Shown: positions 1-51,808 of the stretch, one piece after another | Layout of the letters: every line of letters starts with the position of its first letter | Numbering within the stretch: position 1 is the first letter of the stretch | DNA from: Oscillatoriales cyanobacterium CG2_30_40_61 | Lineage (GTDB): Bacteria > Cyanobacteriota > Cyanobacteriia > Cyanobacteriales > Microcoleaceae | Assembly: GCA_001873365.1 (NCBI GenBank) | Contig: MNYZ01000063.1 | Span: 1-51,808, forward strand | Length of the DNA: 51,808 nucleotides | Reading direction: 5' to 3' | Position numbers and translations under genes: made by a program | The notes under the pieces: generated by a model | What the model saw: the letters and a program-made list of their open reading frames with translations, nothing else | Database searches by the model: none | Told to the model about the DNA's origin: nothing

Positions 1-47
1 TCCCCTGCCTCCCCTGCTCCCCCTGCCTCCCCTACTCCCGGCGCTCC
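1..47. other. C-rich window edge downstream of pilJ
   Basis: Low-complexity C/T-rich sequence with imperfect repeats of CCCTGCCTC lies just past the pilJ stop codon. It resembles the short degenerate intergenic repeats seen elsewhere in the window. It is too short to interpret further. Confidence 0.4.
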
Positions 48-3000
48 CTAACCCTTCTCCGAGGAATCAACACGGAAGCGTTCCACCGATGTCAGCAGGT
101 CTCGTGCTACCCCCACCAGTTTAGTTAAGGCACTGGACACCTTTTGGGCTTCGGTAGAAGTTTCTTGGGCACTATGTTCCACCGCTCGCATCACCTGGGC
201 AACGGCCCGGGCGGTTTCGTTTTGTTCCACGGTATCGGCCGTAATTGAACGCACCAGAACGTCAATCCGGTTAGTCACCTGGATAATATCATCCAGGGCT
301 CGTTTAGCTTGTTCGGCCAGACGAGTCCCCTCAATCACCTGTTGATGACCTTGGGACATTGCCATCATCACCGTGTTAGTTTGGCTTTGAATTTGCATCA
401 CGATTTGTTCAATATCCTTTAAGGATTTGGCCGACTTATCCGCTAACTGTCGGACTTCATCGGCAACGATCGCAAATCCCTTACCCGCCTCTCCAGCCCT
501 GGCCGCCTCAATACTAGCGTTTAACGCCAGTAAGTTAGTGCGGGAGGCAATTTGAGAAATCAGCCCCACAATTTTAGAAATTTCTTGAGAAGATTCTCCC
601 AAACGCTTGACTTCTCGGCTAGTTTCTGCTACAGTTTCTCGAATTTTCAGAATCCCCGCCACGGTCATTTGTACCGCTTCCCCGCCTTTGGTTGCTAAGG
701 CCGCCGCCGAGCGAGCCACTTCTTCAGCTTCCCGCGCACTTTCAGCCACCCGTTGAATCGCATCGGTCAGTACCTGTACCGAGTTCAAGGTGGCTGCTAA
801 TTCCTCCGCCTGACGGAAAGCATCTCCAGCCACATCCTTAGCAAAGGTCGCACTATCGGTAGCTCCCTTACTCACCTGACGGGCGGCTTGTTTCACCTGT
901 ACCACAATTTCCCGTAGGTTTTGAATGGTTAAGTTAAAGGAGTCAGCCACCGCCCCCAAAACGTTCGCCGTCACTTCGGCGGTTACGGTTAAATCTCCCC
1001 GGGCTGCTCCTTCCACGTCATCCAAAAGCCGAATCACCTGACGGTGTAAATCATCCCTAGCGTCTTCTTGTTCCTTAGCCTTGCGTTGCGCTTCTCGGGT
1101 AATACTTTGAATAAATTGGGCCGCATGGTTGAATTTAGAAGACATTTTCCCAAACTCATCCTCAGCAAAAACCGTAGCCCGGGCATCTAAGTTCCCCTTA
1201 CTGATAGCATCAAACTGAGCTTGTAAATCCTCTGTAGCCTTAGCAATTTGTTGGGCGCTGATCCGACCTAATCCCCAGGTCGCCAGAAAACTGGTGGCTC
1301 CAGCTACCGTAGTCAGCAGCCATCCGGTGCCTCGCAGATAGTCTACGACTTCGGACTTATTATTCAAGGAAGCAGTACGAGTGGCAACATTAGTAGCCGT
1401 TGCCACTAAAATCAAAGTTACCAGTCCCGTCCCCATCGCCATATATAGGGTTTTACGGTTCAAGGAAGCATTTTCTAAGAACGAGAATGCCCCTTGTTGA
1501 TCGGTAGTTACTATCGTATCCATGGCCTCTACCCCATCGGAGCCCAGGGCAGTTACAGCCGAGGCGGCGTAAGCTGTATTGAAAATATCATCATCCTGAA
1601 TAGCTGAACTATCACTATCGAGGGTGTTAGTCCCGGTGTTGCCCCCAAATTTACTATCAACGTTACTAAAATCTGAATCAACGTACAGATCACGATCACC
1701 ACTTTGGGTGATCCCAAAATCCCCAGTATCATCAAATTCTTCAAAATCATCGAGGAAATCATTGGGGGTTTCGCTTATCCCCTTGCCATTTTGGGAACGG
1801 TCTTGGGTGTAATGGAGTCCGGCCGTGACATCAAAGGAATCTCCAAAGGTATCTTCATCATCTAAGGGATCAAGATCAAAACTGTTGGGAATATCCGTCG
1901 CATCAAAAACCCCATCATCGGGTTCCTCATCGTCTTCGCCATCGACATAATTGGAACTGAAAGCACCATTGAGACCCGATAGCGGGCCAGAGTCGTCGGC
2001 ATCGGAAAAATAGGTATTAGCCGCGTTATTGGTTAATAGTGTTTCTTCTTCGCTGCTTTCTTCAGTCTCTGTGAACCTATAGTTAGCCGTCATGTTAAGA
2101 ACGTCCGGGGGTAGAGGAGCGGAATCATCGGCATCATCAACGAAGGGTTGATCAGGAAAACTAAACGCTAAATCCAGATCGGGGTCAAACTCATCTTCCT
2201 GAAATAGTGGAGTTTCTTGTGCAGGCACAAACCCATTCTGGGATGGGGGTTGATCACTAACAAACTCCTGGGCAGAATCCGCTGCATCTTCTAGCGGTGC
2301 AAAAATATCATCGAGTTCTGCTTCAAAATTTGAGGAATTCGTCACCCCCGTATCGGCCAAGGGAGAGGGCCGATCACTAGCACCGTTGAATTCTCTTTGA
2401 TCTCTGAAGTGGGATTCCTGGGCGTCTGGATCGTTTTCCTCCCCGATTTGATCATCATCCAAGCTCTCGAAGTCTAGGAACTGGGTCGGTTCAGACAAAT
2501 AATCTGAGGATGATCCATTCAGGGCGACCGGGGGTTGGGCTGGCTCGGGTTGATCTTCCGAGTCTAGGGTTGGGGAATCAAGCCAATCTTGTAATAAATC
2601 ATCGTCGCCAGAAAATAGATCCCCACTTAACTGTTCAAGATCACTGGCGCTCGATTCCTCGGTGGCAACATTTGGATCAAGCAGTAGTTGATCTTCTTCG
2701 AGTGTAAACGGATCGGCCTCTAATTCGGTGAAAGCATTTTCCGGGTCTAGGGGGTTTAAAATTTCTGTGCCTTCGTCTAGGTCATCCCCAGAAGCAAAAG
2801 GATTATCATGGTTAAAGTTGGGGGTGGATTGACTGCCATTGGAATCTAAAGGCTCGGATTCATCTTCTAAATACTCCAACTCTAAACCCATGGAAATATC
2901 CAGATCAGAAGCAGATACATCCAAGTCAGCATCGTTTAATTCTAGGAAATCAAAGTGATCATCGGGCAAATCATTAACATCATTGAGATCTTCCCCGTGG

Positions 3001-3548
3001 TTTGACCCATTCATGCCCTGATGATCCCCGGAGTGAGTGGGATTGCCATTCACAGATCCTAAGTCTAAATTAGAGTTTAAGGGATCAGGGGAGGATGTGC
3101 CATGGGCTGAACCATTGCTTTCTTCTGAGAGCCAGTCTAAATCTTGGGTGAAATCAACGTCCTCCCCATCGATGTCTTCGTCCACCAAAGCCTGAAAAAT
3201 TGCTTGGGAATCGGGGTGATCATCCAAATTATCCAGGGGAGAATCATCGAAAGTATCTGGCGGGGACTCGAGTAAATATTGGTCTGTATCGGCTAAGGCT
3301 TGATGGGCTTGTTCGAGTAATTCGGAGTCATGGGTCAAGTTGATCACCGCCTCATACTGCTCACGGGCGACATCATACTGTTGCAACCCATAGCCATAGA
3401 TATGACCACACAGAAGACGGGCTGATGGATTTTCTGGATATTCGGCGAGCAGTTGATAAACCAACGCCGCTGCTTGTTCGTAATTCCCCTGACAGTATGC
3501 TTCCTCGGTCTGCTGATACTCTTGTAGGAAGTCTGTACTTGTTGCCAT
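48..3548 (-). CDS. pilJ: PilJ-like methyl-accepting chemotaxis protein
   Basis: Membrane chemoreceptor of a Pil-type chemosensory system, expected to control a CheA kinase through the neighbouring CheW protein. Residues 1-90 look like a TPR-type helical repeat. Residues about 100-690 are a very acidic, D/E/S/N-rich, probably disordered stretch. Two hydrophobic segments lie near 698-717 and 740-760. A HAMP region with the sequence DEFGKMSSKF follows, and the conserved signalling hairpin (about 989-1048, with NLLALNASIEAARAGEAGKG) is intact. There are no GAF/phytochrome domains, which argues for PilJ or HmpD rather than PixJ. The reading frame is open throughout and the ATG at 3548 fits the TPR start. 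It is the last gene of a minus-strand operon in this window. Confidence 0.88.
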   Translation of the reverse strand: MATSTDFLQEYQQTEEAYCQGNYEQAAALVYQLLAEYPENPSARLLCGHIYGYGLQQYDVAREQYEAVINLTHDSELLEQAHQALADTDQYLLESPPDTFDDSPLDNLDDHPDSQAIFQALVDEDIDGEDVDFTQDLDWLSEESNGSAHGTSSPDPLNSNLDLGSVNGNPTHSGDHQGMNGSNHGEDLNDVNDLPDDHFDFLELNDADLDVSASDLDISMGLELEYLEDESEPLDSNGSQSTPNFNHDNPFASGDDLDEGTEILNPLDPENAFTELEADPFTLEEDQLLLDPNVATEESSASDLEQLSGDLFSGDDDLLQDWLDSPTLDSEDQPEPAQPPVALNGSSSDYLSEPTQFLDFESLDDDQIGEENDPDAQESHFRDQREFNGASDRPSPLADTGVTNSSNFEAELDDIFAPLEDAADSAQEFVSDQPPSQNGFVPAQETPLFQEDEFDPDLDLAFSFPDQPFVDDADDSAPLPPDVLNMTANYRFTETEESSEEETLLTNNAANTYFSDADDSGPLSGLNGAFSSNYVDGEDDEEPDDGVFDATDIPNSFDLDPLDDEDTFGDSFDVTAGLHYTQDRSQNGKGISETPNDFLDDFEEFDDTGDFGITQSGDRDLYVDSDFSNVDSKFGGNTGTNTLDSDSSAIQDDDIFNTAYAASAVTALGSDGVEAMDTIVTTDQQGAFSFLENASLNRKTLYMAMGTGLVTLILVATATNVATRTASLNNKSEVVDYLRGTGWLLTTVAGATSFLATWGLGRISAQQIAKATEDLQAQFDAISKGNLDARATVFAEDEFGKMSSKFNHAAQFIQSITREAQRKAKEQEDARDDLHRQVIRLLDDVEGAARGDLTVTAEVTANVLGAVADSFNLTIQNLREIVVQVKQAARQVSKGATDSATFAKDVAGDAFRQAEELAATLNSVQVLTDAIQRVAESAREAEEVARSAAALATKGGEAVQMTVAGILKIRETVAETSREVKRLGESSQEISKIVGLISQIASRTNLLALNASIEAARAGEAGKGFAIVADEVRQLADKSAKSLKDIEQIVMQIQSQTNTVMMAMSQGHQQVIEGTRLAEQAKRALDDIIQVTNRIDVLVRSITADTVEQNETARAVAQVMRAVEHSAQETSTEAQKVSSALTKLVGVARDLLTSVERFRVDSSEKG

Positions 3549-3731
3549 GAGCGATTCCCCTTTTGACTTTAACGTTTAGTGTTGCTTGTGCTTAATAGTT
3601 AAGATTTCAATTTAAGAACACGGATTATAACGGTGTAACCCGGTCTGTATTAGACGCTTTAGCTTAAACAGTTTTATAATTTGAGAGTCGGTTTCCTCAA
3701 CGGTTATGGGACGAACCCGGTCGGTGACAGG

Positions 3732-4256
3732 TCAAGTTGCCCAACGAGCCGATCGCAGAATTGCTATTTGGTCTAAAAGTCGCAGGACGCTGTTATCCTT
3801 TCCAACTTGCCACTCTCCTTTGATAAAAGGAGCCATACTATCGCTGACTTGGGTGGGCATTTGCATTTTATCAGGGTCAAGCCATGCCATGTCATTGACT
3901 TGATCAACTGCTAATCCTAATATAATGTCTTGATCTTCAACGGCAATCACATGGATCTCGGTTCGATCCGTATTCAGGGGAGTTGAATCCCCTAAAAATT
4001 GGCCTAAATCAGCGACCCAAATCACTCGACCCCTAAGATTGAAGGTTCCCAGCAATAGGGGGGAAACGTTAGGAATCGGAGTCATCCGGTCTGGGGATTG
4101 AAATAATACCTCCCGAATCCCGATGGCGGGAAGGGCAAATTCATCCCCCGAAGGGACACAAAAGCGGAGATGGGGTTCGCCTTCGGGGGTTGCCAGTTCT
4201 TGAAATTCTGGACTGTCTGTTCCTTGCTCGGTTAAAAAATCAGAATTCCCAACCAT
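3732..4256 (-). CDS. pilI: CheW-like adaptor (PilI)
   Basis: A 174-residue CheW-domain protein expected to couple the PilJ receptor to a CheA-type kinase. The CheW fold spans about residues 28-170 and includes the typical segment LLGTFNLRGRVIWVADLG. A short N-terminal tail precedes the fold. The gene sits 13 bp after the pilH stop codon and about 180 bp before pilJ, in the same order as pilG-pilH-pilI-pilJ of Synechocystis and hmpA-D of Nostoc. PilI is preferred over PixI because the neighbouring receptor lacks GAF domains. Confidence 0.87.
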   Translation of the reverse strand: MVGNSDFLTEQGTDSPEFQELATPEGEPHLRFCVPSGDEFALPAIGIREVLFQSPDRMTPIPNVSPLLLGTFNLRGRVIWVADLGQFLGDSTPLNTDRTEIHVIAVEDQDIILGLAVDQVNDMAWLDPDKMQMPTQVSDSMAPFIKGEWQVGKDNSVLRLLDQIAILRSARWAT

Positions 4257-4269
4257 GGTTATTTTTCAC

Positions 4270-4635
4270 CTATCCTCTAAGTAGTTGTTTGACGGTTCCG
4301 ACTAATTCCTCGGGTTGAAAGGGTTTAGCTATATAGGCATCGGCCCCTTGTTTCATACCCCAATAGCGGTCAAATTCTTCCCCCTTAGAAGAACACATCA
4401 CAATGGCGATATGGCGGGTTTTGGGATCGGATTTCAGGCGACGACAGAGTTCATAGCCGTTCATCCTGGGCATGACAATATCGAGTACCATTAAATCGGG
4501 ACGTTTTTTTTGCACTTCTTCAAGTGCTTCCACACCGTCGGTGGCGATACTGACCTGTAGCCCATTTTGCTTGAGCAAACTACAAATCATCTCCCGTTGA
4601 GTGACACTATCTTCGACAACCATAACTGTATTCAT
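4270..4635 (-). CDS. pilH: CheY-like response regulator (PilH)
   Basis: A single receiver domain of 121 residues with no output domain, the normal form of the CheY/PilH shuttle protein. The acidic pocket (E8, D9), the phospho-acceptor D52 in LMVLDIVMP, and K104 in the AKPF motif are all present. It lies between the PATAN regulator and pilI, with a 13-bp gap to pilI. It probably receives phosphate from the off-window CheA homologue and tunes pilus motors. Confidence 0.9.
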   Translation of the reverse strand: MNTVMVVEDSVTQREMICSLLKQNGLQVSIATDGVEALEEVQKKRPDLMVLDIVMPRMNGYELCRRLKSDPKTRHIAIVMCSSKGEEFDRYWGMKQGADAYIAKPFQPEELVGTVKQLLRG

Positions 4636-4863
4636 TTTTCTTCTCCCTTAGAAACTCCTAAATTACCTGTAGTCAGGTTGGCGGTTAGAGTCCAAGTGAA
4701 ACGGGGTTTATGCTGCATTACAAATTTATCGTAGAGTGTAATAAAACCTAGGCATCTGAAAAGACGTGATTCTGTTTCGATTATACGTGAATAGTACGGG
4801 AGCTTGATAGCCCCGTCTCTTTACTCAATCGCTCAATAAGAGGATGAACCTGGCGATATTCAA
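4636..4863. other. Intergenic gap between pilG and pilH
   Basis: 228 bp between the PATAN regulator and pilH. No ORF or clear hairpin is visible. The length allows a separate promoter for pilH-pilI-pilJ, but no convincing -35/-10 pair could be assigned. Confidence 0.4.
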
Positions 4864-6099
4864 TCAAAGGGTTTCTAACTCGGTCATAAATTCATCTTCT
4901 AAATCTATATTAATCCCAGGATCTATTGTTTTACCTGGCCCAATATAGGTTTCCACTAATGTTAATAATTCAGCATCTCCAAAGGGTTTTGTTAGGTAGT
5001 TGGTTGCTCGAACCATCCTAGCTTTGAGTCGATCAATAAATCCATCAATTCCTGTTAACATAACGATCGGAGTTTGACGAAAAGCCGTAGAATTTCTTAA
5101 CATGGCACAGATTTCATACCCATTCAATTCAGGCATGGCAATGTCACATAAAATTAAATCGGGTTTAAGCTGAAATACTAAACTTAATGCTTTTAATGGA
5201 TTGCCAATTGCTGTCGCTTCATATCCCTGTTCTCTTAAAATAATTTCAACGGTTTCTCTAATCACTAAATCATCATCAATACACACAATTCTCGGAGTTC
5301 GATTCCGATCATTTAAGGGTTCTGGCACGTTAAAAATATTTTCAGTATGGACGGCTAAAAGTTGTACAAGTCCCTGTTGTACAAAGGGATAAATAGCTTT
5401 CGCCACCGTGACAATATCTCGGTGCAAGTAACGGGAGATTTGACGAATTGAGGTTTGACCATCAGCCCATTGATTTAGGCTTTCAAAAACTTTTGGTCGG
5501 ACTGTTTTTTGTAATTTTGATCGATCTGTGATTAAGGGGCATTGGTTCGGGGAAGTAATATGGGGATGGAATTTTTTCCATTCTTGAACTTGTTTGAAAA
5601 TATCGGCTAATAAGGGACTAATTTCTAAAGTCACTAATTGGGGGGCTAATCCCGATCCCATTTCAAAAATAAAAGCACCTTGATGTAAACTGAGCAGATC
5701 AAATAAAGTTTCTTGAACCATACAATGAACAATATTTCGGGCGATATTGGGGGTAATCACTTGATTTTCCAACAACACCCATAAATATCCATATTCTGGA
5801 GCATTAACCGATGTGATCGAAGGAACTTCTAACTCGCAAAGTACGGTTTCAGCTTGATAGCGCCGTAAATAATCCCGTAACCTTTGCAGGCTGCCTTCGC
5901 TTTGGCCCGCATAGACAATGCGACCATTCCACGAAAACACTAACCAACATTGTCCCGTGAGATAACTGGGATGGCGTTCCATTTCCGTCGTACCACAGGA
6001 TGAACTGTAAGCTTCTACCATGAGTTCTCCCGTCCTCTGGCCAAGCTCAATCAGTTGTAAAAGACTGCGAATATCAATTTCGTTTAAAGAGCCTTGCAT
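4864..6099 (-). CDS. pilG: PATAN-domain (PatA-like) response regulator (PilG)
   Basis: A 411-residue PatA-family regulator. The N-terminal PATAN/DUF4388-type region (about 1-250) opens with LNEIDIRSLLQLIELGQRTG, the usual start of this domain. The C-terminal receiver domain (about 269-387) keeps D275-D277, phospho-acceptor D319 in LILCDIAMPELNGYE, and K371 in TKPFG. In cyanobacterial Pil/Pix/Hmp systems this gene heads the operon, as here. PATAN regulators affect the direction of phototaxis by acting on pilus motors; that role here is inferred from family and position. Confidence 0.86.
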   Translation of the reverse strand: MQGSLNEIDIRSLLQLIELGQRTGELMVEAYSSSCGTTEMERHPSYLTGQCWLVFSWNGRIVYAGQSEGSLQRLRDYLRRYQAETVLCELEVPSITSVNAPEYGYLWVLLENQVITPNIARNIVHCMVQETLFDLLSLHQGAFIFEMGSGLAPQLVTLEISPLLADIFKQVQEWKKFHPHITSPNQCPLITDRSKLQKTVRPKVFESLNQWADGQTSIRQISRYLHRDIVTVAKAIYPFVQQGLVQLLAVHTENIFNVPEPLNDRNRTPRIVCIDDDLVIRETVEIILREQGYEATAIGNPLKALSLVFQLKPDLILCDIAMPELNGYEICAMLRNSTAFRQTPIVMLTGIDGFIDRLKARMVRATNYLTKPFGDAELLTLVETYIGPGKTIDPGINIDLEDEFMTELETL

Positions 6100-6446
6100 T
6101 TAGCAAGTTGCCTCCGGCAAATCAGTTTCAGTTTATATATAGCAGGGAACATTCCCCGCATCCAAACAGCTTTTAGCCAAAATTCCACGGTTAGTTATCT
6201 TTTCGGTTCAATTCATAGAGCCAAGAGGCTCCTAGTGCTGTCATAATGCCGGCTGTCAGAAAACAGAACTCACATTGAGCATACCAGTTGCCAGTAACTT
6301 ATGGTGAATCAGTGCAAAAATTAGGGAATATGGGCTGGGAATCTAGTCAAAAGTTCCTTGAGGTGTTAACTTTTATGAACGCCCTGTGGAAATAAATTCC
6401 AACTCTGACCGCGTAAACTGTTCATCCCTCAGGATTTTCAAGTAAA
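6100..6446. other. Divergent intergenic region, pilG / SGNH hydrolase
   Basis: 347 bp that must hold promoters for the pil operon (leftward) and the SGNH hydrolase (rightward). I see one short hairpin (GAGCC/GGCTC near 6218-6231) and no convincing ORF, RNA gene or repeat. Confidence 0.4.
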
Positions 6447-7142
6447 ATGCAAGCAGCGATAAATCCAATCTTCGCCAATTTGTCCGTTGTTCCCCAACGT
6501 CAACCCCTGAAAGTAGTGGTTTTAGGAGATAGTCTCGTCTATGGGTTTGGTGATCCTGAAGGAGGCGGTTGGGTGGAACGACTGCGGCGTCAATGGATGT
6601 CACCGGATTCCCTGGGCCCAATTCTCTACAATTTGGGGGTACGGGGAAATCGGGTGCTTCAAGTTGGCGATCGCCTCGAACAAGAATTGCGCCATCGGGG
6701 AGAATTACGCAACCGTTTACCGGATGTAAGTATTTTTTCGGTGGGATTAAATGATTCAGCCCGGGTACAATCCTTTGAAGGTCGCAATTACACGGAATTT
6801 ACTCATTTTGAAACTACCTTAGATCATTTATTAGATCAAGCTCAAAAAATGTGTCAAGTTCTGTTTGTGGGAATGATTCCGGTTGATGAAAGTAAAATGC
6901 CCTTTCAAGGTTGTTTATATTACACCTTAGCTGATCAATTTCGCTACAAAGATGCCACTCGTCTCGCCTGTTTAGAACGCGATATTCCCTATTTGGATTT
7001 ATTAGAATTGTGGCTAGATCGGGGGGAACATTGGTGGAAATCTCGGTTATGTTCCGATGGTTTGCACCCTAATGTGGCCGGATACGAAGCATTATTACAG
7101 GATATTGGCCAATGGGAACCTATCCAGAAATTAGCCGATTAA
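6447..7142 (+). CDS. SGNH/GDSL-family hydrolase
   Basis: A 231-residue esterase/lipase-type hydrolase. Block I is VVLGDSLVYGFG with catalytic S29, block II gives G67 (GVRGN), block III gives N102 (VGLNDS), and block V gives D204 and H207 (SDGLHPN). All catalytic and oxyanion residues of the SGNH fold are therefore present. No signal peptide is seen, so it is probably cytoplasmic. The natural substrate cannot be told from sequence; acyl-ester hydrolysis of the TesA/lysophospholipase type is the family norm. The gene is monocistronic and faces a heptamer repeat tract. Confidence 0.85.
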   Translation: MQAAINPIFANLSVVPQRQPLKVVVLGDSLVYGFGDPEGGGWVERLRRQWMSPDSLGPILYNLGVRGNRVLQVGDRLEQELRHRGELRNRLPDVSIFSVGLNDSARVQSFEGRNYTEFTHFETTLDHLLDQAQKMCQVLFVGMIPVDESKMPFQGCLYYTLADQFRYKDATRLACLERDIPYLDLLELWLDRGEHWWKSRLCSDGLHPNVAGYEALLQDIGQWEPIQKLAD

Positions 7143-7174
7143 TCCAGGGACTCGAGGGATAAACTCTTTCCCCC

Positions 7175-7271
7175 CTATTACCTATTACCTATTACCTATT
7201 ACCTATTACCTATTACCTATTACCTATTCCCTGTTCCCTGTCCCTGTTCCCTGTCCCCTATTCCCTATTCC
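7175..7271. repeat. Heptanucleotide tandem repeat tract
   Basis: Seven perfect copies of CTATTAC (7175-7223) pass into variants CTATTCC and CTGTTCC up to about 7271. It sits between the convergent stop codons of the SGNH hydrolase and the acetyltransferase. It matches the heptameric short tandemly repeated repetitive (STRR) class known from cyanobacteria. Confidence 0.85.
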
Positions 7272-7274
7272 CCC

Positions 7275-7853
7275 TTATAACTTCCGAATCACCCGACAAG
7301 GATTCCCTGCGGCTAGAACCCTAGGGGGAATATTATCAACTACCACACTTCCTGCACCAATGGTGGTGTTATCACCAATTTCTACCCCTGGACAGATAAT
7401 TGCACCGCCGCCAATCCAAACATTATCACCAATTTTAATTGGTGCTGCTAATTCTTTTCCAGTGAGGCGTAATTCGGGATCAATTGGATGGTAAGCTGCA
7501 TAAATTTGAACATTGGGAGCTAGTAAAACATTATCCCCAATTTCAACATAATTGCAATCTAAAATTATACAATTAAAGTTCATATAAACGTTATTCCCCA
7601 GTTTAATATAACAGCCATAATCACAATAAAATGGGGGAGTGATGAACAGATTATTTCCGATTTTATCGAATAATTCCAAGAGAATCAGTTGACGAGTTTC
7701 TAACTCATCTTCTGTGGTACTGTTGTATAAACGAGTCAGTTTAGAAGCGCGTTTACGTCCTAAAACTAACTCGGGATCGTTACCGAGATATAATTCTCCC
7801 GCCAGCATTTTTTCCTGTTCGGTTTTGGGTATATTATCCATACTAATCAGCAT
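7275..7853 (-). CDS. Hexapeptide-repeat O-acetyltransferase (maltose/galactoside type)
   Basis: A 192-residue acetyl-CoA-dependent acetyltransferase with a left-handed beta-helix. The N-terminal MLAGELYLGNDPEL matches the maltose/nodulation acetyltransferase N-terminal helix. Hexapeptide repeats span about 75-185, the catalytic histidine lies in AAYHPID, and the C-terminal segment GNPCRVIRKL is typical. The first ATG overlaps the end of the upstream nSTAND gene by 11 bp; an alternative ATG at 7841 would remove the overlap. The overlap suggests co-translation with the ATPase, which is an unusual pairing. The acceptor sugar is not predictable. Confidence 0.86.
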   Translation of the reverse strand: MLISMDNIPKTEQEKMLAGELYLGNDPELVLGRKRASKLTRLYNSTTEDELETRQLILLELFDKIGNNLFITPPFYCDYGCYIKLGNNVYMNFNCIILDCNYVEIGDNVLLAPNVQIYAAYHPIDPELRLTGKELAAPIKIGDNVWIGGGAIICPGVEIGDNTTIGAGSVVVDNIPPRVLAAGNPCRVIRKL

Positions 7854-10113
7854 TAATCCAACGAAACACAGAAGCGATCGCCCGGTTTACAAAACTATTG
7901 GGTTTCTCCTCAATAATTTTGCGTTGAGCTTGATCCCGTTCTAATTCTAATTTAGCAATTAATCGTTCTCCTTTTTGTTCACGAATCAAAGCTACCAAAT
8001 AATCATGGGTGAGTTGATATCGATCATCGGGAATATCCGGGAGGTGTAGAATTAATCCTTCCTCTACTAATACTTCTAATAGGGGTTCAATTTTACTAAA
8101 TTCTGTATTTAATTCTTCAGCGAGTTCTTTACTGGTTTTCAGGGGACGGTGTTCTTGTTCACTGGTTAAAACATTGATAATTTTAATCACTGTCCGTTCA
8201 TTTTTGGCACTACAATCTCGAATGATTTCATCCAAAAATTGCTCTAACATTTTTTGTCTGGGATAGTCTCCAAGCTGTTTATATTGTTCTAGGGTTTGAA
8301 TATCATTAGATTGGATTTGGGTTCCAATCAGTTGCAATTCAATGGGTCTGATCTGATCAATATTAACCGTTAAATCCTGAATTAATTGATTCATAAGATC
8401 AGGATCTATATTGAATTGAGTTCGTTCAATTTGATTTTGGATTAAAGTTTTTGCTTGATTTAAGCTAAAGTTTTCTAAGCCGTAAAGCACTTTTTTAGAA
8501 AGGATTTCAGCCTGAATCACATCTTCTAACTGGGTGCGGCGATCGCATTCTAATAAATAATGTAAAGCATCATCTCTTAACGAGAGTAAAACTGTAATTG
8601 AATTTAAACTTAAACTTTCTTTTAAAAACTCATAAAAAGGTAATCTTTGTTCTAACTGTTGACAAACTACAAAAAATTCTTCAAATTGATCAAAAATTAA
8701 GACCGTGGGAATTTGATTTTGATCATTACGTTTAAGTAAATTGACAACGGAATTTAAGTTCCAGGTTTTGGGGTTGGGTTCCCGTAACCAGTCGGTATAA
8801 ATTCTGAGTAAAATCGGGGTAGCAACTGTAGGATTACGGGAATGTTCTTCTAACAGCTTGGGTACAATTCCTGCATTCAGTAATGAACTTTTACCCACCC
8901 CAGACTCCCCATGGAGAATAATCAGTTTATGTTCCGGGTCTTGAATCCGTTCAAATAGGGCTTGAACATCCTTTAAACGGTCGGAATTTTTGATTTCTAA
9001 AGCAATAGATTGTTGTGCGTCATTGGGGTTAGATTGGGCTTGTAAGGTATGAACTCCAATAAAAGCGCGTAATCCATACTGATATTCTATTTTGATTTTT
9101 TCTTCTTTTAAACGGGAGGCTTGAATATATAAATCTTGATCAAAATAAAGTTTATGTAGGGCGGTCAGAATTCTGAGATAACTCTTGGGATCATTTTCCA
9201 GACTGGTTCTTTTTAAGGCTTCTTCCAGTTGTTCAACAGTTGTTTCCCATTGTTGTAATTCTTGCTTTGATTCCGTGAGTAAATAAAGATAGGAATTATT
9301 GGAACCGGCGGTGGTACTCATGGGGTCACTATAGGCGGATTGACCTTGAATTGCTAAGGCTAATTCCGCTAATTGATTGGCGTGCGCCCATTTAGATTCG
9401 TGTAACGCCGCTTCGGCCAAGAAGCCATAATCCTTTGCTAATTGGGTTTCTGAACCATAGGAAATATGTAGCTGAATGGCTTTCTGGGCTGTTTTTTGTA
9501 GTGCGTCCCATTCCTCTAATTGTTTTAAAACTGCGGTTAATTCCCCAATAAATTTAGACATTAAATCGGGGCGATTAACTTTTTCAAAAACTTCTAAACT
9601 TTTCTCAAAAAAGTTTCTTGCTTCTTGCAAATTTTGAGTATTTTTTGAGATATCATCGGACTGACCCAGGGTGGCAAAACATAACCCCAGATGGAATAAT
9701 ACCCCACCCATTTGTTCAATAAACTGATTGGGTAGAATGGTTTCTCGGTTGGCCATAGAAAGCATTTCTAAATTGCCTTTAGCTAGGGCTGATGGCCAAT
9801 ATTCCAAACTCCGACGATAATGGTAGAGAGTTGCTTCTAAATCCTGATTCTCGTAGGCTTCTCGACCTAAAATAAATTGTAATCCAGCAATTAAGATAGG
9901 TAATAATTGCTGATAGTTATTTTGTCTAACTTGCTGAAGAATGACTTTAAATTCAGCATAGGAGTCGGCCAAAATCGTAGCATTGGTTGGGAATAGCTCC
10001 GTATTAGGATCTAAAATTTCGGTAAACACCTGCTCAACACAGCGATTGAGAAATAGAATAGATGGAGAGGACGGATTACCGAGAACCGATTGGGGTGGGG
10101 TGATATCGCTCAT
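7843..10113 (-). CDS. TPR/nSTAND1-type NTPase
   Basis: A 756-residue STAND-like protein. Residues about 50-370 are helical and TPR-like. The P-loop LHGESGVGKSSLL lies near 397-410 and the Walker B TVLIFDQFEEFF near 465-476. A winged-helix-like segment (RYQLTHDYLVALIREQ) is near 705. This order (sensor repeats, NTPase, winged helix) is typical of nSTAND1 proteins, many of which act as signal-triggered switches and some in phage defence. No effector domain is obvious in the protein itself; the overlapping acetyltransferase is the only partner. Confidence 0.8.
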   Translation of the reverse strand: MSDITPPQSVLGNPSSPSILFLNRCVEQVFTEILDPNTELFPTNATILADSYAEFKVILQQVRQNNYQQLLPILIAGLQFILGREAYENQDLEATLYHYRRSLEYWPSALAKGNLEMLSMANRETILPNQFIEQMGGVLFHLGLCFATLGQSDDISKNTQNLQEARNFFEKSLEVFEKVNRPDLMSKFIGELTAVLKQLEEWDALQKTAQKAIQLHISYGSETQLAKDYGFLAEAALHESKWAHANQLAELALAIQGQSAYSDPMSTTAGSNNSYLYLLTESKQELQQWETTVEQLEEALKRTSLENDPKSYLRILTALHKLYFDQDLYIQASRLKEEKIKIEYQYGLRAFIGVHTLQAQSNPNDAQQSIALEIKNSDRLKDVQALFERIQDPEHKLIILHGESGVGKSSLLNAGIVPKLLEEHSRNPTVATPILLRIYTDWLREPNPKTWNLNSVVNLLKRNDQNQIPTVLIFDQFEEFFVVCQQLEQRLPFYEFLKESLSLNSITVLLSLRDDALHYLLECDRRTQLEDVIQAEILSKKVLYGLENFSLNQAKTLIQNQIERTQFNIDPDLMNQLIQDLTVNIDQIRPIELQLIGTQIQSNDIQTLEQYKQLGDYPRQKMLEQFLDEIIRDCSAKNERTVIKIINVLTSEQEHRPLKTSKELAEELNTEFSKIEPLLEVLVEEGLILHLPDIPDDRYQLTHDYLVALIREQKGERLIAKLELERDQAQRKIIEEKPNSFVNRAIASVFRWINAD

Positions 10114-10201
10114 ACTATTGCCTCAGACTGGGGGTAGTTCTAGAAGTATTAATAGTGTGGCATTTTTTTGATTAAAAAACAATAGTTGGGAAAAGAATCG
10201 A

Positions 10202-10229
10202 GGTATCCCTGGATATTTTCAAGGATACC
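10202..10229 (-). terminator. Hairpin downstream of the solute-binding protein gene
   Basis: GGTATCC (10202-10208) pairs with GGATACC (10223-10229), extended inward by a few pairs. It sits 50 bp after the stop of the minus-strand binding-protein gene and before the nSTAND start. The U-run after the stem is weak, so intrinsic termination is only plausible. Confidence 0.4.
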
Positions 10230-10278
10230 CGTTAAGGAATTAAACCTGGGGGTTGGCTAACCTAGAAATTTTTCTGGT

Positions 10279-11136
10279 TTATCGTAAACATTTATTGTGA
10301 GCGGCTTCGAGGGTTTTTACATAGTCTGAATCTTTTCCGTATAATCCCGTTAAAATATTAACTGTTTCTTCAACTAAGATCAAAGAATTTACCGTATTAA
10401 TCCAAGACATATCTCCGGCGGGAAGAATCATGCCATAAAATTCACAGGTTAAGGGTTCCTGGGGAATTAAAGCATAGTCTTGAGCTTTGATTTCTGGATT
10501 TCTGAGCACTTCTCCAATTAATAATAATCCATCGCTGGCGAAGGCATTTAAACGACCTTGAACCACATCTTCTACGGCATTTTTTCGCCCATCAACTCCT
10601 CGGTATTCTACAACTTTTGCTAAGGAATAGCGACTACTAATAAACTGTTGGGTTAAGGATGCGGGTAAAACCCCAATGGAAATGGCTTCTAAAGCTCCCG
10701 ATGGCTGAATATAAGATTGATTATCGGGTCGGACTAATAAATGAACTCCCGTGGCTAAAAACCGATCAGAATAAGCAATACCTGACTCTGGATTGCGGAC
10801 AATAGTATTAGGGCCGCATTCTAAATAAATTTTTCCTTCCCTGACTAATTGTTCCCGATTTTGCAAATTTGATGGAATTAATTGTACCTCTATGGGTTGA
10901 GTTAGTTTTAACTGTTTTTGCAATCTTTCTGCTAATAAATCCATTAATTCAATACAATATCCCTCCCATTTGCCCTCGGCGGAAACAAATCCTAATGGCG
11001 GGGCATCTTGTCGAACTCCTGCTTTTAAAACCCCGGTTCTTTTAATGTCTTCTAAAATAGTTCCAGCAAAACTTTGTAAAGGGAAAAGTACCGATAAAAT
11101 CAGACTTAATGTAATAGTCGCAAGTTTGGTTTTCAT
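10279..11136 (-). CDS. Extracellular solute-binding protein (amino-acid ABC type)
   Basis: A 285-residue periplasmic binding protein (PBPb/SBP-bac-3 family). The signal peptide is about residues 1-24 (MKTKLATITLSLILS..., cleavage likely after SFA). The segment TGVLKAGVRQDAPPLGFV and the following GKWEGYCIELMDLLAERL are diagnostic. No permease or ATPase gene is adjacent, so it either works with a distant transporter or serves as a sensor/scavenger. The ligand is unknown; polar amino acids are the family norm. The gene is divergent from lpdA across about 155 bp. Confidence 0.85.
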   Translation of the reverse strand: MKTKLATITLSLILSVLFPLQSFAGTILEDIKRTGVLKAGVRQDAPPLGFVSAEGKWEGYCIELMDLLAERLQKQLKLTQPIEVQLIPSNLQNREQLVREGKIYLECGPNTIVRNPESGIAYSDRFLATGVHLLVRPDNQSYIQPSGALEAISIGVLPASLTQQFISSRYSLAKVVEYRGVDGRKNAVEDVVQGRLNAFASDGLLLIGEVLRNPEIKAQDYALIPQEPLTCEFYGMILPAGDMSWINTVNSLILVEETVNILTGLYGKDSDYVKTLEAAHNKCLR

Positions 11137-11292
11137 ATTATAATCAGGGTGACAAACACAGTAATCGAGTCTAGCTTACCGCAAAAAGCCGAGGGCAAAC
11201 CAAACTAATCTGGCTTTTGTAAAGGCAATTGAGTTGGCAAGGGACAGGGAAAACGGTAATATTTTTTAATCCCAATAGAGTAGTAACAGAAT

Positions 11293-12723
11293 ATGGATTA
11301 CGATTTAGTGATTATTGGTGCGGGAGTGGGCGGACATGGCGCTGCTATCCACGCCGTCGGTTGTGGCTTGAAAACCGCAATTATTGAAGTGGCGGACATG
11401 GGGGGAACTTGTGTTAACCGAGGCTGTATTCCCTCTAAAGCGTTATTAGCGGCGTCGGGACGAGTGCGGGAATTACATAATACCCATCACTTAAAAAATT
11501 TGGGTATTCAGTTAGGACAAGTCAGTTTTGATCGTGAACAAATTGCCAACCATGCTGATACAATTGTCACTAAACTTCGGGGTGATTTAACCAATAGTTT
11601 GAAGCGCTTAGGAGTTGATGTTATCCAGGGTTGGGGTAAAATTGCTGGAGCGAATAAAGTAACTGTTGAAACTACTAATGGGGAAAAAACAATTACTGCT
11701 AAAGATATTATTTTAGCCCCTGGTTCTGTACCTTTTGTTCCCCCGGGAATTACGATTGATCACAAAACAGTTTTTACCAGTGATGATGCGGTTAAATTAG
11801 CATCCCTACCCCAATGGATTGCGATTATTGGCAGTGGCTATATCGGATTAGAATTTTCTGATATTTATACGGCTTTAGGTTGTGAAGTTACCATGATTGA
11901 AGCCTTGGATCAATTAATGCCTACTTTTGATCCGGATATTGCTAAATTAGCTCAACGGGTTTTAATTAATCCCAGGGATATTGAAACTAAAGTGGGGAAA
12001 TTAGCATTAAAAGTAACTCCAGGTTCTCCGGTTATTATTGAGTTAGCAGATACCAAAACTAAAGAAGTAGAAGAAGTCCTAGAAGTGGATGCTTGTTTAG
12101 TTGCTACCGGGCGGATTCCTGTGAGTAAAAATTTAGGGTTAGAATCGGTGAATGTTGAGCCTATTCGGGGCGGTTTTATTCCTACAAATGATCATTTAGA
12201 GGTATTATCTGGGGGTGAACCTGTTCCCCATTTATGGGCGATTGGAGATGCGACGGGTAAAATGATGTTAGCCCATACCGCATCCGCCCAGGGAGTCGCC
12301 GTTGTAGAGACTATTTGTGGACGGCCTCGGGCGGTGGATTATCGTAGTATTCCAGCAGCAGCTTTTACCCATCCTGAAATTAGTTATGTAGGTTTAAATG
12401 AACCTGCTGCGAAGGAATTAGGAAAAACAGAAGGGTTTGAAATTGCAACAGTAAAAACCTATTTTAAGGGGAATTCTAAAGCGATTGCGGAGGGAGAAAC
12501 CGAAGGTATGGCTAAAGTGATTTATCGCCAAGATACGGGGGAACTTTTAGGAGTTCATATCTTTGGTCTTCATGCTTCTGATTTAATTCAGGAAGCGGCA
12601 AATGCCATTTATCATCGTCAATCTGTCCATGATTTAGTGTTCTGTGTTCATACCCATCCCACCCTTTCAGAAGTGCTAGACGAAGCCTATAAACGCGCTG
12701 TTGTTGGTGTTGGAGGTCATTAG
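11293..12723 (+). CDS. lpdA: Dihydrolipoyl dehydrogenase
   Basis: A 476-residue E3 flavoenzyme that reoxidises dihydrolipoamide with NAD+ for the pyruvate dehydrogenase and glycine cleavage complexes. The FAD motif GAGVGGHG is at 9-16, the redox disulfide [13 protein letters not shown] gives C40 and C45, the NAD-binding GSGYIGLEF lies near 180, and the C-terminal HTHPTLSE near 453 supplies the catalytic histidine. Length and domain order match cyanobacterial LpdA. It is monocistronic; the downstream intergenic region holds two MITE-like elements. Confidence 0.95.
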
Positions 12724-12746
12724 ATTTAATATTTCTAATGTTTTAA

Positions 12747-12888
12747 TATAGCAAGTCTAAAAGGATTGTACAACAGGAATCTGGGTGATGATTAATCCAT
12801 CAAAAAATATCAAGATTATCCTGTAGGGGCGAGGCGCGCCTCGCCCTAGAACGAATGGGATATCAACAATTAATTTAGACTTGCTATA
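12747..12888. mobile_element. MITE-like element with 15-bp perfect terminal inverted repeats
   Basis: TATAGCAAGTCTAAA at 12747-12761 is exactly the reverse complement of 12874-12888. The 142-bp unit carries a 20-bp perfect palindrome (12827-12846, core GGCGCGCC). TA dinucleotides at both ends would fit an IS630/Tc1-like TA target. It has no coding capacity. It is a non-autonomous element by structure; no transposase lies in the window. Confidence 0.6.
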
Positions 12889-12898
12889 TATCTTGATC

Positions 12899-13001
12899 AG
12901 GACTTACGCACAAGACCAAAGAAACCGGGTTTCTGGCCGGTGATTTTGCGGATAAAATCAACATTTATCGTTCACCAAACCCGGTTTGGTGCGTAAGTCC
13001 T
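12899..13001. mobile_element. Second MITE-like element with 13-bp terminal inverted repeats
   Basis: AGGACTTACGCAC at 12899-12911 pairs with GTGCGTAAGTCCT at 12989-13001. The interior carries AAACCGGGTTT and AAACCCGGTTT arms. It is only 103 bp long and lies 10 bp from the first element. A degenerate left half of the same sequence recurs near 35172. Confidence 0.6.
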
Positions 13002-13049
13002 ATATAAATTTGATACGATTAACTTTAGAACAATTCAGAGGATTAATTC

Positions 13050-13421
13050 ATGTCTTTTTACCATCAAAACCTAGAGGCTTTTTTGAAATTATTAGAAGAA
13101 CAGCCTCAATTATTTACTAACTCACACCGTCAAGATCTGATTGATTTAATTGAACCCTTACCCGATGATATTGAAACTTTATCAATTGCGATCGCTAGTT
13201 GGTATGAAAACTATGATGATATTGTTGATGCTCAGTTAGAAATTCTGAATAGTGCTATTTTAATTAATAACGATTCCGAAAAAACATCAACTTCAGAATT
13301 AGCATTAGCTCGTTTACCCCTAACTAATATTAGTTCTGTTCCTAAACCCAAACTTGAGTTAAATAAGGAAACTTTAAAAAAAGCAATTCAACCTTTATCG
13401 AAAACAACTCCTCCTGAATAA
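13050..13421 (+). CDS. Conserved-looking hypothetical protein, acidic
   Basis: A 123-residue protein that I do not recognise. The first 70 residues look helical (SFYHQNLEAFLKLLEEQPQ) and the C-terminal third is S/T/P/K-rich and probably flexible. There is no signal peptide, membrane segment or metal motif. An AGAGGA sequence 10 nt before the ATG supports the start. The next gene, an Uma2 protein, begins about 90 bp downstream on the same strand, so the two may be co-transcribed. Confidence 0.65.
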   Translation: MSFYHQNLEAFLKLLEEQPQLFTNSHRQDLIDLIEPLPDDIETLSIAIASWYENYDDIVDAQLEILNSAILINNDSEKTSTSELALARLPLTNISSVPKPKLELNKETLKKAIQPLSKTTPPE

Positions 13422-13512
13422 AAACAATCCTTGTGCATTTAATATCAATCTATTCGACAAATGATTGAAGTTTGCGCTAAACTATATCTATCCTAATTGG
13501 GTTAACCTGTTT

Positions 13513-14190
13513 ATGTTTATTGTTGATCACGAACCCGCTAACCTTCAAAGATTAGAACAACCGGAAGAATTTGATGATATTATATTTCCACCTAGTGATT
13601 TATGGAGTGAGGAACCTCCCGTGGAAAGTGATTTACACCGCAGACAAATTGATCTCCTGATTCATCTTTTAGAGTGGTGGTGGCGAAACCGTCAAGATTT
13701 TTATGTTTCTGGAAATTTAACTATCTATTTTAACCCGAATCAAAAAAAATCACAGGATTTTAGAGGGCCAGATTTCTTTGTGGTTTTAGACACAGAACGC
13801 AAACCCCGCAGGAGTTGGGTAATTTGGGAAGAAGGCAAATATCCTAATATTATTATTGAACTTTTATCCCCATCTACCGCAGAAATTGATAAAGGATTAA
13901 AGAAACAACTCTATCAAGATACCTTTCGCACCTTTGATTATTTTTGGTTTGATCCTGATACCTTAGAATTTGCTGGATTTCATTTAGTTGAGGGTAAATA
14001 TCAACCCCTTGAACCCAATTCTCAAGGATGGTTATGGAGTCAACAATTAGAATTATTTTTAGGTCTTTATAACTCCCAATTACGTTTTTTCACCTCAGAG
14101 GGTCAACTCCTCCCCACTCCCGAAGAAGCAGCAATAGCAGCAGAAATATTATTAGCAAAATATCGAGAACAATTTGGGGAGTTAACCTAA
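13513..14190 (+). CDS. Uma2-family (DUF820) putative restriction-endonuclease-fold protein
   Basis: About 225 residues from the ATG at 13513; an upstream TTG at 13465 would add 16 residues but is less likely. The PD-(D/E)XK-like core is visible as FRGPDFFVVLD followed by NIIIELLSPSTAEIDKG and the conserved K/Y helix (KKQLYQDTFRTFDYFWFDPD). Uma2 proteins are very abundant in filamentous cyanobacteria and their function is mostly unknown. The C-terminal part (EGQLLPTPEEAA) is a common Uma2 tail that usually runs on into a longer repeat; here it is short. Confidence 0.82.
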   Translation: MFIVDHEPANLQRLEQPEEFDDIIFPPSDLWSEEPPVESDLHRRQIDLLIHLLEWWWRNRQDFYVSGNLTIYFNPNQKKSQDFRGPDFFVVLDTERKPRRSWVIWEEGKYPNIIIELLSPSTAEIDKGLKKQLYQDTFRTFDYFWFDPDTLEFAGFHLVEGKYQPLEPNSQGWLWSQQLELFLGLYNSQLRFFTSEGQLLPTPEEAAIAAEILLAKYREQFGELT

Positions 14191-14203
14191 TATTTGATTT
14201 CAA

Positions 14204-14251
14204 AACCCGCGTCGGCGGGTTTCGTCTGTGTAGCGACAGATTTCAATCTGT
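14204..14251. repeat. Variant copy of the multi-hairpin repeat; possible terminator
   Basis: Stem AACCCGC/GCGGGTT with a 4-nt loop, the linker TCGTCTGTGTAGC, then stem ACAGATT/AATCTGT. The linker is the same as in the copies at 19488 and 25587, while both stems differ in a pair-preserving way. It lies just after the Uma2 stop codon and could terminate transcription, although no U-run follows the first stem. Confidence 0.6.
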
Positions 14252-14349
14252 AGGAATCTGAAAACTGAGATTGGCCAGATAATTATGTAAATTTAAGATT
14301 TGTTGCGAAAATTAACATCTAATCAAGGTAAAATAAAATCCGTTCAGAA

Positions 14350-14418
14350 CCACAGTTGAGGTTAGCATCCCAAACCCTGATGTTTGCGATTCAGTTTGGG
14401 GTGAGAACACAACTGGGG
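14350..14418 (+). promoter_or_regulatory. Long imperfect hairpin in the desB leader
   Basis: Arms CCACAGTTG...CATCCCAAAC (from 14350) and GTTTGGGGTG...CAACTGGGG (to 14418) fold into an interrupted stem with outer CAGTTG/CAACTG and inner CCCAAAC/GTTTGGG blocks. The structure ends about 31 nt before the desB GTG start, within the likely 5' leader. Desaturase mRNAs are temperature-controlled in cyanobacteria, so a structural role is plausible but unproven. Confidence 0.5.
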
Positions 14419-14449
14419 ACTTATTCACTCAGATTCAATCACAATATCT

Positions 14450-15532
14450 GTGCAATCATCCAATCAGTCTAACCAAGCCACTCTTAGTGCCTCAGCAACC
14501 AGAAAATCAGAGTTACCCTTTACTCTCCAAGATGTCAAAGCGGCTATTCCCGCCCACTGTTTTGAACCCTCGGTCTGGAAATCTCTGAGTTACTTCTTCA
14601 TTGATATTTCAGTCATCGCAGGTCTGTATTTTATCGCCTATAAACTCGATTCTTGGCTGTTTTTCCCCATTTTTTGGGTGATGCAAGGAACGATGTTTTG
14701 GGCGTTATTTGTTGTGGGCCATGATTGCGGTCATGGGTCTTTCTCCAAAATCAAATGGCTAAATAACTTAATTGGCCATTTGTCCCATATTCCGATTCTA
14801 GTTCCCTATCACGGTTGGCGCATCAGCCACAGAACCCATCACGCCAATACCGGAAATATTGATACCGATGAAAGTTGGTATCCGGTAAACGAAAGTAAGT
14901 TTAATATGATGCCCTGGCATGAAAAGCTATTTCGCTTTTATGTACCCTTACTAGCCTATCCTATTTACTTATTTCGACGGTCTCCGGGTCGTCAAGGTTC
15001 TCATTTTTTACCCAGCAGTCCTTTGTTTAAAGAGTCTGAAAAATGGGATATTATTACCAGCACCTCTTTAATGATTGCAATGGTAGGCTTTTTAGGGTTT
15101 ATCACCTATCAGTTTGGATGGTTGTTCTTTGTCAAATACTATTTCATGCCCTATTTAGTGTTTGTGATGTGGCTAGATTTAGTCACTTACTTACATCATA
15201 CTGAGGCTGATATTCCCTGGTATCGGAGCGAAGATTGGTATTTCCTGAAAGGGGCTTTATCAACCATTGACCGAGATTATGGCTTTATTAATCCGATTCA
15301 TCATAATATCGGAACTCACGTTGCTCATCACATTTTCTTGAATATGCCCCACTATCATTTGAAAACAGCAACGGAAGCGATTAAACCCCTACTGGGTGAA
15401 TATTATCGCTGTTCTAATGAACCGATTTGGAAAAGTTTTATTCAATCCTATTGGGCTTGTCATTTTGTTCCTGATAACGGTTCAAAAGTCTATTATCAAT
15501 CGGGTTGGAATTCTGACAAAAAGGTTGATTAA
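14450..15532 (+). CDS. desB: Omega-3 acyl-lipid fatty acid desaturase (DesB-like)
   Basis: A 360-residue membrane desaturase with three histidine boxes: HDCGH at 91-95, HRTHH at 127-131 and HVAHH at 290-294, followed by IFLNMPHYHLKTATEA. The first box in the context GHDCGHGSFS, and the box-three context, match omega-3 (delta-15) desaturases of cyanobacteria and plant FAD3/7 rather than DesA (delta-12). It would introduce the third double bond into membrane lipids in the cold, using ferredoxin. The start is GTG at 14450 with no strong Shine-Dalgarno sequence. Confidence 0.9.
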   Translation: MQSSNQSNQATLSASATRKSELPFTLQDVKAAIPAHCFEPSVWKSLSYFFIDISVIAGLYFIAYKLDSWLFFPIFWVMQGTMFWALFVVGHDCGHGSFSKIKWLNNLIGHLSHIPILVPYHGWRISHRTHHANTGNIDTDESWYPVNESKFNMMPWHEKLFRFYVPLLAYPIYLFRRSPGRQGSHFLPSSPLFKESEKWDIITSTSLMIAMVGFLGFITYQFGWLFFVKYYFMPYLVFVMWLDLVTYLHHTEADIPWYRSEDWYFLKGALSTIDRDYGFINPIHHNIGTHVAHHIFLNMPHYHLKTATEAIKPLLGEYYRCSNEPIWKSFIQSYWACHFVPDNGSKVYYQSGWNSDKKVD

Positions 15533-15564
15533 CTTCTTTCACCATCTTAGAAACCGGGTTTTTG

Positions 15565-15852
15565 CAGTAGTCTGAATAACTAGCAATAAATCAGCGTTAA
15601 CAACCCGGTTTCTTTTCTTTTACAGTAGTCTGAATAACTAGCAATAAATCAGCGTTAACAACCCCAAGAAACCAGAAACCGGGTTTTTCCAGTAGTCTGA
15701 ATAACTAGCAATAAATCAGCGTTAACAACCCGGTTTCTTTTCTTTTGCAGTAGTCTGAATAACTAGCAATAAATCAGCGTTAACAACCCGGTTTCTTTTC
15801 TTTTGCAGTAGTCTGGATAACTAGCAATAAATCCCTGTTAAAACCCGGTTTC
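15565..15852. repeat. 58-bp tandem repeat array between convergent genes
   Basis: Five copies start at about 15565, 15623, 15690, 15748 and 15806. Spacing is 58 bp except for one step of 67 bp. Each unit contains AGTAGTCTGAATAACTAGC and ends in AACCCGGTTTCTT. The last copy is degenerate. Upstream GAAACCGGGTTTTT segments (15550, 15677) can pair with the AACCCGGTTTC ends, so the array can form hairpins and may terminate desB and the WD40 gene. Confidence 0.85.
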
Positions 15853-15860
15853 TTCCCTGA

Positions 15861-18800
15861 CTACTGACATAATATTCTATCTTCGGGACTAATCTCTGAA
15901 TTAGTTTTTAAATAATCCTTTATCCAATAACAAGCATAGGCAAATTCATTCAAGTTTAAAACTTGATCTAAATTCCATAACATCACCGTTTTATCTTCAC
16001 TTACGGAAGCCAGAGTTTTACCATCGGGACTAAATTTAACATTATAAACTTCATCATTATGACCATTCAAAGTTTTAACTAAAGTGCCATCTAGTTTCCA
16101 AAGTTTAATGGTTTTATCCTGACTTGCTGATGCTAATAACTGTTGGTCAGGACTGAAGGCGACGGCCATCACAGTTGCGGTGTGTCCCTTGAGGGTATTT
16201 TCATAAATAAAGGATTTAATCCTAGGACTCCAACGCCATAATTTTACGGTTTCGTCTCGACTGGCGGAGGCTAAAATCTGTCCATCGGGACTCAAAGCCA
16301 GTCCCCAAATCCCATCTTGATGACCTGTTAATGTTTGTAGGAGTTGACCATTCAACCCCCAAATTTTTATGGTTTTATCGTCAGAACTCGAAATAATCCC
16401 ATCACCTTTGGGCGCAATTGCTATTCCCCAAACTTGACCATTATGACCCTTCAAAGTTTGGCGGAGTGTTCCATCGATTCCCCAAATTTTAACTGATTCA
16501 TCCCAACTTCCAGAAATCAAAGATTGATTATCGGGGGTAAATTGCATCCCCCAAACCCCCCTTTGATGTCCTAATAGGGTTTGATAGGGATGGGTGATAA
16601 AGGTTGCATTTTGAGTTTTTTTCCAAAGATTAATCGTCCCATTTACGGAGGCTGAGGCTAACCATTGACCATCGGAACTAAACTCAACCTGATGAACCCA
16701 GGAGTTTTGTCCTGTCAGGGTTTGTAATAATTTCCCCTGTTTTGTCCAGAGTTTAATCGTCTTGTCTAAGGATGACGAAGCAATGGTTTGACCATCGGGA
16801 CTAAAAGCGACTCCCCAAACGCTGTCTTGATGACCGATTAACCGACCTACTAAATAATCTTTGATTTTCCAAAGTCTAACACTTTTATCCCAACTCGCCG
16901 AAGCGATCATTTGACTATCGGAACTAAAGACAATCTGACTTACTTCTCCATCATGTCCGAATAAAGTTTGATCAGGAGTATAAACAGAAGTCTTGGGATC
17001 TTTTCGCCAGAGTTGTATTTTTTTATTTCGCATTCCCGCCGCTAAAAATTGCTGATTGGGACTAAATGCCACATCCCAAACGTCATCTTCTAAGGGGCCA
17101 AAACTATCGATTAAAATTCCTTCTCGACTCCAGAGTTTAAGGGTTTTATCTCGACTCCCGGAAGCAATCAGTTGACCATCGGGACTCCACTTTACCGCCA
17201 GAATTTCACTTTGATGTTCGGTGAGAGTTTTTAAAAGTGTGCCATCGGATTTCCAAATTTTTAGGGTATTATCAGCACTCCCAGAAGCAAATTTTTGACC
17301 ATCGGGACTAAAGACAACAGTTCTAATTTCACCACTATGGGCGGGAATAGTTTTTAATAGTTTCCCATCTATTGTCCACATTTTTAGGGTGTGATCTAAA
17401 CTAGCTGAAATTAGGAGATTTTGAGTCGGACTAAAACTAACAGCCTGGACTGATGATTTGTGTCCATTTAAGGTTCTTAAATAGCTCCCATCGGTTTTCC
17501 ACAATTTAATGGTTTTGTCTGCACTCCCCGAAGCCAGGATGGGATGGTGGGGACTAAATGCTAACCCCATAATGCCACTTTCATGTCCGATCAGGGTTTT
17601 CCAAAGGCTGCCATCGAGTTTCCAGAGTTTAATAGTTTTATCCTGACTTCCTGATGCAATTAAATCTCCTTTTGGGCTAAATTGTACGGTGGAAACTATA
17701 CTGGTATGTCCTGAAAGTTGATTATATTGTTGAATCCCATAAACGGCTTTTTGTAGGGTTAATTCCACGTTTTGGCGAGTTTCAGCATCGATACGGGGTA
17801 GGATTTGCAATTGTCGATAGGCTTTCATGGATTGAATTAATGCTTCAAATCGTTGATTTAAAGCAAATAATGACTCACCCGATTGATTTAGAGCTTTAAC
17901 TTCGTTCGTTTTTGCCTGGTTTTCATTCACCCTAGCTTGATGATATTGAAACCCTGAAATTAGACCTAAGATAATGGTAATAACTAAGGCACTACTAACG
18001 GATAAAAGTAAAAATCGTTGCAGTTTTGCGGTCTTTTTTTCTTGGGTAAGTCGGGCTTCTACTTCCCGCATTCTGGCAGCTTCTAAGGATTGTTGAACTT
18101 CTTGCCGATCTAATTCTTCACTTTTAGCTAAAAATTGATAATCTAAATCACTAATACTGCGACCACTTGACCAATTTTGCGCTTCTATTAAGGCTTGTCC
18201 TCGTAATAGTCGAGAGGTATCTTTTTGGTGAGATTCTACCCAGGCATCAAAGGCTTGAGAATAGGGTCGCAGATTACTCAATTGTTGGTTAACCCAGTCT
18301 AAATCAAAGACTTCTTGATAAATGGGATTTTTGACTCGTAAAAACCCGGTTTTTTTGATGACTAAACCGGATAATATTAGTTCGGATTGTTCGTTACTAT
18401 CATCGGTTAAAACTTCTAAATTTTTGAGAATATCTTGATAAATTCCTAGAATTCTGCCGATGTGATCGGGGTTATTTTCAATTCGGTTACGAATGGTTCT
18501 TAAATGTTCGGGTTCATCCTGGGATTCCCATTTATAAATAATCTGTGATCGCACTAAGGATTCTACCCAAAATCCTTCGGTTCCAGGGGGAATAGTTAAT
18601 ATTTTATTAACTGTTTCTTTGGTAGTGTTTATCACCAATTGACATAATTTTTGTGTCAAAAAAGGTTGTCCTCCTGTCCAAGATATAATTTCTGCCATGA
18701 TGGCTTTAGCATTAGTAACTTTTGCTTCTAACCCTTCAATTAAGGGTTGAACTTCATTTAGGGTAAACCCTGATAATTCAATGGCTTTTCCGATATTAAA

Positions 18801-19394
18801 GGGGGTGCGAGTGCGATCGCAAATTAAGGCTGAAGGTGTGGCTACTCCAAATAAGGCAAAGCTAATCCGGTTATATTCAGGATTAATTGCCCGTTGATTA
18901 TAGCAAAACCGAATTAAGGCAAAAAAATCATCGACTTTAAAATCTAAACTTAAAATACTATCAATTTCATCGACAAAAATAATTAATTTTTTATCAGAAA
19001 ATTCAACTAATAAAATATCTTCTATAAAATTACTCAGACGTTGAATTACAGAAACATATTCTTCCTGTTTCCACCAATTTTTTAAATTAAATTTACCTAA
19101 AAGATTAAATCCTCGCCATAACTCGGTAACTATTCCTTTATACCATTGTTGTTCGGTTACCATTTCGCTACCAATGCGAGTCATATCCAAAGTCGCGCAT
19201 TGAAATCCTTCTTGTTGTAAACGATAACGAGTTTTAACTAACAGGGAAGATTTCCCCATTTGCCGAGAATTTAAAACATAACAAAAATGCCCTTGTTGTA
19301 ATTGAGAATACAGATCATAATCCGCTTTTCTAACTACATAAGTCGGAGCATCTTGAGCTAAACTTCCCCCAATTTGATAGGCAGAATAAATCAT
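15861..19394 (-). CDS. AAA-like ATPase / WD40-repeat protein
   Basis: About 1177 residues from the preferred ATG at 19394 (MIYSAYQIGGSLAQDAPTYV). An upstream ATG at 19445 would add 17 residues encoded by a dispersed repeat, so it is rejected. The N-terminal AAA_35-type domain has a Walker A-like NSRQMGKSSL and Walker B KLIIFVDEID. A transmembrane segment (LLLSVSSALVITIILGLISG) follows near 460-485. Fourteen WD40 repeats come next, enough for two seven-bladed propellers. This architecture is common in filamentous cyanobacteria and is thought to be signalling or scaffold-like; the ligand is unknown. Confidence 0.85.
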   Translation of the reverse strand: MIYSAYQIGGSLAQDAPTYVVRKADYDLYSQLQQGHFCYVLNSRQMGKSSLLVKTRYRLQQEGFQCATLDMTRIGSEMVTEQQWYKGIVTELWRGFNLLGKFNLKNWWKQEEYVSVIQRLSNFIEDILLVEFSDKKLIIFVDEIDSILSLDFKVDDFFALIRFCYNQRAINPEYNRISFALFGVATPSALICDRTRTPFNIGKAIELSGFTLNEVQPLIEGLEAKVTNAKAIMAEIISWTGGQPFLTQKLCQLVINTTKETVNKILTIPPGTEGFWVESLVRSQIIYKWESQDEPEHLRTIRNRIENNPDHIGRILGIYQDILKNLEVLTDDSNEQSELILSGLVIKKTGFLRVKNPIYQEVFDLDWVNQQLSNLRPYSQAFDAWVESHQKDTSRLLRGQALIEAQNWSSGRSISDLDYQFLAKSEELDRQEVQQSLEAARMREVEARLTQEKKTAKLQRFLLLSVSSALVITIILGLISGFQYHQARVNENQAKTNEVKALNQSGESLFALNQRFEALIQSMKAYRQLQILPRIDAETRQNVELTLQKAVYGIQQYNQLSGHTSIVSTVQFSPKGDLIASGSQDKTIKLWKLDGSLWKTLIGHESGIMGLAFSPHHPILASGSADKTIKLWKTDGSYLRTLNGHKSSVQAVSFSPTQNLLISASLDHTLKMWTIDGKLLKTIPAHSGEIRTVVFSPDGQKFASGSADNTLKIWKSDGTLLKTLTEHQSEILAVKWSPDGQLIASGSRDKTLKLWSREGILIDSFGPLEDDVWDVAFSPNQQFLAAGMRNKKIQLWRKDPKTSVYTPDQTLFGHDGEVSQIVFSSDSQMIASASWDKSVRLWKIKDYLVGRLIGHQDSVWGVAFSPDGQTIASSSLDKTIKLWTKQGKLLQTLTGQNSWVHQVEFSSDGQWLASASVNGTINLWKKTQNATFITHPYQTLLGHQRGVWGMQFTPDNQSLISGSWDESVKIWGIDGTLRQTLKGHNGQVWGIAIAPKGDGIISSSDDKTIKIWGLNGQLLQTLTGHQDGIWGLALSPDGQILASASRDETVKLWRWSPRIKSFIYENTLKGHTATVMAVAFSPDQQLLASASQDKTIKLWKLDGTLVKTLNGHNDEVYNVKFSPDGKTLASVSEDKTVMLWNLDQVLNLNEFAYACYWIKDYLKTNSEISPEDRILCQ

Positions 19395-19420
19395 GGTTTT
19401 AAAAGTTTTACAGGTATTCG

Positions 19421-19535
19421 GCGAATATAATTCGCTACTACACAAACCAAGTCCACCTGCGTGGACTAAGAGAAAATTCCGGTTTCTAACCCACGAAGGT
19501 GGGTTTCGTCTGTGTAGTCGCGATTTGCAATCGCC
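19421..19535. repeat. Multi-hairpin dispersed repeat, copy A
   Basis: Four consecutive palindromic blocks: GCGAATATAATTCGC (19421-19435), a GTCCAC/GTGGAC hairpin (19451-19466), AACCCAC/GTGGGTT (19488-19505) and GCGATT/AATCGC (19520-19534). An outer pairing of ACTACACA with TGTGTAGT encloses the middle two, giving a cloverleaf-like fold. The same order recurs at 25654-25777. It lies between LysR and the WD40 gene. Confidence 0.8.
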
Positions 19536-19573
19536 GGGGATAGATTATCCCCCATTCGTAATTCGTAATTCCC

Positions 19574-20467
19574 TCAAGCAGCCATGCCCAAACTAGATAG
19601 AATTTTGAGAAATTTATCTAAAGATTTAGTCGGTGTTTCTTTCCTCCATACAGCAGTTGATCGGGCATAGTATATGGGATGGTGTAGTGGCATAAACACA
19701 ACTTTGGGATCAGGTAGTGCTTCTGCTTCCTTCGGCATAACTGCTACCCCTTTCCCTGCTGCAACCAGAGCAATCATTGAGGCATGGCTATCGGCAAACA
19801 GATTCAGATTGGGTTTGAAGCCAGCACAGTGACAAGTATCAAGTATCCGATCATTTCGCCCTGGAAAGGTTTCTTCAGACATCCCGATAAACCTTTCAAA
19901 AGCCAATTCTATCAGATTGATCGAGGAGTGCTTTGCCAACGAGTGCGTATCAGGTATTACAGCAGCAATAGGCACTTGCTTGACACATTTGACGGTAAAT
20001 TCTTGTTCTAAATTATCCGGTGGATTACCCATAAAAGCAATATCGATCACGCCATCCCCCAGGGCTTTAACTTGCTCACTAGGTGACATCTCCTGAAAAC
20101 GAATCACAACTTTAGGATAGACAAGTTGAAACAGGTGGAGGGTTTCACCCAGAAAACTTTGGAGGATAGTTGGGATATAGCCAATCCTTAAAAGCTCACC
20201 TTTATTGATGGAATAAGCCTTCATACTTTGAATAGCGACACGACTAAGATTCAAAATATTTTTTGCTTGTTCGAGAAAAATTTTTCCCGCTTCTGTGAGC
20301 TTCAACCCATCAGATTGTCTGAGAAAAAGCACAACGCCGAATTCATCTTCAAGATTTTTGATTTGACGGCTTAAGGCAGGTTGGGAAATATACAAATGAA
20401 CAGCAGCACGGCTGAAGTTGAGATATTCGGCAACAGCCACGAAATATTGAAGATGCCGTAATTCCAT
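19574..20467 (-). CDS. LysR-family transcriptional regulator
   Basis: A 297-residue LTTR. The winged helix-turn-helix is at about 1-65 (NFSRAAVHLYISQPALSRQI), followed by a linker helix and a periplasmic-binding-like effector domain (about 90-290). The N-terminus MELRHLQYFVAVAEYLNFSRAA resembles the CbnR/CatR branch that binds small carbon or redox-linked effectors. It is divergent from the NADPH oxidase gene with a 126-bp shared control region, the classic layout for an LTTR that regulates its neighbour. Control of the oxidase is inference. Confidence 0.88.
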   Translation of the reverse strand: MELRHLQYFVAVAEYLNFSRAAVHLYISQPALSRQIKNLEDEFGVVLFLRQSDGLKLTEAGKIFLEQAKNILNLSRVAIQSMKAYSINKGELLRIGYIPTILQSFLGETLHLFQLVYPKVVIRFQEMSPSEQVKALGDGVIDIAFMGNPPDNLEQEFTVKCVKQVPIAAVIPDTHSLAKHSSINLIELAFERFIGMSEETFPGRNDRILDTCHCAGFKPNLNLFADSHASMIALVAAGKGVAVMPKEAEALPDPKVVFMPLHHPIYYARSTAVWRKETPTKSLDKFLKILSSLGMAA

Positions 20468-20491
20468 AATTGTATGGGGTATGCCTAAAAG

Positions 20492-20505
20492 TTATAGCGT
20501 CATAA
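20492..20505. promoter_or_regulatory. Candidate LysR-type operator (T-N11-A dyad)
   Basis: TTAT-N6-ATAA in the LysR/NOX divergent spacer contains the T-N11-A core expected of LTTR boxes. It lies about 25 nt before the LysR start and about 90 nt before the oxidase ATG, a normal position for autoregulation and activation of the divergent gene. The region is AT-rich, so chance is not excluded. Confidence 0.4.
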
Positions 20506-20593
20506 TTATAAGGTATTTGACTTTATTTATGTGTTCTATTATGCTGATTAATCAAATGACATGAACAGCAACATAAAATAAGATAACTAAACA

Positions 20594-22603
20594 ATGGAAA
20601 CACCGAGAATTATCTTAGATGAATTGCGACAGGTCTTCACCAAGATTGCTGGAGAAGATAAACAAATTGATCGGAAAGAATTTAAAAAAGCTTTGGGGCT
20701 GAAAGACGAATATTTTGCCAATCGACTCTTTTCCCTATTTGATAAAGACAACAGTGGTGATATTAAAATAGAAGAATTTCTGATAACTGTAGAAAACCTG
20801 GTTTTTGCTACTACGGAAGATAAACTAAAATTTGCTGATGAATTACATGATATTAACGGGGATGATGGCATTGACAAAGCCGAAATTGCTCACTTAATTT
20901 CGGCCAGTCTCAATGAAAATAATCTCAGTTTTAAGCCAGAACAAATTAATGATTTAGTTGATATATTATTTTTAGAAGCTGACAGCGATGGCAGTGGTGA
21001 AATTTCCTTTATAGAATTTAAAGGTTTAATCGGTAAATTTCCTGATTTAATTGCAGCAATGACAGTTAGTCCGATTAGCTGGCTCAGACCTCACAAACAA
21101 AATTCTCAAACAGTTGCTTCTCCAGAAAAAAAGCGGACAAAAAAGGCTTACATCAAGCATTATATTGAAAACAATTGGGTCAAAATTACGTTTTTAGCCC
21201 TCTATGTTGCTGTTAATCTATTTCTTTTCTTTGGCGCAGTTAATCGATATGCAGATTTAGGGGCAAATGTATATGTTCAGATTGCCAGAGGTTGCGGTGC
21301 AACGCTTAATTTTAATGGGGCGTTAATTCTCATCCCCATGATGCGGCATTTTATGACTTTGCTTCGCAAAAGTAGCCTTAACAACTATTTACCTATAGAT
21401 GAAAGTATCGAGTTTCATAAGCTAGTAGGTCAAGTCATGTTTGCCTTGGCAATTGTACATACGATCGCACATTTTCTCAATTATACTACCTTACCTGCGC
21501 CTTTTCTCCAAAGTTTATTGGGGACAAAAGCGGGTTTATCGGGATTTTTATTACTGCTAGTTTTCACAATTATGTGGGTGACGGCGCAAGATCCAATCCG
21601 CAAAGGAGGGCAATTTTCGCTTTTCTATCTAGCTCACATGGGCTACGGTTTGTGGTTTGTTTTGGCATTAATTCACGGCCCAGTTTTTTGGCAGTGGGTG
21701 TTATTCCCGGTGCTGGGATTTGTGATTGAATTAGTGATCCGATGGCGGACAACAAAAGATGCAACATTTGTGGTTAATGCCTCTTTACTTCCTTCTAAAG
21801 TTTTAGGTTTAGAAGTTCAACGTCCAGCCTCTTTCAACTATCAACCAGGGGACTATTTATTTATTAAATGTCCCTCAATTTCCAACTTTGAATGGCATCC
21901 ATTTACAATTAGCAGCGCCCCGGAAATACCAGATGTTTTATCTTTACATATCCGCGCCGCCGGAAGTTGGACGGGTAAGTTATATCAACTTTTTCGAGAG
22001 CAAAGGGAAGAATGGATACGTTCAGATAGTTCTCAACCTGAGCCGAGAGTTCCAGTCTATTTAGATGGGCCCTATGGTACACCCAGTACGGATATTTTTG
22101 AATCTAAATATGCTGTGTTAATCGGTGCTGGTATTGGTGTGACTCCCTTTGCTTCTATCCTAAAAAGTATTTTGTACCGCAATCAACATCATTCTTCTAA
22201 CATAAATTTGAAGAAGGTACATTTTTACTGGCTAAATCGAGAACAAAAAGCCTTTGAATGGTTTGTTGAACTGTTATCACAAATCGAAATCGAAGATACT
22301 AACAAACTCTTTGATCTAAACTTATATTTAACTGGCGCCCAGCAACAGTCAGATATGAAGTCTAGCACCCTATTTGTGGCAATGGATTTGTTACATTCTC
22401 GGACACAGGTTGATTTGATTACAGGTTTAAAGAGTCGAACAAAAACTGGTCGTCCAGACTGGGATAATATTTTCCGCGACTTAGCAAGACAACACGAACC
22501 CAATAAAGTTGACGTATTTTTCTGTGGGCCTCCTGGACTCTCAACACAGTTAAAAAGTCTCTGCACTAAATACGGATTTGGCTATAGGAAAGAAAATTTC
22601 TAA
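20594..22603 (+). CDS. EF-hand NADPH oxidase (NOX5-like)
   Basis: A 669-residue membrane flavocytochrome predicted to pass electrons from NADPH via FAD and two hemes to O2, making superoxide. Three EF-hand loops are at 50-61 (DKDNSGDIKIEE), 86-97 (DINGDDGIDKAE, with D instead of G at loop position 6) and 130-141 (DSDGSGEISFIE). The six-helix ferric-reductase domain is about 195-385, with heme-ligand histidines H275-x13-H289 and H348-x12-H361, the exact NOX spacing. FAD motif HPFTISS is at 435-441, DGPYG at 491, nucleotide motif GAGIGVTPF at 511, CGPPG at 644, and the C-terminal residue is Phe. This matches the NOX5 architecture known from Cylindrospermum. It is probably calcium-activated. Confidence 0.92.
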   Translation: METPRIILDELRQVFTKIAGEDKQIDRKEFKKALGLKDEYFANRLFSLFDKDNSGDIKIEEFLITVENLVFATTEDKLKFADELHDINGDDGIDKAEIAHLISASLNENNLSFKPEQINDLVDILFLEADSDGSGEISFIEFKGLIGKFPDLIAAMTVSPISWLRPHKQNSQTVASPEKKRTKKAYIKHYIENNWVKITFLALYVAVNLFLFFGAVNRYADLGANVYVQIARGCGATLNFNGALILIPMMRHFMTLLRKSSLNNYLPIDESIEFHKLVGQVMFALAIVHTIAHFLNYTTLPAPFLQSLLGTKAGLSGFLLLLVFTIMWVTAQDPIRKGGQFSLFYLAHMGYGLWFVLALIHGPVFWQWVLFPVLGFVIELVIRWRTTKDATFVVNASLLPSKVLGLEVQRPASFNYQPGDYLFIKCPSISNFEWHPFTISSAPEIPDVLSLHIRAAGSWTGKLYQLFREQREEWIRSDSSQPEPRVPVYLDGPYGTPSTDIFESKYAVLIGAGIGVTPFASILKSILYRNQHHSSNINLKKVHFYWLNREQKAFEWFVELLSQIEIEDTNKLFDLNLYLTGAQQQSDMKSSTLFVAMDLLHSRTQVDLITGLKSRTKTGRPDWDNIFRDLARQHEPNKVDVFFCGPPGLSTQLKSLCTKYGFGYRKENF

Positions 22604-22685
22604 CCAAAATTACGGACATGAATCTATTTTGATCATGATTAAAATACCTGCCAAAATACTTGTAAATTAGGACAAAATCAACATC

Positions 22686-22919
22686 ATGAAAGAACCTAAG
22701 ATCCAACCGCAAAAACCCATTCAAGCCGCCATTAAAGACTTGCAAAAAAGTCATTCTTATCCTTCCAATTGGCGAGAGAGATTTTTCGATACCCTCAAGA
22801 AAAAATACCCTAATTTTCACATTTTCTACGTTTTTTTTAACATTATTGCTATGCTTGTCTACTATCTACACTCTCATCGCCATCATGTTATGCTGATGCG
22901 GTATGCTTGGTTTCTTTAG
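22686..22919 (+). CDS. Small putative single-pass membrane protein
   Basis: 77 residues, with a basic hydrophilic N-terminal half (about 1-45) and one hydrophobic segment (about 46-62, FHIFYVFFNIIAMLVYYL), then a His-rich tail HSHRHH. It starts 82 bp after the NADPH oxidase stop on the same strand. I recognise no family. It may be a subunit-like partner of the oxidase, by analogy to p22phox, but no similarity is claimed. It could also be a truncated remnant. Confidence 0.45.
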   Translation: MKEPKIQPQKPIQAAIKDLQKSHSYPSNWRERFFDTLKKKYPNFHIFYVFFNIIAMLVYYLHSHRHHVMLMRYAWFL

Positions 22920-22929
22920 CAGAATTCCG

Positions 22930-23019
22930 ATGCAACTATTTTTACTGGCAATAATATTAGTGTTTGGCAGTTTATTCTTGCTTTATATTGACGATATGAA
23001 GCTGGATGAATTGGGCTAA
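22930..23019 (+). CDS. Very short hydrophobic ORF
   Basis: A 29-residue ORF: one hydrophobic helix (MQLFLLAIILVFGSLFLLYI) followed by a short acidic tail. It lies 10 bp after the 77-residue ORF and in the same direction. It has the form of a small membrane peptide, but it is too short to separate from chance. Confidence 0.25.
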   Translation: MQLFLLAIILVFGSLFLLYIDDMKLDELG

Positions 23020-23055
23020 ACTATCCTGCACCGCTATTGTTTGAGATCAAAAACA

Positions 23056-23373
23056 ATGAAATTAGACAAGTTTGTTCTGGCACAAAATATGGCTTTCCTA
23101 ATATCTATTCCCCCGGAAAGCAATCTCGCTAAATTACTGGCTTTTTGCCTGAGTACAAAGGTTAGGGAAAATACTACAGGCACAAAAATATTGGAGCTAA
23201 CTTATGAGTTAATGGAAAATCCATCTAAATTGCCTTATTGGACTCAAGACATTATGGGACAGGATTTAGATTACACGACTGAGGAATGGAAAGCACTGGG
23301 AGAAATGGGGATTAAGGATGCTAATGATTTTATGAATAAGCTCTGGCAGGAATTAGAAAATTTGAATTTGTAA
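23056..23373 (+). CDS. Hypothetical protein in the NOX cluster
   Basis: 105 residues from the ATG at 23056; a TTG five codons upstream is less likely. The protein looks mostly helical and soluble, with no signal peptide, membrane span or metal motif. The C-terminal half (YTTEEWKALGEMGIKDANDFMNKLWQEL) is acidic. I do not recognise it. It lies between the oxidase and the damaged phosphatase, same strand, so it is probably co-transcribed. Confidence 0.5.
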   Translation: MKLDKFVLAQNMAFLISIPPESNLAKLLAFCLSTKVRENTTGTKILELTYELMENPSKLPYWTQDIMGQDLDYTTEEWKALGEMGIKDANDFMNKLWQELENLNL

Positions 23374-23427
23374 TTGCTGCTTTCCAAATCACAGAAATTT
23401 TCACATTACAGGGATTCTATAAACAGC

Positions 23428-23838
23428 ATGAATAATCTACCACAAGAGCATCTATCTTCAAATATAATTCCTAACTCGGAAACATCTAACCAAGTAGCAG
23501 AAAATAATCACCAGGAAGGAAAGGTTTATTTTATTCGCCATGGTGAAAGTACCAGCAATGAACGCAATATTTTTGCAGGTGTATTAGATGTAGATTTGAC
23601 TGCATTTGGTAGATTACAAGCTCGTCAAGTAGGTTCTGACCTCAAGAAAAAAGGGATGAAGTTCGATGCAGTATATGTCTCTCACATGAGACGCGCAAGA
23701 CAAACCTGCGAAATTGCCCTGGCTGAAAGTCGGGCTTTGAAATCCTCCGATACTCCTATACAAATAGACCATCGAATTAGTGAGAAATCCTTTGGTATTT
23801 TTGCAGATCGTAACCTAAATTTGCTGCGTTTAGACTGA
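23428..23838 (+). pseudogene. Truncated histidine-phosphatase family gene
   Basis: 136 residues from the ATG at 23428. The N-terminal half of a phosphoglycerate-mutase-like phosphatase is intact: the RHGES catalytic motif near 38-42, SHMRRARQT, and RISEKSFGIFADRN. The frame then stops at 23836-23838, before the second catalytic histidine and the C-terminal half of the fold (family members are usually around 200 residues or more). Downstream, in another frame, an EF-hand-coding stretch begins at once. I read it as a gene broken by deletion and/or frameshift; a sequencing error at the junction is possible. Confidence 0.65.
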
Positions 23839-23980
23839 TTATCTGTTCCATACCCTAGACGCAGATAAAAGTGGAACAGTTGATTTGCAAGAGTTAGAAG
23901 AGTATGTATCAACCTATGGGTTAGTTGCTAACCTTAATGTTGTCTCTGTTGCTGCTTCCCCAGGTTCATTAGGAACTTAA
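23834..23980 (+). pseudogene. EF-hand-encoding fragment without its own start
   Basis: The frame one base on from the phosphatase is open from 23834 to the TAA at 23978-23980 and encodes 48 residues with a textbook EF-hand loop (DADKSGTVDLQE) between two helices. There is no start codon. The phosphatase tail (NLLRL) plus this fragment (TDYLFHTL) would make a continuous entering helix, so a one-base shift near 23833 could join them. It is either a C-terminal EF-hand of a fused protein or the 3' end of a lost EF-hand gene. Confidence 0.55.
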
Positions 23981-24092
23981 TACAGTAATCAAAAAAAATC
24001 AACTGTATTAGCTTCTTTCAAGTAATTAAAGGTTTAGTATTTTCCCAACCTTAATCGGTAGGACTATACAAAGTTAAATAAAGTAAAAAAGT

Positions 24093-25529
24093 ATGACATT
24101 AAACATTGAAATCTTAGAGCAAAGTTTTGAGAAAGTCAAACCTCGTGCTAATGAATTTGCAGCCAGTTTCTACGAGAATCTTTTTCAAGCACACCCAGAA
24201 GTGAAACCACTGTTTACTAAAACAGATATGAAAAACCAAGAGAAAAAACTGTTAAATTCTCTGGTTTTGGTAGTAGAAAATCTCCGCAACCCAGAGGCTT
24301 TAAGTCCAGTTCTCAAGGCCCTAGGAGGTAGACACGTCGGTTATGGAGCTATTCCTAAATATTATAAACCAGTGGGAGAAGCACTGCTAATGACGTTTGA
24401 GCAGTATCTGGCCGAAGATTGGACTCCTGAAGTCAAAAAAGCTTGGCTAGATGCTTATAGAGCCATTACAACCTTGATGTTAAAAGGTGCGAGGGAGGAA
24501 TCTTCGCCTCAAGTTGTTGAAGCTCAGAAACCTGCTATTGTACCAAAGCCTATCCCAGCAGAAAAACCTAAAACTTTAGCAAAACCTTCAACATTAACAG
24601 ATGAAACCCCAAAAGAATCTCCGCAATTTCAGACAGACCCACAGAAAAAAGCTCTGATATCAATGCAGTTAGATGAACAAATTTTAAAAGAAATTATCAA
24701 TAATTTTATCGCAAATTATCAGAAGTTTCAGACCAAAATATCAGAACAGCCATTAAGTGAAGTCCTCAAACAACTTCCCAGGAAACTTATTGACGCTTTC
24801 TGGGAAGCACCTGTATGGTTAGTCGCGGTAGGTTCGGCAGTTATTTTTACGGTAGTTCTTGTAATTGTTGATGACAATTCTTTACTAGCAGAGGTTTTGG
24901 GTGCTGCTGATACTATCAGTTTGGTGGTGGCGTTAGTTCTATTTATTAAAGAAGCTCCAGACCGCAGAAAACAATTTCATTATCAAGCTTGGAGTATAGT
25001 TGATGCAGCCCAAAATGTTAAAGTTAGTTATGCCAGAATTTTGGCACTGCAAGATTTGAATGAGGATGGAGTTTCTTTGAAAGGTTTGGATGCTCCTGGT
25101 GCGGAGCTAGTAGATATTAATCTCTCCCATGCCAATTTGAGTAAAGCAAATTTGATAGAAAGCGATTTGACAAATGCTAATTTGAGCTATGCCAATTTAG
25201 ATAATGCTAATCTCAGTCAGGCTAAACTGAGTGGTGCAAACTTGAGTCATGCAAAATTGGGTTTTGCTCACTTGAATCAAGCTAATTTGAATAGTGCCAA
25301 TCTCAGTAATGCTAACTTGATTTGTTCAGATTTGAGTAATGCTAACTTGAGTGGTGCTAATTTGAAAGATGCTAGTTTAAATGGTGCTAATTTCGAGGGA
25401 GCTTACCTCACGGGTGCAAATCTCAAAAATGCTAAAGTCAGCGATTATGAACTGAGTAGTGCTTTTCGGGAAGGTGCGATTATGCCCGATGGCTCAAAGT
25501 ATAAATCATCACTTAGCGATCGCTCTTAG
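24093..25529 (+). CDS. Membrane-anchored globin with C-terminal pentapeptide repeats
   Basis: 478 residues. Residues 1-133 form a bacterial single-domain/flavohemoglobin-type globin with Tyr27 (B10), Phe41 (CD1), Gln49 (E7) and proximal His81 (F8, in GGRHVGYG), the same heme-pocket set as Vitreoscilla hemoglobin. A Pro/Lys-rich linker (about 140-185) follows, then a helical part (190-235), two hydrophobic helices (about 241-259 and 272-286), and A(N/D)LXX pentapeptide repeats (about 335-448). There is no reductase domain. It is the last gene of the NOX cluster. O2 or NO sensing or scavenging at the membrane is inferred. Confidence 0.85.
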   Translation: MTLNIEILEQSFEKVKPRANEFAASFYENLFQAHPEVKPLFTKTDMKNQEKKLLNSLVLVVENLRNPEALSPVLKALGGRHVGYGAIPKYYKPVGEALLMTFEQYLAEDWTPEVKKAWLDAYRAITTLMLKGAREESSPQVVEAQKPAIVPKPIPAEKPKTLAKPSTLTDETPKESPQFQTDPQKKALISMQLDEQILKEIINNFIANYQKFQTKISEQPLSEVLKQLPRKLIDAFWEAPVWLVAVGSAVIFTVVLVIVDDNSLLAEVLGAADTISLVVALVLFIKEAPDRRKQFHYQAWSIVDAAQNVKVSYARILALQDLNEDGVSLKGLDAPGAELVDINLSHANLSKANLIESDLTNANLSYANLDNANLSQAKLSGANLSHAKLGFAHLNQANLNSANLSNANLICSDLSNANLSGANLKDASLNGANFEGAYLTGANLKNAKVSDYELSSAFREGAIMPDGSKYKSSLSDRS

Positions 25530-25548
25530 AGAAGGTTTTAAAAGTATT

Positions 25549-25636
25549 CTACAGAAACCAAGTCCTCAAAGAAAATTCCGGTTTCTAACCCACGCAGGTG
25601 GGTTTCGTCTGTGTAGCCGCGATTTCTAATCGCCGG
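25549..25636. repeat. Multi-hairpin dispersed repeat, copy B (partial)
   Basis: It starts with CTACAGAAACCAAGTCC, lacks the GTCCAC/GTGGAC hairpin, then has AACCCAC/GTGGGTT and the GCGATT/AATCGC hairpin with the same linker as copy A. It lies 20 bp after the globin stop codon, in the same orientation as copy A. Confidence 0.75.
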
Positions 25637-25653
25637 AGATAATAGAGATAATA

Positions 25654-25777
25654 GGCGAATATAATTCGCGACTACAGAAACCAAGTCCACCTGCGTGGAC
25701 TCAAAGAAAATTCCGGTTTCTAACCCACGCAGGTGGGTTTCGTCTGTGTAGCCGCGATTTCTAATCGCCGGAGATAG
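25654..25777. repeat. Multi-hairpin dispersed repeat, copy C (full)
   Basis: A full-length copy: GCGAATATAATTCGC, the GTCCAC/GTGGAC hairpin, AACCCAC/GTGGGTT and GCGATT/AATCGC, in the same order and orientation as copy A at 19421. Copies A and C flank the LysR-NOX-globin segment as direct repeats. Confidence 0.8.
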
Positions 25778-25838
25778 GTTTCTATTTTTTAGTTGATCTC
25801 GTTTTGATCTCGTTTCTAGGTTCTACCTACAAATGCTC

Positions 25839-25912
25839 TACAGGAGGCTCCGCCTCCATTATCCTAGAGGCAGAGCCTCCGAAAGCAGTTCCCAGGGTGA
25901 CCCTGGGAACCA
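25839..25912. repeat. Cluster of GC-rich palindromes
   Basis: Three consecutive hairpins: GGAGGCTCCGCCTCC, GAGGCAGAGCCTC and the TTCCCAGGGTGACCCTGGGAA palindrome. They lie in the spacer between the globin and groEL genes and continue the repeat-dense tract. Such elements are common dispersed repeats in filamentous cyanobacteria and may also act as terminators. Confidence 0.7.
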
Positions 25913-25919
25913 GGAAAAC

Positions 25920-25985
25920 TCCGGTTTCTAACCCACGAAGGTGGGTTTCATCTATGTAGCCGCGATTTCCAATCGCCAGGGATAG
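25920..25985. repeat. Multi-hairpin dispersed repeat, copy D (right half)
   Basis: Contains CCGGTTTCTAACCCACGAAG, the GTGGGTT arm, a linker with two changes (TCATCTATGTAGC) and the GCGATT/AATCGC hairpin. It directly abuts the groEL stop codon, so it may form its 3' end structure. Confidence 0.7.
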
Positions 25986-25986
25986 G

Positions 25987-27672
<1,686 letters not shown>

Positions 27673-27695
27673 TCATTAATCACCAATAAGTCACT

Positions 27696-27722
27696 TTAGC
27701 ACTCAAGGGTTTTGAGTGCTAG
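27696..27722 (-). promoter_or_regulatory. CIRCE operator (HrcA site)
   Basis: TTAGCACTC-N9-GAGTGCTAG matches the CIRCE consensus (TTAGCACTC-N9-GAGTGCTAA) at all but the last base. It lies 33 nt upstream of the groEL start. Established knowledge: HrcA binds this inverted repeat and represses chaperonin genes. Confidence 0.93.
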
Positions 27723-27820
27723 TTCGGAAATCCGTCATTGTGGGGAGGTCGAGTTAAACCCAATTTGTCTCTACTCGGTTGCTGATTAAAAAAAGCAAGT
27801 TTAAAATATCTTAAAATGGG

Positions 27821-27829
27821 TGCTATAAT
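27821..27829 (+). promoter_or_regulatory. Extended -10 promoter for the HEPN pair
   Basis: TGCTATAAT is a perfect extended -10 box (TGN-TATAAT). An AT-rich TTAAAA sits near the -35 position. The start codon of the HEPN gene follows 36 nt later, with GGGAGG as ribosome binding site. Confidence 0.6.
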
Positions 27830-27864
27830 CAATACGGCGAGTTTTTGGGAGGTATACTAATTTT

Positions 27865-28275
27865 TTGAATAGACAGGATTTTCAGGAATTAGCATTAACT
27901 CGACTTCAAGAAGCAAAAGTGCTTTTGGATAATCACCAATATTCCGGTGCTTACTATCTGAGCGGTTATGTGATTGAATGTTCTTTGAAGGCTTGTATCG
28001 CTAAAAAAACTCAGCAATATGATTTTCCTGACAAGAACACGGTTATGGACAGTTATACCCATAATTTAGAAAAGCTGGTGAAAGTTGCTGGGCTTGATAG
28101 AGAATTAAAGTCTCTACTAAATGATCGAGTATTTTCATCTCGATGGTCAGAAGTTAGGGACTGGTCAGAAGAAAGCCGTTATAAAAAAAATAACCAACAA
28201 AAAGCCCACGATATTTACTTAGCAATTACCGATCCTAATCACGGAGTTTTACAATGGCTACAGCAACATTGGTAA
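27865..28275 (+). CDS. HEPN-domain protein
   Basis: 136 residues with the HEPN helical core: ALTRLQEAKVLLDNHQYSGAYYLSGYVIECSLKACI, then THNLEKLVKVAGL. The start is TTG at 27865 (12 nt after GGGAGG); no better ATG exists. The canonical RNase motif R-x4-6-H is not obvious (R and H near 106-116 are farther apart), so nuclease activity is uncertain. The 3' end overlaps the next gene by 22 bp, implying translational coupling. HEPN proteins often pair with MNT nucleotidyltransferases; the partner here is not MNT-like. Confidence 0.8.
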   Translation: MNRQDFQELALTRLQEAKVLLDNHQYSGAYYLSGYVIECSLKACIAKKTQQYDFPDKNTVMDSYTHNLEKLVKVAGLDRELKSLLNDRVFSSRWSEVRDWSEESRYKKNNQQKAHDIYLAITDPNHGVLQWLQQHW

Positions 28276-28673
28276 GTCAAGAAATAGAAGAAGGTCAAAG
28301 ATTAATAGATGCTCTCAATACCGCAGGTTTATCAGTTCATTCTGCTTTGTGGCTGTATGCGTCAGAACCGGAAATATGGCACTTGACACTTGCTTTACCT
28401 GTGTATGATGATGTAGGGTCACTTAAAACTTATGAGCAGATATTATCCGTTTTTCGCGAAGTCAAACCCGACTTAAAAATTGATTGGACAGGAATTGTAG
28501 CTGTTAGTCCTAACGATGAATTAATTCAGGGTTTAAGTCAAGATCAACAACATTGGAATATCGACTTATCAGGAAGACGCATGACCAATAGTAGGGTTAA
28601 TAGAATATTGATTGAAGATGCTTATATTTATCAAATTGGGGAGAATTTACAACTAGGAATTTTACCCCAATAA
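28254..28673 (+). CDS. Unknown partner of the HEPN protein
   Basis: 139 residues with alternating helix and strand, for example EIEEGQRLIDALNTAGLSVHSALWLY, then EIWHLTLALPVYDD. The start ATG lies inside the HEPN gene (22-bp overlap), so the two are probably a functional pair. There is no GSX10DxD nucleotidyltransferase signature and no DNA-binding motif. I do not recognise the family; an antitoxin or regulatory subunit is a guess from gene order. Confidence 0.65.
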   Translation: MATATLVSQEIEEGQRLIDALNTAGLSVHSALWLYASEPEIWHLTLALPVYDDVGSLKTYEQILSVFREVKPDLKIDWTGIVAVSPNDELIQGLSQDQQHWNIDLSGRRMTNSRVNRILIEDAYIYQIGENLQLGILPQ

Positions 28674-28702
28674 GGCATAACCTATTATCAAGGGAATCCC
28701 TA

Positions 28703-29158
28703 TTAAGCCCTATTTGGGGTTCTCTGTTCCCTACAATATTGTAAAAACTGTTCAGGAAATAGAATCAATTCTCCCGATTTAAACTGTTCTAGGGGAACCC
28801 ATAACGCTTTTTTCTTGCGTTTGTTTTCGATAAATTTTAGTTCTTCGAGTTGATAGAATTTCAGATCCACAAAATCACAGCCATAGATTTGAATGAATTC
28901 GTGTTGGACATGATTTTGGTAAACAAAAATATTTTCTAAACAGCCTAAATAATTAATATTAGTTAATTTCGCTTGAATTTCTTCTTGAAATTCTCGCTTT
29001 AAAGCATCAATACTCGATTCTCCAAAATCAATATCCCCTCCTAAAGCTCGATAGAAAGTTTGTTGTTTAATAGCATCATAGTTTTGGGAAACAAAAATGC
29101 GATCGCTATTTTGAATTAATCCTAATGCTAAAACTCGAATTTTACTGGATTTAGACAT
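28703..29158 (-). CDS. Nudix hydrolase
   Basis: 151 residues. The Nudix box is GDIDFGESSIDALKREFQEE, fitting GX5EX7REUXEE but with Q in place of the final conserved G. The catalytic metal-binding E residues (REFQEE) are present, so activity is plausible. The family hydrolyses nucleoside diphosphates linked to another moiety; the substrate is not predictable. It is convergent with the HEPN pair. Confidence 0.82.
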   Translation of the reverse strand: MSKSSKIRVLALGLIQNSDRIFVSQNYDAIKQQTFYRALGGDIDFGESSIDALKREFQEEIQAKLTNINYLGCLENIFVYQNHVQHEFIQIYGCDFVDLKFYQLEELKFIENKRKKKALWVPLEQFKSGELILFPEQFLQYCREQRTPNRA

Positions 29159-29207
29159 AAGATAAAATTAGGGGGATATCAAGACGCGACTGAGCGCGTC
29201 CCCACTA

Positions 29208-29660
29208 CTAATTATAATCGCCTACGCTAGATTGATAAATGTCTTTTTCAATCGGCCAATCTTCATTTTCACCGCCAATAATTAGTTTTTCAATGGTGAC
29301 ATATTCTTGACTAAGTTGACGAAAAGTATTAATTAAAACATCAAGAGCAAAAGCATCACTGGTTCCTAAATCAAACCAACACCGCGCCCAAACTCCTTCA
29401 TATTCTATGTCTCCCATATTGTGCATCAGTGCCATCATACTATTATCCACAATGGCATCATCATAGGTCATATAATTTAGGTCAATTCCCGTGTCCTGAA
29501 CCTGTAGATTTTCGGCATTAAATCCTCCCATTTTTCCTAATAGAAACCAAGAATCAAACACTTCCTCAATATAATCCCGTTCACTGCGAGAAGGGACGGT
29601 TTGAAATTGTAGCCAAATCCAAATATCAAAAGGATTACATTCTCTAAACAAAACTTCCAT
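29208..29660 (-). CDS. DUF3531-family protein
   Basis: 150 residues. The segment EVLFRECNPFDIWIWLQFQ followed by GKMGGFNAENLQVQDTGIDL is characteristic of DUF3531, a family conserved in cyanobacteria and plastid-bearing eukaryotes. It is acidic, has no membrane span, and its molecular function is unknown. It lies 9 bp after the stop of the TPR gene on the same strand, so the two are probably one transcript. Confidence 0.8.
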   Translation of the reverse strand: MEVLFRECNPFDIWIWLQFQTVPSRSERDYIEEVFDSWFLLGKMGGFNAENLQVQDTGIDLNYMTYDDAIVDNSMMALMHNMGDIEYEGVWARCWFDLGTSDAFALDVLINTFRQLSQEYVTIEKLIIGGENEDWPIEKDIYQSSVGDYN

Positions 29661-29669
29661 AATTACAGT

Positions 29670-30704
29670 CTATAAAGTTGGTAATTGATTAGCAGTTGGC
29701 CCCCAAAGACCATTAGCATCTCTAATTGTATCTCGCAAAGGATCACAGGGACGGCTTTGATTATCAATGCGGTTTAAATTTTTGCATTGTTCATAAAAGA
29801 TTTGAGCTACTAATCGTTTAGGAAGTTGATCCGATTGACCCAAAGATTGAGTAAAATATTTTTGAGCTTCTTTTAACTGGGTTGGGGTTGTGGTTTGATT
29901 TTCTGCTTTTAATTTTTTCCCCTGGTCAGCTAAGATTTGGGCTTTTAAATATAATACTTCTGGATGGTTGGGAGCTTCGGACAGGGCTTTTTCAGTATAA
30001 GTTAAAGCTTGATCCATCTGACCTAAATTTTTATAACCAACGGCAATACCACGATAGACTAAATAACGAGGTTCGGCTTGTTTTTCTAATTGATTAATTG
30101 CTTTTTTTGAGTCAGAAAAAGGAAGATTTAAGGATAACAATAAATCCATATAACCTTGAATTAAATTGAGTTCAGGATCTTGAGGATCAATTTTTTGAGC
30201 CACATCTAAGAATTTTAACACTTCTTGTAATTTATTCAATGCTTTAGGCGCGCCCTTGAGTGTGCCTTCTGTCACTACAGTATGACCTCCTTGTAAAAAT
30301 AAACCCACAGCTACATAGAGATTACCACGCAAAGGGTCTTTTGTACTTAATAACTTGGCAGTTTCTAGGGTTTTATCGCTATAGGTTTTTAAGGAGGTAA
30401 AATCTTCATCTTGGTACGCTAAGGAAGCCAAAAGAGCATAAACTAAAGGTTCATTTGGTTCTTGAGATTTCGCTTGTTCTAAATAGTTTTTAGCCTGTTT
30501 ATAATTCCCTTGGGCAAACATCGCCTTAAACCCTAATTCCGTTTGATTTCCAATCGGACGAGGCTCTTTTTTACGGAAGGGATCGGCAGCTAAACCTAGG
30601 TTAATACCTAAACTAAATGCGATTAAACCTGCACTAATTCCTAGGACAGTTTTTTTCATAATTGCAGATAATTTCTGGCTCTTAAACTGAGAATAAATTA
30701 TCAT
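29670..30704 (-). CDS. Secreted TPR protein
   Basis: About 344 residues from an ATG at 30704, chosen because AAGAGG lies 9 nt upstream; upstream ATGs at 30815 and 30713 are less likely and one at 30659 is also possible. A signal peptide (MKKTVLGISAGLIAFSLGIN, then LGLAADP) precedes TPR repeats (FKAMFAQGNYKQAKNYLEQA, and QMDQALTYTEKALSEAPNHP). It is probably periplasmic or lumenal. It resembles the Sll0314-type proteins of Synechocystis by general layout; its role is unknown. Confidence 0.75.
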   Translation of the reverse strand: MIIYSQFKSQKLSAIMKKTVLGISAGLIAFSLGINLGLAADPFRKKEPRPIGNQTELGFKAMFAQGNYKQAKNYLEQAKSQEPNEPLVYALLASLAYQDEDFTSLKTYSDKTLETAKLLSTKDPLRGNLYVAVGLFLQGGHTVVTEGTLKGAPKALNKLQEVLKFLDVAQKIDPQDPELNLIQGYMDLLLSLNLPFSDSKKAINQLEKQAEPRYLVYRGIAVGYKNLGQMDQALTYTEKALSEAPNHPEVLYLKAQILADQGKKLKAENQTTTPTQLKEAQKYFTQSLGQSDQLPKRLVAQIFYEQCKNLNRIDNQSRPCDPLRDTIRDANGLWGPTANQLPTL

Positions 30705-30867
30705 CGTTTTCATCCTCTTATTAAAGTTTAAATAGAAGGCGTAACCAAGGCTAAATTCAGGTTGACTTGGGATTGGTTCTCTATAAATATTAATTTGTTT
30801 TCTGGCTTTCGGCAAGGGTAAACTCAGATTTTTTTGAGAAAATAGGTAACAATAATCGCTCCTATTG

Positions 30868-30876
30868 TGCTATGAT
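30868..30876 (+). promoter_or_regulatory. Extended -10 promoter of the ABC-rsmG unit
   Basis: TGCTATGAT fits TGN-TATAAT with one mismatch. It lies 84 nt before the ABC ATPase start codon. No clear -35 box was found, as is usual for extended -10 promoters. Confidence 0.45.
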
Positions 30877-30960
30877 ATAAGCTGAGGTAATTGGGCATTT
30901 TACTATTGCTCTTGCTTTGTTTTGGGGCCGGATTATCATTGAATTGGTGTTTTTTTTCTG

Positions 30961-31644
30961 ATGCTTTATATCAAAAACTTAGTTTATCATCCCGCCGCCA
31001 GTGACAAATCGATTTTAACTCAGGTTAACTTAGAATTGGCACCGCAGCAAATGGGATTGATTATTGGGCCTAGTGGATCGGGGAAAAGCACACTACTAGA
31101 GATTTTATCGGGTTTGGCCACAAAAACCCAGGGAAATATTCGCTGGCGTTCGCAAGAATTAACCCCAGAACACCTACAACAACTGGTGGGTTTAGTGTTT
31201 CAATTTCCAGAACGACATTTTTGTGGGGGCACAATTTTAGAGGAATTGCGCCTGGGTCATCCCGAAATCGATGCCGAACAGGTTGATAAAGCCCTGGAGG
31301 AAGTGGGACTAGGCCATTTATCTTTACAGGTCGCGCCCCATTCCCTCAGCGGCGGACAGCAACGACGTCTGGCCTTAGCGGTACAATTAATTCGCCAACC
31401 GCATATTTTAATGTTAGATGAACCTACGGCCGGGTTAGACTGGTCAATGCGACAACAACTGATTAATTTATTAGGGAAATTAAAACAACATTGGACGTTA
31501 TTAGTCGTTACCCATGATGCCCGAGAACTGTTTGGTTTAGCTGACCGATGTTGGTCATTAAAACAGGGTCATTTAACCGCCCTAGATATTGACACCATGG
31601 CAACAGAAGAAAAACAAAAAATTGCCGCTTTCCCTCCCGTTTAA
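30961..31644 (+). CDS. ABC transporter ATPase (ECF/CbiO-like)
   Basis: A 227-residue ATPase: Walker A GPSGSGKST (36-44), Q-loop in LVGLVFQFPERHF, signature LSGGQQRR, and Walker B ILMLDEPTAGLD. The FQFPERHF context is typical of energy-coupling-factor ATPases and of the plant plastid ABCI11-type proteins. No membrane partner is adjacent. It lies 18 bp before rsmG and is probably co-transcribed with it. Confidence 0.88.
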   Translation: MLYIKNLVYHPAASDKSILTQVNLELAPQQMGLIIGPSGSGKSTLLEILSGLATKTQGNIRWRSQELTPEHLQQLVGLVFQFPERHFCGGTILEELRLGHPEIDAEQVDKALEEVGLGHLSLQVAPHSLSGGQQRRLALAVQLIRQPHILMLDEPTAGLDWSMRQQLINLLGKLKQHWTLLVVTHDARELFGLADRCWSLKQGHLTALDIDTMATEEKQKIAAFPPV

Positions 31645-31662
31645 TTTTTAATTAATTGAATT

Positions 31663-32412
31663 ATGAATCAAATTTCCTCTCCCCAATTACCTGAAATGAC
31701 CGCCATTTGGCAGGAAACCTTAAATTGGCAACCCACTCCCGAACAACAGGTTTTATTCCAACAATTATTTGAGTTAATTATTCAGTTTAATCAACAGCTT
31801 AACTTAACTCGTCTGACTGAACCCGAAGAATTTTGGGAAAAACATTTATGGGATTCTTTCCGAGGAATTTCCTTTTTATTATCAGAAAAAAATGCTCTTT
31901 CTTCGGGGACAAAATTTATTGATATTGGTACAGGTGGGGGTTTTCCTGGGATTCCTGTGGCTTTAATTTTTCCTGAATCTTCTGTCACCCTTTTAGATTC
32001 AACTCGTAAAAAAATTACCGCCTTAACTACTATTTTAGAAGAATTAAAGATCAATAATACTATTCCCTGGGTGGGTCGCGCCGAAGCCCTGGGTCAACAT
32101 CCTAAACATCGAGAATCCTACGATTTTGCCCTATTAAGAGCCGTTGCACCGCCCTCGGTGAGTGCTGAATATGCCCTACCGTTATTAAAGGTGGGAGGGA
32201 CAGCCATTCTCTATCGTGGTCATTGGACACCGGAAGAAGAACAACAGTTAATCGCGGCGGTTAAACAGTTGGGGGGAGTGCTAGAATCTGTTGATGGATT
32301 TAACACTCCCTTAACCCAAAGTATTCGCCATTGTCTATACTTAAAAAAAGTTAGACCCACGGCTAAACAATATCCCCGGGCTATTGGTGTTCCCGGTCAA
32401 AAACCATTGTAA
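31663..32412 (+). CDS. rsmG: 16S rRNA (guanine527-N7)-methyltransferase
   Basis: 249 residues with the RsmG/GidB fold. The SAM motif FIDIGTGGGFPGIPVAL and the following TLLDSTRKKITAL are diagnostic, as is the N-terminal FNQQLNLTRLTEPEEFWEKH. It methylates N7 of G527 in 16S rRNA using S-adenosylmethionine. Confidence 0.95.
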   Translation: MNQISSPQLPEMTAIWQETLNWQPTPEQQVLFQQLFELIIQFNQQLNLTRLTEPEEFWEKHLWDSFRGISFLLSEKNALSSGTKFIDIGTGGGFPGIPVALIFPESSVTLLDSTRKKITALTTILEELKINNTIPWVGRAEALGQHPKHRESYDFALLRAVAPPSVSAEYALPLLKVGGTAILYRGHWTPEEEQQLIAAVKQLGGVLESVDGFNTPLTQSIRHCLYLKKVRPTAKQYPRAIGVPGQKPL

Positions 32413-32731
32413 TCGAGGGAATAGGCAATTGGGAATAGGCAATTGGGAAGATATAAAATTAAGCAATGTGGAAGATATAAAATATTGAATTCCTATTATC
32501 CATTACCTATTACCCATTAGATATCACCGATTACCCATGATAACTGAAAAAGCCCATTGCCAATGCTGTGATTTGTGTCACAACATTAGATAGATTTCCA
32601 ACTATTATTTCAGATGTACCAATATCACAGAAGCTTGTGATCAAGTTCATCGAAGTTAGGGGATTAACTTCACTTGTTTTCTGAGGTTCATCCCCGATGA
32701 TTGGATGGAGTCAATTAGGAGGAGTCCGCCA
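32413..32731. other. Intergenic region with short repeats
   Basis: About 320 bp. It holds a duplicated GGGAATAGGCAATT and a heptamer-like tract (TTACCTATTACCCATTA) related to the STRR tract at 7175. The right part is the leader of the next gene, whose AGGAGG at 32717 is an unusually perfect Shine-Dalgarno sequence. Confidence 0.6.
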
Positions 32732-33280
32732 ATGCTACCGCTCAATCTAGTCTTAAACTTAGATCAAGACTTTACTGCCATTCAGGAGATGACCGCCGAA
32801 ATTCATCATTACTTAAGAACCCCTGTCTCTATTATTACATCCTCATCGTACTTACTACAAGTTTCCCTGAGCCCTAATCAGAATGTGTCTAAGTCTCCCT
32901 CGAAATATATCGCACTGATGCAGGATGCGGCTCAATGTTTGGAAACCAGTTGTCGTCGGATGATTACCCGAATGAATCAAGCTAATTTTGATAGTTGGGC
33001 TTTAAATCGGATTCGTTTTTATTTGGATAAAATCATCTATTTTTGCCAAACCGTTTTGGGAAATTTAGAAACGATTTCCCATTCAAACTATCATAATAAA
33101 CTCATGGATGAGACGGAAAAATCTGAAATTATTAATTTACTTGTGGGTTTAAATCAATGGTCGATGCAGATGACGGATGTGTTAAGTTCGGATTCTTTTA
33201 ATAATTATGTTGAAAAGTTTTCTGAGGGTCTATTTATCAGGTCACGTTTTAATGATTTTGAGGATTATCAATCAGCATGA
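32732..33280 (+). CDS. Stand-alone histidine-kinase dimerisation (DHp)-like protein
   Basis: 182 residues from ATG 32732, chosen because AGGAGG lies 9 nt upstream; an ATG at 32705 lacks this. Residues 23-35 (EIHHYLRTPVSII) match the H-box of HisKA domains, with H26 as the likely phospho-acceptor followed by YLRTP. No ATP-binding HATPase domain follows: the rest is helical and ends at 182. It may be a phosphotransfer or decoy protein, or a kinase remnant. No partner is adjacent. Confidence 0.6.
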   Translation: MLPLNLVLNLDQDFTAIQEMTAEIHHYLRTPVSIITSSSYLLQVSLSPNQNVSKSPSKYIALMQDAAQCLETSCRRMITRMNQANFDSWALNRIRFYLDKIIYFCQTVLGNLETISHSNYHNKLMDETEKSEIINLLVGLNQWSMQMTDVLSSDSFNNYVEKFSEGLFIRSRFNDFEDYQSA

Positions 33281-33301
33281 ATATAGAAATCTCTAATTAT
33301 C

Positions 33302-33331
33302 AAAAAAAAAGACATGGTATTAAACCATGTC
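33302..33331 (-). terminator. Intrinsic terminator after the MoaD-like gene
   Basis: Stem GACATGGT/ACCATGTC with a 5-nt loop. On the minus strand it is followed by nine U residues. It lies 33 bp after the stop of the MoaD-like gene, a textbook Rho-independent terminator. Confidence 0.9.
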
Positions 33332-33363
33332 CTCGGAGAGTTTCTATTAATATTTCAAGTCAA

Positions 33364-33639
33364 TCAACCACCAGCAACCGCCGGAACAATACTAACTTCA
33401 TCCCCGGATTTTAGTTCTGTTTTGGTTCCTTCTAAGAAGCGAATATCTTCGCTATTCACATAAAAATTCAAGAATCTCCGAGGTTCACCACTGTCATCAC
33501 AGAGACTTTTTTTAATCCCTGGACAACTGATTTCTAGGGAATCAATTAATTCAGAAACACTAGAACCCTGACACTCAATGGTGGCTTGATTGTTAGTAAA
33601 CTTTTGCAGAGGTGTGGGAATTAAAACTTTAACGGTCAT
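33364..33639 (-). CDS. MoaD/ThiS-family sulfur carrier
   Basis: 91 residues with a ubiquitin-like beta-grasp and the obligatory C-terminal GG ([10 protein letters not shown]). The C-terminal Gly would be adenylated and thiocarboxylated by an E1-like enzyme. It sits directly downstream of thrC on the same strand and ends in a terminator. This linkage to threonine synthase is a recurrent cyanobacterial pattern; a CysO-like role in cysteine synthesis or a role in molybdopterin are both possible. Confidence 0.85.
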
Positions 33640-33758
33640 AGATTCAACAGGAAGATAAATTAACAGTTGGGGTTGAGTAGAAACGTTTTAGACTATTTTA
33701 GTACGGGCCGGTTGATCGAGATGGGCGGTAATTAGCAAATATCTCACAAAACCCGCCC

Positions 33759-35063
33759 CTACACTAACACTTGTTGCCATTCCAGACGGTCTAAAGTGCG
33801 AGCCCGTTCAATTGCCCGTTCAAAACTTTCTAGTTTTGGTTCGATAGTTAAGGGTTCACCGACATAACCTTGAACGGCTTCTTGGGTTTTGAGGCCATTT
33901 CCAGTAATATAAACAACGGTAGTTTCTTCCGGATCAATTTTACCTGCTTCCACCAATTTTTTCAAAACTGCAATAGTTGTTCCCCCGGCGGTTTCTGTAA
34001 AAATACCTTCGGTTTCGGCTAATAATTTTATTCCTTGAATCACTTCTTCATCATTCACAGATTCAATATTTCCGTTAGTTTTATTGGCTAATTCCACCGC
34101 ATAAACACCATCGGCGGGGTTGCCAATAGCAATGGATTTAGCAATAGTATTAGGTTTAACCGGAGTAATAAAATCCCGTCCTTCTTTAAACGCCGTAGCA
34201 ACCGGAGAACAACCTTCCGCTTGGGCACCACTAAAACGCACGGGTTTGTCATCGACTAAACCGACTTTGACAAATTCTTGGAAGCCTTTATGAATTTTGG
34301 TGAATAGGGAACCAGAAGCAATCGGAGCCACAATATGGTCGGGTAATTTCCAGCCCAGTTGTTCGATGACTTCATAACCCAAGGTTTTTGAACCTTCGGA
34401 ATAGTAGGGACGGAGGTTAATATTCACAAATCCCCAGCCGTGGGTATTAGCAACTTCTGAACAGAGGCGGTTGACTTGATCGTAATTACCTTTCACAGCC
34501 ATTAAAATCGGGTTGTAGATTAAAGTTCCCAGGATTTTACCCGCTTCCAAATCTGCCGGAATGAACACACAGCAGTCCAGACCCGCTCTGGCGGCAATGG
34601 CGGCTGTGGAGTTGGCCAAATTTCCGGTACTGGCACAGGAAACCGTCGAAAATCCTAATTCTCTAGCGCGACTCAAGGCAACGGATACCACCCGATCTTT
34701 GAAGCTCAGGGTGGGCATATTCACAGCATCGTTTTTAATATACAGATTCTTTAAACCCAGGCGACGGGCCAACCGTTCCGACTTAATCAGGGGAGTCATT
34801 CCCGTACCAACATCAATCACATTCTCAGTAGCCACAGGCAGGAACTTCCGATAACGCCAAATGGAGTTAGGGCCAGCTTCAATAGTGGCGCGGGTAACCG
34901 TTTGGCGGAGCAGGTCATAGTTGTACTGGACTTCCAAGGGGCCAAAACACACTTCACAAACGTGCTTGGCTTCGGGGGCGTATTCTTCCCCACACTCTTT
35001 GCATTTTAATTTGTCAAAGGTAGCGCCTGTGAGTCCTAAGTTTTTGGTTGTTGCCTGAGTCAT
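33759..35063 (-). CDS. thrC: Threonine synthase
   Basis: 434 residues of a PLP enzyme that converts O-phosphohomoserine to threonine and phosphate. The PLP lysine is K122 in PTLSFKDRVV. An N-terminal zinc-ribbon-like segment has four cysteines (C21, C24, C36, C39), an extension found in many cyanobacterial ThrC proteins. GSLFTKIHKG and the long C-terminal domain complete the fold. The likely transcript includes the MoaD-like gene. Confidence 0.94.
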   Translation of the reverse strand: MTQATTKNLGLTGATFDKLKCKECGEEYAPEAKHVCEVCFGPLEVQYNYDLLRQTVTRATIEAGPNSIWRYRKFLPVATENVIDVGTGMTPLIKSERLARRLGLKNLYIKNDAVNMPTLSFKDRVVSVALSRARELGFSTVSCASTGNLANSTAAIAARAGLDCCVFIPADLEAGKILGTLIYNPILMAVKGNYDQVNRLCSEVANTHGWGFVNINLRPYYSEGSKTLGYEVIEQLGWKLPDHIVAPIASGSLFTKIHKGFQEFVKVGLVDDKPVRFSGAQAEGCSPVATAFKEGRDFITPVKPNTIAKSIAIGNPADGVYAVELANKTNGNIESVNDEEVIQGIKLLAETEGIFTETAGGTTIAVLKKLVEAGKIDPEETTVVYITGNGLKTQEAVQGYVGEPLTIEPKLESFERAIERARTLDRLEWQQVLV

Positions 35064-35659
35064 GACCTGTTCTCCACTGTGAATCTGATACTGCGATGTT
35101 GGAATTAAGTTATCACAATCCCAAAAATGTCGTCAACAATACCCGACCTTTTTTGTCGGGATTAAAACTAGACAGGAGTTACGCACCCAAGCAAAGAAGC
35201 CGGGTTTTTTAGGAAAATACTGGGTTTTGACCCATAAATTCGCTAAAAAACCGGGTTTATCGAGCCCGATGGGTAGGTTATAAATAGATTTAACATTCTT
35301 AGGTTTGGGGTTCACCGCTCCGTCTCCTGAATCCCTTGATCGATTTAGTCAAAATCCGGTGATTCACCAACCTATGGGTATATATTATGGGAAAAGCAAT
35401 CCCGAACGCTTTTATTAACGGGATAGAGGGTGTTATAGTTCATCCAGTCCGGTTCACCCGGTGCTAAGTAAAACCTGAGATATTTGTCTATGGTTTTCCG
35501 AACTATAAAACTACTGCTATGACTCAATTTGCCTAAAATCTAAAGATGTTAGCGCTAAATGCCATCTGAAAAATGTGGCGTGGGGAGTATCGGTAAAAAA
35601 CAATTCTTGATATGATATCGCGTGTTATTGGTGTGGTGTGGTGTGATGAGGAGTAATTG
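35064..35659. other. Long intergenic region between thrC and murC
   Basis: About 590 bp with divergent promoters. A CCCGAC/GTCGGG hairpin lies at 35138-35160. A degenerate copy of the 12899 MITE left half (AGGAGTTACGCACCC, then CCGGGTT) begins near 35172 but no right end was found. A TATGAT box (35611-35616) and a GAGGAG ribosome site precede murC. No RNA gene was recognised. Confidence 0.55.
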
Positions 35660-37228
35660 ATGCCAATTTCTGTAGATTTCAGTGGCAGGCCTTTTCACTT
35701 TATCGGGATCGGCGGGATTGGAATGTCAGCCCTAGCCTATATCCTAGCGAAGCGAAAGCTACCTATTTATGGCTCGGATATTCAACGCAGCCATATTACT
35801 CAACGCCTAGAAGATTTAGGCGCCCAAATTTTTTGCCGTCAACAGGCAAGCAATTTTGAGTATGTTCAACAATTTCAGGAGCGGGAGAATCCCAAACCCA
35901 ATAAGACAACAGGACTGGAATTACCTGTATCTCAAAACGGGGTGAAACTTGAAAGCCCGAAGGGAAAGGGACAAAACTCCCTAGAACTCCCTCAAGTCAT
36001 TTGTTCGACCGCCATTGATGCCGATAATTTGGAATATCAAGCCGCCCAGGAGTTGGGTTGTCCAATTTTTCATCGCTCTGATTTACTAGCGGCCCTAATT
36101 CAAGATTATCAAAGTATTGCTGTAGCTGGAACCCATGGCAAAACCACGACCAGCAGCATGATTGCCTTTATGTTGCTCAAAGCCGGCCTTGACCCCACCA
36201 TTTTAGTCGGGGGAGAGGTGAATGCTTGGGAGGGGAACGCTCGGGTGGGTCAGGGGCCCTATATGGTGGCCGAAGCCGATGAATCCGATGGCTCCCTGGT
36301 CAAAATTAAAGCCCAAATTGGTGTAATTACCAATATTGAGTTAGATCATCCCGATCACTATGCAAGCTTAGAACAGGTAATCAACACCTTCAAAGTCTTT
36401 GAGAACAACTGTAAAACCTTAGTGGGTTGTATCGATTGTCCAACGGTAAAGGGGCAAATCCAACCCGGGATCACCTACAGTTTAAATCCTGACTCCCATG
36501 CCGATTACACCGTTAAAGATGTTGAATATCGTGCCAATGGCATTTTAGCCCCCGTTTGGGAGCGAGGCAATTTCCTCGGCACGCTGGAGTTACGGTTGCT
36601 CGGGCAACATAATCTCAGTAATGCCCTAGCTGCGATCGCCGTAGGACGGCAGTTAGGCCTAGAGTTTTCCGTCATCGGCCCGGCATTAGCAGACTTTGAA
36701 GGGGCAAAACGTCGTTTTGAGCATCGAGGGTGTTTTAATGACATCCTGTTTGTAGACGATTATGCCCATCATCCCAGTGAAATCCGCGCCACCCTCGCCG
36801 CTGCCCGTCTGCGGATGCAAGATAGTGCCTTAAACACCGAACCTCACCTTCAACGTATTGTTGCTATTTTTCAACCCCATCGCTATAGTCGAACTCATGC
36901 CTTTCTTCAAGACTTCGCTCAGTGTTTTACCGATGCCGATCTGGTAATTCTGACCGAAATTTATAGTGCCGGAGAACCGAATAGCTGGGATATTAATGGC
37001 CGCCAAGTCGCAGACTTGATTGGTCATTACCATCCTCAAGTGTTGTATCAGCCCTCGATGGATGCCGTGAAGGCAAGTTTGGCTCAACTCCTACAACCCG
37101 GTGATTTAGCCCTATTTCTCGGTGCTGGCAACCTGAATCAAATTATCCCAGAGGTGATGGCATTTTATCAAAGTTCCCAGAACAGGATAGGGAGTGAGGC
37201 TGGTTGCTTCTCCCATCTCAGGGACTGA
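35660..37228 (+). CDS. murC: UDP-N-acetylmuramate--L-alanine ligase
   Basis: 522 residues from ATG 35660 (GAGGAG 8 nt upstream; a TTG codon directly before it is not the start). It adds L-Ala to UDP-MurNAc with ATP in the first amino-acid step of peptidoglycan synthesis. Motifs: FHFIGIGGIGMSALA for the nucleotide sugar, AGTHGKTTTSSM P-loop near 157-164, ADESDGSL, and DDYAHHPSEI. An insertion of about 40 residues (about 70-111) rich in N/K/P interrupts the N-terminal Rossmann domain. Confidence 0.95.
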   Translation: MPISVDFSGRPFHFIGIGGIGMSALAYILAKRKLPIYGSDIQRSHITQRLEDLGAQIFCRQQASNFEYVQQFQERENPKPNKTTGLELPVSQNGVKLESPKGKGQNSLELPQVICSTAIDADNLEYQAAQELGCPIFHRSDLLAALIQDYQSIAVAGTHGKTTTSSMIAFMLLKAGLDPTILVGGEVNAWEGNARVGQGPYMVAEADESDGSLVKIKAQIGVITNIELDHPDHYASLEQVINTFKVFENNCKTLVGCIDCPTVKGQIQPGITYSLNPDSHADYTVKDVEYRANGILAPVWERGNFLGTLELRLLGQHNLSNALAAIAVGRQLGLEFSVIGPALADFEGAKRRFEHRGCFNDILFVDDYAHHPSEIRATLAAARLRMQDSALNTEPHLQRIVAIFQPHRYSRTHAFLQDFAQCFTDADLVILTEIYSAGEPNSWDINGRQVADLIGHYHPQVLYQPSMDAVKASLAQLLQPGDLALFLGAGNLNQIIPEVMAFYQSSQNRIGSEAGCFSHLRD

Positions 37229-37279
37229 GGTATATGCAATCGGTGATTTATATCCAAGTTCTAAGGTATTCATTTTGAT

Positions 37280-38242
37280 ATGGTCATGACACTCTCCTAT
37301 GACTCCCTCAGTCAAACAAACTCCTCTCAGCCACGCTCCATAGCCCTACCCGAAACGGACTGTTTGATTCAATCTTTAGTTCCTTTAACTACATTCACGT
37401 CCTTTCGGGTGGGGGGGCCTGCCGAGTGGTACGTCGCCCCTAAAGGGGTAGAACAACTTCAAGAAACCCTCTTATGGGCCGATAACCAAGGATTACCGAT
37501 CACCCTCCTGGGGGCGGGATCAAATTTATTAATTAGTGATCAGGGGTTATCGGGATTAGTAATTGCCACTCGTCACCTGCGTCACGTTGACTTTGATTCT
37601 GAAACCGGACTCCTGACGGCTGGGGCCGGAACCTCCCTTCCCCGTTTAGCTTGGAAAGCAGCCCGTTTAGGATGGCGGGGACTAGAATGGGCCGTGGGCA
37701 TCCCCGGAACCATGGGGGGGGCGGTGGTGATGAATGCGGGAGCTCACAAATCCTGCACCGCAGAAATTTTAGTCCATGCCCATGTCCTATCCAAGTCTGG
37801 GGAATTACAGATTTTAACCCCGGAAGATTTAGGCTATCGCTATCGCACCTCAATTTTGCAAGGTGGCGATCGGTTTGTGACTCAAGCTACTTTCCAGTTA
37901 GAACCCGGTCATGATCCCCAACAGGTGATCGCAGATACCACCGCCCATTTTAATCGACGTCGCAATAGCCAACCCTACCATCTACCCAGTTGTGGTAGCG
38001 TGTTCCGTAACCCGGGTCTGAAAACGGCGGGATGGTTGATTGAACAAACGGGTTTAAAAGGTTACAGCATCGGTCAAGCTCAGGTGGCCGAACGCCATGC
38101 TAATTTTATTCTTAATTGTGGTGGGGCCACGGCCAGTGATATTTTTTCGTTAATTCGTCATGTTCAAGAACAAGTTAAACAGCGTTGGTCATTTTTATTA
38201 GAACCGGAAGTTAAAATTATGGGTGATTTTCCTGGGTGTTGA
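37280..38242 (+). CDS. murB: UDP-N-acetylenolpyruvoylglucosamine reductase
   Basis: 320 residues. It reduces UDP-GlcNAc-enolpyruvate with NADPH via FAD to give UDP-MurNAc, the substrate of MurC. FAD-binding motif [18 protein letters not shown], catalytic serine in SCGSVFRNP and the C-terminal glutamate in EPEVKIMG are present. An ATG two codons in (37286) is an alternative start. It lies 51 bp after murC, a common cyanobacterial pair. Confidence 0.95.
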
Positions 38243-38310
38243 TTTGTGACTTAATATGGTGTTAACTTCACTCAATATACAAGGCGTTTTCCGCGCTAGA
38301 TGAACAAACT

Positions 38311-38658
38311 ATGACACAAGAAAAAGGATTTGGTTTTGGTCTGGGCAAAATGAAGGAACTGGCTGAGGCGTTTAAAAAGGCCCAGCAAGTTCAAGAAGGA
38401 GCGAAAAAGCTCCAAGAAGACCTGGATCAGTTAGAAATTTCAGGGGAAGCCGGAGGTGGCTTAGTTAAGGTGTACCTCAGTGGAAACCAAGAACCCCGTC
38501 GGGTCGAAATTTCACCGGATGTTTTAGGCGAAGGGGCGGAAGTCCTATCCGATCTGGTTCTGGTTGCCATGCAGGAAGCTTACGGGAACTCGACTGCTAC
38601 GATGCGCGAACGCATGGAAGAACTGACCGGGGGTTTGAATTTACCCGGTTTAGGTTAA
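38311..38658 (+). CDS. YbaB/EbfC nucleoid-associated protein
   Basis: 115 residues with the DNA-binding YbaB fold: long helix ([20 protein letters not shown]), a small beta-sheet with [22 protein letters not shown], and a second long helix. The family forms nucleoid-associated dimers. It follows murC-murB on the same strand. Confidence 0.9.
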
Positions 38659-38903
38659 ACCAGAAATAATATTAGGGGGGAAGACGCAAAAGAAACTGGG
38701 AAATCTCCCTTTTAACTCACCTATAAAAAACCTCAAGCAAGGCGGTGCCAGCGTCCTCGCTGGCTGGGGTTTTGGGAGTTGAATTTGCGGAAAAAGACTG
38801 CATCCGTCTTGATCAAATATCGTAAATTGTGCAACTGCTATCAAATCAATCAACTATTAACAACCTAATTTTTAGGCTTAATTTTTAGTTAAATTATTTA
38901 CTT

Positions 38904-39395
38904 ATGCCTTACAAAGTTTTATTTGTGTGTCTTGGTAATATTTGCCGTTCTCCGGCGGCGGAAAATATTATGAATCATTTAATTGATCAGGCTAATTTGA
39001 GCGATCGCATTGTCTGTGACTCTGCGGGAACATCGAGTTACCATATTGGCAGTTCTCCCGACCGACGCATGACTCAAACAGCTAACCAAAGGGGAATTAA
39101 AATGGCGGGAAAAGCTCGTCAATTTAAGCCAGAGGATTTTGAACAATTTGATTTAATTTTAGCGATGGATCGGGAGAACTATCAAAATATTCTCCGTCTT
39201 GATCCATTAGAAAAACATCGTCACCAGGTTAAATTGATGTGTGAGTTTTGTCGCCATCATCCCCTAAAAGAAGTTCCCGATCCCTACTATGGAGGGACGG
39301 AAGGATTTAATCAGGTGATTGATTTATTATTAGATGCCTGTGAGGGATTATTAGAGTCGATTATTAAAGACCAAGAATTATCAACTTTCCATTGA
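38904..39395 (+). CDS. Low-molecular-weight protein tyrosine phosphatase
   Basis: 163 residues. The P-loop VCLGNICRSP gives catalytic C9 and R15 (CX5R) with S16, and the acid loop is VPDPYYGG near 121-128. These are the complete LMW-PTP signatures. The 3' end overlaps convergently with thiS by 15 bp. The substrate may be exopolysaccharide kinases or other phosphoproteins; none is adjacent. Confidence 0.93.
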   Translation: MPYKVLFVCLGNICRSPAAENIMNHLIDQANLSDRIVCDSAGTSSYHIGSSPDRRMTQTANQRGIKMAGKARQFKPEDFEQFDLILAMDRENYQNILRLDPLEKHRHQVKLMCEFCRHHPLKEVPDPYYGGTEGFNQVIDLLLDACEGLLESIIKDQELSTFH

Positions 39396-39608
39396 AACTC
39401 CCCCGCCAACAATGGTCACGATTTCTAAAATATCTCCGGGTTGAATTTCAGTAATTTCCCAAAATTGATGATGGAGAATTTCCCCATTATATTCTACCGC
39501 AATTAAACGGGGATTTAAACCTTGTTGTTGTAAAAAATCGGGAAGTTTTAATCCCGAATCACAGGTTTTTAATTCCCCATTAACTTTCAGCGTAATTGTT
39601 TCTGTCAT
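39381..39608 (-). CDS. thiS: Sulfur carrier protein ThiS (with C-terminal tail)
   Basis: 75 residues of a beta-grasp sulfur carrier: MTETITLKVNGELKTCDSGL at the start and EIQPGDILEIVTIVGGG near the end. It supplies sulfur for the thiazole of thiamine. Unusually, five residues (VSMES) follow the GGG, whereas ThiS normally ends in GG so that the terminal Gly can be thiocarboxylated. It lies 16 bp after thiE on the same strand and overlaps the phosphatase gene convergently. Confidence 0.88.
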   Translation of the reverse strand: MTETITLKVNGELKTCDSGLKLPDFLQQQGLNPRLIAVEYNGEILHHQFWEITEIQPGDILEIVTIVGGGVSMES

Positions 39609-39624
39609 ACTAATTATTTCGAGG

Positions 39625-40695
39625 TTAACTGGGCAAAACTTTGTGAGATCGGAGGTTTCTAACCCGATGCAATTGGGAGAGAAAATATTGGGTAACTAAA
39701 GTTGGTTGTTCCGCATTCATAATCGAACGAACCACTGCAACTCGTTCGCAACCGGTTGCCATGACATCATCAAAATTATTCATATCAATGCCACCAATAG
39801 CAAACCAAGGAACAGTAGAATTTTTAACCGCATGACTCACATATTCTAATCCAGCGGCGACTTTTCCAGCCTTGGTGGGAGTTTCATAAACCGGGCCCAC
39901 ACCTATATAATCTGCACCCTCTTGAATGGCTCGTTTCATGTCTTCTGGACTATGGGTAGAACGACCAATTAATCTTTGAGGGCCCAGGACTTGTCTGGCT
40001 AATTGAATCGGGATATCCTCCTGACCTAAATGGACTCCATCAGCATCAACGGCCACGGCAAGATCAACTCGATCATTAACCAGAAATAAGGCATCATAGC
40101 GATGACAGAGTTGACATAATTTTTGGGCAATTTTTAATCGAGTTTCATCATTAGAATTTTTATCCCGATATTGAACTAAAGTTAATCCTCCTTGTAACGC
40201 CGCTTCGACAATAGCGAATAATTTTTCCCCCGGAGATGTGACTAAATAGAGATAGGAATTTTGTAAAACCTTATGGCGTTCATGGGCAAGTAAACGGCTT
40301 TCTAAGGTATAAACTTGATAGCGCATTTGTTTAAAGGTACTACCCATTTCGGGATGATATAATTTCCCGTATTCTTCCAGAACTCTTAAGGCTTCTTGTA
40401 CCCGACAAAAATTGGCTTGTAATAGTTGTTCAATTCCTGACCGTTGTTCCTCTTGGGGATGGGTTAATTCGGTTCCAGGGTCATCGGTTGTATTGCGATA
40501 GGAGCGTAGGGTCATAGTATGCCAACGGGCAATTTCCTGGCGTAGATGTTTACATTCTTCTGCGAGTTCGCCGCTATTTAACCCAAACCGACACCATTCC
40601 TCAATAATTCTTAACCCCTCCCGGGTGCGGTCTAAGTTAGCATCTAAAATCCGATATAAGATCGGTTGTGCTAGGGGAGTATATTGTTGATCCAT
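39625..40695 (-). CDS. thiE: Thiamine-phosphate synthase with N-terminal ThiD2-type domain
   Basis: 356 residues. The N-terminal part (about 1-135, ILDANLDRTREGLRIIEEWC) is the ThiD2-type helical domain, in some bacteria a hydroxymethylpyrimidine-phosphate kinase. The C-terminal part (about 150-345) is a TIM-barrel ThiE with LTLVQYRDKN, LVNDRVDLAVAVDADGVHLG and DYIGVGPVYETPTK. Product: thiamine phosphate. It forms an operon with thiS. Confidence 0.93.
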   Translation of the reverse strand: MDQQYTPLAQPILYRILDANLDRTREGLRIIEEWCRFGLNSGELAEECKHLRQEIARWHTMTLRSYRNTTDDPGTELTHPQEEQRSGIEQLLQANFCRVQEALRVLEEYGKLYHPEMGSTFKQMRYQVYTLESRLLAHERHKVLQNSYLYLVTSPGEKLFAIVEAALQGGLTLVQYRDKNSNDETRLKIAQKLCQLCHRYDALFLVNDRVDLAVAVDADGVHLGQEDIPIQLARQVLGPQRLIGRSTHSPEDMKRAIQEGADYIGVGPVYETPTKAGKVAAGLEYVSHAVKNSTVPWFAIGGIDMNNFDDVMATGCERVAVVRSIMNAEQPTLVTQYFLSQLHRVRNLRSHKVLPS

Positions 40696-40934
40696 TCACG
40701 GTGCCTGTAAGGTTTAATTTTTCTGGATTTGAGGTACAATTTCCTCAATTCGATTTTGATTCCGGGTGCGTTTGAACACAGTTTAAAATTCTTAATGGCC
40801 AAAATCTTAAATTTAAGATAGAATCAGGTCTGGTTTAACGCAACTGATATTTTAAACTAATTTCAGTCCGTCAGACTTGCTGAATTTTAGAGCCCCGTTC
40901 TGCTGCTTTTGGCCCATCCATAATAAATAATAAG
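40696..40934. other. Divergent region thiE / DUF1565 gene
   Basis: 239 bp between divergent genes. It is AT-rich and should contain both promoters; no TPP riboswitch signature, hairpin or repeat could be recognised. Confidence 0.4.
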
Positions 40935-42749
40935 ATGCGCTCTAGCCATAACAACGGGGTGGTTAATTACTATCAGTACTCCTCCCCGGCAATGACAAGG
41001 TTATCTGATATTCCCCAACTCCGTTCATCTGTTTCTCGAACGGCGATCGCATTAACGGCTCCATTTTCATTAATGGTAATGCGATCTTTTTCTCCATTTT
41101 TATTCATCAGTTTGGGATTAGGATTGTTTAATCCGATCGTCGGGTTAGCTATTCCCCCCAAAAATCAACCAACGGCACCAGCTACAACTAATCGTTCCAT
41201 TCCGGTGATTTATGTGAGTTCAACCATGGGAAATGATGGGGGACAAGGGACGCAACAATCCCCGTTCAAAACGATTACCAAAGCCGTTAGTATGGCTCCC
41301 TCGAATACGGCAATTGTGTTAGCACCGGGAACCTATAGTAGCCAAACCGGGGAACAATTTCCGATTATTTTGCACAATAGTGTAACCCTGCAGGGAAATC
41401 CTAGTACCAAGGGAAAAGATATTATAATTAGTGGGGGCGGTTGGTACACCAGCAAGACTTCAGCCCAACAAAATATTACAATTTTGGGGGCGAATAGCTC
41501 CAGAATTAGTGGGGTAACGATTACGAATCCGAATCAACGTGGTTATGGACTTTGGATCGAATCGAGTTCTTTAATTGTCTCTCAAAATACGTTTACAGGT
41601 AATAGCCATGATGGGATTTCAATTGTAGGAATTAGTGCACCGATTATTCAAGAAAATTCTTTTATTCAAAATGGGGCGAATGGGATTACTATTTACGGTA
41701 ATTCTCGCCCGGAAATTAGAAATAACGAGTTTCAAAATACAGGATTTGGGATTAATATTGCTCAAAATGCAGCCCCATTTTTGATTGGAAATCGGGTTTT
41801 TGATAATAAAGATGGGATTGTAATTCAAGCCAATGCCCGACCAATTTTAAGAAATAATCAAATTGAACGTAATCAACGGGATGGAATTGTGGCGATCGCA
41901 GAAGCTTTACCGGATTTAGGGAATACCCAAGAACCCGGGGGGAACGTAATTCGGAATAATGGTCGCTATGATCTCAATAACGGCACGAAGGGGCAGCAAA
42001 TTCTCGCCTACGGGAATCAATTGGGATCGAACAAAATTATCGGGGCGATTCAACTTTCTCAGACTTCCCTAGGGGGGTCTTCTCCTTTAGCGCGTCAGCT
42101 ATCGAACCCGGGCGATGCTTCCGGGGTGACGCCGATGAATCAGACTTCTTCCCTTCCGGTCTATGTCCCAGAATCGAATACAGCCAGCTCAATTCCGATT
42201 CCGGTTCCCCCCCCTGAATCTTCTCGTTTACCACCGCTACCCCCTAGTCGTCCTGGCCAACCGAGCTCCGGTGACCAGGTGGTGGGACTATTAGTGCCCA
42301 TAGTTTCTGATTTGATTTTAGGCCGTCCGGCTGCGGTTCCCACTCCGGCTCGTACCCAACCCCGCCGGGCCCCCCAGGCTATTACTCAACCGCCCCAAAC
42401 TGTCGCCCCGAATTCCGTGGCGGCCATCGGGGTTTTATCGGTTCCTGGGCCAAATATTCCGATTGGGTCAGGAGGAGGTTTACTACCGAATGAGGTGGCG
42501 ACTGGGAACCAAGGGGGGGCGGCTCTGAGTCCGGCAGCCTTGGGATTACGGTATCGGGTGGTCGTGGAGGGCAGTAGTGACAACGACCTTCGCCGCATCC
42601 GGTCGGTTGTCCCCGAAGCCTTTAGAACGGTGGTACAGGGGCGCTCTGTGGTGCAAGCGGGGGCGTTTCGAGATCAATATCGGGCGAATTCCCTCTTGCA
42701 ACAGTTAACCCGCAGTGGGTTACGGGCCAAAATTGAGATGATGAATTAA
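40935..42749 (+). CDS. Secreted beta-helix (DUF1565) protein with C-terminal SPOR-like domain
   Basis: Up to 604 residues; ATGs at 40992 and 41074 are alternative starts. A hydrophobic signal (FLFISLGLGLFNPIVGLA) precedes a DUF1565 region (YVSSTMGNDGGQGTQQSPF). Parallel beta-helix repeats (about 170-345) follow, then a Pro/Ser-rich linker (about 385-510). A SPOR-like end (VVEGSSDNDLRRIRSVVPEA through FRDQYRANSLLQQLTRSGLR) closes the protein. SPOR domains bind denuded peptidoglycan, so the protein is probably attached to the cell wall. Function unknown. Confidence 0.82.
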   Translation: MRSSHNNGVVNYYQYSSPAMTRLSDIPQLRSSVSRTAIALTAPFSLMVMRSFSPFLFISLGLGLFNPIVGLAIPPKNQPTAPATTNRSIPVIYVSSTMGNDGGQGTQQSPFKTITKAVSMAPSNTAIVLAPGTYSSQTGEQFPIILHNSVTLQGNPSTKGKDIIISGGGWYTSKTSAQQNITILGANSSRISGVTITNPNQRGYGLWIESSSLIVSQNTFTGNSHDGISIVGISAPIIQENSFIQNGANGITIYGNSRPEIRNNEFQNTGFGINIAQNAAPFLIGNRVFDNKDGIVIQANARPILRNNQIERNQRDGIVAIAEALPDLGNTQEPGGNVIRNNGRYDLNNGTKGQQILAYGNQLGSNKIIGAIQLSQTSLGGSSPLARQLSNPGDASGVTPMNQTSSLPVYVPESNTASSIPIPVPPPESSRLPPLPPSRPGQPSSGDQVVGLLVPIVSDLILGRPAAVPTPARTQPRRAPQAITQPPQTVAPNSVAAIGVLSVPGPNIPIGSGGGLLPNEVATGNQGGAALSPAALGLRYRVVVEGSSDNDLRRIRSVVPEAFRTVVQGRSVVQAGAFRDQYRANSLLQQLTRSGLRAKIEMMN

Positions 42750-42836
42750 TTGAAATGGGATTCTTGATATTCCCCGGTCTAAAGATACGGGGATTTTTAA
42801 GTAATCCCAAATACCCACTCCTAATAGTTGATCAAG

Positions 42837-43391
42837 ATGACACTATCGATCGCAAAATGGAAACTGGACGACTATCACCGCATCGTCGAAATGGGTCTAC
42901 TCGATGAGCGACCCGTTGAACTACTAAATGGAGAAATTGTTCAAATGTCCCCAGAAGGAGAACCACACGCCTACTATAGTCGAACTGCTGGCGAGTATCT
43001 CATGCGGATACTTGGCGATCGCGCTTTAGTCAGTCCCGCCAAACCCATTACCCTCCCCAACGACTCCGAGCCCGAACCTGATATCGCCATTGTGGAACGT
43101 TTGGGGCGGGAATATCTCAGTCATCATCCCTATCCTGAGAATATTTTCTGGGTGATCGAATACTCCAACTCCAGCCTAGAAAAAGACTCAACGGTTAAAT
43201 ACCGGATTTACGCCGAAGCAGGAATCTGCGAATATTGGTTAGTTAACCTACAGCGTCGAGAACTAATTATTTATCGTGATCCCCGGGATGGTGAATATGG
43301 CTCAAAGATCACCTTAACCCAAGGTGAAGTTAAACCGCTCGCCTTTCCCGATCTCCAGATTCCGGTTGAAGCCATGATTTGCGCAGATTGA
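42837..43391 (+). CDS. Uma2-family (DUF820) protein
   Basis: 184 residues from ATG 42837; a TTG at 42828 is less likely. N-terminal WKLDDYHRIVEMGLLDERPVE and ELLNGEIVQMSPEG are typical, and the PD-(D/E)XK-like core is EPEPDIAIVE then IFWVIEYSNSSLEKDSTVKYRIYAEAGI. This is a complete, canonical Uma2 protein, unlike the diverged copy at 13513. Nuclease activity is predicted from fold only. Confidence 0.88.
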   Translation: MTLSIAKWKLDDYHRIVEMGLLDERPVELLNGEIVQMSPEGEPHAYYSRTAGEYLMRILGDRALVSPAKPITLPNDSEPEPDIAIVERLGREYLSHHPYPENIFWVIEYSNSSLEKDSTVKYRIYAEAGICEYWLVNLQRRELIIYRDPRDGEYGSKITLTQGEVKPLAFPDLQIPVEAMICAD

Positions 43392-43502
43392 TCCGCTTTT
43401 TGACTCGGTTTCAAAATATTAAAGATGAGCAAAGATTTGTCGATCATTTGCCAATCGGATGTAATCTAAAATTTGCATCTGTAAATCCAGAATTCGCCAA
43501 AT

Positions 43503-44585
43503 ATGGTAGAACACAAACGCATTGGTATTTTAACCAGTGGGGGAGACTGTGCAGGTTTAAACGCAGCCATTCGGGCTGTGGTTTATCGGGCGGCAGGAAT
43601 CTTGGGATGGGAGGTCTTCGGTATTCGAGAAGCTACCCAAGGGTTAATGGTACGTCCCGTGAACAGTGTTCCTCTGACTATTGATAAAGTTGATAATATT
43701 CTTACCGCCGGAGGGACAATTTTAGGAACTACCAATAAGGGTGATCCCTTTGCCTTTCCGATGCCGGATGGGAGTTTGCTTGATCGCTCTGAGGAGATTA
43801 TCGAAGGCTATAATCTTTTAGGGCTAAATGCTTTAATCGGTATTGGTGGCGATGGTAGTTTGGCGATTTTGCGCCGCATTGCCCAACAGGGAAATATTAA
43901 CTTAATTGGGATTCCTAAAACCATTGATAATGATGTGGGTAGCACGGATTTATCTATTGGGTTTAGTACCGCCGTTGATATTGCTACTGAGGCTTTAGAT
44001 CGGCTGCATTTTACCGCCGCTAGTCACAGCCGGGTGATGATTTTAGAGGTGATGGGCCGAGATGCGGGACATATTGCTCTCCATGCGGGAATTGCGGGCG
44101 GTGCGGATATTATTTTAATTCCTGAACTTCCTTATAGTTTGGATAGCATTTGTCAGCATATTGCCCAACGACAAAAACAAGGGAAAAACTATTGTTTAAT
44201 CGTGGTGGCGGAGGCGGTGAAAACCGAAACGGGAGAACCTGTAACCATAATTAATCGTATGGGACAGGCTCGTTTAGGGGGCATTGGACAATATCTGGCT
44301 GATGAAATTTGCGATCGCAGTGGGGCAGAAACTCGGGTGACTGTTCTGGGTCATATTCAACGGGGGGGAACTCCTTCGCCCATTGATCGGATTATTGCTT
44401 CTGCCTTTGGGGTGGCGGCGGTGGATTTGATTCTTGAGGAGAATTATGATCGGGTGGTGGTTTGGCGAGATCGGAATGTGTCGAGTATTCCAATTTTAGA
44501 TGCGATCGCCCAATATCGTGCAGTTAATGCTGATGATATTTTAATAGAAACAGCCCAAAGTATGGGGATTTGTTTGGGTAATTAA
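43503..44585 (+). CDS. pfkA: 6-phosphofructokinase (group III, mixed active-site signature)
   Basis: 360 residues. The PfkA fold is shown by ILTSGGDCAGLNAAIRAVV, GIGGDGSLAIL (115-119 GGDGS), GIPKTIDNDVGSTD (138-144) and MGRDAGHIALHAGI. Gly in GGDGS suggests ATP, while Lys in PKTIDND is usual for PPi enzymes; this combination is seen in group III phosphofructokinases. Reaction: fructose 6-phosphate to fructose 1,6-bisphosphate. Confidence 0.92.
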   Translation: MVEHKRIGILTSGGDCAGLNAAIRAVVYRAAGILGWEVFGIREATQGLMVRPVNSVPLTIDKVDNILTAGGTILGTTNKGDPFAFPMPDGSLLDRSEEIIEGYNLLGLNALIGIGGDGSLAILRRIAQQGNINLIGIPKTIDNDVGSTDLSIGFSTAVDIATEALDRLHFTAASHSRVMILEVMGRDAGHIALHAGIAGGADIILIPELPYSLDSICQHIAQRQKQGKNYCLIVVAEAVKTETGEPVTIINRMGQARLGGIGQYLADEICDRSGAETRVTVLGHIQRGGTPSPIDRIIASAFGVAAVDLILEENYDRVVVWRDRNVSSIPILDAIAQYRAVNADDILIETAQSMGICLGN

Positions 44586-44587
44586 TT

Positions 44588-44619
44588 CTGTAGAGACGTG
44601 CCATGGCACGTCTCTACAG
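44588..44619. repeat. 32-bp perfect palindrome after pfkA
   Basis: A perfectly self-complementary 32-bp sequence centred on GTGCCATGGCAC, with arms GTAGAGAC. It lies 3 bp after the pfkA stop codon and may form its terminator hairpin. Palindromes of this form are frequent dispersed repeats in cyanobacterial genomes. Confidence 0.85.
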
Positions 44620-44662
44620 GGGTTATATTCTTGTTTATAATCATCTAAAATCTTAATCAAAT

Positions 44663-45283
44663 ATGTCTCTTTCCTTAGAGCAACAACTCAACTACTGGAC
44701 TAAATACTTCCATTCCCATCCTAATGATATCCGGGGATATATTCAACGGGGAATGGTTTATTTTAAATTAGCAAAAATCGCTGAATCCATCCAAGATTTT
44801 GATCAAGCCGAGAAGTTAGATTCTAGCATTAAACCCTATCTTTGGCAACGGGGATTATCCTATTATTATTCCCAACAATATCAACTCGGTGCAGAACAAT
44901 TTGAAATTGATTTAACCGTTAATTCCCAAGATGTTGAAGAAACAGTTTGGCGGTATTTATGTATTGCCCAATTTCAGGGAGTTGAAGTCGCTAAAAATAC
45001 CCTACTTCCGGTTAAAAATGATCCGCGTCCGGTTTTGAGAAGTGTTTATGATCTGTTTGCTGGGAATTGTACTCCCGAAGATTTATTAAAAATCGGGCAA
45101 AACCAAGGAAAACCAGGGAATTTTTATAGTCATCTTTATTTAGGATTATATTATGAAGCAGAACAAAATATAGAACTGGCTAAAACCTATATTAATCAAG
45201 CTGCAACTGAATATGAAATTGATGATTATATGTGGAATTTAGCAGTTGTGCATCAAAAAATAAAATTTGGTGTTCAGCTTTAG
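44663..45283 (+). CDS. TPR protein
   Basis: 206 residues. TPR-like units are RGYIQRGMVYFKLAKIAES, LSYYYSQQYQLGAEQFEI and HLYLGLYYEAEQNIELAKTY. No signal peptide is seen, so it is cytoplasmic. It resembles Sll-type TPR proteins common in cyanobacteria; binding partner unknown. Convergent with the DUF499 gene. Confidence 0.78.
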   Translation: MSLSLEQQLNYWTKYFHSHPNDIRGYIQRGMVYFKLAKIAESIQDFDQAEKLDSSIKPYLWQRGLSYYYSQQYQLGAEQFEIDLTVNSQDVEETVWRYLCIAQFQGVEVAKNTLLPVKNDPRPVLRSVYDLFAGNCTPEDLLKIGQNQGKPGNFYSHLYLGLYYEAEQNIELAKTYINQAATEYEIDDYMWNLAVVHQKIKFGVQL

Positions 45284-45291
45284 CTCCACCT

Positions 45292-45384
45292 GTTGTTGTG
45301 CTTTAGCACATCTTATTCCTATTAATTCAATACCATCTATCATGCCAGTTCAATAATAAATGAAGTGCGCTGAAGCGCAACAAC
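45292..45384. repeat. Inverted-repeat element between convergent genes
   Basis: GTTGTTGTGCTTTAGCACA (45292-45310) pairs with TGCGCTGAAGCGCAACAAC (45366-45384). The three differences between arms are all transitions that give G-T pairs. The element is 93 bp with no coding content. It could be a MITE or a bidirectional terminator. Confidence 0.6.
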
Positions 45385-45418
45385 TTAAAATACTACAATC
45401 TCGGCGCGGGTTGCTATA

Positions 45419-48286
45419 TTACTCCAGTTTAGTATTAGCTTGAATATCCATTTCATCCAAAGGTTCTTCAATCGCATTCCGAATCCAATTTGGGTCAAAT
45501 TCTCCCTTGGTAGACGCTTTAATTTCAATCTTAATGGTCATATCATCAGCTTTATCAGATAACCTTTGCAACATCTCAAAAAATTCAAAAACTTGGGCTT
45601 TATTCAGAATTGAACTCAGACTATAGCGTTTAGCAGCTTGCTTACCATCGACAATATCAACTAACACCGTGCGAGTTAAACTACTGCTGGCTGACTTATA
45701 CTCAACCGTAGGTTTTTGTTCTGCAACCTTTGAACTTGTACTTCCCGTTACCGCATCAGGATAGTTAATAGAATCCGGTTGAGTTCCATCATTCTCAGGT
45801 TCAGGACAAGGTTGTTGAAATTGTTCAACAATACGCGGAGCTAATAAATAACCCGATAAATCCAATTCATCCGCCGGAATAGGGCGATTAAAACTAATTA
45901 ATTCCGGCTTATCAATTGCGACACTATCCCCGACAATCTTCAATTTAGGAACATACCCCATACTACCATCCGCAATCGCTCCTAAGATAGCTTTTTTAAT
46001 AGGTTCATCACTTAATAACTTAGGATAACCGGGAAATCGGAAAAAATAACTAATTAACTCATCTCCCTGAATTACCCCGATTTCAGATTCATTAATCTTA
46101 GAATAACTAATAATTTTAGCAACCGTAATAGAATTAAAAACATAACTTTTCAACGCATCTAACACCCTATATTGTAAATTCTGACTCGTATTAATTTGAG
46201 ATTGTAAATCAACCATTTCTAAACGAATTGGGGTCTGTTCCTGGGGACGTAAAGGCAATAAAATTTGTTCATAGAGACGACGTAAACCCGCATCTAAACT
46301 TGATGTAGCATCTTTTCCTTTGGCTTTTAACTCATCCAAATCCTCAACCGAAAACTTATATTTCTCCTTATCCTTCACTAAAGAATTCACCGCCAATAAC
46401 GTTCGAGCCGCTTTTCTGGCTTTATCAAATTGGATAGCATTAGGAATCACAAAAGCAATGGCATTTTTATAATCCCGTTTATCATTTCCCCGACTTTCTA
46501 ACCATTTCATCCCATCTTCTTGTAAAGCCTCTGTGCTTTTTTCCGCCCAACTCGCATCTAAATAAACCGTACAAAACTGATTAATATGGTCAGGAATTGC
46601 ACTCGAATCCTTCGGCCATAAAACCACCTTACCCTGAGCATTCTTTAAACTATTTTTCAAATCCCCTTGAATACGTTCTAAAACGTCATCAACCGCAATT
46701 TTATTCTCCTCATCCGTGACTAATTTATTGAGATTCGCTTTGGTTTCAAACCGATAACGCTGGCCGACATAATGTAAATAAAGTAATTCCTCTCGTAAAT
46801 CATTTAACACCGTCACAATCGTATTTCTATCTAAACCCGGAGCTAAACAAGCGCCCACAATCTCCTGTTCAAAAACCCCTCTTTCTTCCCCACCTCTAGC
46901 CCCAAAAGAATACATTAAAATCGCAGAAGCCAAACGACTTCCGACCTTCAAATTCGACATAGCTGGAACATCTTGAGCAATTCGTTGGTCTACAAAATTT
47001 ACCTTAGCTTTTCTACCAATTAAATCAGCCGCTATAACTGCACTATAATTATCTCGTTCACCAACTTGACTAAAAAAAGCACTCCTCACCGCTTCATGGT
47101 CAAATAGAATATTACCCGGTGAAATTAACCAAGAAAGATCATTTTTTTCTCGCAACGCATAAACCATTGAAGCCAGAAATTGTAACGCTCCCCTTGTTCT
47201 TTGATAACTGGGCAAACTCCCCCAACGGTGATACATTAAATCTAACAAATCGGGATGAAACGGATAACTTAACTTAATTCGTTCTTCTAATAGTTTGGCT
47301 TGCTGTTCAACTTCCTGTTTTTCTCGGTTTGTGGTGATATAACTTTCCCGAAACTTGCGAAATAATGCCGCTTGTTGACGAGCAACTTCTGCGATAATTT
47401 CTGTATTCCCAATATCAGTAAATAACCGTTTTCGCACCACCTCCATAACTTCATCCCCGGAAACGGGTTCTTTTTTCGCATCAATACGACTGACAAGTTT
47501 ATCTAAAACACTCAATAACCCTTCATTTCCCACGGCTTCTTGGACACTAGCTTGCAGAGAATAGACTAAAACTGTTTTAGGCAACTCCCGCACCACTTCT
47601 GTGAGTTTCTGCACAAAGGTTAACACTTGTCGGCCAAAGGTCGAGTCTCCCAGGGTTATCCCCATGGCATTTTCCACATAAACCAAAAATTCATCCATCA
47701 GGATAAGAGTTGGTTTATCTCCGATTATTTTTCTTAAATCGTTATTACCTGGTGCGGTGCGGTTTTTATCGTCGGCTTCTATTAATTTATAGGCTTCATT
47801 TCCCCCAATTTGCCAAGCTAAATATCCCCAAGGGGTGAGAATGTGGGGGCCGTTTTCGATTTGTATTCCGGTTGAAACACTAATATCCAACCCCGTAAAC
47901 GCAGCCACCGTCACTTCTCCAGGGTCGGGTAAGGCATCTAACTGAGAAAATCCCCGCAGTTGTTTACGGTTTTTAGTGAGATGATAGAGACTTAATAATG
48001 TGTGGGTTTTCCCCCCGCCAAAGGGGGTTCGCAGTTGAATCACCCGGTTTCCCGCATCTCCCTGTAATCCTTTGAGAACATCCGCTAAAATACCTCGAAG
48101 TTCTCCGGTTAGGTAGGTGGAGTTAAAGAATTCACGGGCCTCTCGATACAACCGAGGGCATTTAGGCTCTTGACGAATCACACTACCTAAGTTAGCGGCG
48201 TAGGTGGCATTATCTAACTTACCATCGAGGATATCGGGATGGGGAGTAACAACTTGTATCCAGGGTTTTAATTGATAAGCGGTCAT
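45419..48286 (-). CDS. DUF499 (COG1483-type) AAA-like ATPase
   Basis: 955 residues. Walker A variant TPFGGGKTHTLLSLYH (87-102), Walker B PTLILMDEFLVYVE (192-205), then a long helical region and a C-terminal part of mixed fold. The N-terminal LKPWIQVVTPHPDILDGKL is typical of DUF499. Such ATPases occur beside DUF1156 methyltransferases, often with a helicase and a nuclease, in putative DNA-modification and defence loci. Here it follows the methyltransferase on the same strand, 338 bp apart. DNA-linked ATPase activity is predicted, not shown. Confidence 0.88.
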   Translation of the reverse strand: MTAYQLKPWIQVVTPHPDILDGKLDNATYAANLGSVIRQEPKCPRLYREAREFFNSTYLTGELRGILADVLKGLQGDAGNRVIQLRTPFGGGKTHTLLSLYHLTKNRKQLRGFSQLDALPDPGEVTVAAFTGLDISVSTGIQIENGPHILTPWGYLAWQIGGNEAYKLIEADDKNRTAPGNNDLRKIIGDKPTLILMDEFLVYVENAMGITLGDSTFGRQVLTFVQKLTEVVRELPKTVLVYSLQASVQEAVGNEGLLSVLDKLVSRIDAKKEPVSGDEVMEVVRKRLFTDIGNTEIIAEVARQQAALFRKFRESYITTNREKQEVEQQAKLLEERIKLSYPFHPDLLDLMYHRWGSLPSYQRTRGALQFLASMVYALREKNDLSWLISPGNILFDHEAVRSAFFSQVGERDNYSAVIAADLIGRKAKVNFVDQRIAQDVPAMSNLKVGSRLASAILMYSFGARGGEERGVFEQEIVGACLAPGLDRNTIVTVLNDLREELLYLHYVGQRYRFETKANLNKLVTDEENKIAVDDVLERIQGDLKNSLKNAQGKVVLWPKDSSAIPDHINQFCTVYLDASWAEKSTEALQEDGMKWLESRGNDKRDYKNAIAFVIPNAIQFDKARKAARTLLAVNSLVKDKEKYKFSVEDLDELKAKGKDATSSLDAGLRRLYEQILLPLRPQEQTPIRLEMVDLQSQINTSQNLQYRVLDALKSYVFNSITVAKIISYSKINESEIGVIQGDELISYFFRFPGYPKLLSDEPIKKAILGAIADGSMGYVPKLKIVGDSVAIDKPELISFNRPIPADELDLSGYLLAPRIVEQFQQPCPEPENDGTQPDSINYPDAVTGSTSSKVAEQKPTVEYKSASSSLTRTVLVDIVDGKQAAKRYSLSSILNKAQVFEFFEMLQRLSDKADDMTIKIEIKASTKGEFDPNWIRNAIEEPLDEMDIQANTKLE

Positions 48287-48624
48287 AATTTTTTAGGGAA
48301 ATAAACAACAATTTGAAAAAAATTAATTACTGACTTTAGGAAAAACTGTGTGACCTCTCCCCCAACCCCTCTCCTACAAGGAGAGGGGAGGAAGAATTCC
48401 TCATCAGAGATTTAACCCTCTCTTGCTCCCCATTCCCTACAAGGAGAGGGGAGGAAGAATTCCTCATCAGAGATTTAACCCTCTCTTGCTCCCCCTTCCC
48501 TACAAGGAGAGGGGAGGAAGAATTCCTCATCAGAGATTTAACCCTCTCTTGCTCCCCCTTCCCTCGCAGGGAAGGGGGTTGGGGGGTTAGGTCTTAGGGT
48601 TGGCAATGATAACTGATTACTAAT
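48287..48624. repeat. 63-bp tandem repeat in the spacer of the DUF1156-DUF499 pair
   Basis: Three copies of a 63-bp unit (starts at 48375, 48438, 48501) containing AAGGAGAGGGGAGGAAGAAT and CTCATCAGAGATTTAACC, with small changes in the CCCC run. A partial unit and a CCCTCGCAGGG hairpin complete the spacer. The unit is 21 codons with no stop on the minus strand, giving a repeated 64-residue ORF (48336-48530) that I regard as fortuitous. Confidence 0.85.
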
Positions 48625-51498
48625 TCAAGACCTTCGTTGCGTAAACAAATTATCCTCAACTAACCGTTTCCAAGATGCTAATAAAGTATCAATAGCTTGC
48701 TGTTCTTTGGTACGGTTAGAAAGGGTTTCTGTGGTTCCTGCTTCGGGGGTTAATGCTCGTCCTCCTAACGCTTGGGCGACTAATTTTAATTGAGTTGCAT
48801 CGGGCATACTTTGGGCTAAGAAATTATTAACATTTTGGGGTTGATGTTCGGCTAACCACAGTAACCGATGCAGAATATCTATTAAAGTCGGAGGTAAACC
48901 GATACTCTGGGGAATTTGATTAAAACCATGTCCTGAGCCTGTCGAATGGGCCTGTGGTTTTTCGGTTTTCTGAATTCCTAAAGTTTCAACTTCTCCTCGT
49001 TGACTATAATCCTGTAATTGTACTTGATTTTTAGTTATTTTAACTAAAGCTAATTTGCCATCGGTTAAACCTCTTAAACTATCGAGTTCAACCCCAACGC
49101 CTCTAGCTAAACTATTGGCTTCATCAAATTCGACAACCGCTTCCCCATATTCATACCGAGCTAAAATATAATATTGGGTGGGTTTATCAACAAAACTCAC
49201 GCCTTTTTTATCGCAAAGTAAGACTTCTGTTAATACGGTTTCTAAGACTTCTTTCTGGACTTCATCTAAGAAGGAATTAGCATCTAATTCATCCCCGTTT
49301 GGTAGTTCAACCTTGTCATATTGCGTATAAGCGCGTAACCCCGCACCCACACAAGCAATAATTAAATCTGCCCCGGCTACTCCTTCTGACATTAAGCTTT
49401 TTACCCGGTCTTGAATAATGCTTTTTAGTTGCGGTTGTACGTCCATTGCATAATCACCAATGTCTGTATTAGTGCGTTTTCTAGCAACTAAAAATATACT
49501 GGAAGCAAGAGCAGCAGAATTTTGACCGCGTAACCGAGAACCCATTTCTGTATCTAACGGCCATGCTTCTGTAATTGTAAATTTTGCCCGTCTTAAAGAA
49601 TCAATTAATGTTGACCATCCGGCGGTTGTTTTATGGGCATAAACTACCACCATCATCCCGGCTTCTTTTAAGACTCGGTTGGCTTCACAAAAGGCTTGGT
49701 GCATCATATCTTCATAAGCTTTAGCAGCTTTCTTTTTATCCCCACCATGTCGAGAAGGTTCCATGATGGCTTCATTTTTTTTAGGTGTTAATTGTCCTGA
49801 AAAATGTTCTTTATAAAGATGTCCAATACTTCGTTTTAACCAAACGTAAAAGAAATCTGATAAATCAGCATAGGGAACTGAATCAAAATAAGGAGGGTCT
49901 GTAATAACTGCGTCTAATGATTCTGATTCAATACTCATTGACATTGATGATGCTCTTAAAGTTTTACATTGATTGACAAAAATTGCTGATGATACTTCTG
50001 AAATAAAATATTTAATAAAATTTATTCCCCATTTAAAAGCACCTGTTTTTTCTCCTAAAATGTTGGTTTCAGCAAAATCCCAAACCATAGGTAATGCTTG
50101 TCTTGAGAAAGTATTAGTAACACCTTCATCATCATTACCCCATCTTGCCAATGAAGATGAATAATCAGCTACTTTATCAATATTGAGTGATAAATAAGTA
50201 ACAATTGCCTTAGCTAATTCCTCCTCATATCCCTGCTGTAATATTTCCTGGTGTGCTAACTTCACCCATTTAACAAACGTCATTAACGATAATAGTTGAC
50301 GCGGAGTAAATAAATCCAACCATTTTAATAACCCATAGGGTTGAACTCGAAAACCTAAAACACCATATTCAGGTAAAGGTTCATTAGGAACTGTTAAACC
50401 CGTTTCTTCACAAAGTTTTTCTAACCTGATTTTGATTTTATAATCATCAGGAAGATAATGTAAATAATCAGTAGCAGATAAATAGGTTTTGCCTTGTTCT
50501 CCTGATGTTGTGCATACAATAGCCATTAATTGCTGATTTATTTTGCCTACTACACCTTCCTGTTTCACATACTTTACATCAACCGTTGTTCCACAATGAC
50601 GACAAATAGAATTACCTCTTGTACTCCCAGAATTGGGGTCAAACCCTAACCCGTTTTCTGTATTAGATTCAATAACTTTAAACTCTACTTTCTTAGTTTG
50701 ATAATTAGGAATAACCTGTAACGCTACATATTTTTTACTTTTTTTACATAACCAAGTTTGTCGCACTAAAGGAACCGTCGCCCCACAACTAGGGTTAGGA
50801 CATTTAACCGTTCTAGTCCATAAATAAGCCACCGGAGTTAAAGATTGAGCTAAAGTTAATTGTTTCGGTTGAGATTGAGCAAATAAATCTAACTGTTCAC
50901 CCTCTGAAATTAATATTTCTCCCACCCGAATTGCTGGGTATAAATCCCCGATTTCATCCCTAACATTTTCAATCACCCAATTCCCCCATTTTTCCACCTC
51001 ATCCGCCAAATTTTTCCCATATTTTTGCGGATAAACTAACGTACACAATTCAATAATATGAGCAACCGGGTTTAAATCAACTGCATAGGTTTCACACCCT
51101 AACCGTAACGCCTCTAACGGAATCGCCCCACCCCCGGCAAACATATCTAAAACCTTCGGCGGTGGGACTTCATCTAAGGGGGTATTTTCCGGTAAATTTA
51201 ATCTAATTTTTTGCGCTTCTAAAATTTGTTTTCTAGCTTTCTCTAACGTCGGAGTTCCCGTTTCCCATTTACATAAATCAATCATAAATTGTTTCAAAGC
51301 CGTGCGTTTCTGATGGCTTTCCGGCGCCGCCACTAAGGAAGCAAAAACCGCAGCCCTCGCCGCCACTAAAGGCCGTCTCGCCCACCATAAATGCAGGGTT
51401 GAAATATGACCCTTTCTAATGGATTTCTCCCTGGCGGCTTCCACAGATATTTCTCGAATCGGGATAAAATCTTCAATTAAACGACGTTCTGGGTTCAT
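48625..51498 (-). CDS. DUF1156 adenine-specific DNA methyltransferase (COG1743-type)
   Basis: 957 residues. The DUF1156 start (EDFIPIREISVEAAREKSIR, then HISTLHLWWARRPLVAAR) is diagnostic. SAM motif I FAGGG is at 120-124 and catalytic motif IV DPPYFDS at 534-540. The long gap between them includes cysteine pairs C233/C238 and C299/C302, possible zinc ribbons. N6-adenine methylation is expected from DPPY. It is probably the first gene of a unit ending with DUF499; genes beyond the right edge are not visible. Confidence 0.9.
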   Translation of the reverse strand: MNPERRLIEDFIPIREISVEAAREKSIRKGHISTLHLWWARRPLVAARAAVFASLVAAPESHQKRTALKQFMIDLCKWETGTPTLEKARKQILEAQKIRLNLPENTPLDEVPPPKVLDMFAGGGAIPLEALRLGCETYAVDLNPVAHIIELCTLVYPQKYGKNLADEVEKWGNWVIENVRDEIGDLYPAIRVGEILISEGEQLDLFAQSQPKQLTLAQSLTPVAYLWTRTVKCPNPSCGATVPLVRQTWLCKKSKKYVALQVIPNYQTKKVEFKVIESNTENGLGFDPNSGSTRGNSICRHCGTTVDVKYVKQEGVVGKINQQLMAIVCTTSGEQGKTYLSATDYLHYLPDDYKIKIRLEKLCEETGLTVPNEPLPEYGVLGFRVQPYGLLKWLDLFTPRQLLSLMTFVKWVKLAHQEILQQGYEEELAKAIVTYLSLNIDKVADYSSSLARWGNDDEGVTNTFSRQALPMVWDFAETNILGEKTGAFKWGINFIKYFISEVSSAIFVNQCKTLRASSMSMSIESESLDAVITDPPYFDSVPYADLSDFFYVWLKRSIGHLYKEHFSGQLTPKKNEAIMEPSRHGGDKKKAAKAYEDMMHQAFCEANRVLKEAGMMVVVYAHKTTAGWSTLIDSLRRAKFTITEAWPLDTEMGSRLRGQNSAALASSIFLVARKRTNTDIGDYAMDVQPQLKSIIQDRVKSLMSEGVAGADLIIACVGAGLRAYTQYDKVELPNGDELDANSFLDEVQKEVLETVLTEVLLCDKKGVSFVDKPTQYYILARYEYGEAVVEFDEANSLARGVGVELDSLRGLTDGKLALVKITKNQVQLQDYSQRGEVETLGIQKTEKPQAHSTGSGHGFNQIPQSIGLPPTLIDILHRLLWLAEHQPQNVNNFLAQSMPDATQLKLVAQALGGRALTPEAGTTETLSNRTKEQQAIDTLLASWKRLVEDNLFTQRRS

Positions 51499-51627
51499 GG
51501 GAATTAGGAATAAAAAAGTTAGATAAGATTAATCTTAGAGGGACGGCGCGCCCATTCGTGTTAACTTAACACTAAAAGTAGGGATCAAACCAGAATTCCC
51601 TGGATCTGATCTCAAGTAGATGATCCC
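51499..51627. promoter_or_regulatory. Probable promoter region of the DUF1156 gene
   Basis: About 130 bp that should carry the methyltransferase promoter (minus strand). It contains a GTGTTAACTTAACAC palindrome (51558-51572) and a GGCGCGCC block, but no clear -35/-10 pair. Confidence 0.35.
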
Positions 51628-51808
51628 CCCTAACCCCCCTTAAAAAGGGGGGGACAGGAGATTAAATTCGGGCTTAAAAGGGGGAAGCAGGAGATTAAAT
51701 TCGGGCTTAAAAGGGGGAAACAGGAGATTAAAGTCGGGCTTAAAAAGGGGAAACAGGAGATTAAAGTCGGGCTTAAAAAGGGGGACAGAAGGTCAAATTC
51801 GGGCTTAA
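51628..51808. repeat. 33-bp tandem repeats at the right window edge
   Basis: Five copies of a 33-bp unit (ATTAAATTCGGGCTTAAAAG plus GGGGAAACAGGAG) start near 51661, 51694, 51727, 51760 and 51793, preceded by a CCCCCCTTAAAAAGGGGGG hairpin. The tract continues off the window. It lies upstream of the methyltransferase start. Confidence 0.8.

Follow-up and report, generated by a model that had tools for sequence, protein, structure and literature searches.

The window analysed here (the whole stretch of 51,808 nucleotides of contig MNYZ01000063.1, from Oscillatoriales cyanobacterium CG2_30_40_61) contains an intact gene for a NOX5-type EF-hand NADPH oxidase of 669 amino acids (positions 20594-22603, plus strand), recognized from Pfam and PDB matches and from sequence motifs. 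The protein shows matches over cut-off to the Pfam families Ferric_reduct (PF01794), FAD_binding_8 (PF08022) and NAD_binding_6 (PF08030) and to four EF-hand models of Pfam, and its N-terminal part contains three canonical EF-hand loops, starting at residues 50, 86 and 130. Two pairs of histidines, 275/289 (spacing 14) and 348/361 (spacing 13), are presumably the heme ligands, and we take these spacings to be those of NOX2. The loops and histidine spacings, together with the Pfam matches, bear out the initial annotation, which had described a NOX5-type oxidase with three EF-hands.

The top PDB matches over both domains were 5o0x, 8cak (E 1.9e-161) and 5o0t ('putative ferric reductase'), which we take to be structures of csNOX5, the NOX5 of Cylindrospermum stagnale; D587 and D607 of the window protein fall at the positions of Asp611 and Asp631 of csNOX5. 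The domain limits given in the excerpted text of PMC7317449 fit this identification of the three entries. According to the same excerpt, superoxide production by csNOX5, the enzyme that provided the first crystallographic model for the catalytic core of a NOX, is Ca2+-dependent, and little of the Ca2+-stimulated activity is left when Asp611/Asp631 are changed (PMC7317449). Judged from its sequence, the window oxidase looks like an ortholog of csNOX5, and Ca2+-dependent superoxide production may be predicted for it from this close relative, which also supports its earlier assignment to a Ca2+-activated type.

The globin-pentapeptide protein and the genes preceding it

Two members of the cluster have decayed in the window. 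The first (22686-23013, plus strand) retains residues 1-56 and 143-194 of a 194-aa four-TM protein, in different frames and with one stop; an intact homologue is found at 8396-8977 of locus L124. The second corresponds to a histidine-phosphatase/multi-TM/EF-hand protein (HPEF) that is intact in other genomes. Its phosphatase-domain remnant, recognized by the His_Phos_1 model, lies at 23428-23838 (plus strand; residues 1-126, 94% identical to L007) and its last EF-hand at 23834-23947 (plus strand; residues 636-673, 95% identical) in another frame, about 510 residues of the intact homologue being gone. The phosphatase remnant keeps the RHG motif and lacks the second catalytic histidine, at the position that we assigned to it; its match to the His_Phos_1 profile covers positions 1-88 of 194, as against 1-174 of 194 in L007, and the window copy does not amount to a complete branch-1 histidine phosphatase domain with both catalytic histidines. 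The damage previously proposed for a phosphatase/EF-hand locus was thus confirmed, but the segment at 22686-23013 turned out to be a second, separate decayed gene. An AlphaFold2 model of intact HPEF was set aside (mean pLDDT 38.6).

Between the two remnants lies x110 (23056-23373, plus strand), a separate conserved gene left unnamed in the initial annotation, encoding a protein of 105 amino acids for which neither Pfam nor NCBIfam gave a match at E <= 0.1. Its predicted structure is all helical (mean pLDDT 70), and a Foldseek search of the PDB with this model returned 28 matches at E <= 10, of which none reached E <= 0.001.

The last gene of the cluster (24093-25529, plus strand) encodes a protein of 478 amino acids with over-cut-off Pfam matches to Globin and Pentapeptide and, between them, two hydrophobic helices (241-259 and 267-285), as expected from its earlier description as a membrane-tethered globin-pentapeptide protein. 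There is one globin domain in the window protein and two in 5/7 contig loci with the gene. Over 34 aligned domains, Tyr, Phe and His are present in all 34 at the positions assigned by us as B10, CD1 and F8, and Gln in 33 at the position assigned as E7. The closest PDB match of the globin is 3s1i (hemoglobin-like flavoprotein; E 5e-23), which we take to be Hell's Gate globin, and the flavohemoprotein 3ozu also matches (1e-14).

The LysR gene and the segment upstream of the oxidase

A LysR-type regulator, with both the helix-turn-helix (HTH_1) and the substrate-binding (LysR_substrate) domain found by Pfam, is encoded at 19574-20467 on the minus strand, diverging from the oxidase gene across a gap of 126 bp, as the initial annotation had supposed. 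The gene itself lies outside the interval 20468-25529 to which that annotation referred.

The first 85 bp of the gap (20468-20552) are conserved and predicted to be regulatory. Copies of the regulator, 76% identical, adjoin NOX in loci L004, L007 and L123 (a 74% copy is present in L118), and the segment is identical to that of the window at 73/85, 71/85 and 72/84 positions, respectively; the 4-fold sites of the LysR genes are only 58-64% identical, which indicates that the segment is kept beyond the synonymous level. The segment also occurs in the NOX-less loci L118 (twice) and L120, where it precedes EF-hand genes and, in one case, a CrcB-bestrophin-x110-globin series. It should be noted that a pattern search for the operator over the window and the collected loci retrieved the window copy only, the other copies being found by blastn. 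The segment contains an imperfect dyad (20481-20516) that was equalled in 42/300 shuffles and is not significant alone; the corresponding figures are 4/300 for L004, 83/300 for L007 and 26/300 for L123. Consensus promoters (22 vs a mean of 16.8) and terminators (8 vs 5.7) were near the shuffle level. LysR may bind at the divergent promoter. As regards the membership of LysR in the cluster, the segment common to several loci speaks in favour, but LysR adjoins NOX in only 3/9 NOX genomes of the order sample (the window's, G127 and G306).

Gene neighbourhood in cyanobacterial genomes

NOX is rare, being found in 9/388 genomes of the order (in two as fragments) and in 6/386 genomes of the phylum sample. 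Among the matches listed, a globin-pentapeptide gene is present within 25 kb of NOX in seven of the nine NOX genomes, in several genera, and x110 is within 3 kb of NOX in seven of the nine. The co-occurrence of oxidase and globin that had been anticipated was therefore found, and a lack of conserved linkage, which would have spoken against it, was not. The commonest partner of the globin-pentapeptide genes is x110: the two are at most 3 kb apart in 39/42 genomes with both, among the matches listed, and adjoin each other down to about 50% identity. No listed globin-pentapeptide gene lies within 10 kb of 17/57 x110 places, 13 of these 17 being homologues with 36-46% identity. Because 37 of the 46 globin-pentapeptide genomes among the matches listed are without NOX (9/46 have it), the globin-pentapeptide gene does not need the oxidase; the 46 places were hand-picked, excluding matches to globin alone and two to pentapeptide alone (G561, G537 C114). 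The most widespread part is the x110/globin-pentapeptide pair, which only some of these clusters combine with NOX. NOX adjoins the pair in several families, and two NOX-less clusters still carry remnants of a NOX gene (E 9e-20 and 1e-11), located between HPEF and x110. Some oxidases, with 47-52% identity, are unlinked (L012-L016), and that of L008 has a globin cyclase beside it, in place of x110 and a globin-pentapeptide gene.

The arrangement recurs far above the expectation for random placement, in counts that ignore shared descent, the genomes of the order sample being mutually related. Genes for EF-hand pairs (other than NOX and HPEF) lie within 10 kb of x110 in 8/37 cases and bestrophins in 9/41, each vs 0.12 expected; these Poisson figures, calculated with rounded genome sizes and with the discovery loci included, presuppose independence and a uniform placement of genes. 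Three bestrophin places out of the 41, including one (G039) of the nine near x110, are partial or interrupted. The figure for MscS genes (5/115, in three genomes, vs 0.35 expected) is weaker and rests on six places picked by eye. A globin adenylate cyclase and an MscS channel with a cNMP domain adjoin NOX in two genera (L008, L009). In the window's own genome bestrophin was not found, and a search for a globin cyclase or cNMP channel next to its MscS genes, over five of its stretches and the window, gave as best matches 24-33% identity over parts for MscS and, for the cyclase, one of 25% in addition to the window globin domain.

Interpretation and known systems

We propose, with about half confidence, that the cluster encodes a membrane module for superoxide production, controlled by LysR and activated by Ca2+. 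The divergent promoter would be under LysR control, and cytosolic Ca2+ would fill the EF-hands of NOX5, by which electrons of NADPH would cross the membrane to O2, yielding superoxide outside. The globin-pentapeptide protein would be held by its two-helix hairpin on the inner face, beside the oxidase, and with x110 could serve as a gas/redox sensor or as an NO/O2 handler. In fuller clusters, HPEF, other EF-hand proteins and ion channels may link the response to ion flux; the window cluster has lost its phosphatase arm and retains oxidase, x110, globin and LysR. The Ca2+ trigger, the role and membrane side of the globin and the joint action of the parts are what we infer from the x110/globin linkage, the NOX remnants, the recurring segment, the enrichment of EF-hand and bestrophin genes, the kept globin pocket, the csNOX5 match with its Asp pair, and the cyclase and cNMP-MscS genes beside NOX. 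Against the module stand the patchy NOX, the 37 globin-pentapeptide genomes without it, the adjacency of LysR in just three of nine genomes, the unlinked L012-L016, the exception of L008, the decay in the window, the failure to find bestrophin in its genome, the non-significant dyad of the window and the repeats around the cluster.

These repeats bracket the cluster, and for this reason transfer of its genes together, without joint function, stays a rival, if a somewhat unlikely one; recombination at repeats or hot spots would have moved them as an island. Upstream lies a repeat of 138 bp (19409-19546; MITE-like is a descriptive label), of which 135 bp are 90% identical to 25646-25780, the one near-full copy in a downstream bracket (25570-25989) that also holds two partial ones; no copy longer than about 46 bp is found in the window beyond the brackets. 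Elsewhere, L113 has an 84% copy at a distance of 2.3 kb from its globin gene, and L011/L125 a match of about 30 bp in the vicinity of NOX. The patchy distribution of NOX also fits such transfer, as does the mosaic similarity of the cluster: x110 (97%) and the phosphatase remnant (94%) are closest to Anabaena lutea L007, and NOX to L002 and L003 (94%). Co-mobilisation does not, however, account well for a regulatory segment kept in front of different genes, for the over-represented EF-hand and bestrophin genes, or for an x110/globin-pentapeptide adjacency surviving to about 50% identity.

That same adjacency, with the many globin-pentapeptide genomes lacking NOX and the closeness of the globin to 3s1i, could instead mean that x110 and the globin-pentapeptide protein form an O2/NO-handling membrane unit of their own, NOX5 being separate and having only neighbourhood and regulator in common with it. 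We regard this as somewhat unlikely, since NOX adjoins the pair in several families and has left remnants inside two NOX-less clusters. A more elaborate form of the module, an oxidative-burst circuit in which O2/NO sensed by the globin adenylate cyclase would raise cAMP, open the cNMP-MscS channel to Ca2+ and so activate NOX5 and the EF-hand phosphatase, with globin/x110 as readout and a one-operator LysR regulon, is a quite doubtful extension. Less probable still is a vestigial cluster, in which the system is being lost and no linked role is left to the genes that remain: two genes are decayed, the globin domain is single and bestrophin was not found in the genome, but the reading frames of NOX, LysR, x110 and the globin-pentapeptide gene are open, and those histidines, EF loops and pocket residues of the globin that were checked are kept. 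An ordinary csNOX5 with chance neighbours was rejected on the linkage counts and the EF-hand/bestrophin enrichment.

The recurring neighbourhood represents a testable lead on the role of an animal-like NOX5 in bacteria, as the regulator, the conserved segment, x110 and the EF-hand and channel genes would open the question of what csNOX5 does to direct experiments. Provided that the parts do act jointly, they would form a bacterial Ca2+-to-superoxide signalling circuit, of a kind known from animals and plants.

Among known systems, csNOX5 shares with the window oxidase the EF-hands, the paired histidines, the FAD/NADPH domains and the Asp pair; the excerpted text of PMC7317449 deals with its structure and biochemistry, and gene neighbourhood and cellular role are not described there. 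The words globin, bestrophin and histidine phosphatase do not occur in the main text of Schaffer et al. (2020; PMC7016017) on cyanobacterial EF-hand fusions, so that the window cluster is not described in it. Flavohemoglobin and single-domain globins such as 3s1i have the Tyr/Gln/His pocket of the window globin, but flavohemoglobin carries a fused FAD/NAD reductase, for which the window globin gave no Pfam match, having a TM hairpin and pentapeptides instead. The nitric oxide synthase of Synechococcus PCC 7335 is another cyanobacterial case of a globin coupled to redox catalysis, in a single polypeptide according to the excerpt of PMC6104048; in the window, by contrast, the genes are separate, the enzyme is an NADPH oxidase, and the globin is attached to a membrane hairpin and to pentapeptide repeats.

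Gene content of the cluster

The six-frame listing and Pfam place a LysR regulator at 19574-20467 on the minus strand and, after a gap of 126 bp, a NOX5-type EF-hand NADPH oxidase (NOX) of 669 aa at 20594-22603. These are followed by a region of fragments with one intact small gene inside (22686-23947) and by the gene of a 478-aa globin/two-TM/pentapeptide protein (24093-25529; globin-pentapeptide). A 1194-aa protein with AAA_35 and 14 WD40 matches, encoded at 15861-19445 on the minus strand, adjoins the cluster.

In close relatives, the position of the damaged stretch is taken by a single protein of ~680-700 aa, here called HPEF, made up of a histidine phosphatase, ~10 hydrophobic segments (from hydropathy) and an EF-hand pair. 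Residues 1-126 and 636-673 of it are left in the window, in different frames, and are 94-95% identical to the protein from the Anabaena lutea locus L007. This remnant is preceded by pieces of a second decayed gene, for a 194-aa four-TM protein of which locus L124 has an intact version. Between the two decayed genes lies the intact gene of x110 (105 aa, 23056-23373), which matched nothing in Pfam or NCBIfam at E <= 0.1.

The best PDB matches of the oxidase are chains named 'putative ferric reductase' (E ~2e-161 over the dehydrogenase part and 1.6e-109 over the membrane part), which we take to be csNOX5, the enzyme of Cylindrospermum stagnale; NADPH oxidase 5 (PDB 6sz5) was matched with E 3.6e-155. 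The window oxidase has EF loops that begin at residues 50, 86 and 130 and histidine pairs at 275/289 and 348/361, and D587 and D607 align with csNOX5 Asp611 and Asp631. The oxidase belongs to a known kind, and from its sequence we infer that it is an ortholog of csNOX5. According to PMC7317449, csNOX5 membranes gave, in absorbance units per second, 0.0159 in 1 mM CaCl2 and 0.0032 without it; in the presence of Ca2+, the EF-truncated form gave 0.0025 and the mutants D611H, D631A and D631R gave 0.0036, 0.0019 and 0.0016, respectively; human NOX5 is 40% identical to csNOX5. Horizontal transfer from eukaryotes to cyanobacteria is the probable source of NOX5 according to PMC9421330, whereas PMC7016017 holds bacterial and eukaryotic EF-hand fusions of such kind to be independently derived. 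NOX5-like EF-hand oxidases (47-52% identical) also occur in Rhodospirillaceae MAGs (L014 and L015, in the latter divided between two overlapping frames), and no x110, HPEF or globin match was found near either.

All 34 globin domains that were aligned, drawn from 19 searched loci, have Tyr, Phe and His at the positions that we presume to be B10, CD1 and F8, and 33 have Gln at putative E7; the window globin keeps all four. Among solved structures, 3s1i and 3ubc (hemoglobin-like flavoprotein, presumably Hell's Gate globin) and 3wfw (a Roadblock fusion) are the nearest, followed by bacterial hemoglobin and flavohemoproteins. The protein is not itself a flavohemoglobin, because it lacks the reductase domain of the latter. 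Two globin domains precede the hairpin in five of the seven loci of the genome_contigs scan with this gene; L003, L011 and the window have one.

Linkage and its decay

Relatives of the oxidase turned up in 15 loci of the genome_contigs scan. Ten of these relatives are at least 77% identical, and x110 is present in the same locus in eight, seven of which also contain globin-pentapeptide; for L004, the latter gene is reached only in the longer stretch L122. The two without x110 are L008 and L010, the latter with an interrupted oxidase and ending ~0.5 kb past it. Neither x110 nor globin-pentapeptide was found in the five loci with oxidases 47-52% identical (L012-L016, with L013 and L016 on contigs < 5 kb). 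The linked loci come from Tychonema, Anabaena, Cylindrospermum, Drouetiella and uncultured cyanobacteria.

NOX was found in 9 of 388 genomes of the order sample (as fragments in G652 and G654), HPEF in 24 and x110 in 53; the phylum sample had NOX in 6 of 386. With the order-sample genomes being related to one another, and the globin-pentapeptide places hand-chosen among the matches listed, x110 lies within 3 kb of NOX in 7/9 NOX genomes, and globin-pentapeptide within 10 kb of NOX in 6/9 and within 25 kb in 7/9, within 10 kb of HPEF in 12/24, and within 3 kb of x110 in 39 of the 42 genomes having both. The order of the genes varies: L002 and L003 have HPEF before NOX, L005 and L007 have it after x110, and L011 shows an inversion of the globin and x110 genes. 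In this last locus, x110 adjoins a gene (15051-17054) whose translation resembles a reverse transcriptase-Cas1 fusion and which is followed by CRISPR-like repeats. Since NOX remnants persist between x110 and HPEF in L113 (E 9e-20) and L114 (E 1e-11), NOX evidently was once a member of at least two clusters that are now without it.

The LysR element and the wider neighbourhood

LysR adjoins NOX in the window, G127 and G306, three of the nine sampled genomes with NOX, and in L007, the copies being 76% identical to the window LysR; the NOX-less L118 has a 74% identical LysR at ~7 kb from its x110, and L119 and L120 keep fragments. The 85 bp adjoining LysR match the window at 73/85 (L004), 71/85 (L007) and 72/84 (L123) positions, compared with 58-64% at 4-fold sites of LysR and 66-74% at those of NOX (Fisher P 3e-5 to 0.004 and 0.0006 to 0.03, respectively). 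In the alignment of seven sites, the outer arms are ATGCCT with AGGCAT in L004 and L123, and ATGCTT with AAGCAT, a change in both arms, in L007 and the second L118 site; the window, L120 and the LysR site of L118 differ on a single side only. The 15-base dyad alone is not significant in most loci, because shuffles often reach its score (42 of 300 for the window, 4 for L004, 83 for L007, 26 for L123).

L118 and L120 also have the element upstream of LysR, and in L120 an EF-hand gene occupies the place of NOX. A second copy in L118 (4956-5013) is followed by CrcB, CrcB, bestrophin, bestrophin, x110 and globin-pentapeptide; this stretch spans 4956-8059 (genome G640), and its CrcB-like genes presumably belong to the fluoride channel family. 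The strongest sign that one regulator may act on both NOX and the x110-globin genes is this shared element. That these are two independent units is a serious alternative.

EF-hand proteins recur in these surroundings: L003 has an EF-hand/Erv1-Alr protein together with a small EF-hand protein, L123 has one of 434 aa encoded between HPEF and the globin gene, and L118 and L120 have others. The EF-hand/Erv1-Alr protein of L003 (3931-6324, 797 aa), encoded ~3.7 kb before NOX, carries two EF-hand pairs at its N-terminus besides the Erv1/Alr-family match; in L115, a urea transporter with fused C-terminal EF-hands (13099-14769) adjoins globin-pentapeptide. Within 10 kb of x110 lie 8 of 37 EF-hand-pair genes (NOX and HPEF not counted; 0.12 expected; 7 of 20 genomes), 9 of 41 bestrophins (0.12 expected; 7 of 22 genomes; three of the 41 partial or interrupted, one of them, in G039, among the nine) and 5 of 115 MscS genes (0.35 expected; 3 of 19 genomes; resting on six places picked by eye), the expectations assuming independence, uniform placement and rounded genome sizes, with the discovery loci included. 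The window's own genome yielded no bestrophin.

After NOX, L008 carries the genes of a dCache-HAMP-cyclase-globin protein, an MscS channel that contains a cNMP-binding domain, and a PBP-like protein; all three recur in L009, where they are divergent from NOX (cyclase 74%, MscS 85% identical). This set with a globin-bearing adenylate cyclase, adjoining NOX in two genera (L008 10001-17806, L009 463-8728), is a candidate for a separate sensing branch. In L122, globin-pentapeptide is directly preceded by a cyclase that lacks a globin match and by a related cNMP-MscS (32% identical), and a 72-aa remnant of that channel adjoins the globin gene in L114. In G195, a second locus (contig C10, ~23.7-45.7 kb) has three MscS genes and EF-hand matches along with a globin domain, over ~22 kb.

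Origin and interpretation

The window cluster looks like a mosaic, because its x110 and HPEF remnant are nearest to L007 and kin (97% and 94%) and its NOX to L002 and L003 (94%); the L003 sequence recurs identically in G195, a member of the window's family. Upstream, the cluster is bracketed by a MITE-like 138-bp repeat (19409-19546) that contains a weak palindrome, and downstream by a copy (25646-25780, 90% identity across 135 bp) accompanied by two partial ones (25570-25989 in all); beyond a 30-46 bp match at 14204, no others were found in the window. A further copy, 84% identical, lies 2.3 kb from the globin gene in L113, and short matches occur near NOX in L011 and L125 and in the own-genome stretch L128. 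Given the bracketing repeats and the mosaic similarity, block transfer or recombination of the cluster is plausible, and co-mobilised genes are likewise a serious alternative. The likeliest reading, at about an even chance, is a LysR-controlled Ca2+/superoxide module.

No description of the cluster surroundings was found in the literature searched, largely without subscription papers; by title, neither the globin and pentapeptide repeat literature nor, among the matches listed, that on cyclases, globins, cyanobacteria and mechanosensitive channels dealt with such a cluster. Cyanobacterial EF-hand fusions to 7TM and NADPH oxidase, with suggested membrane redox roles, are described in PMC7016017; globin, bestrophin and histidine phosphatase do not occur in its main text.
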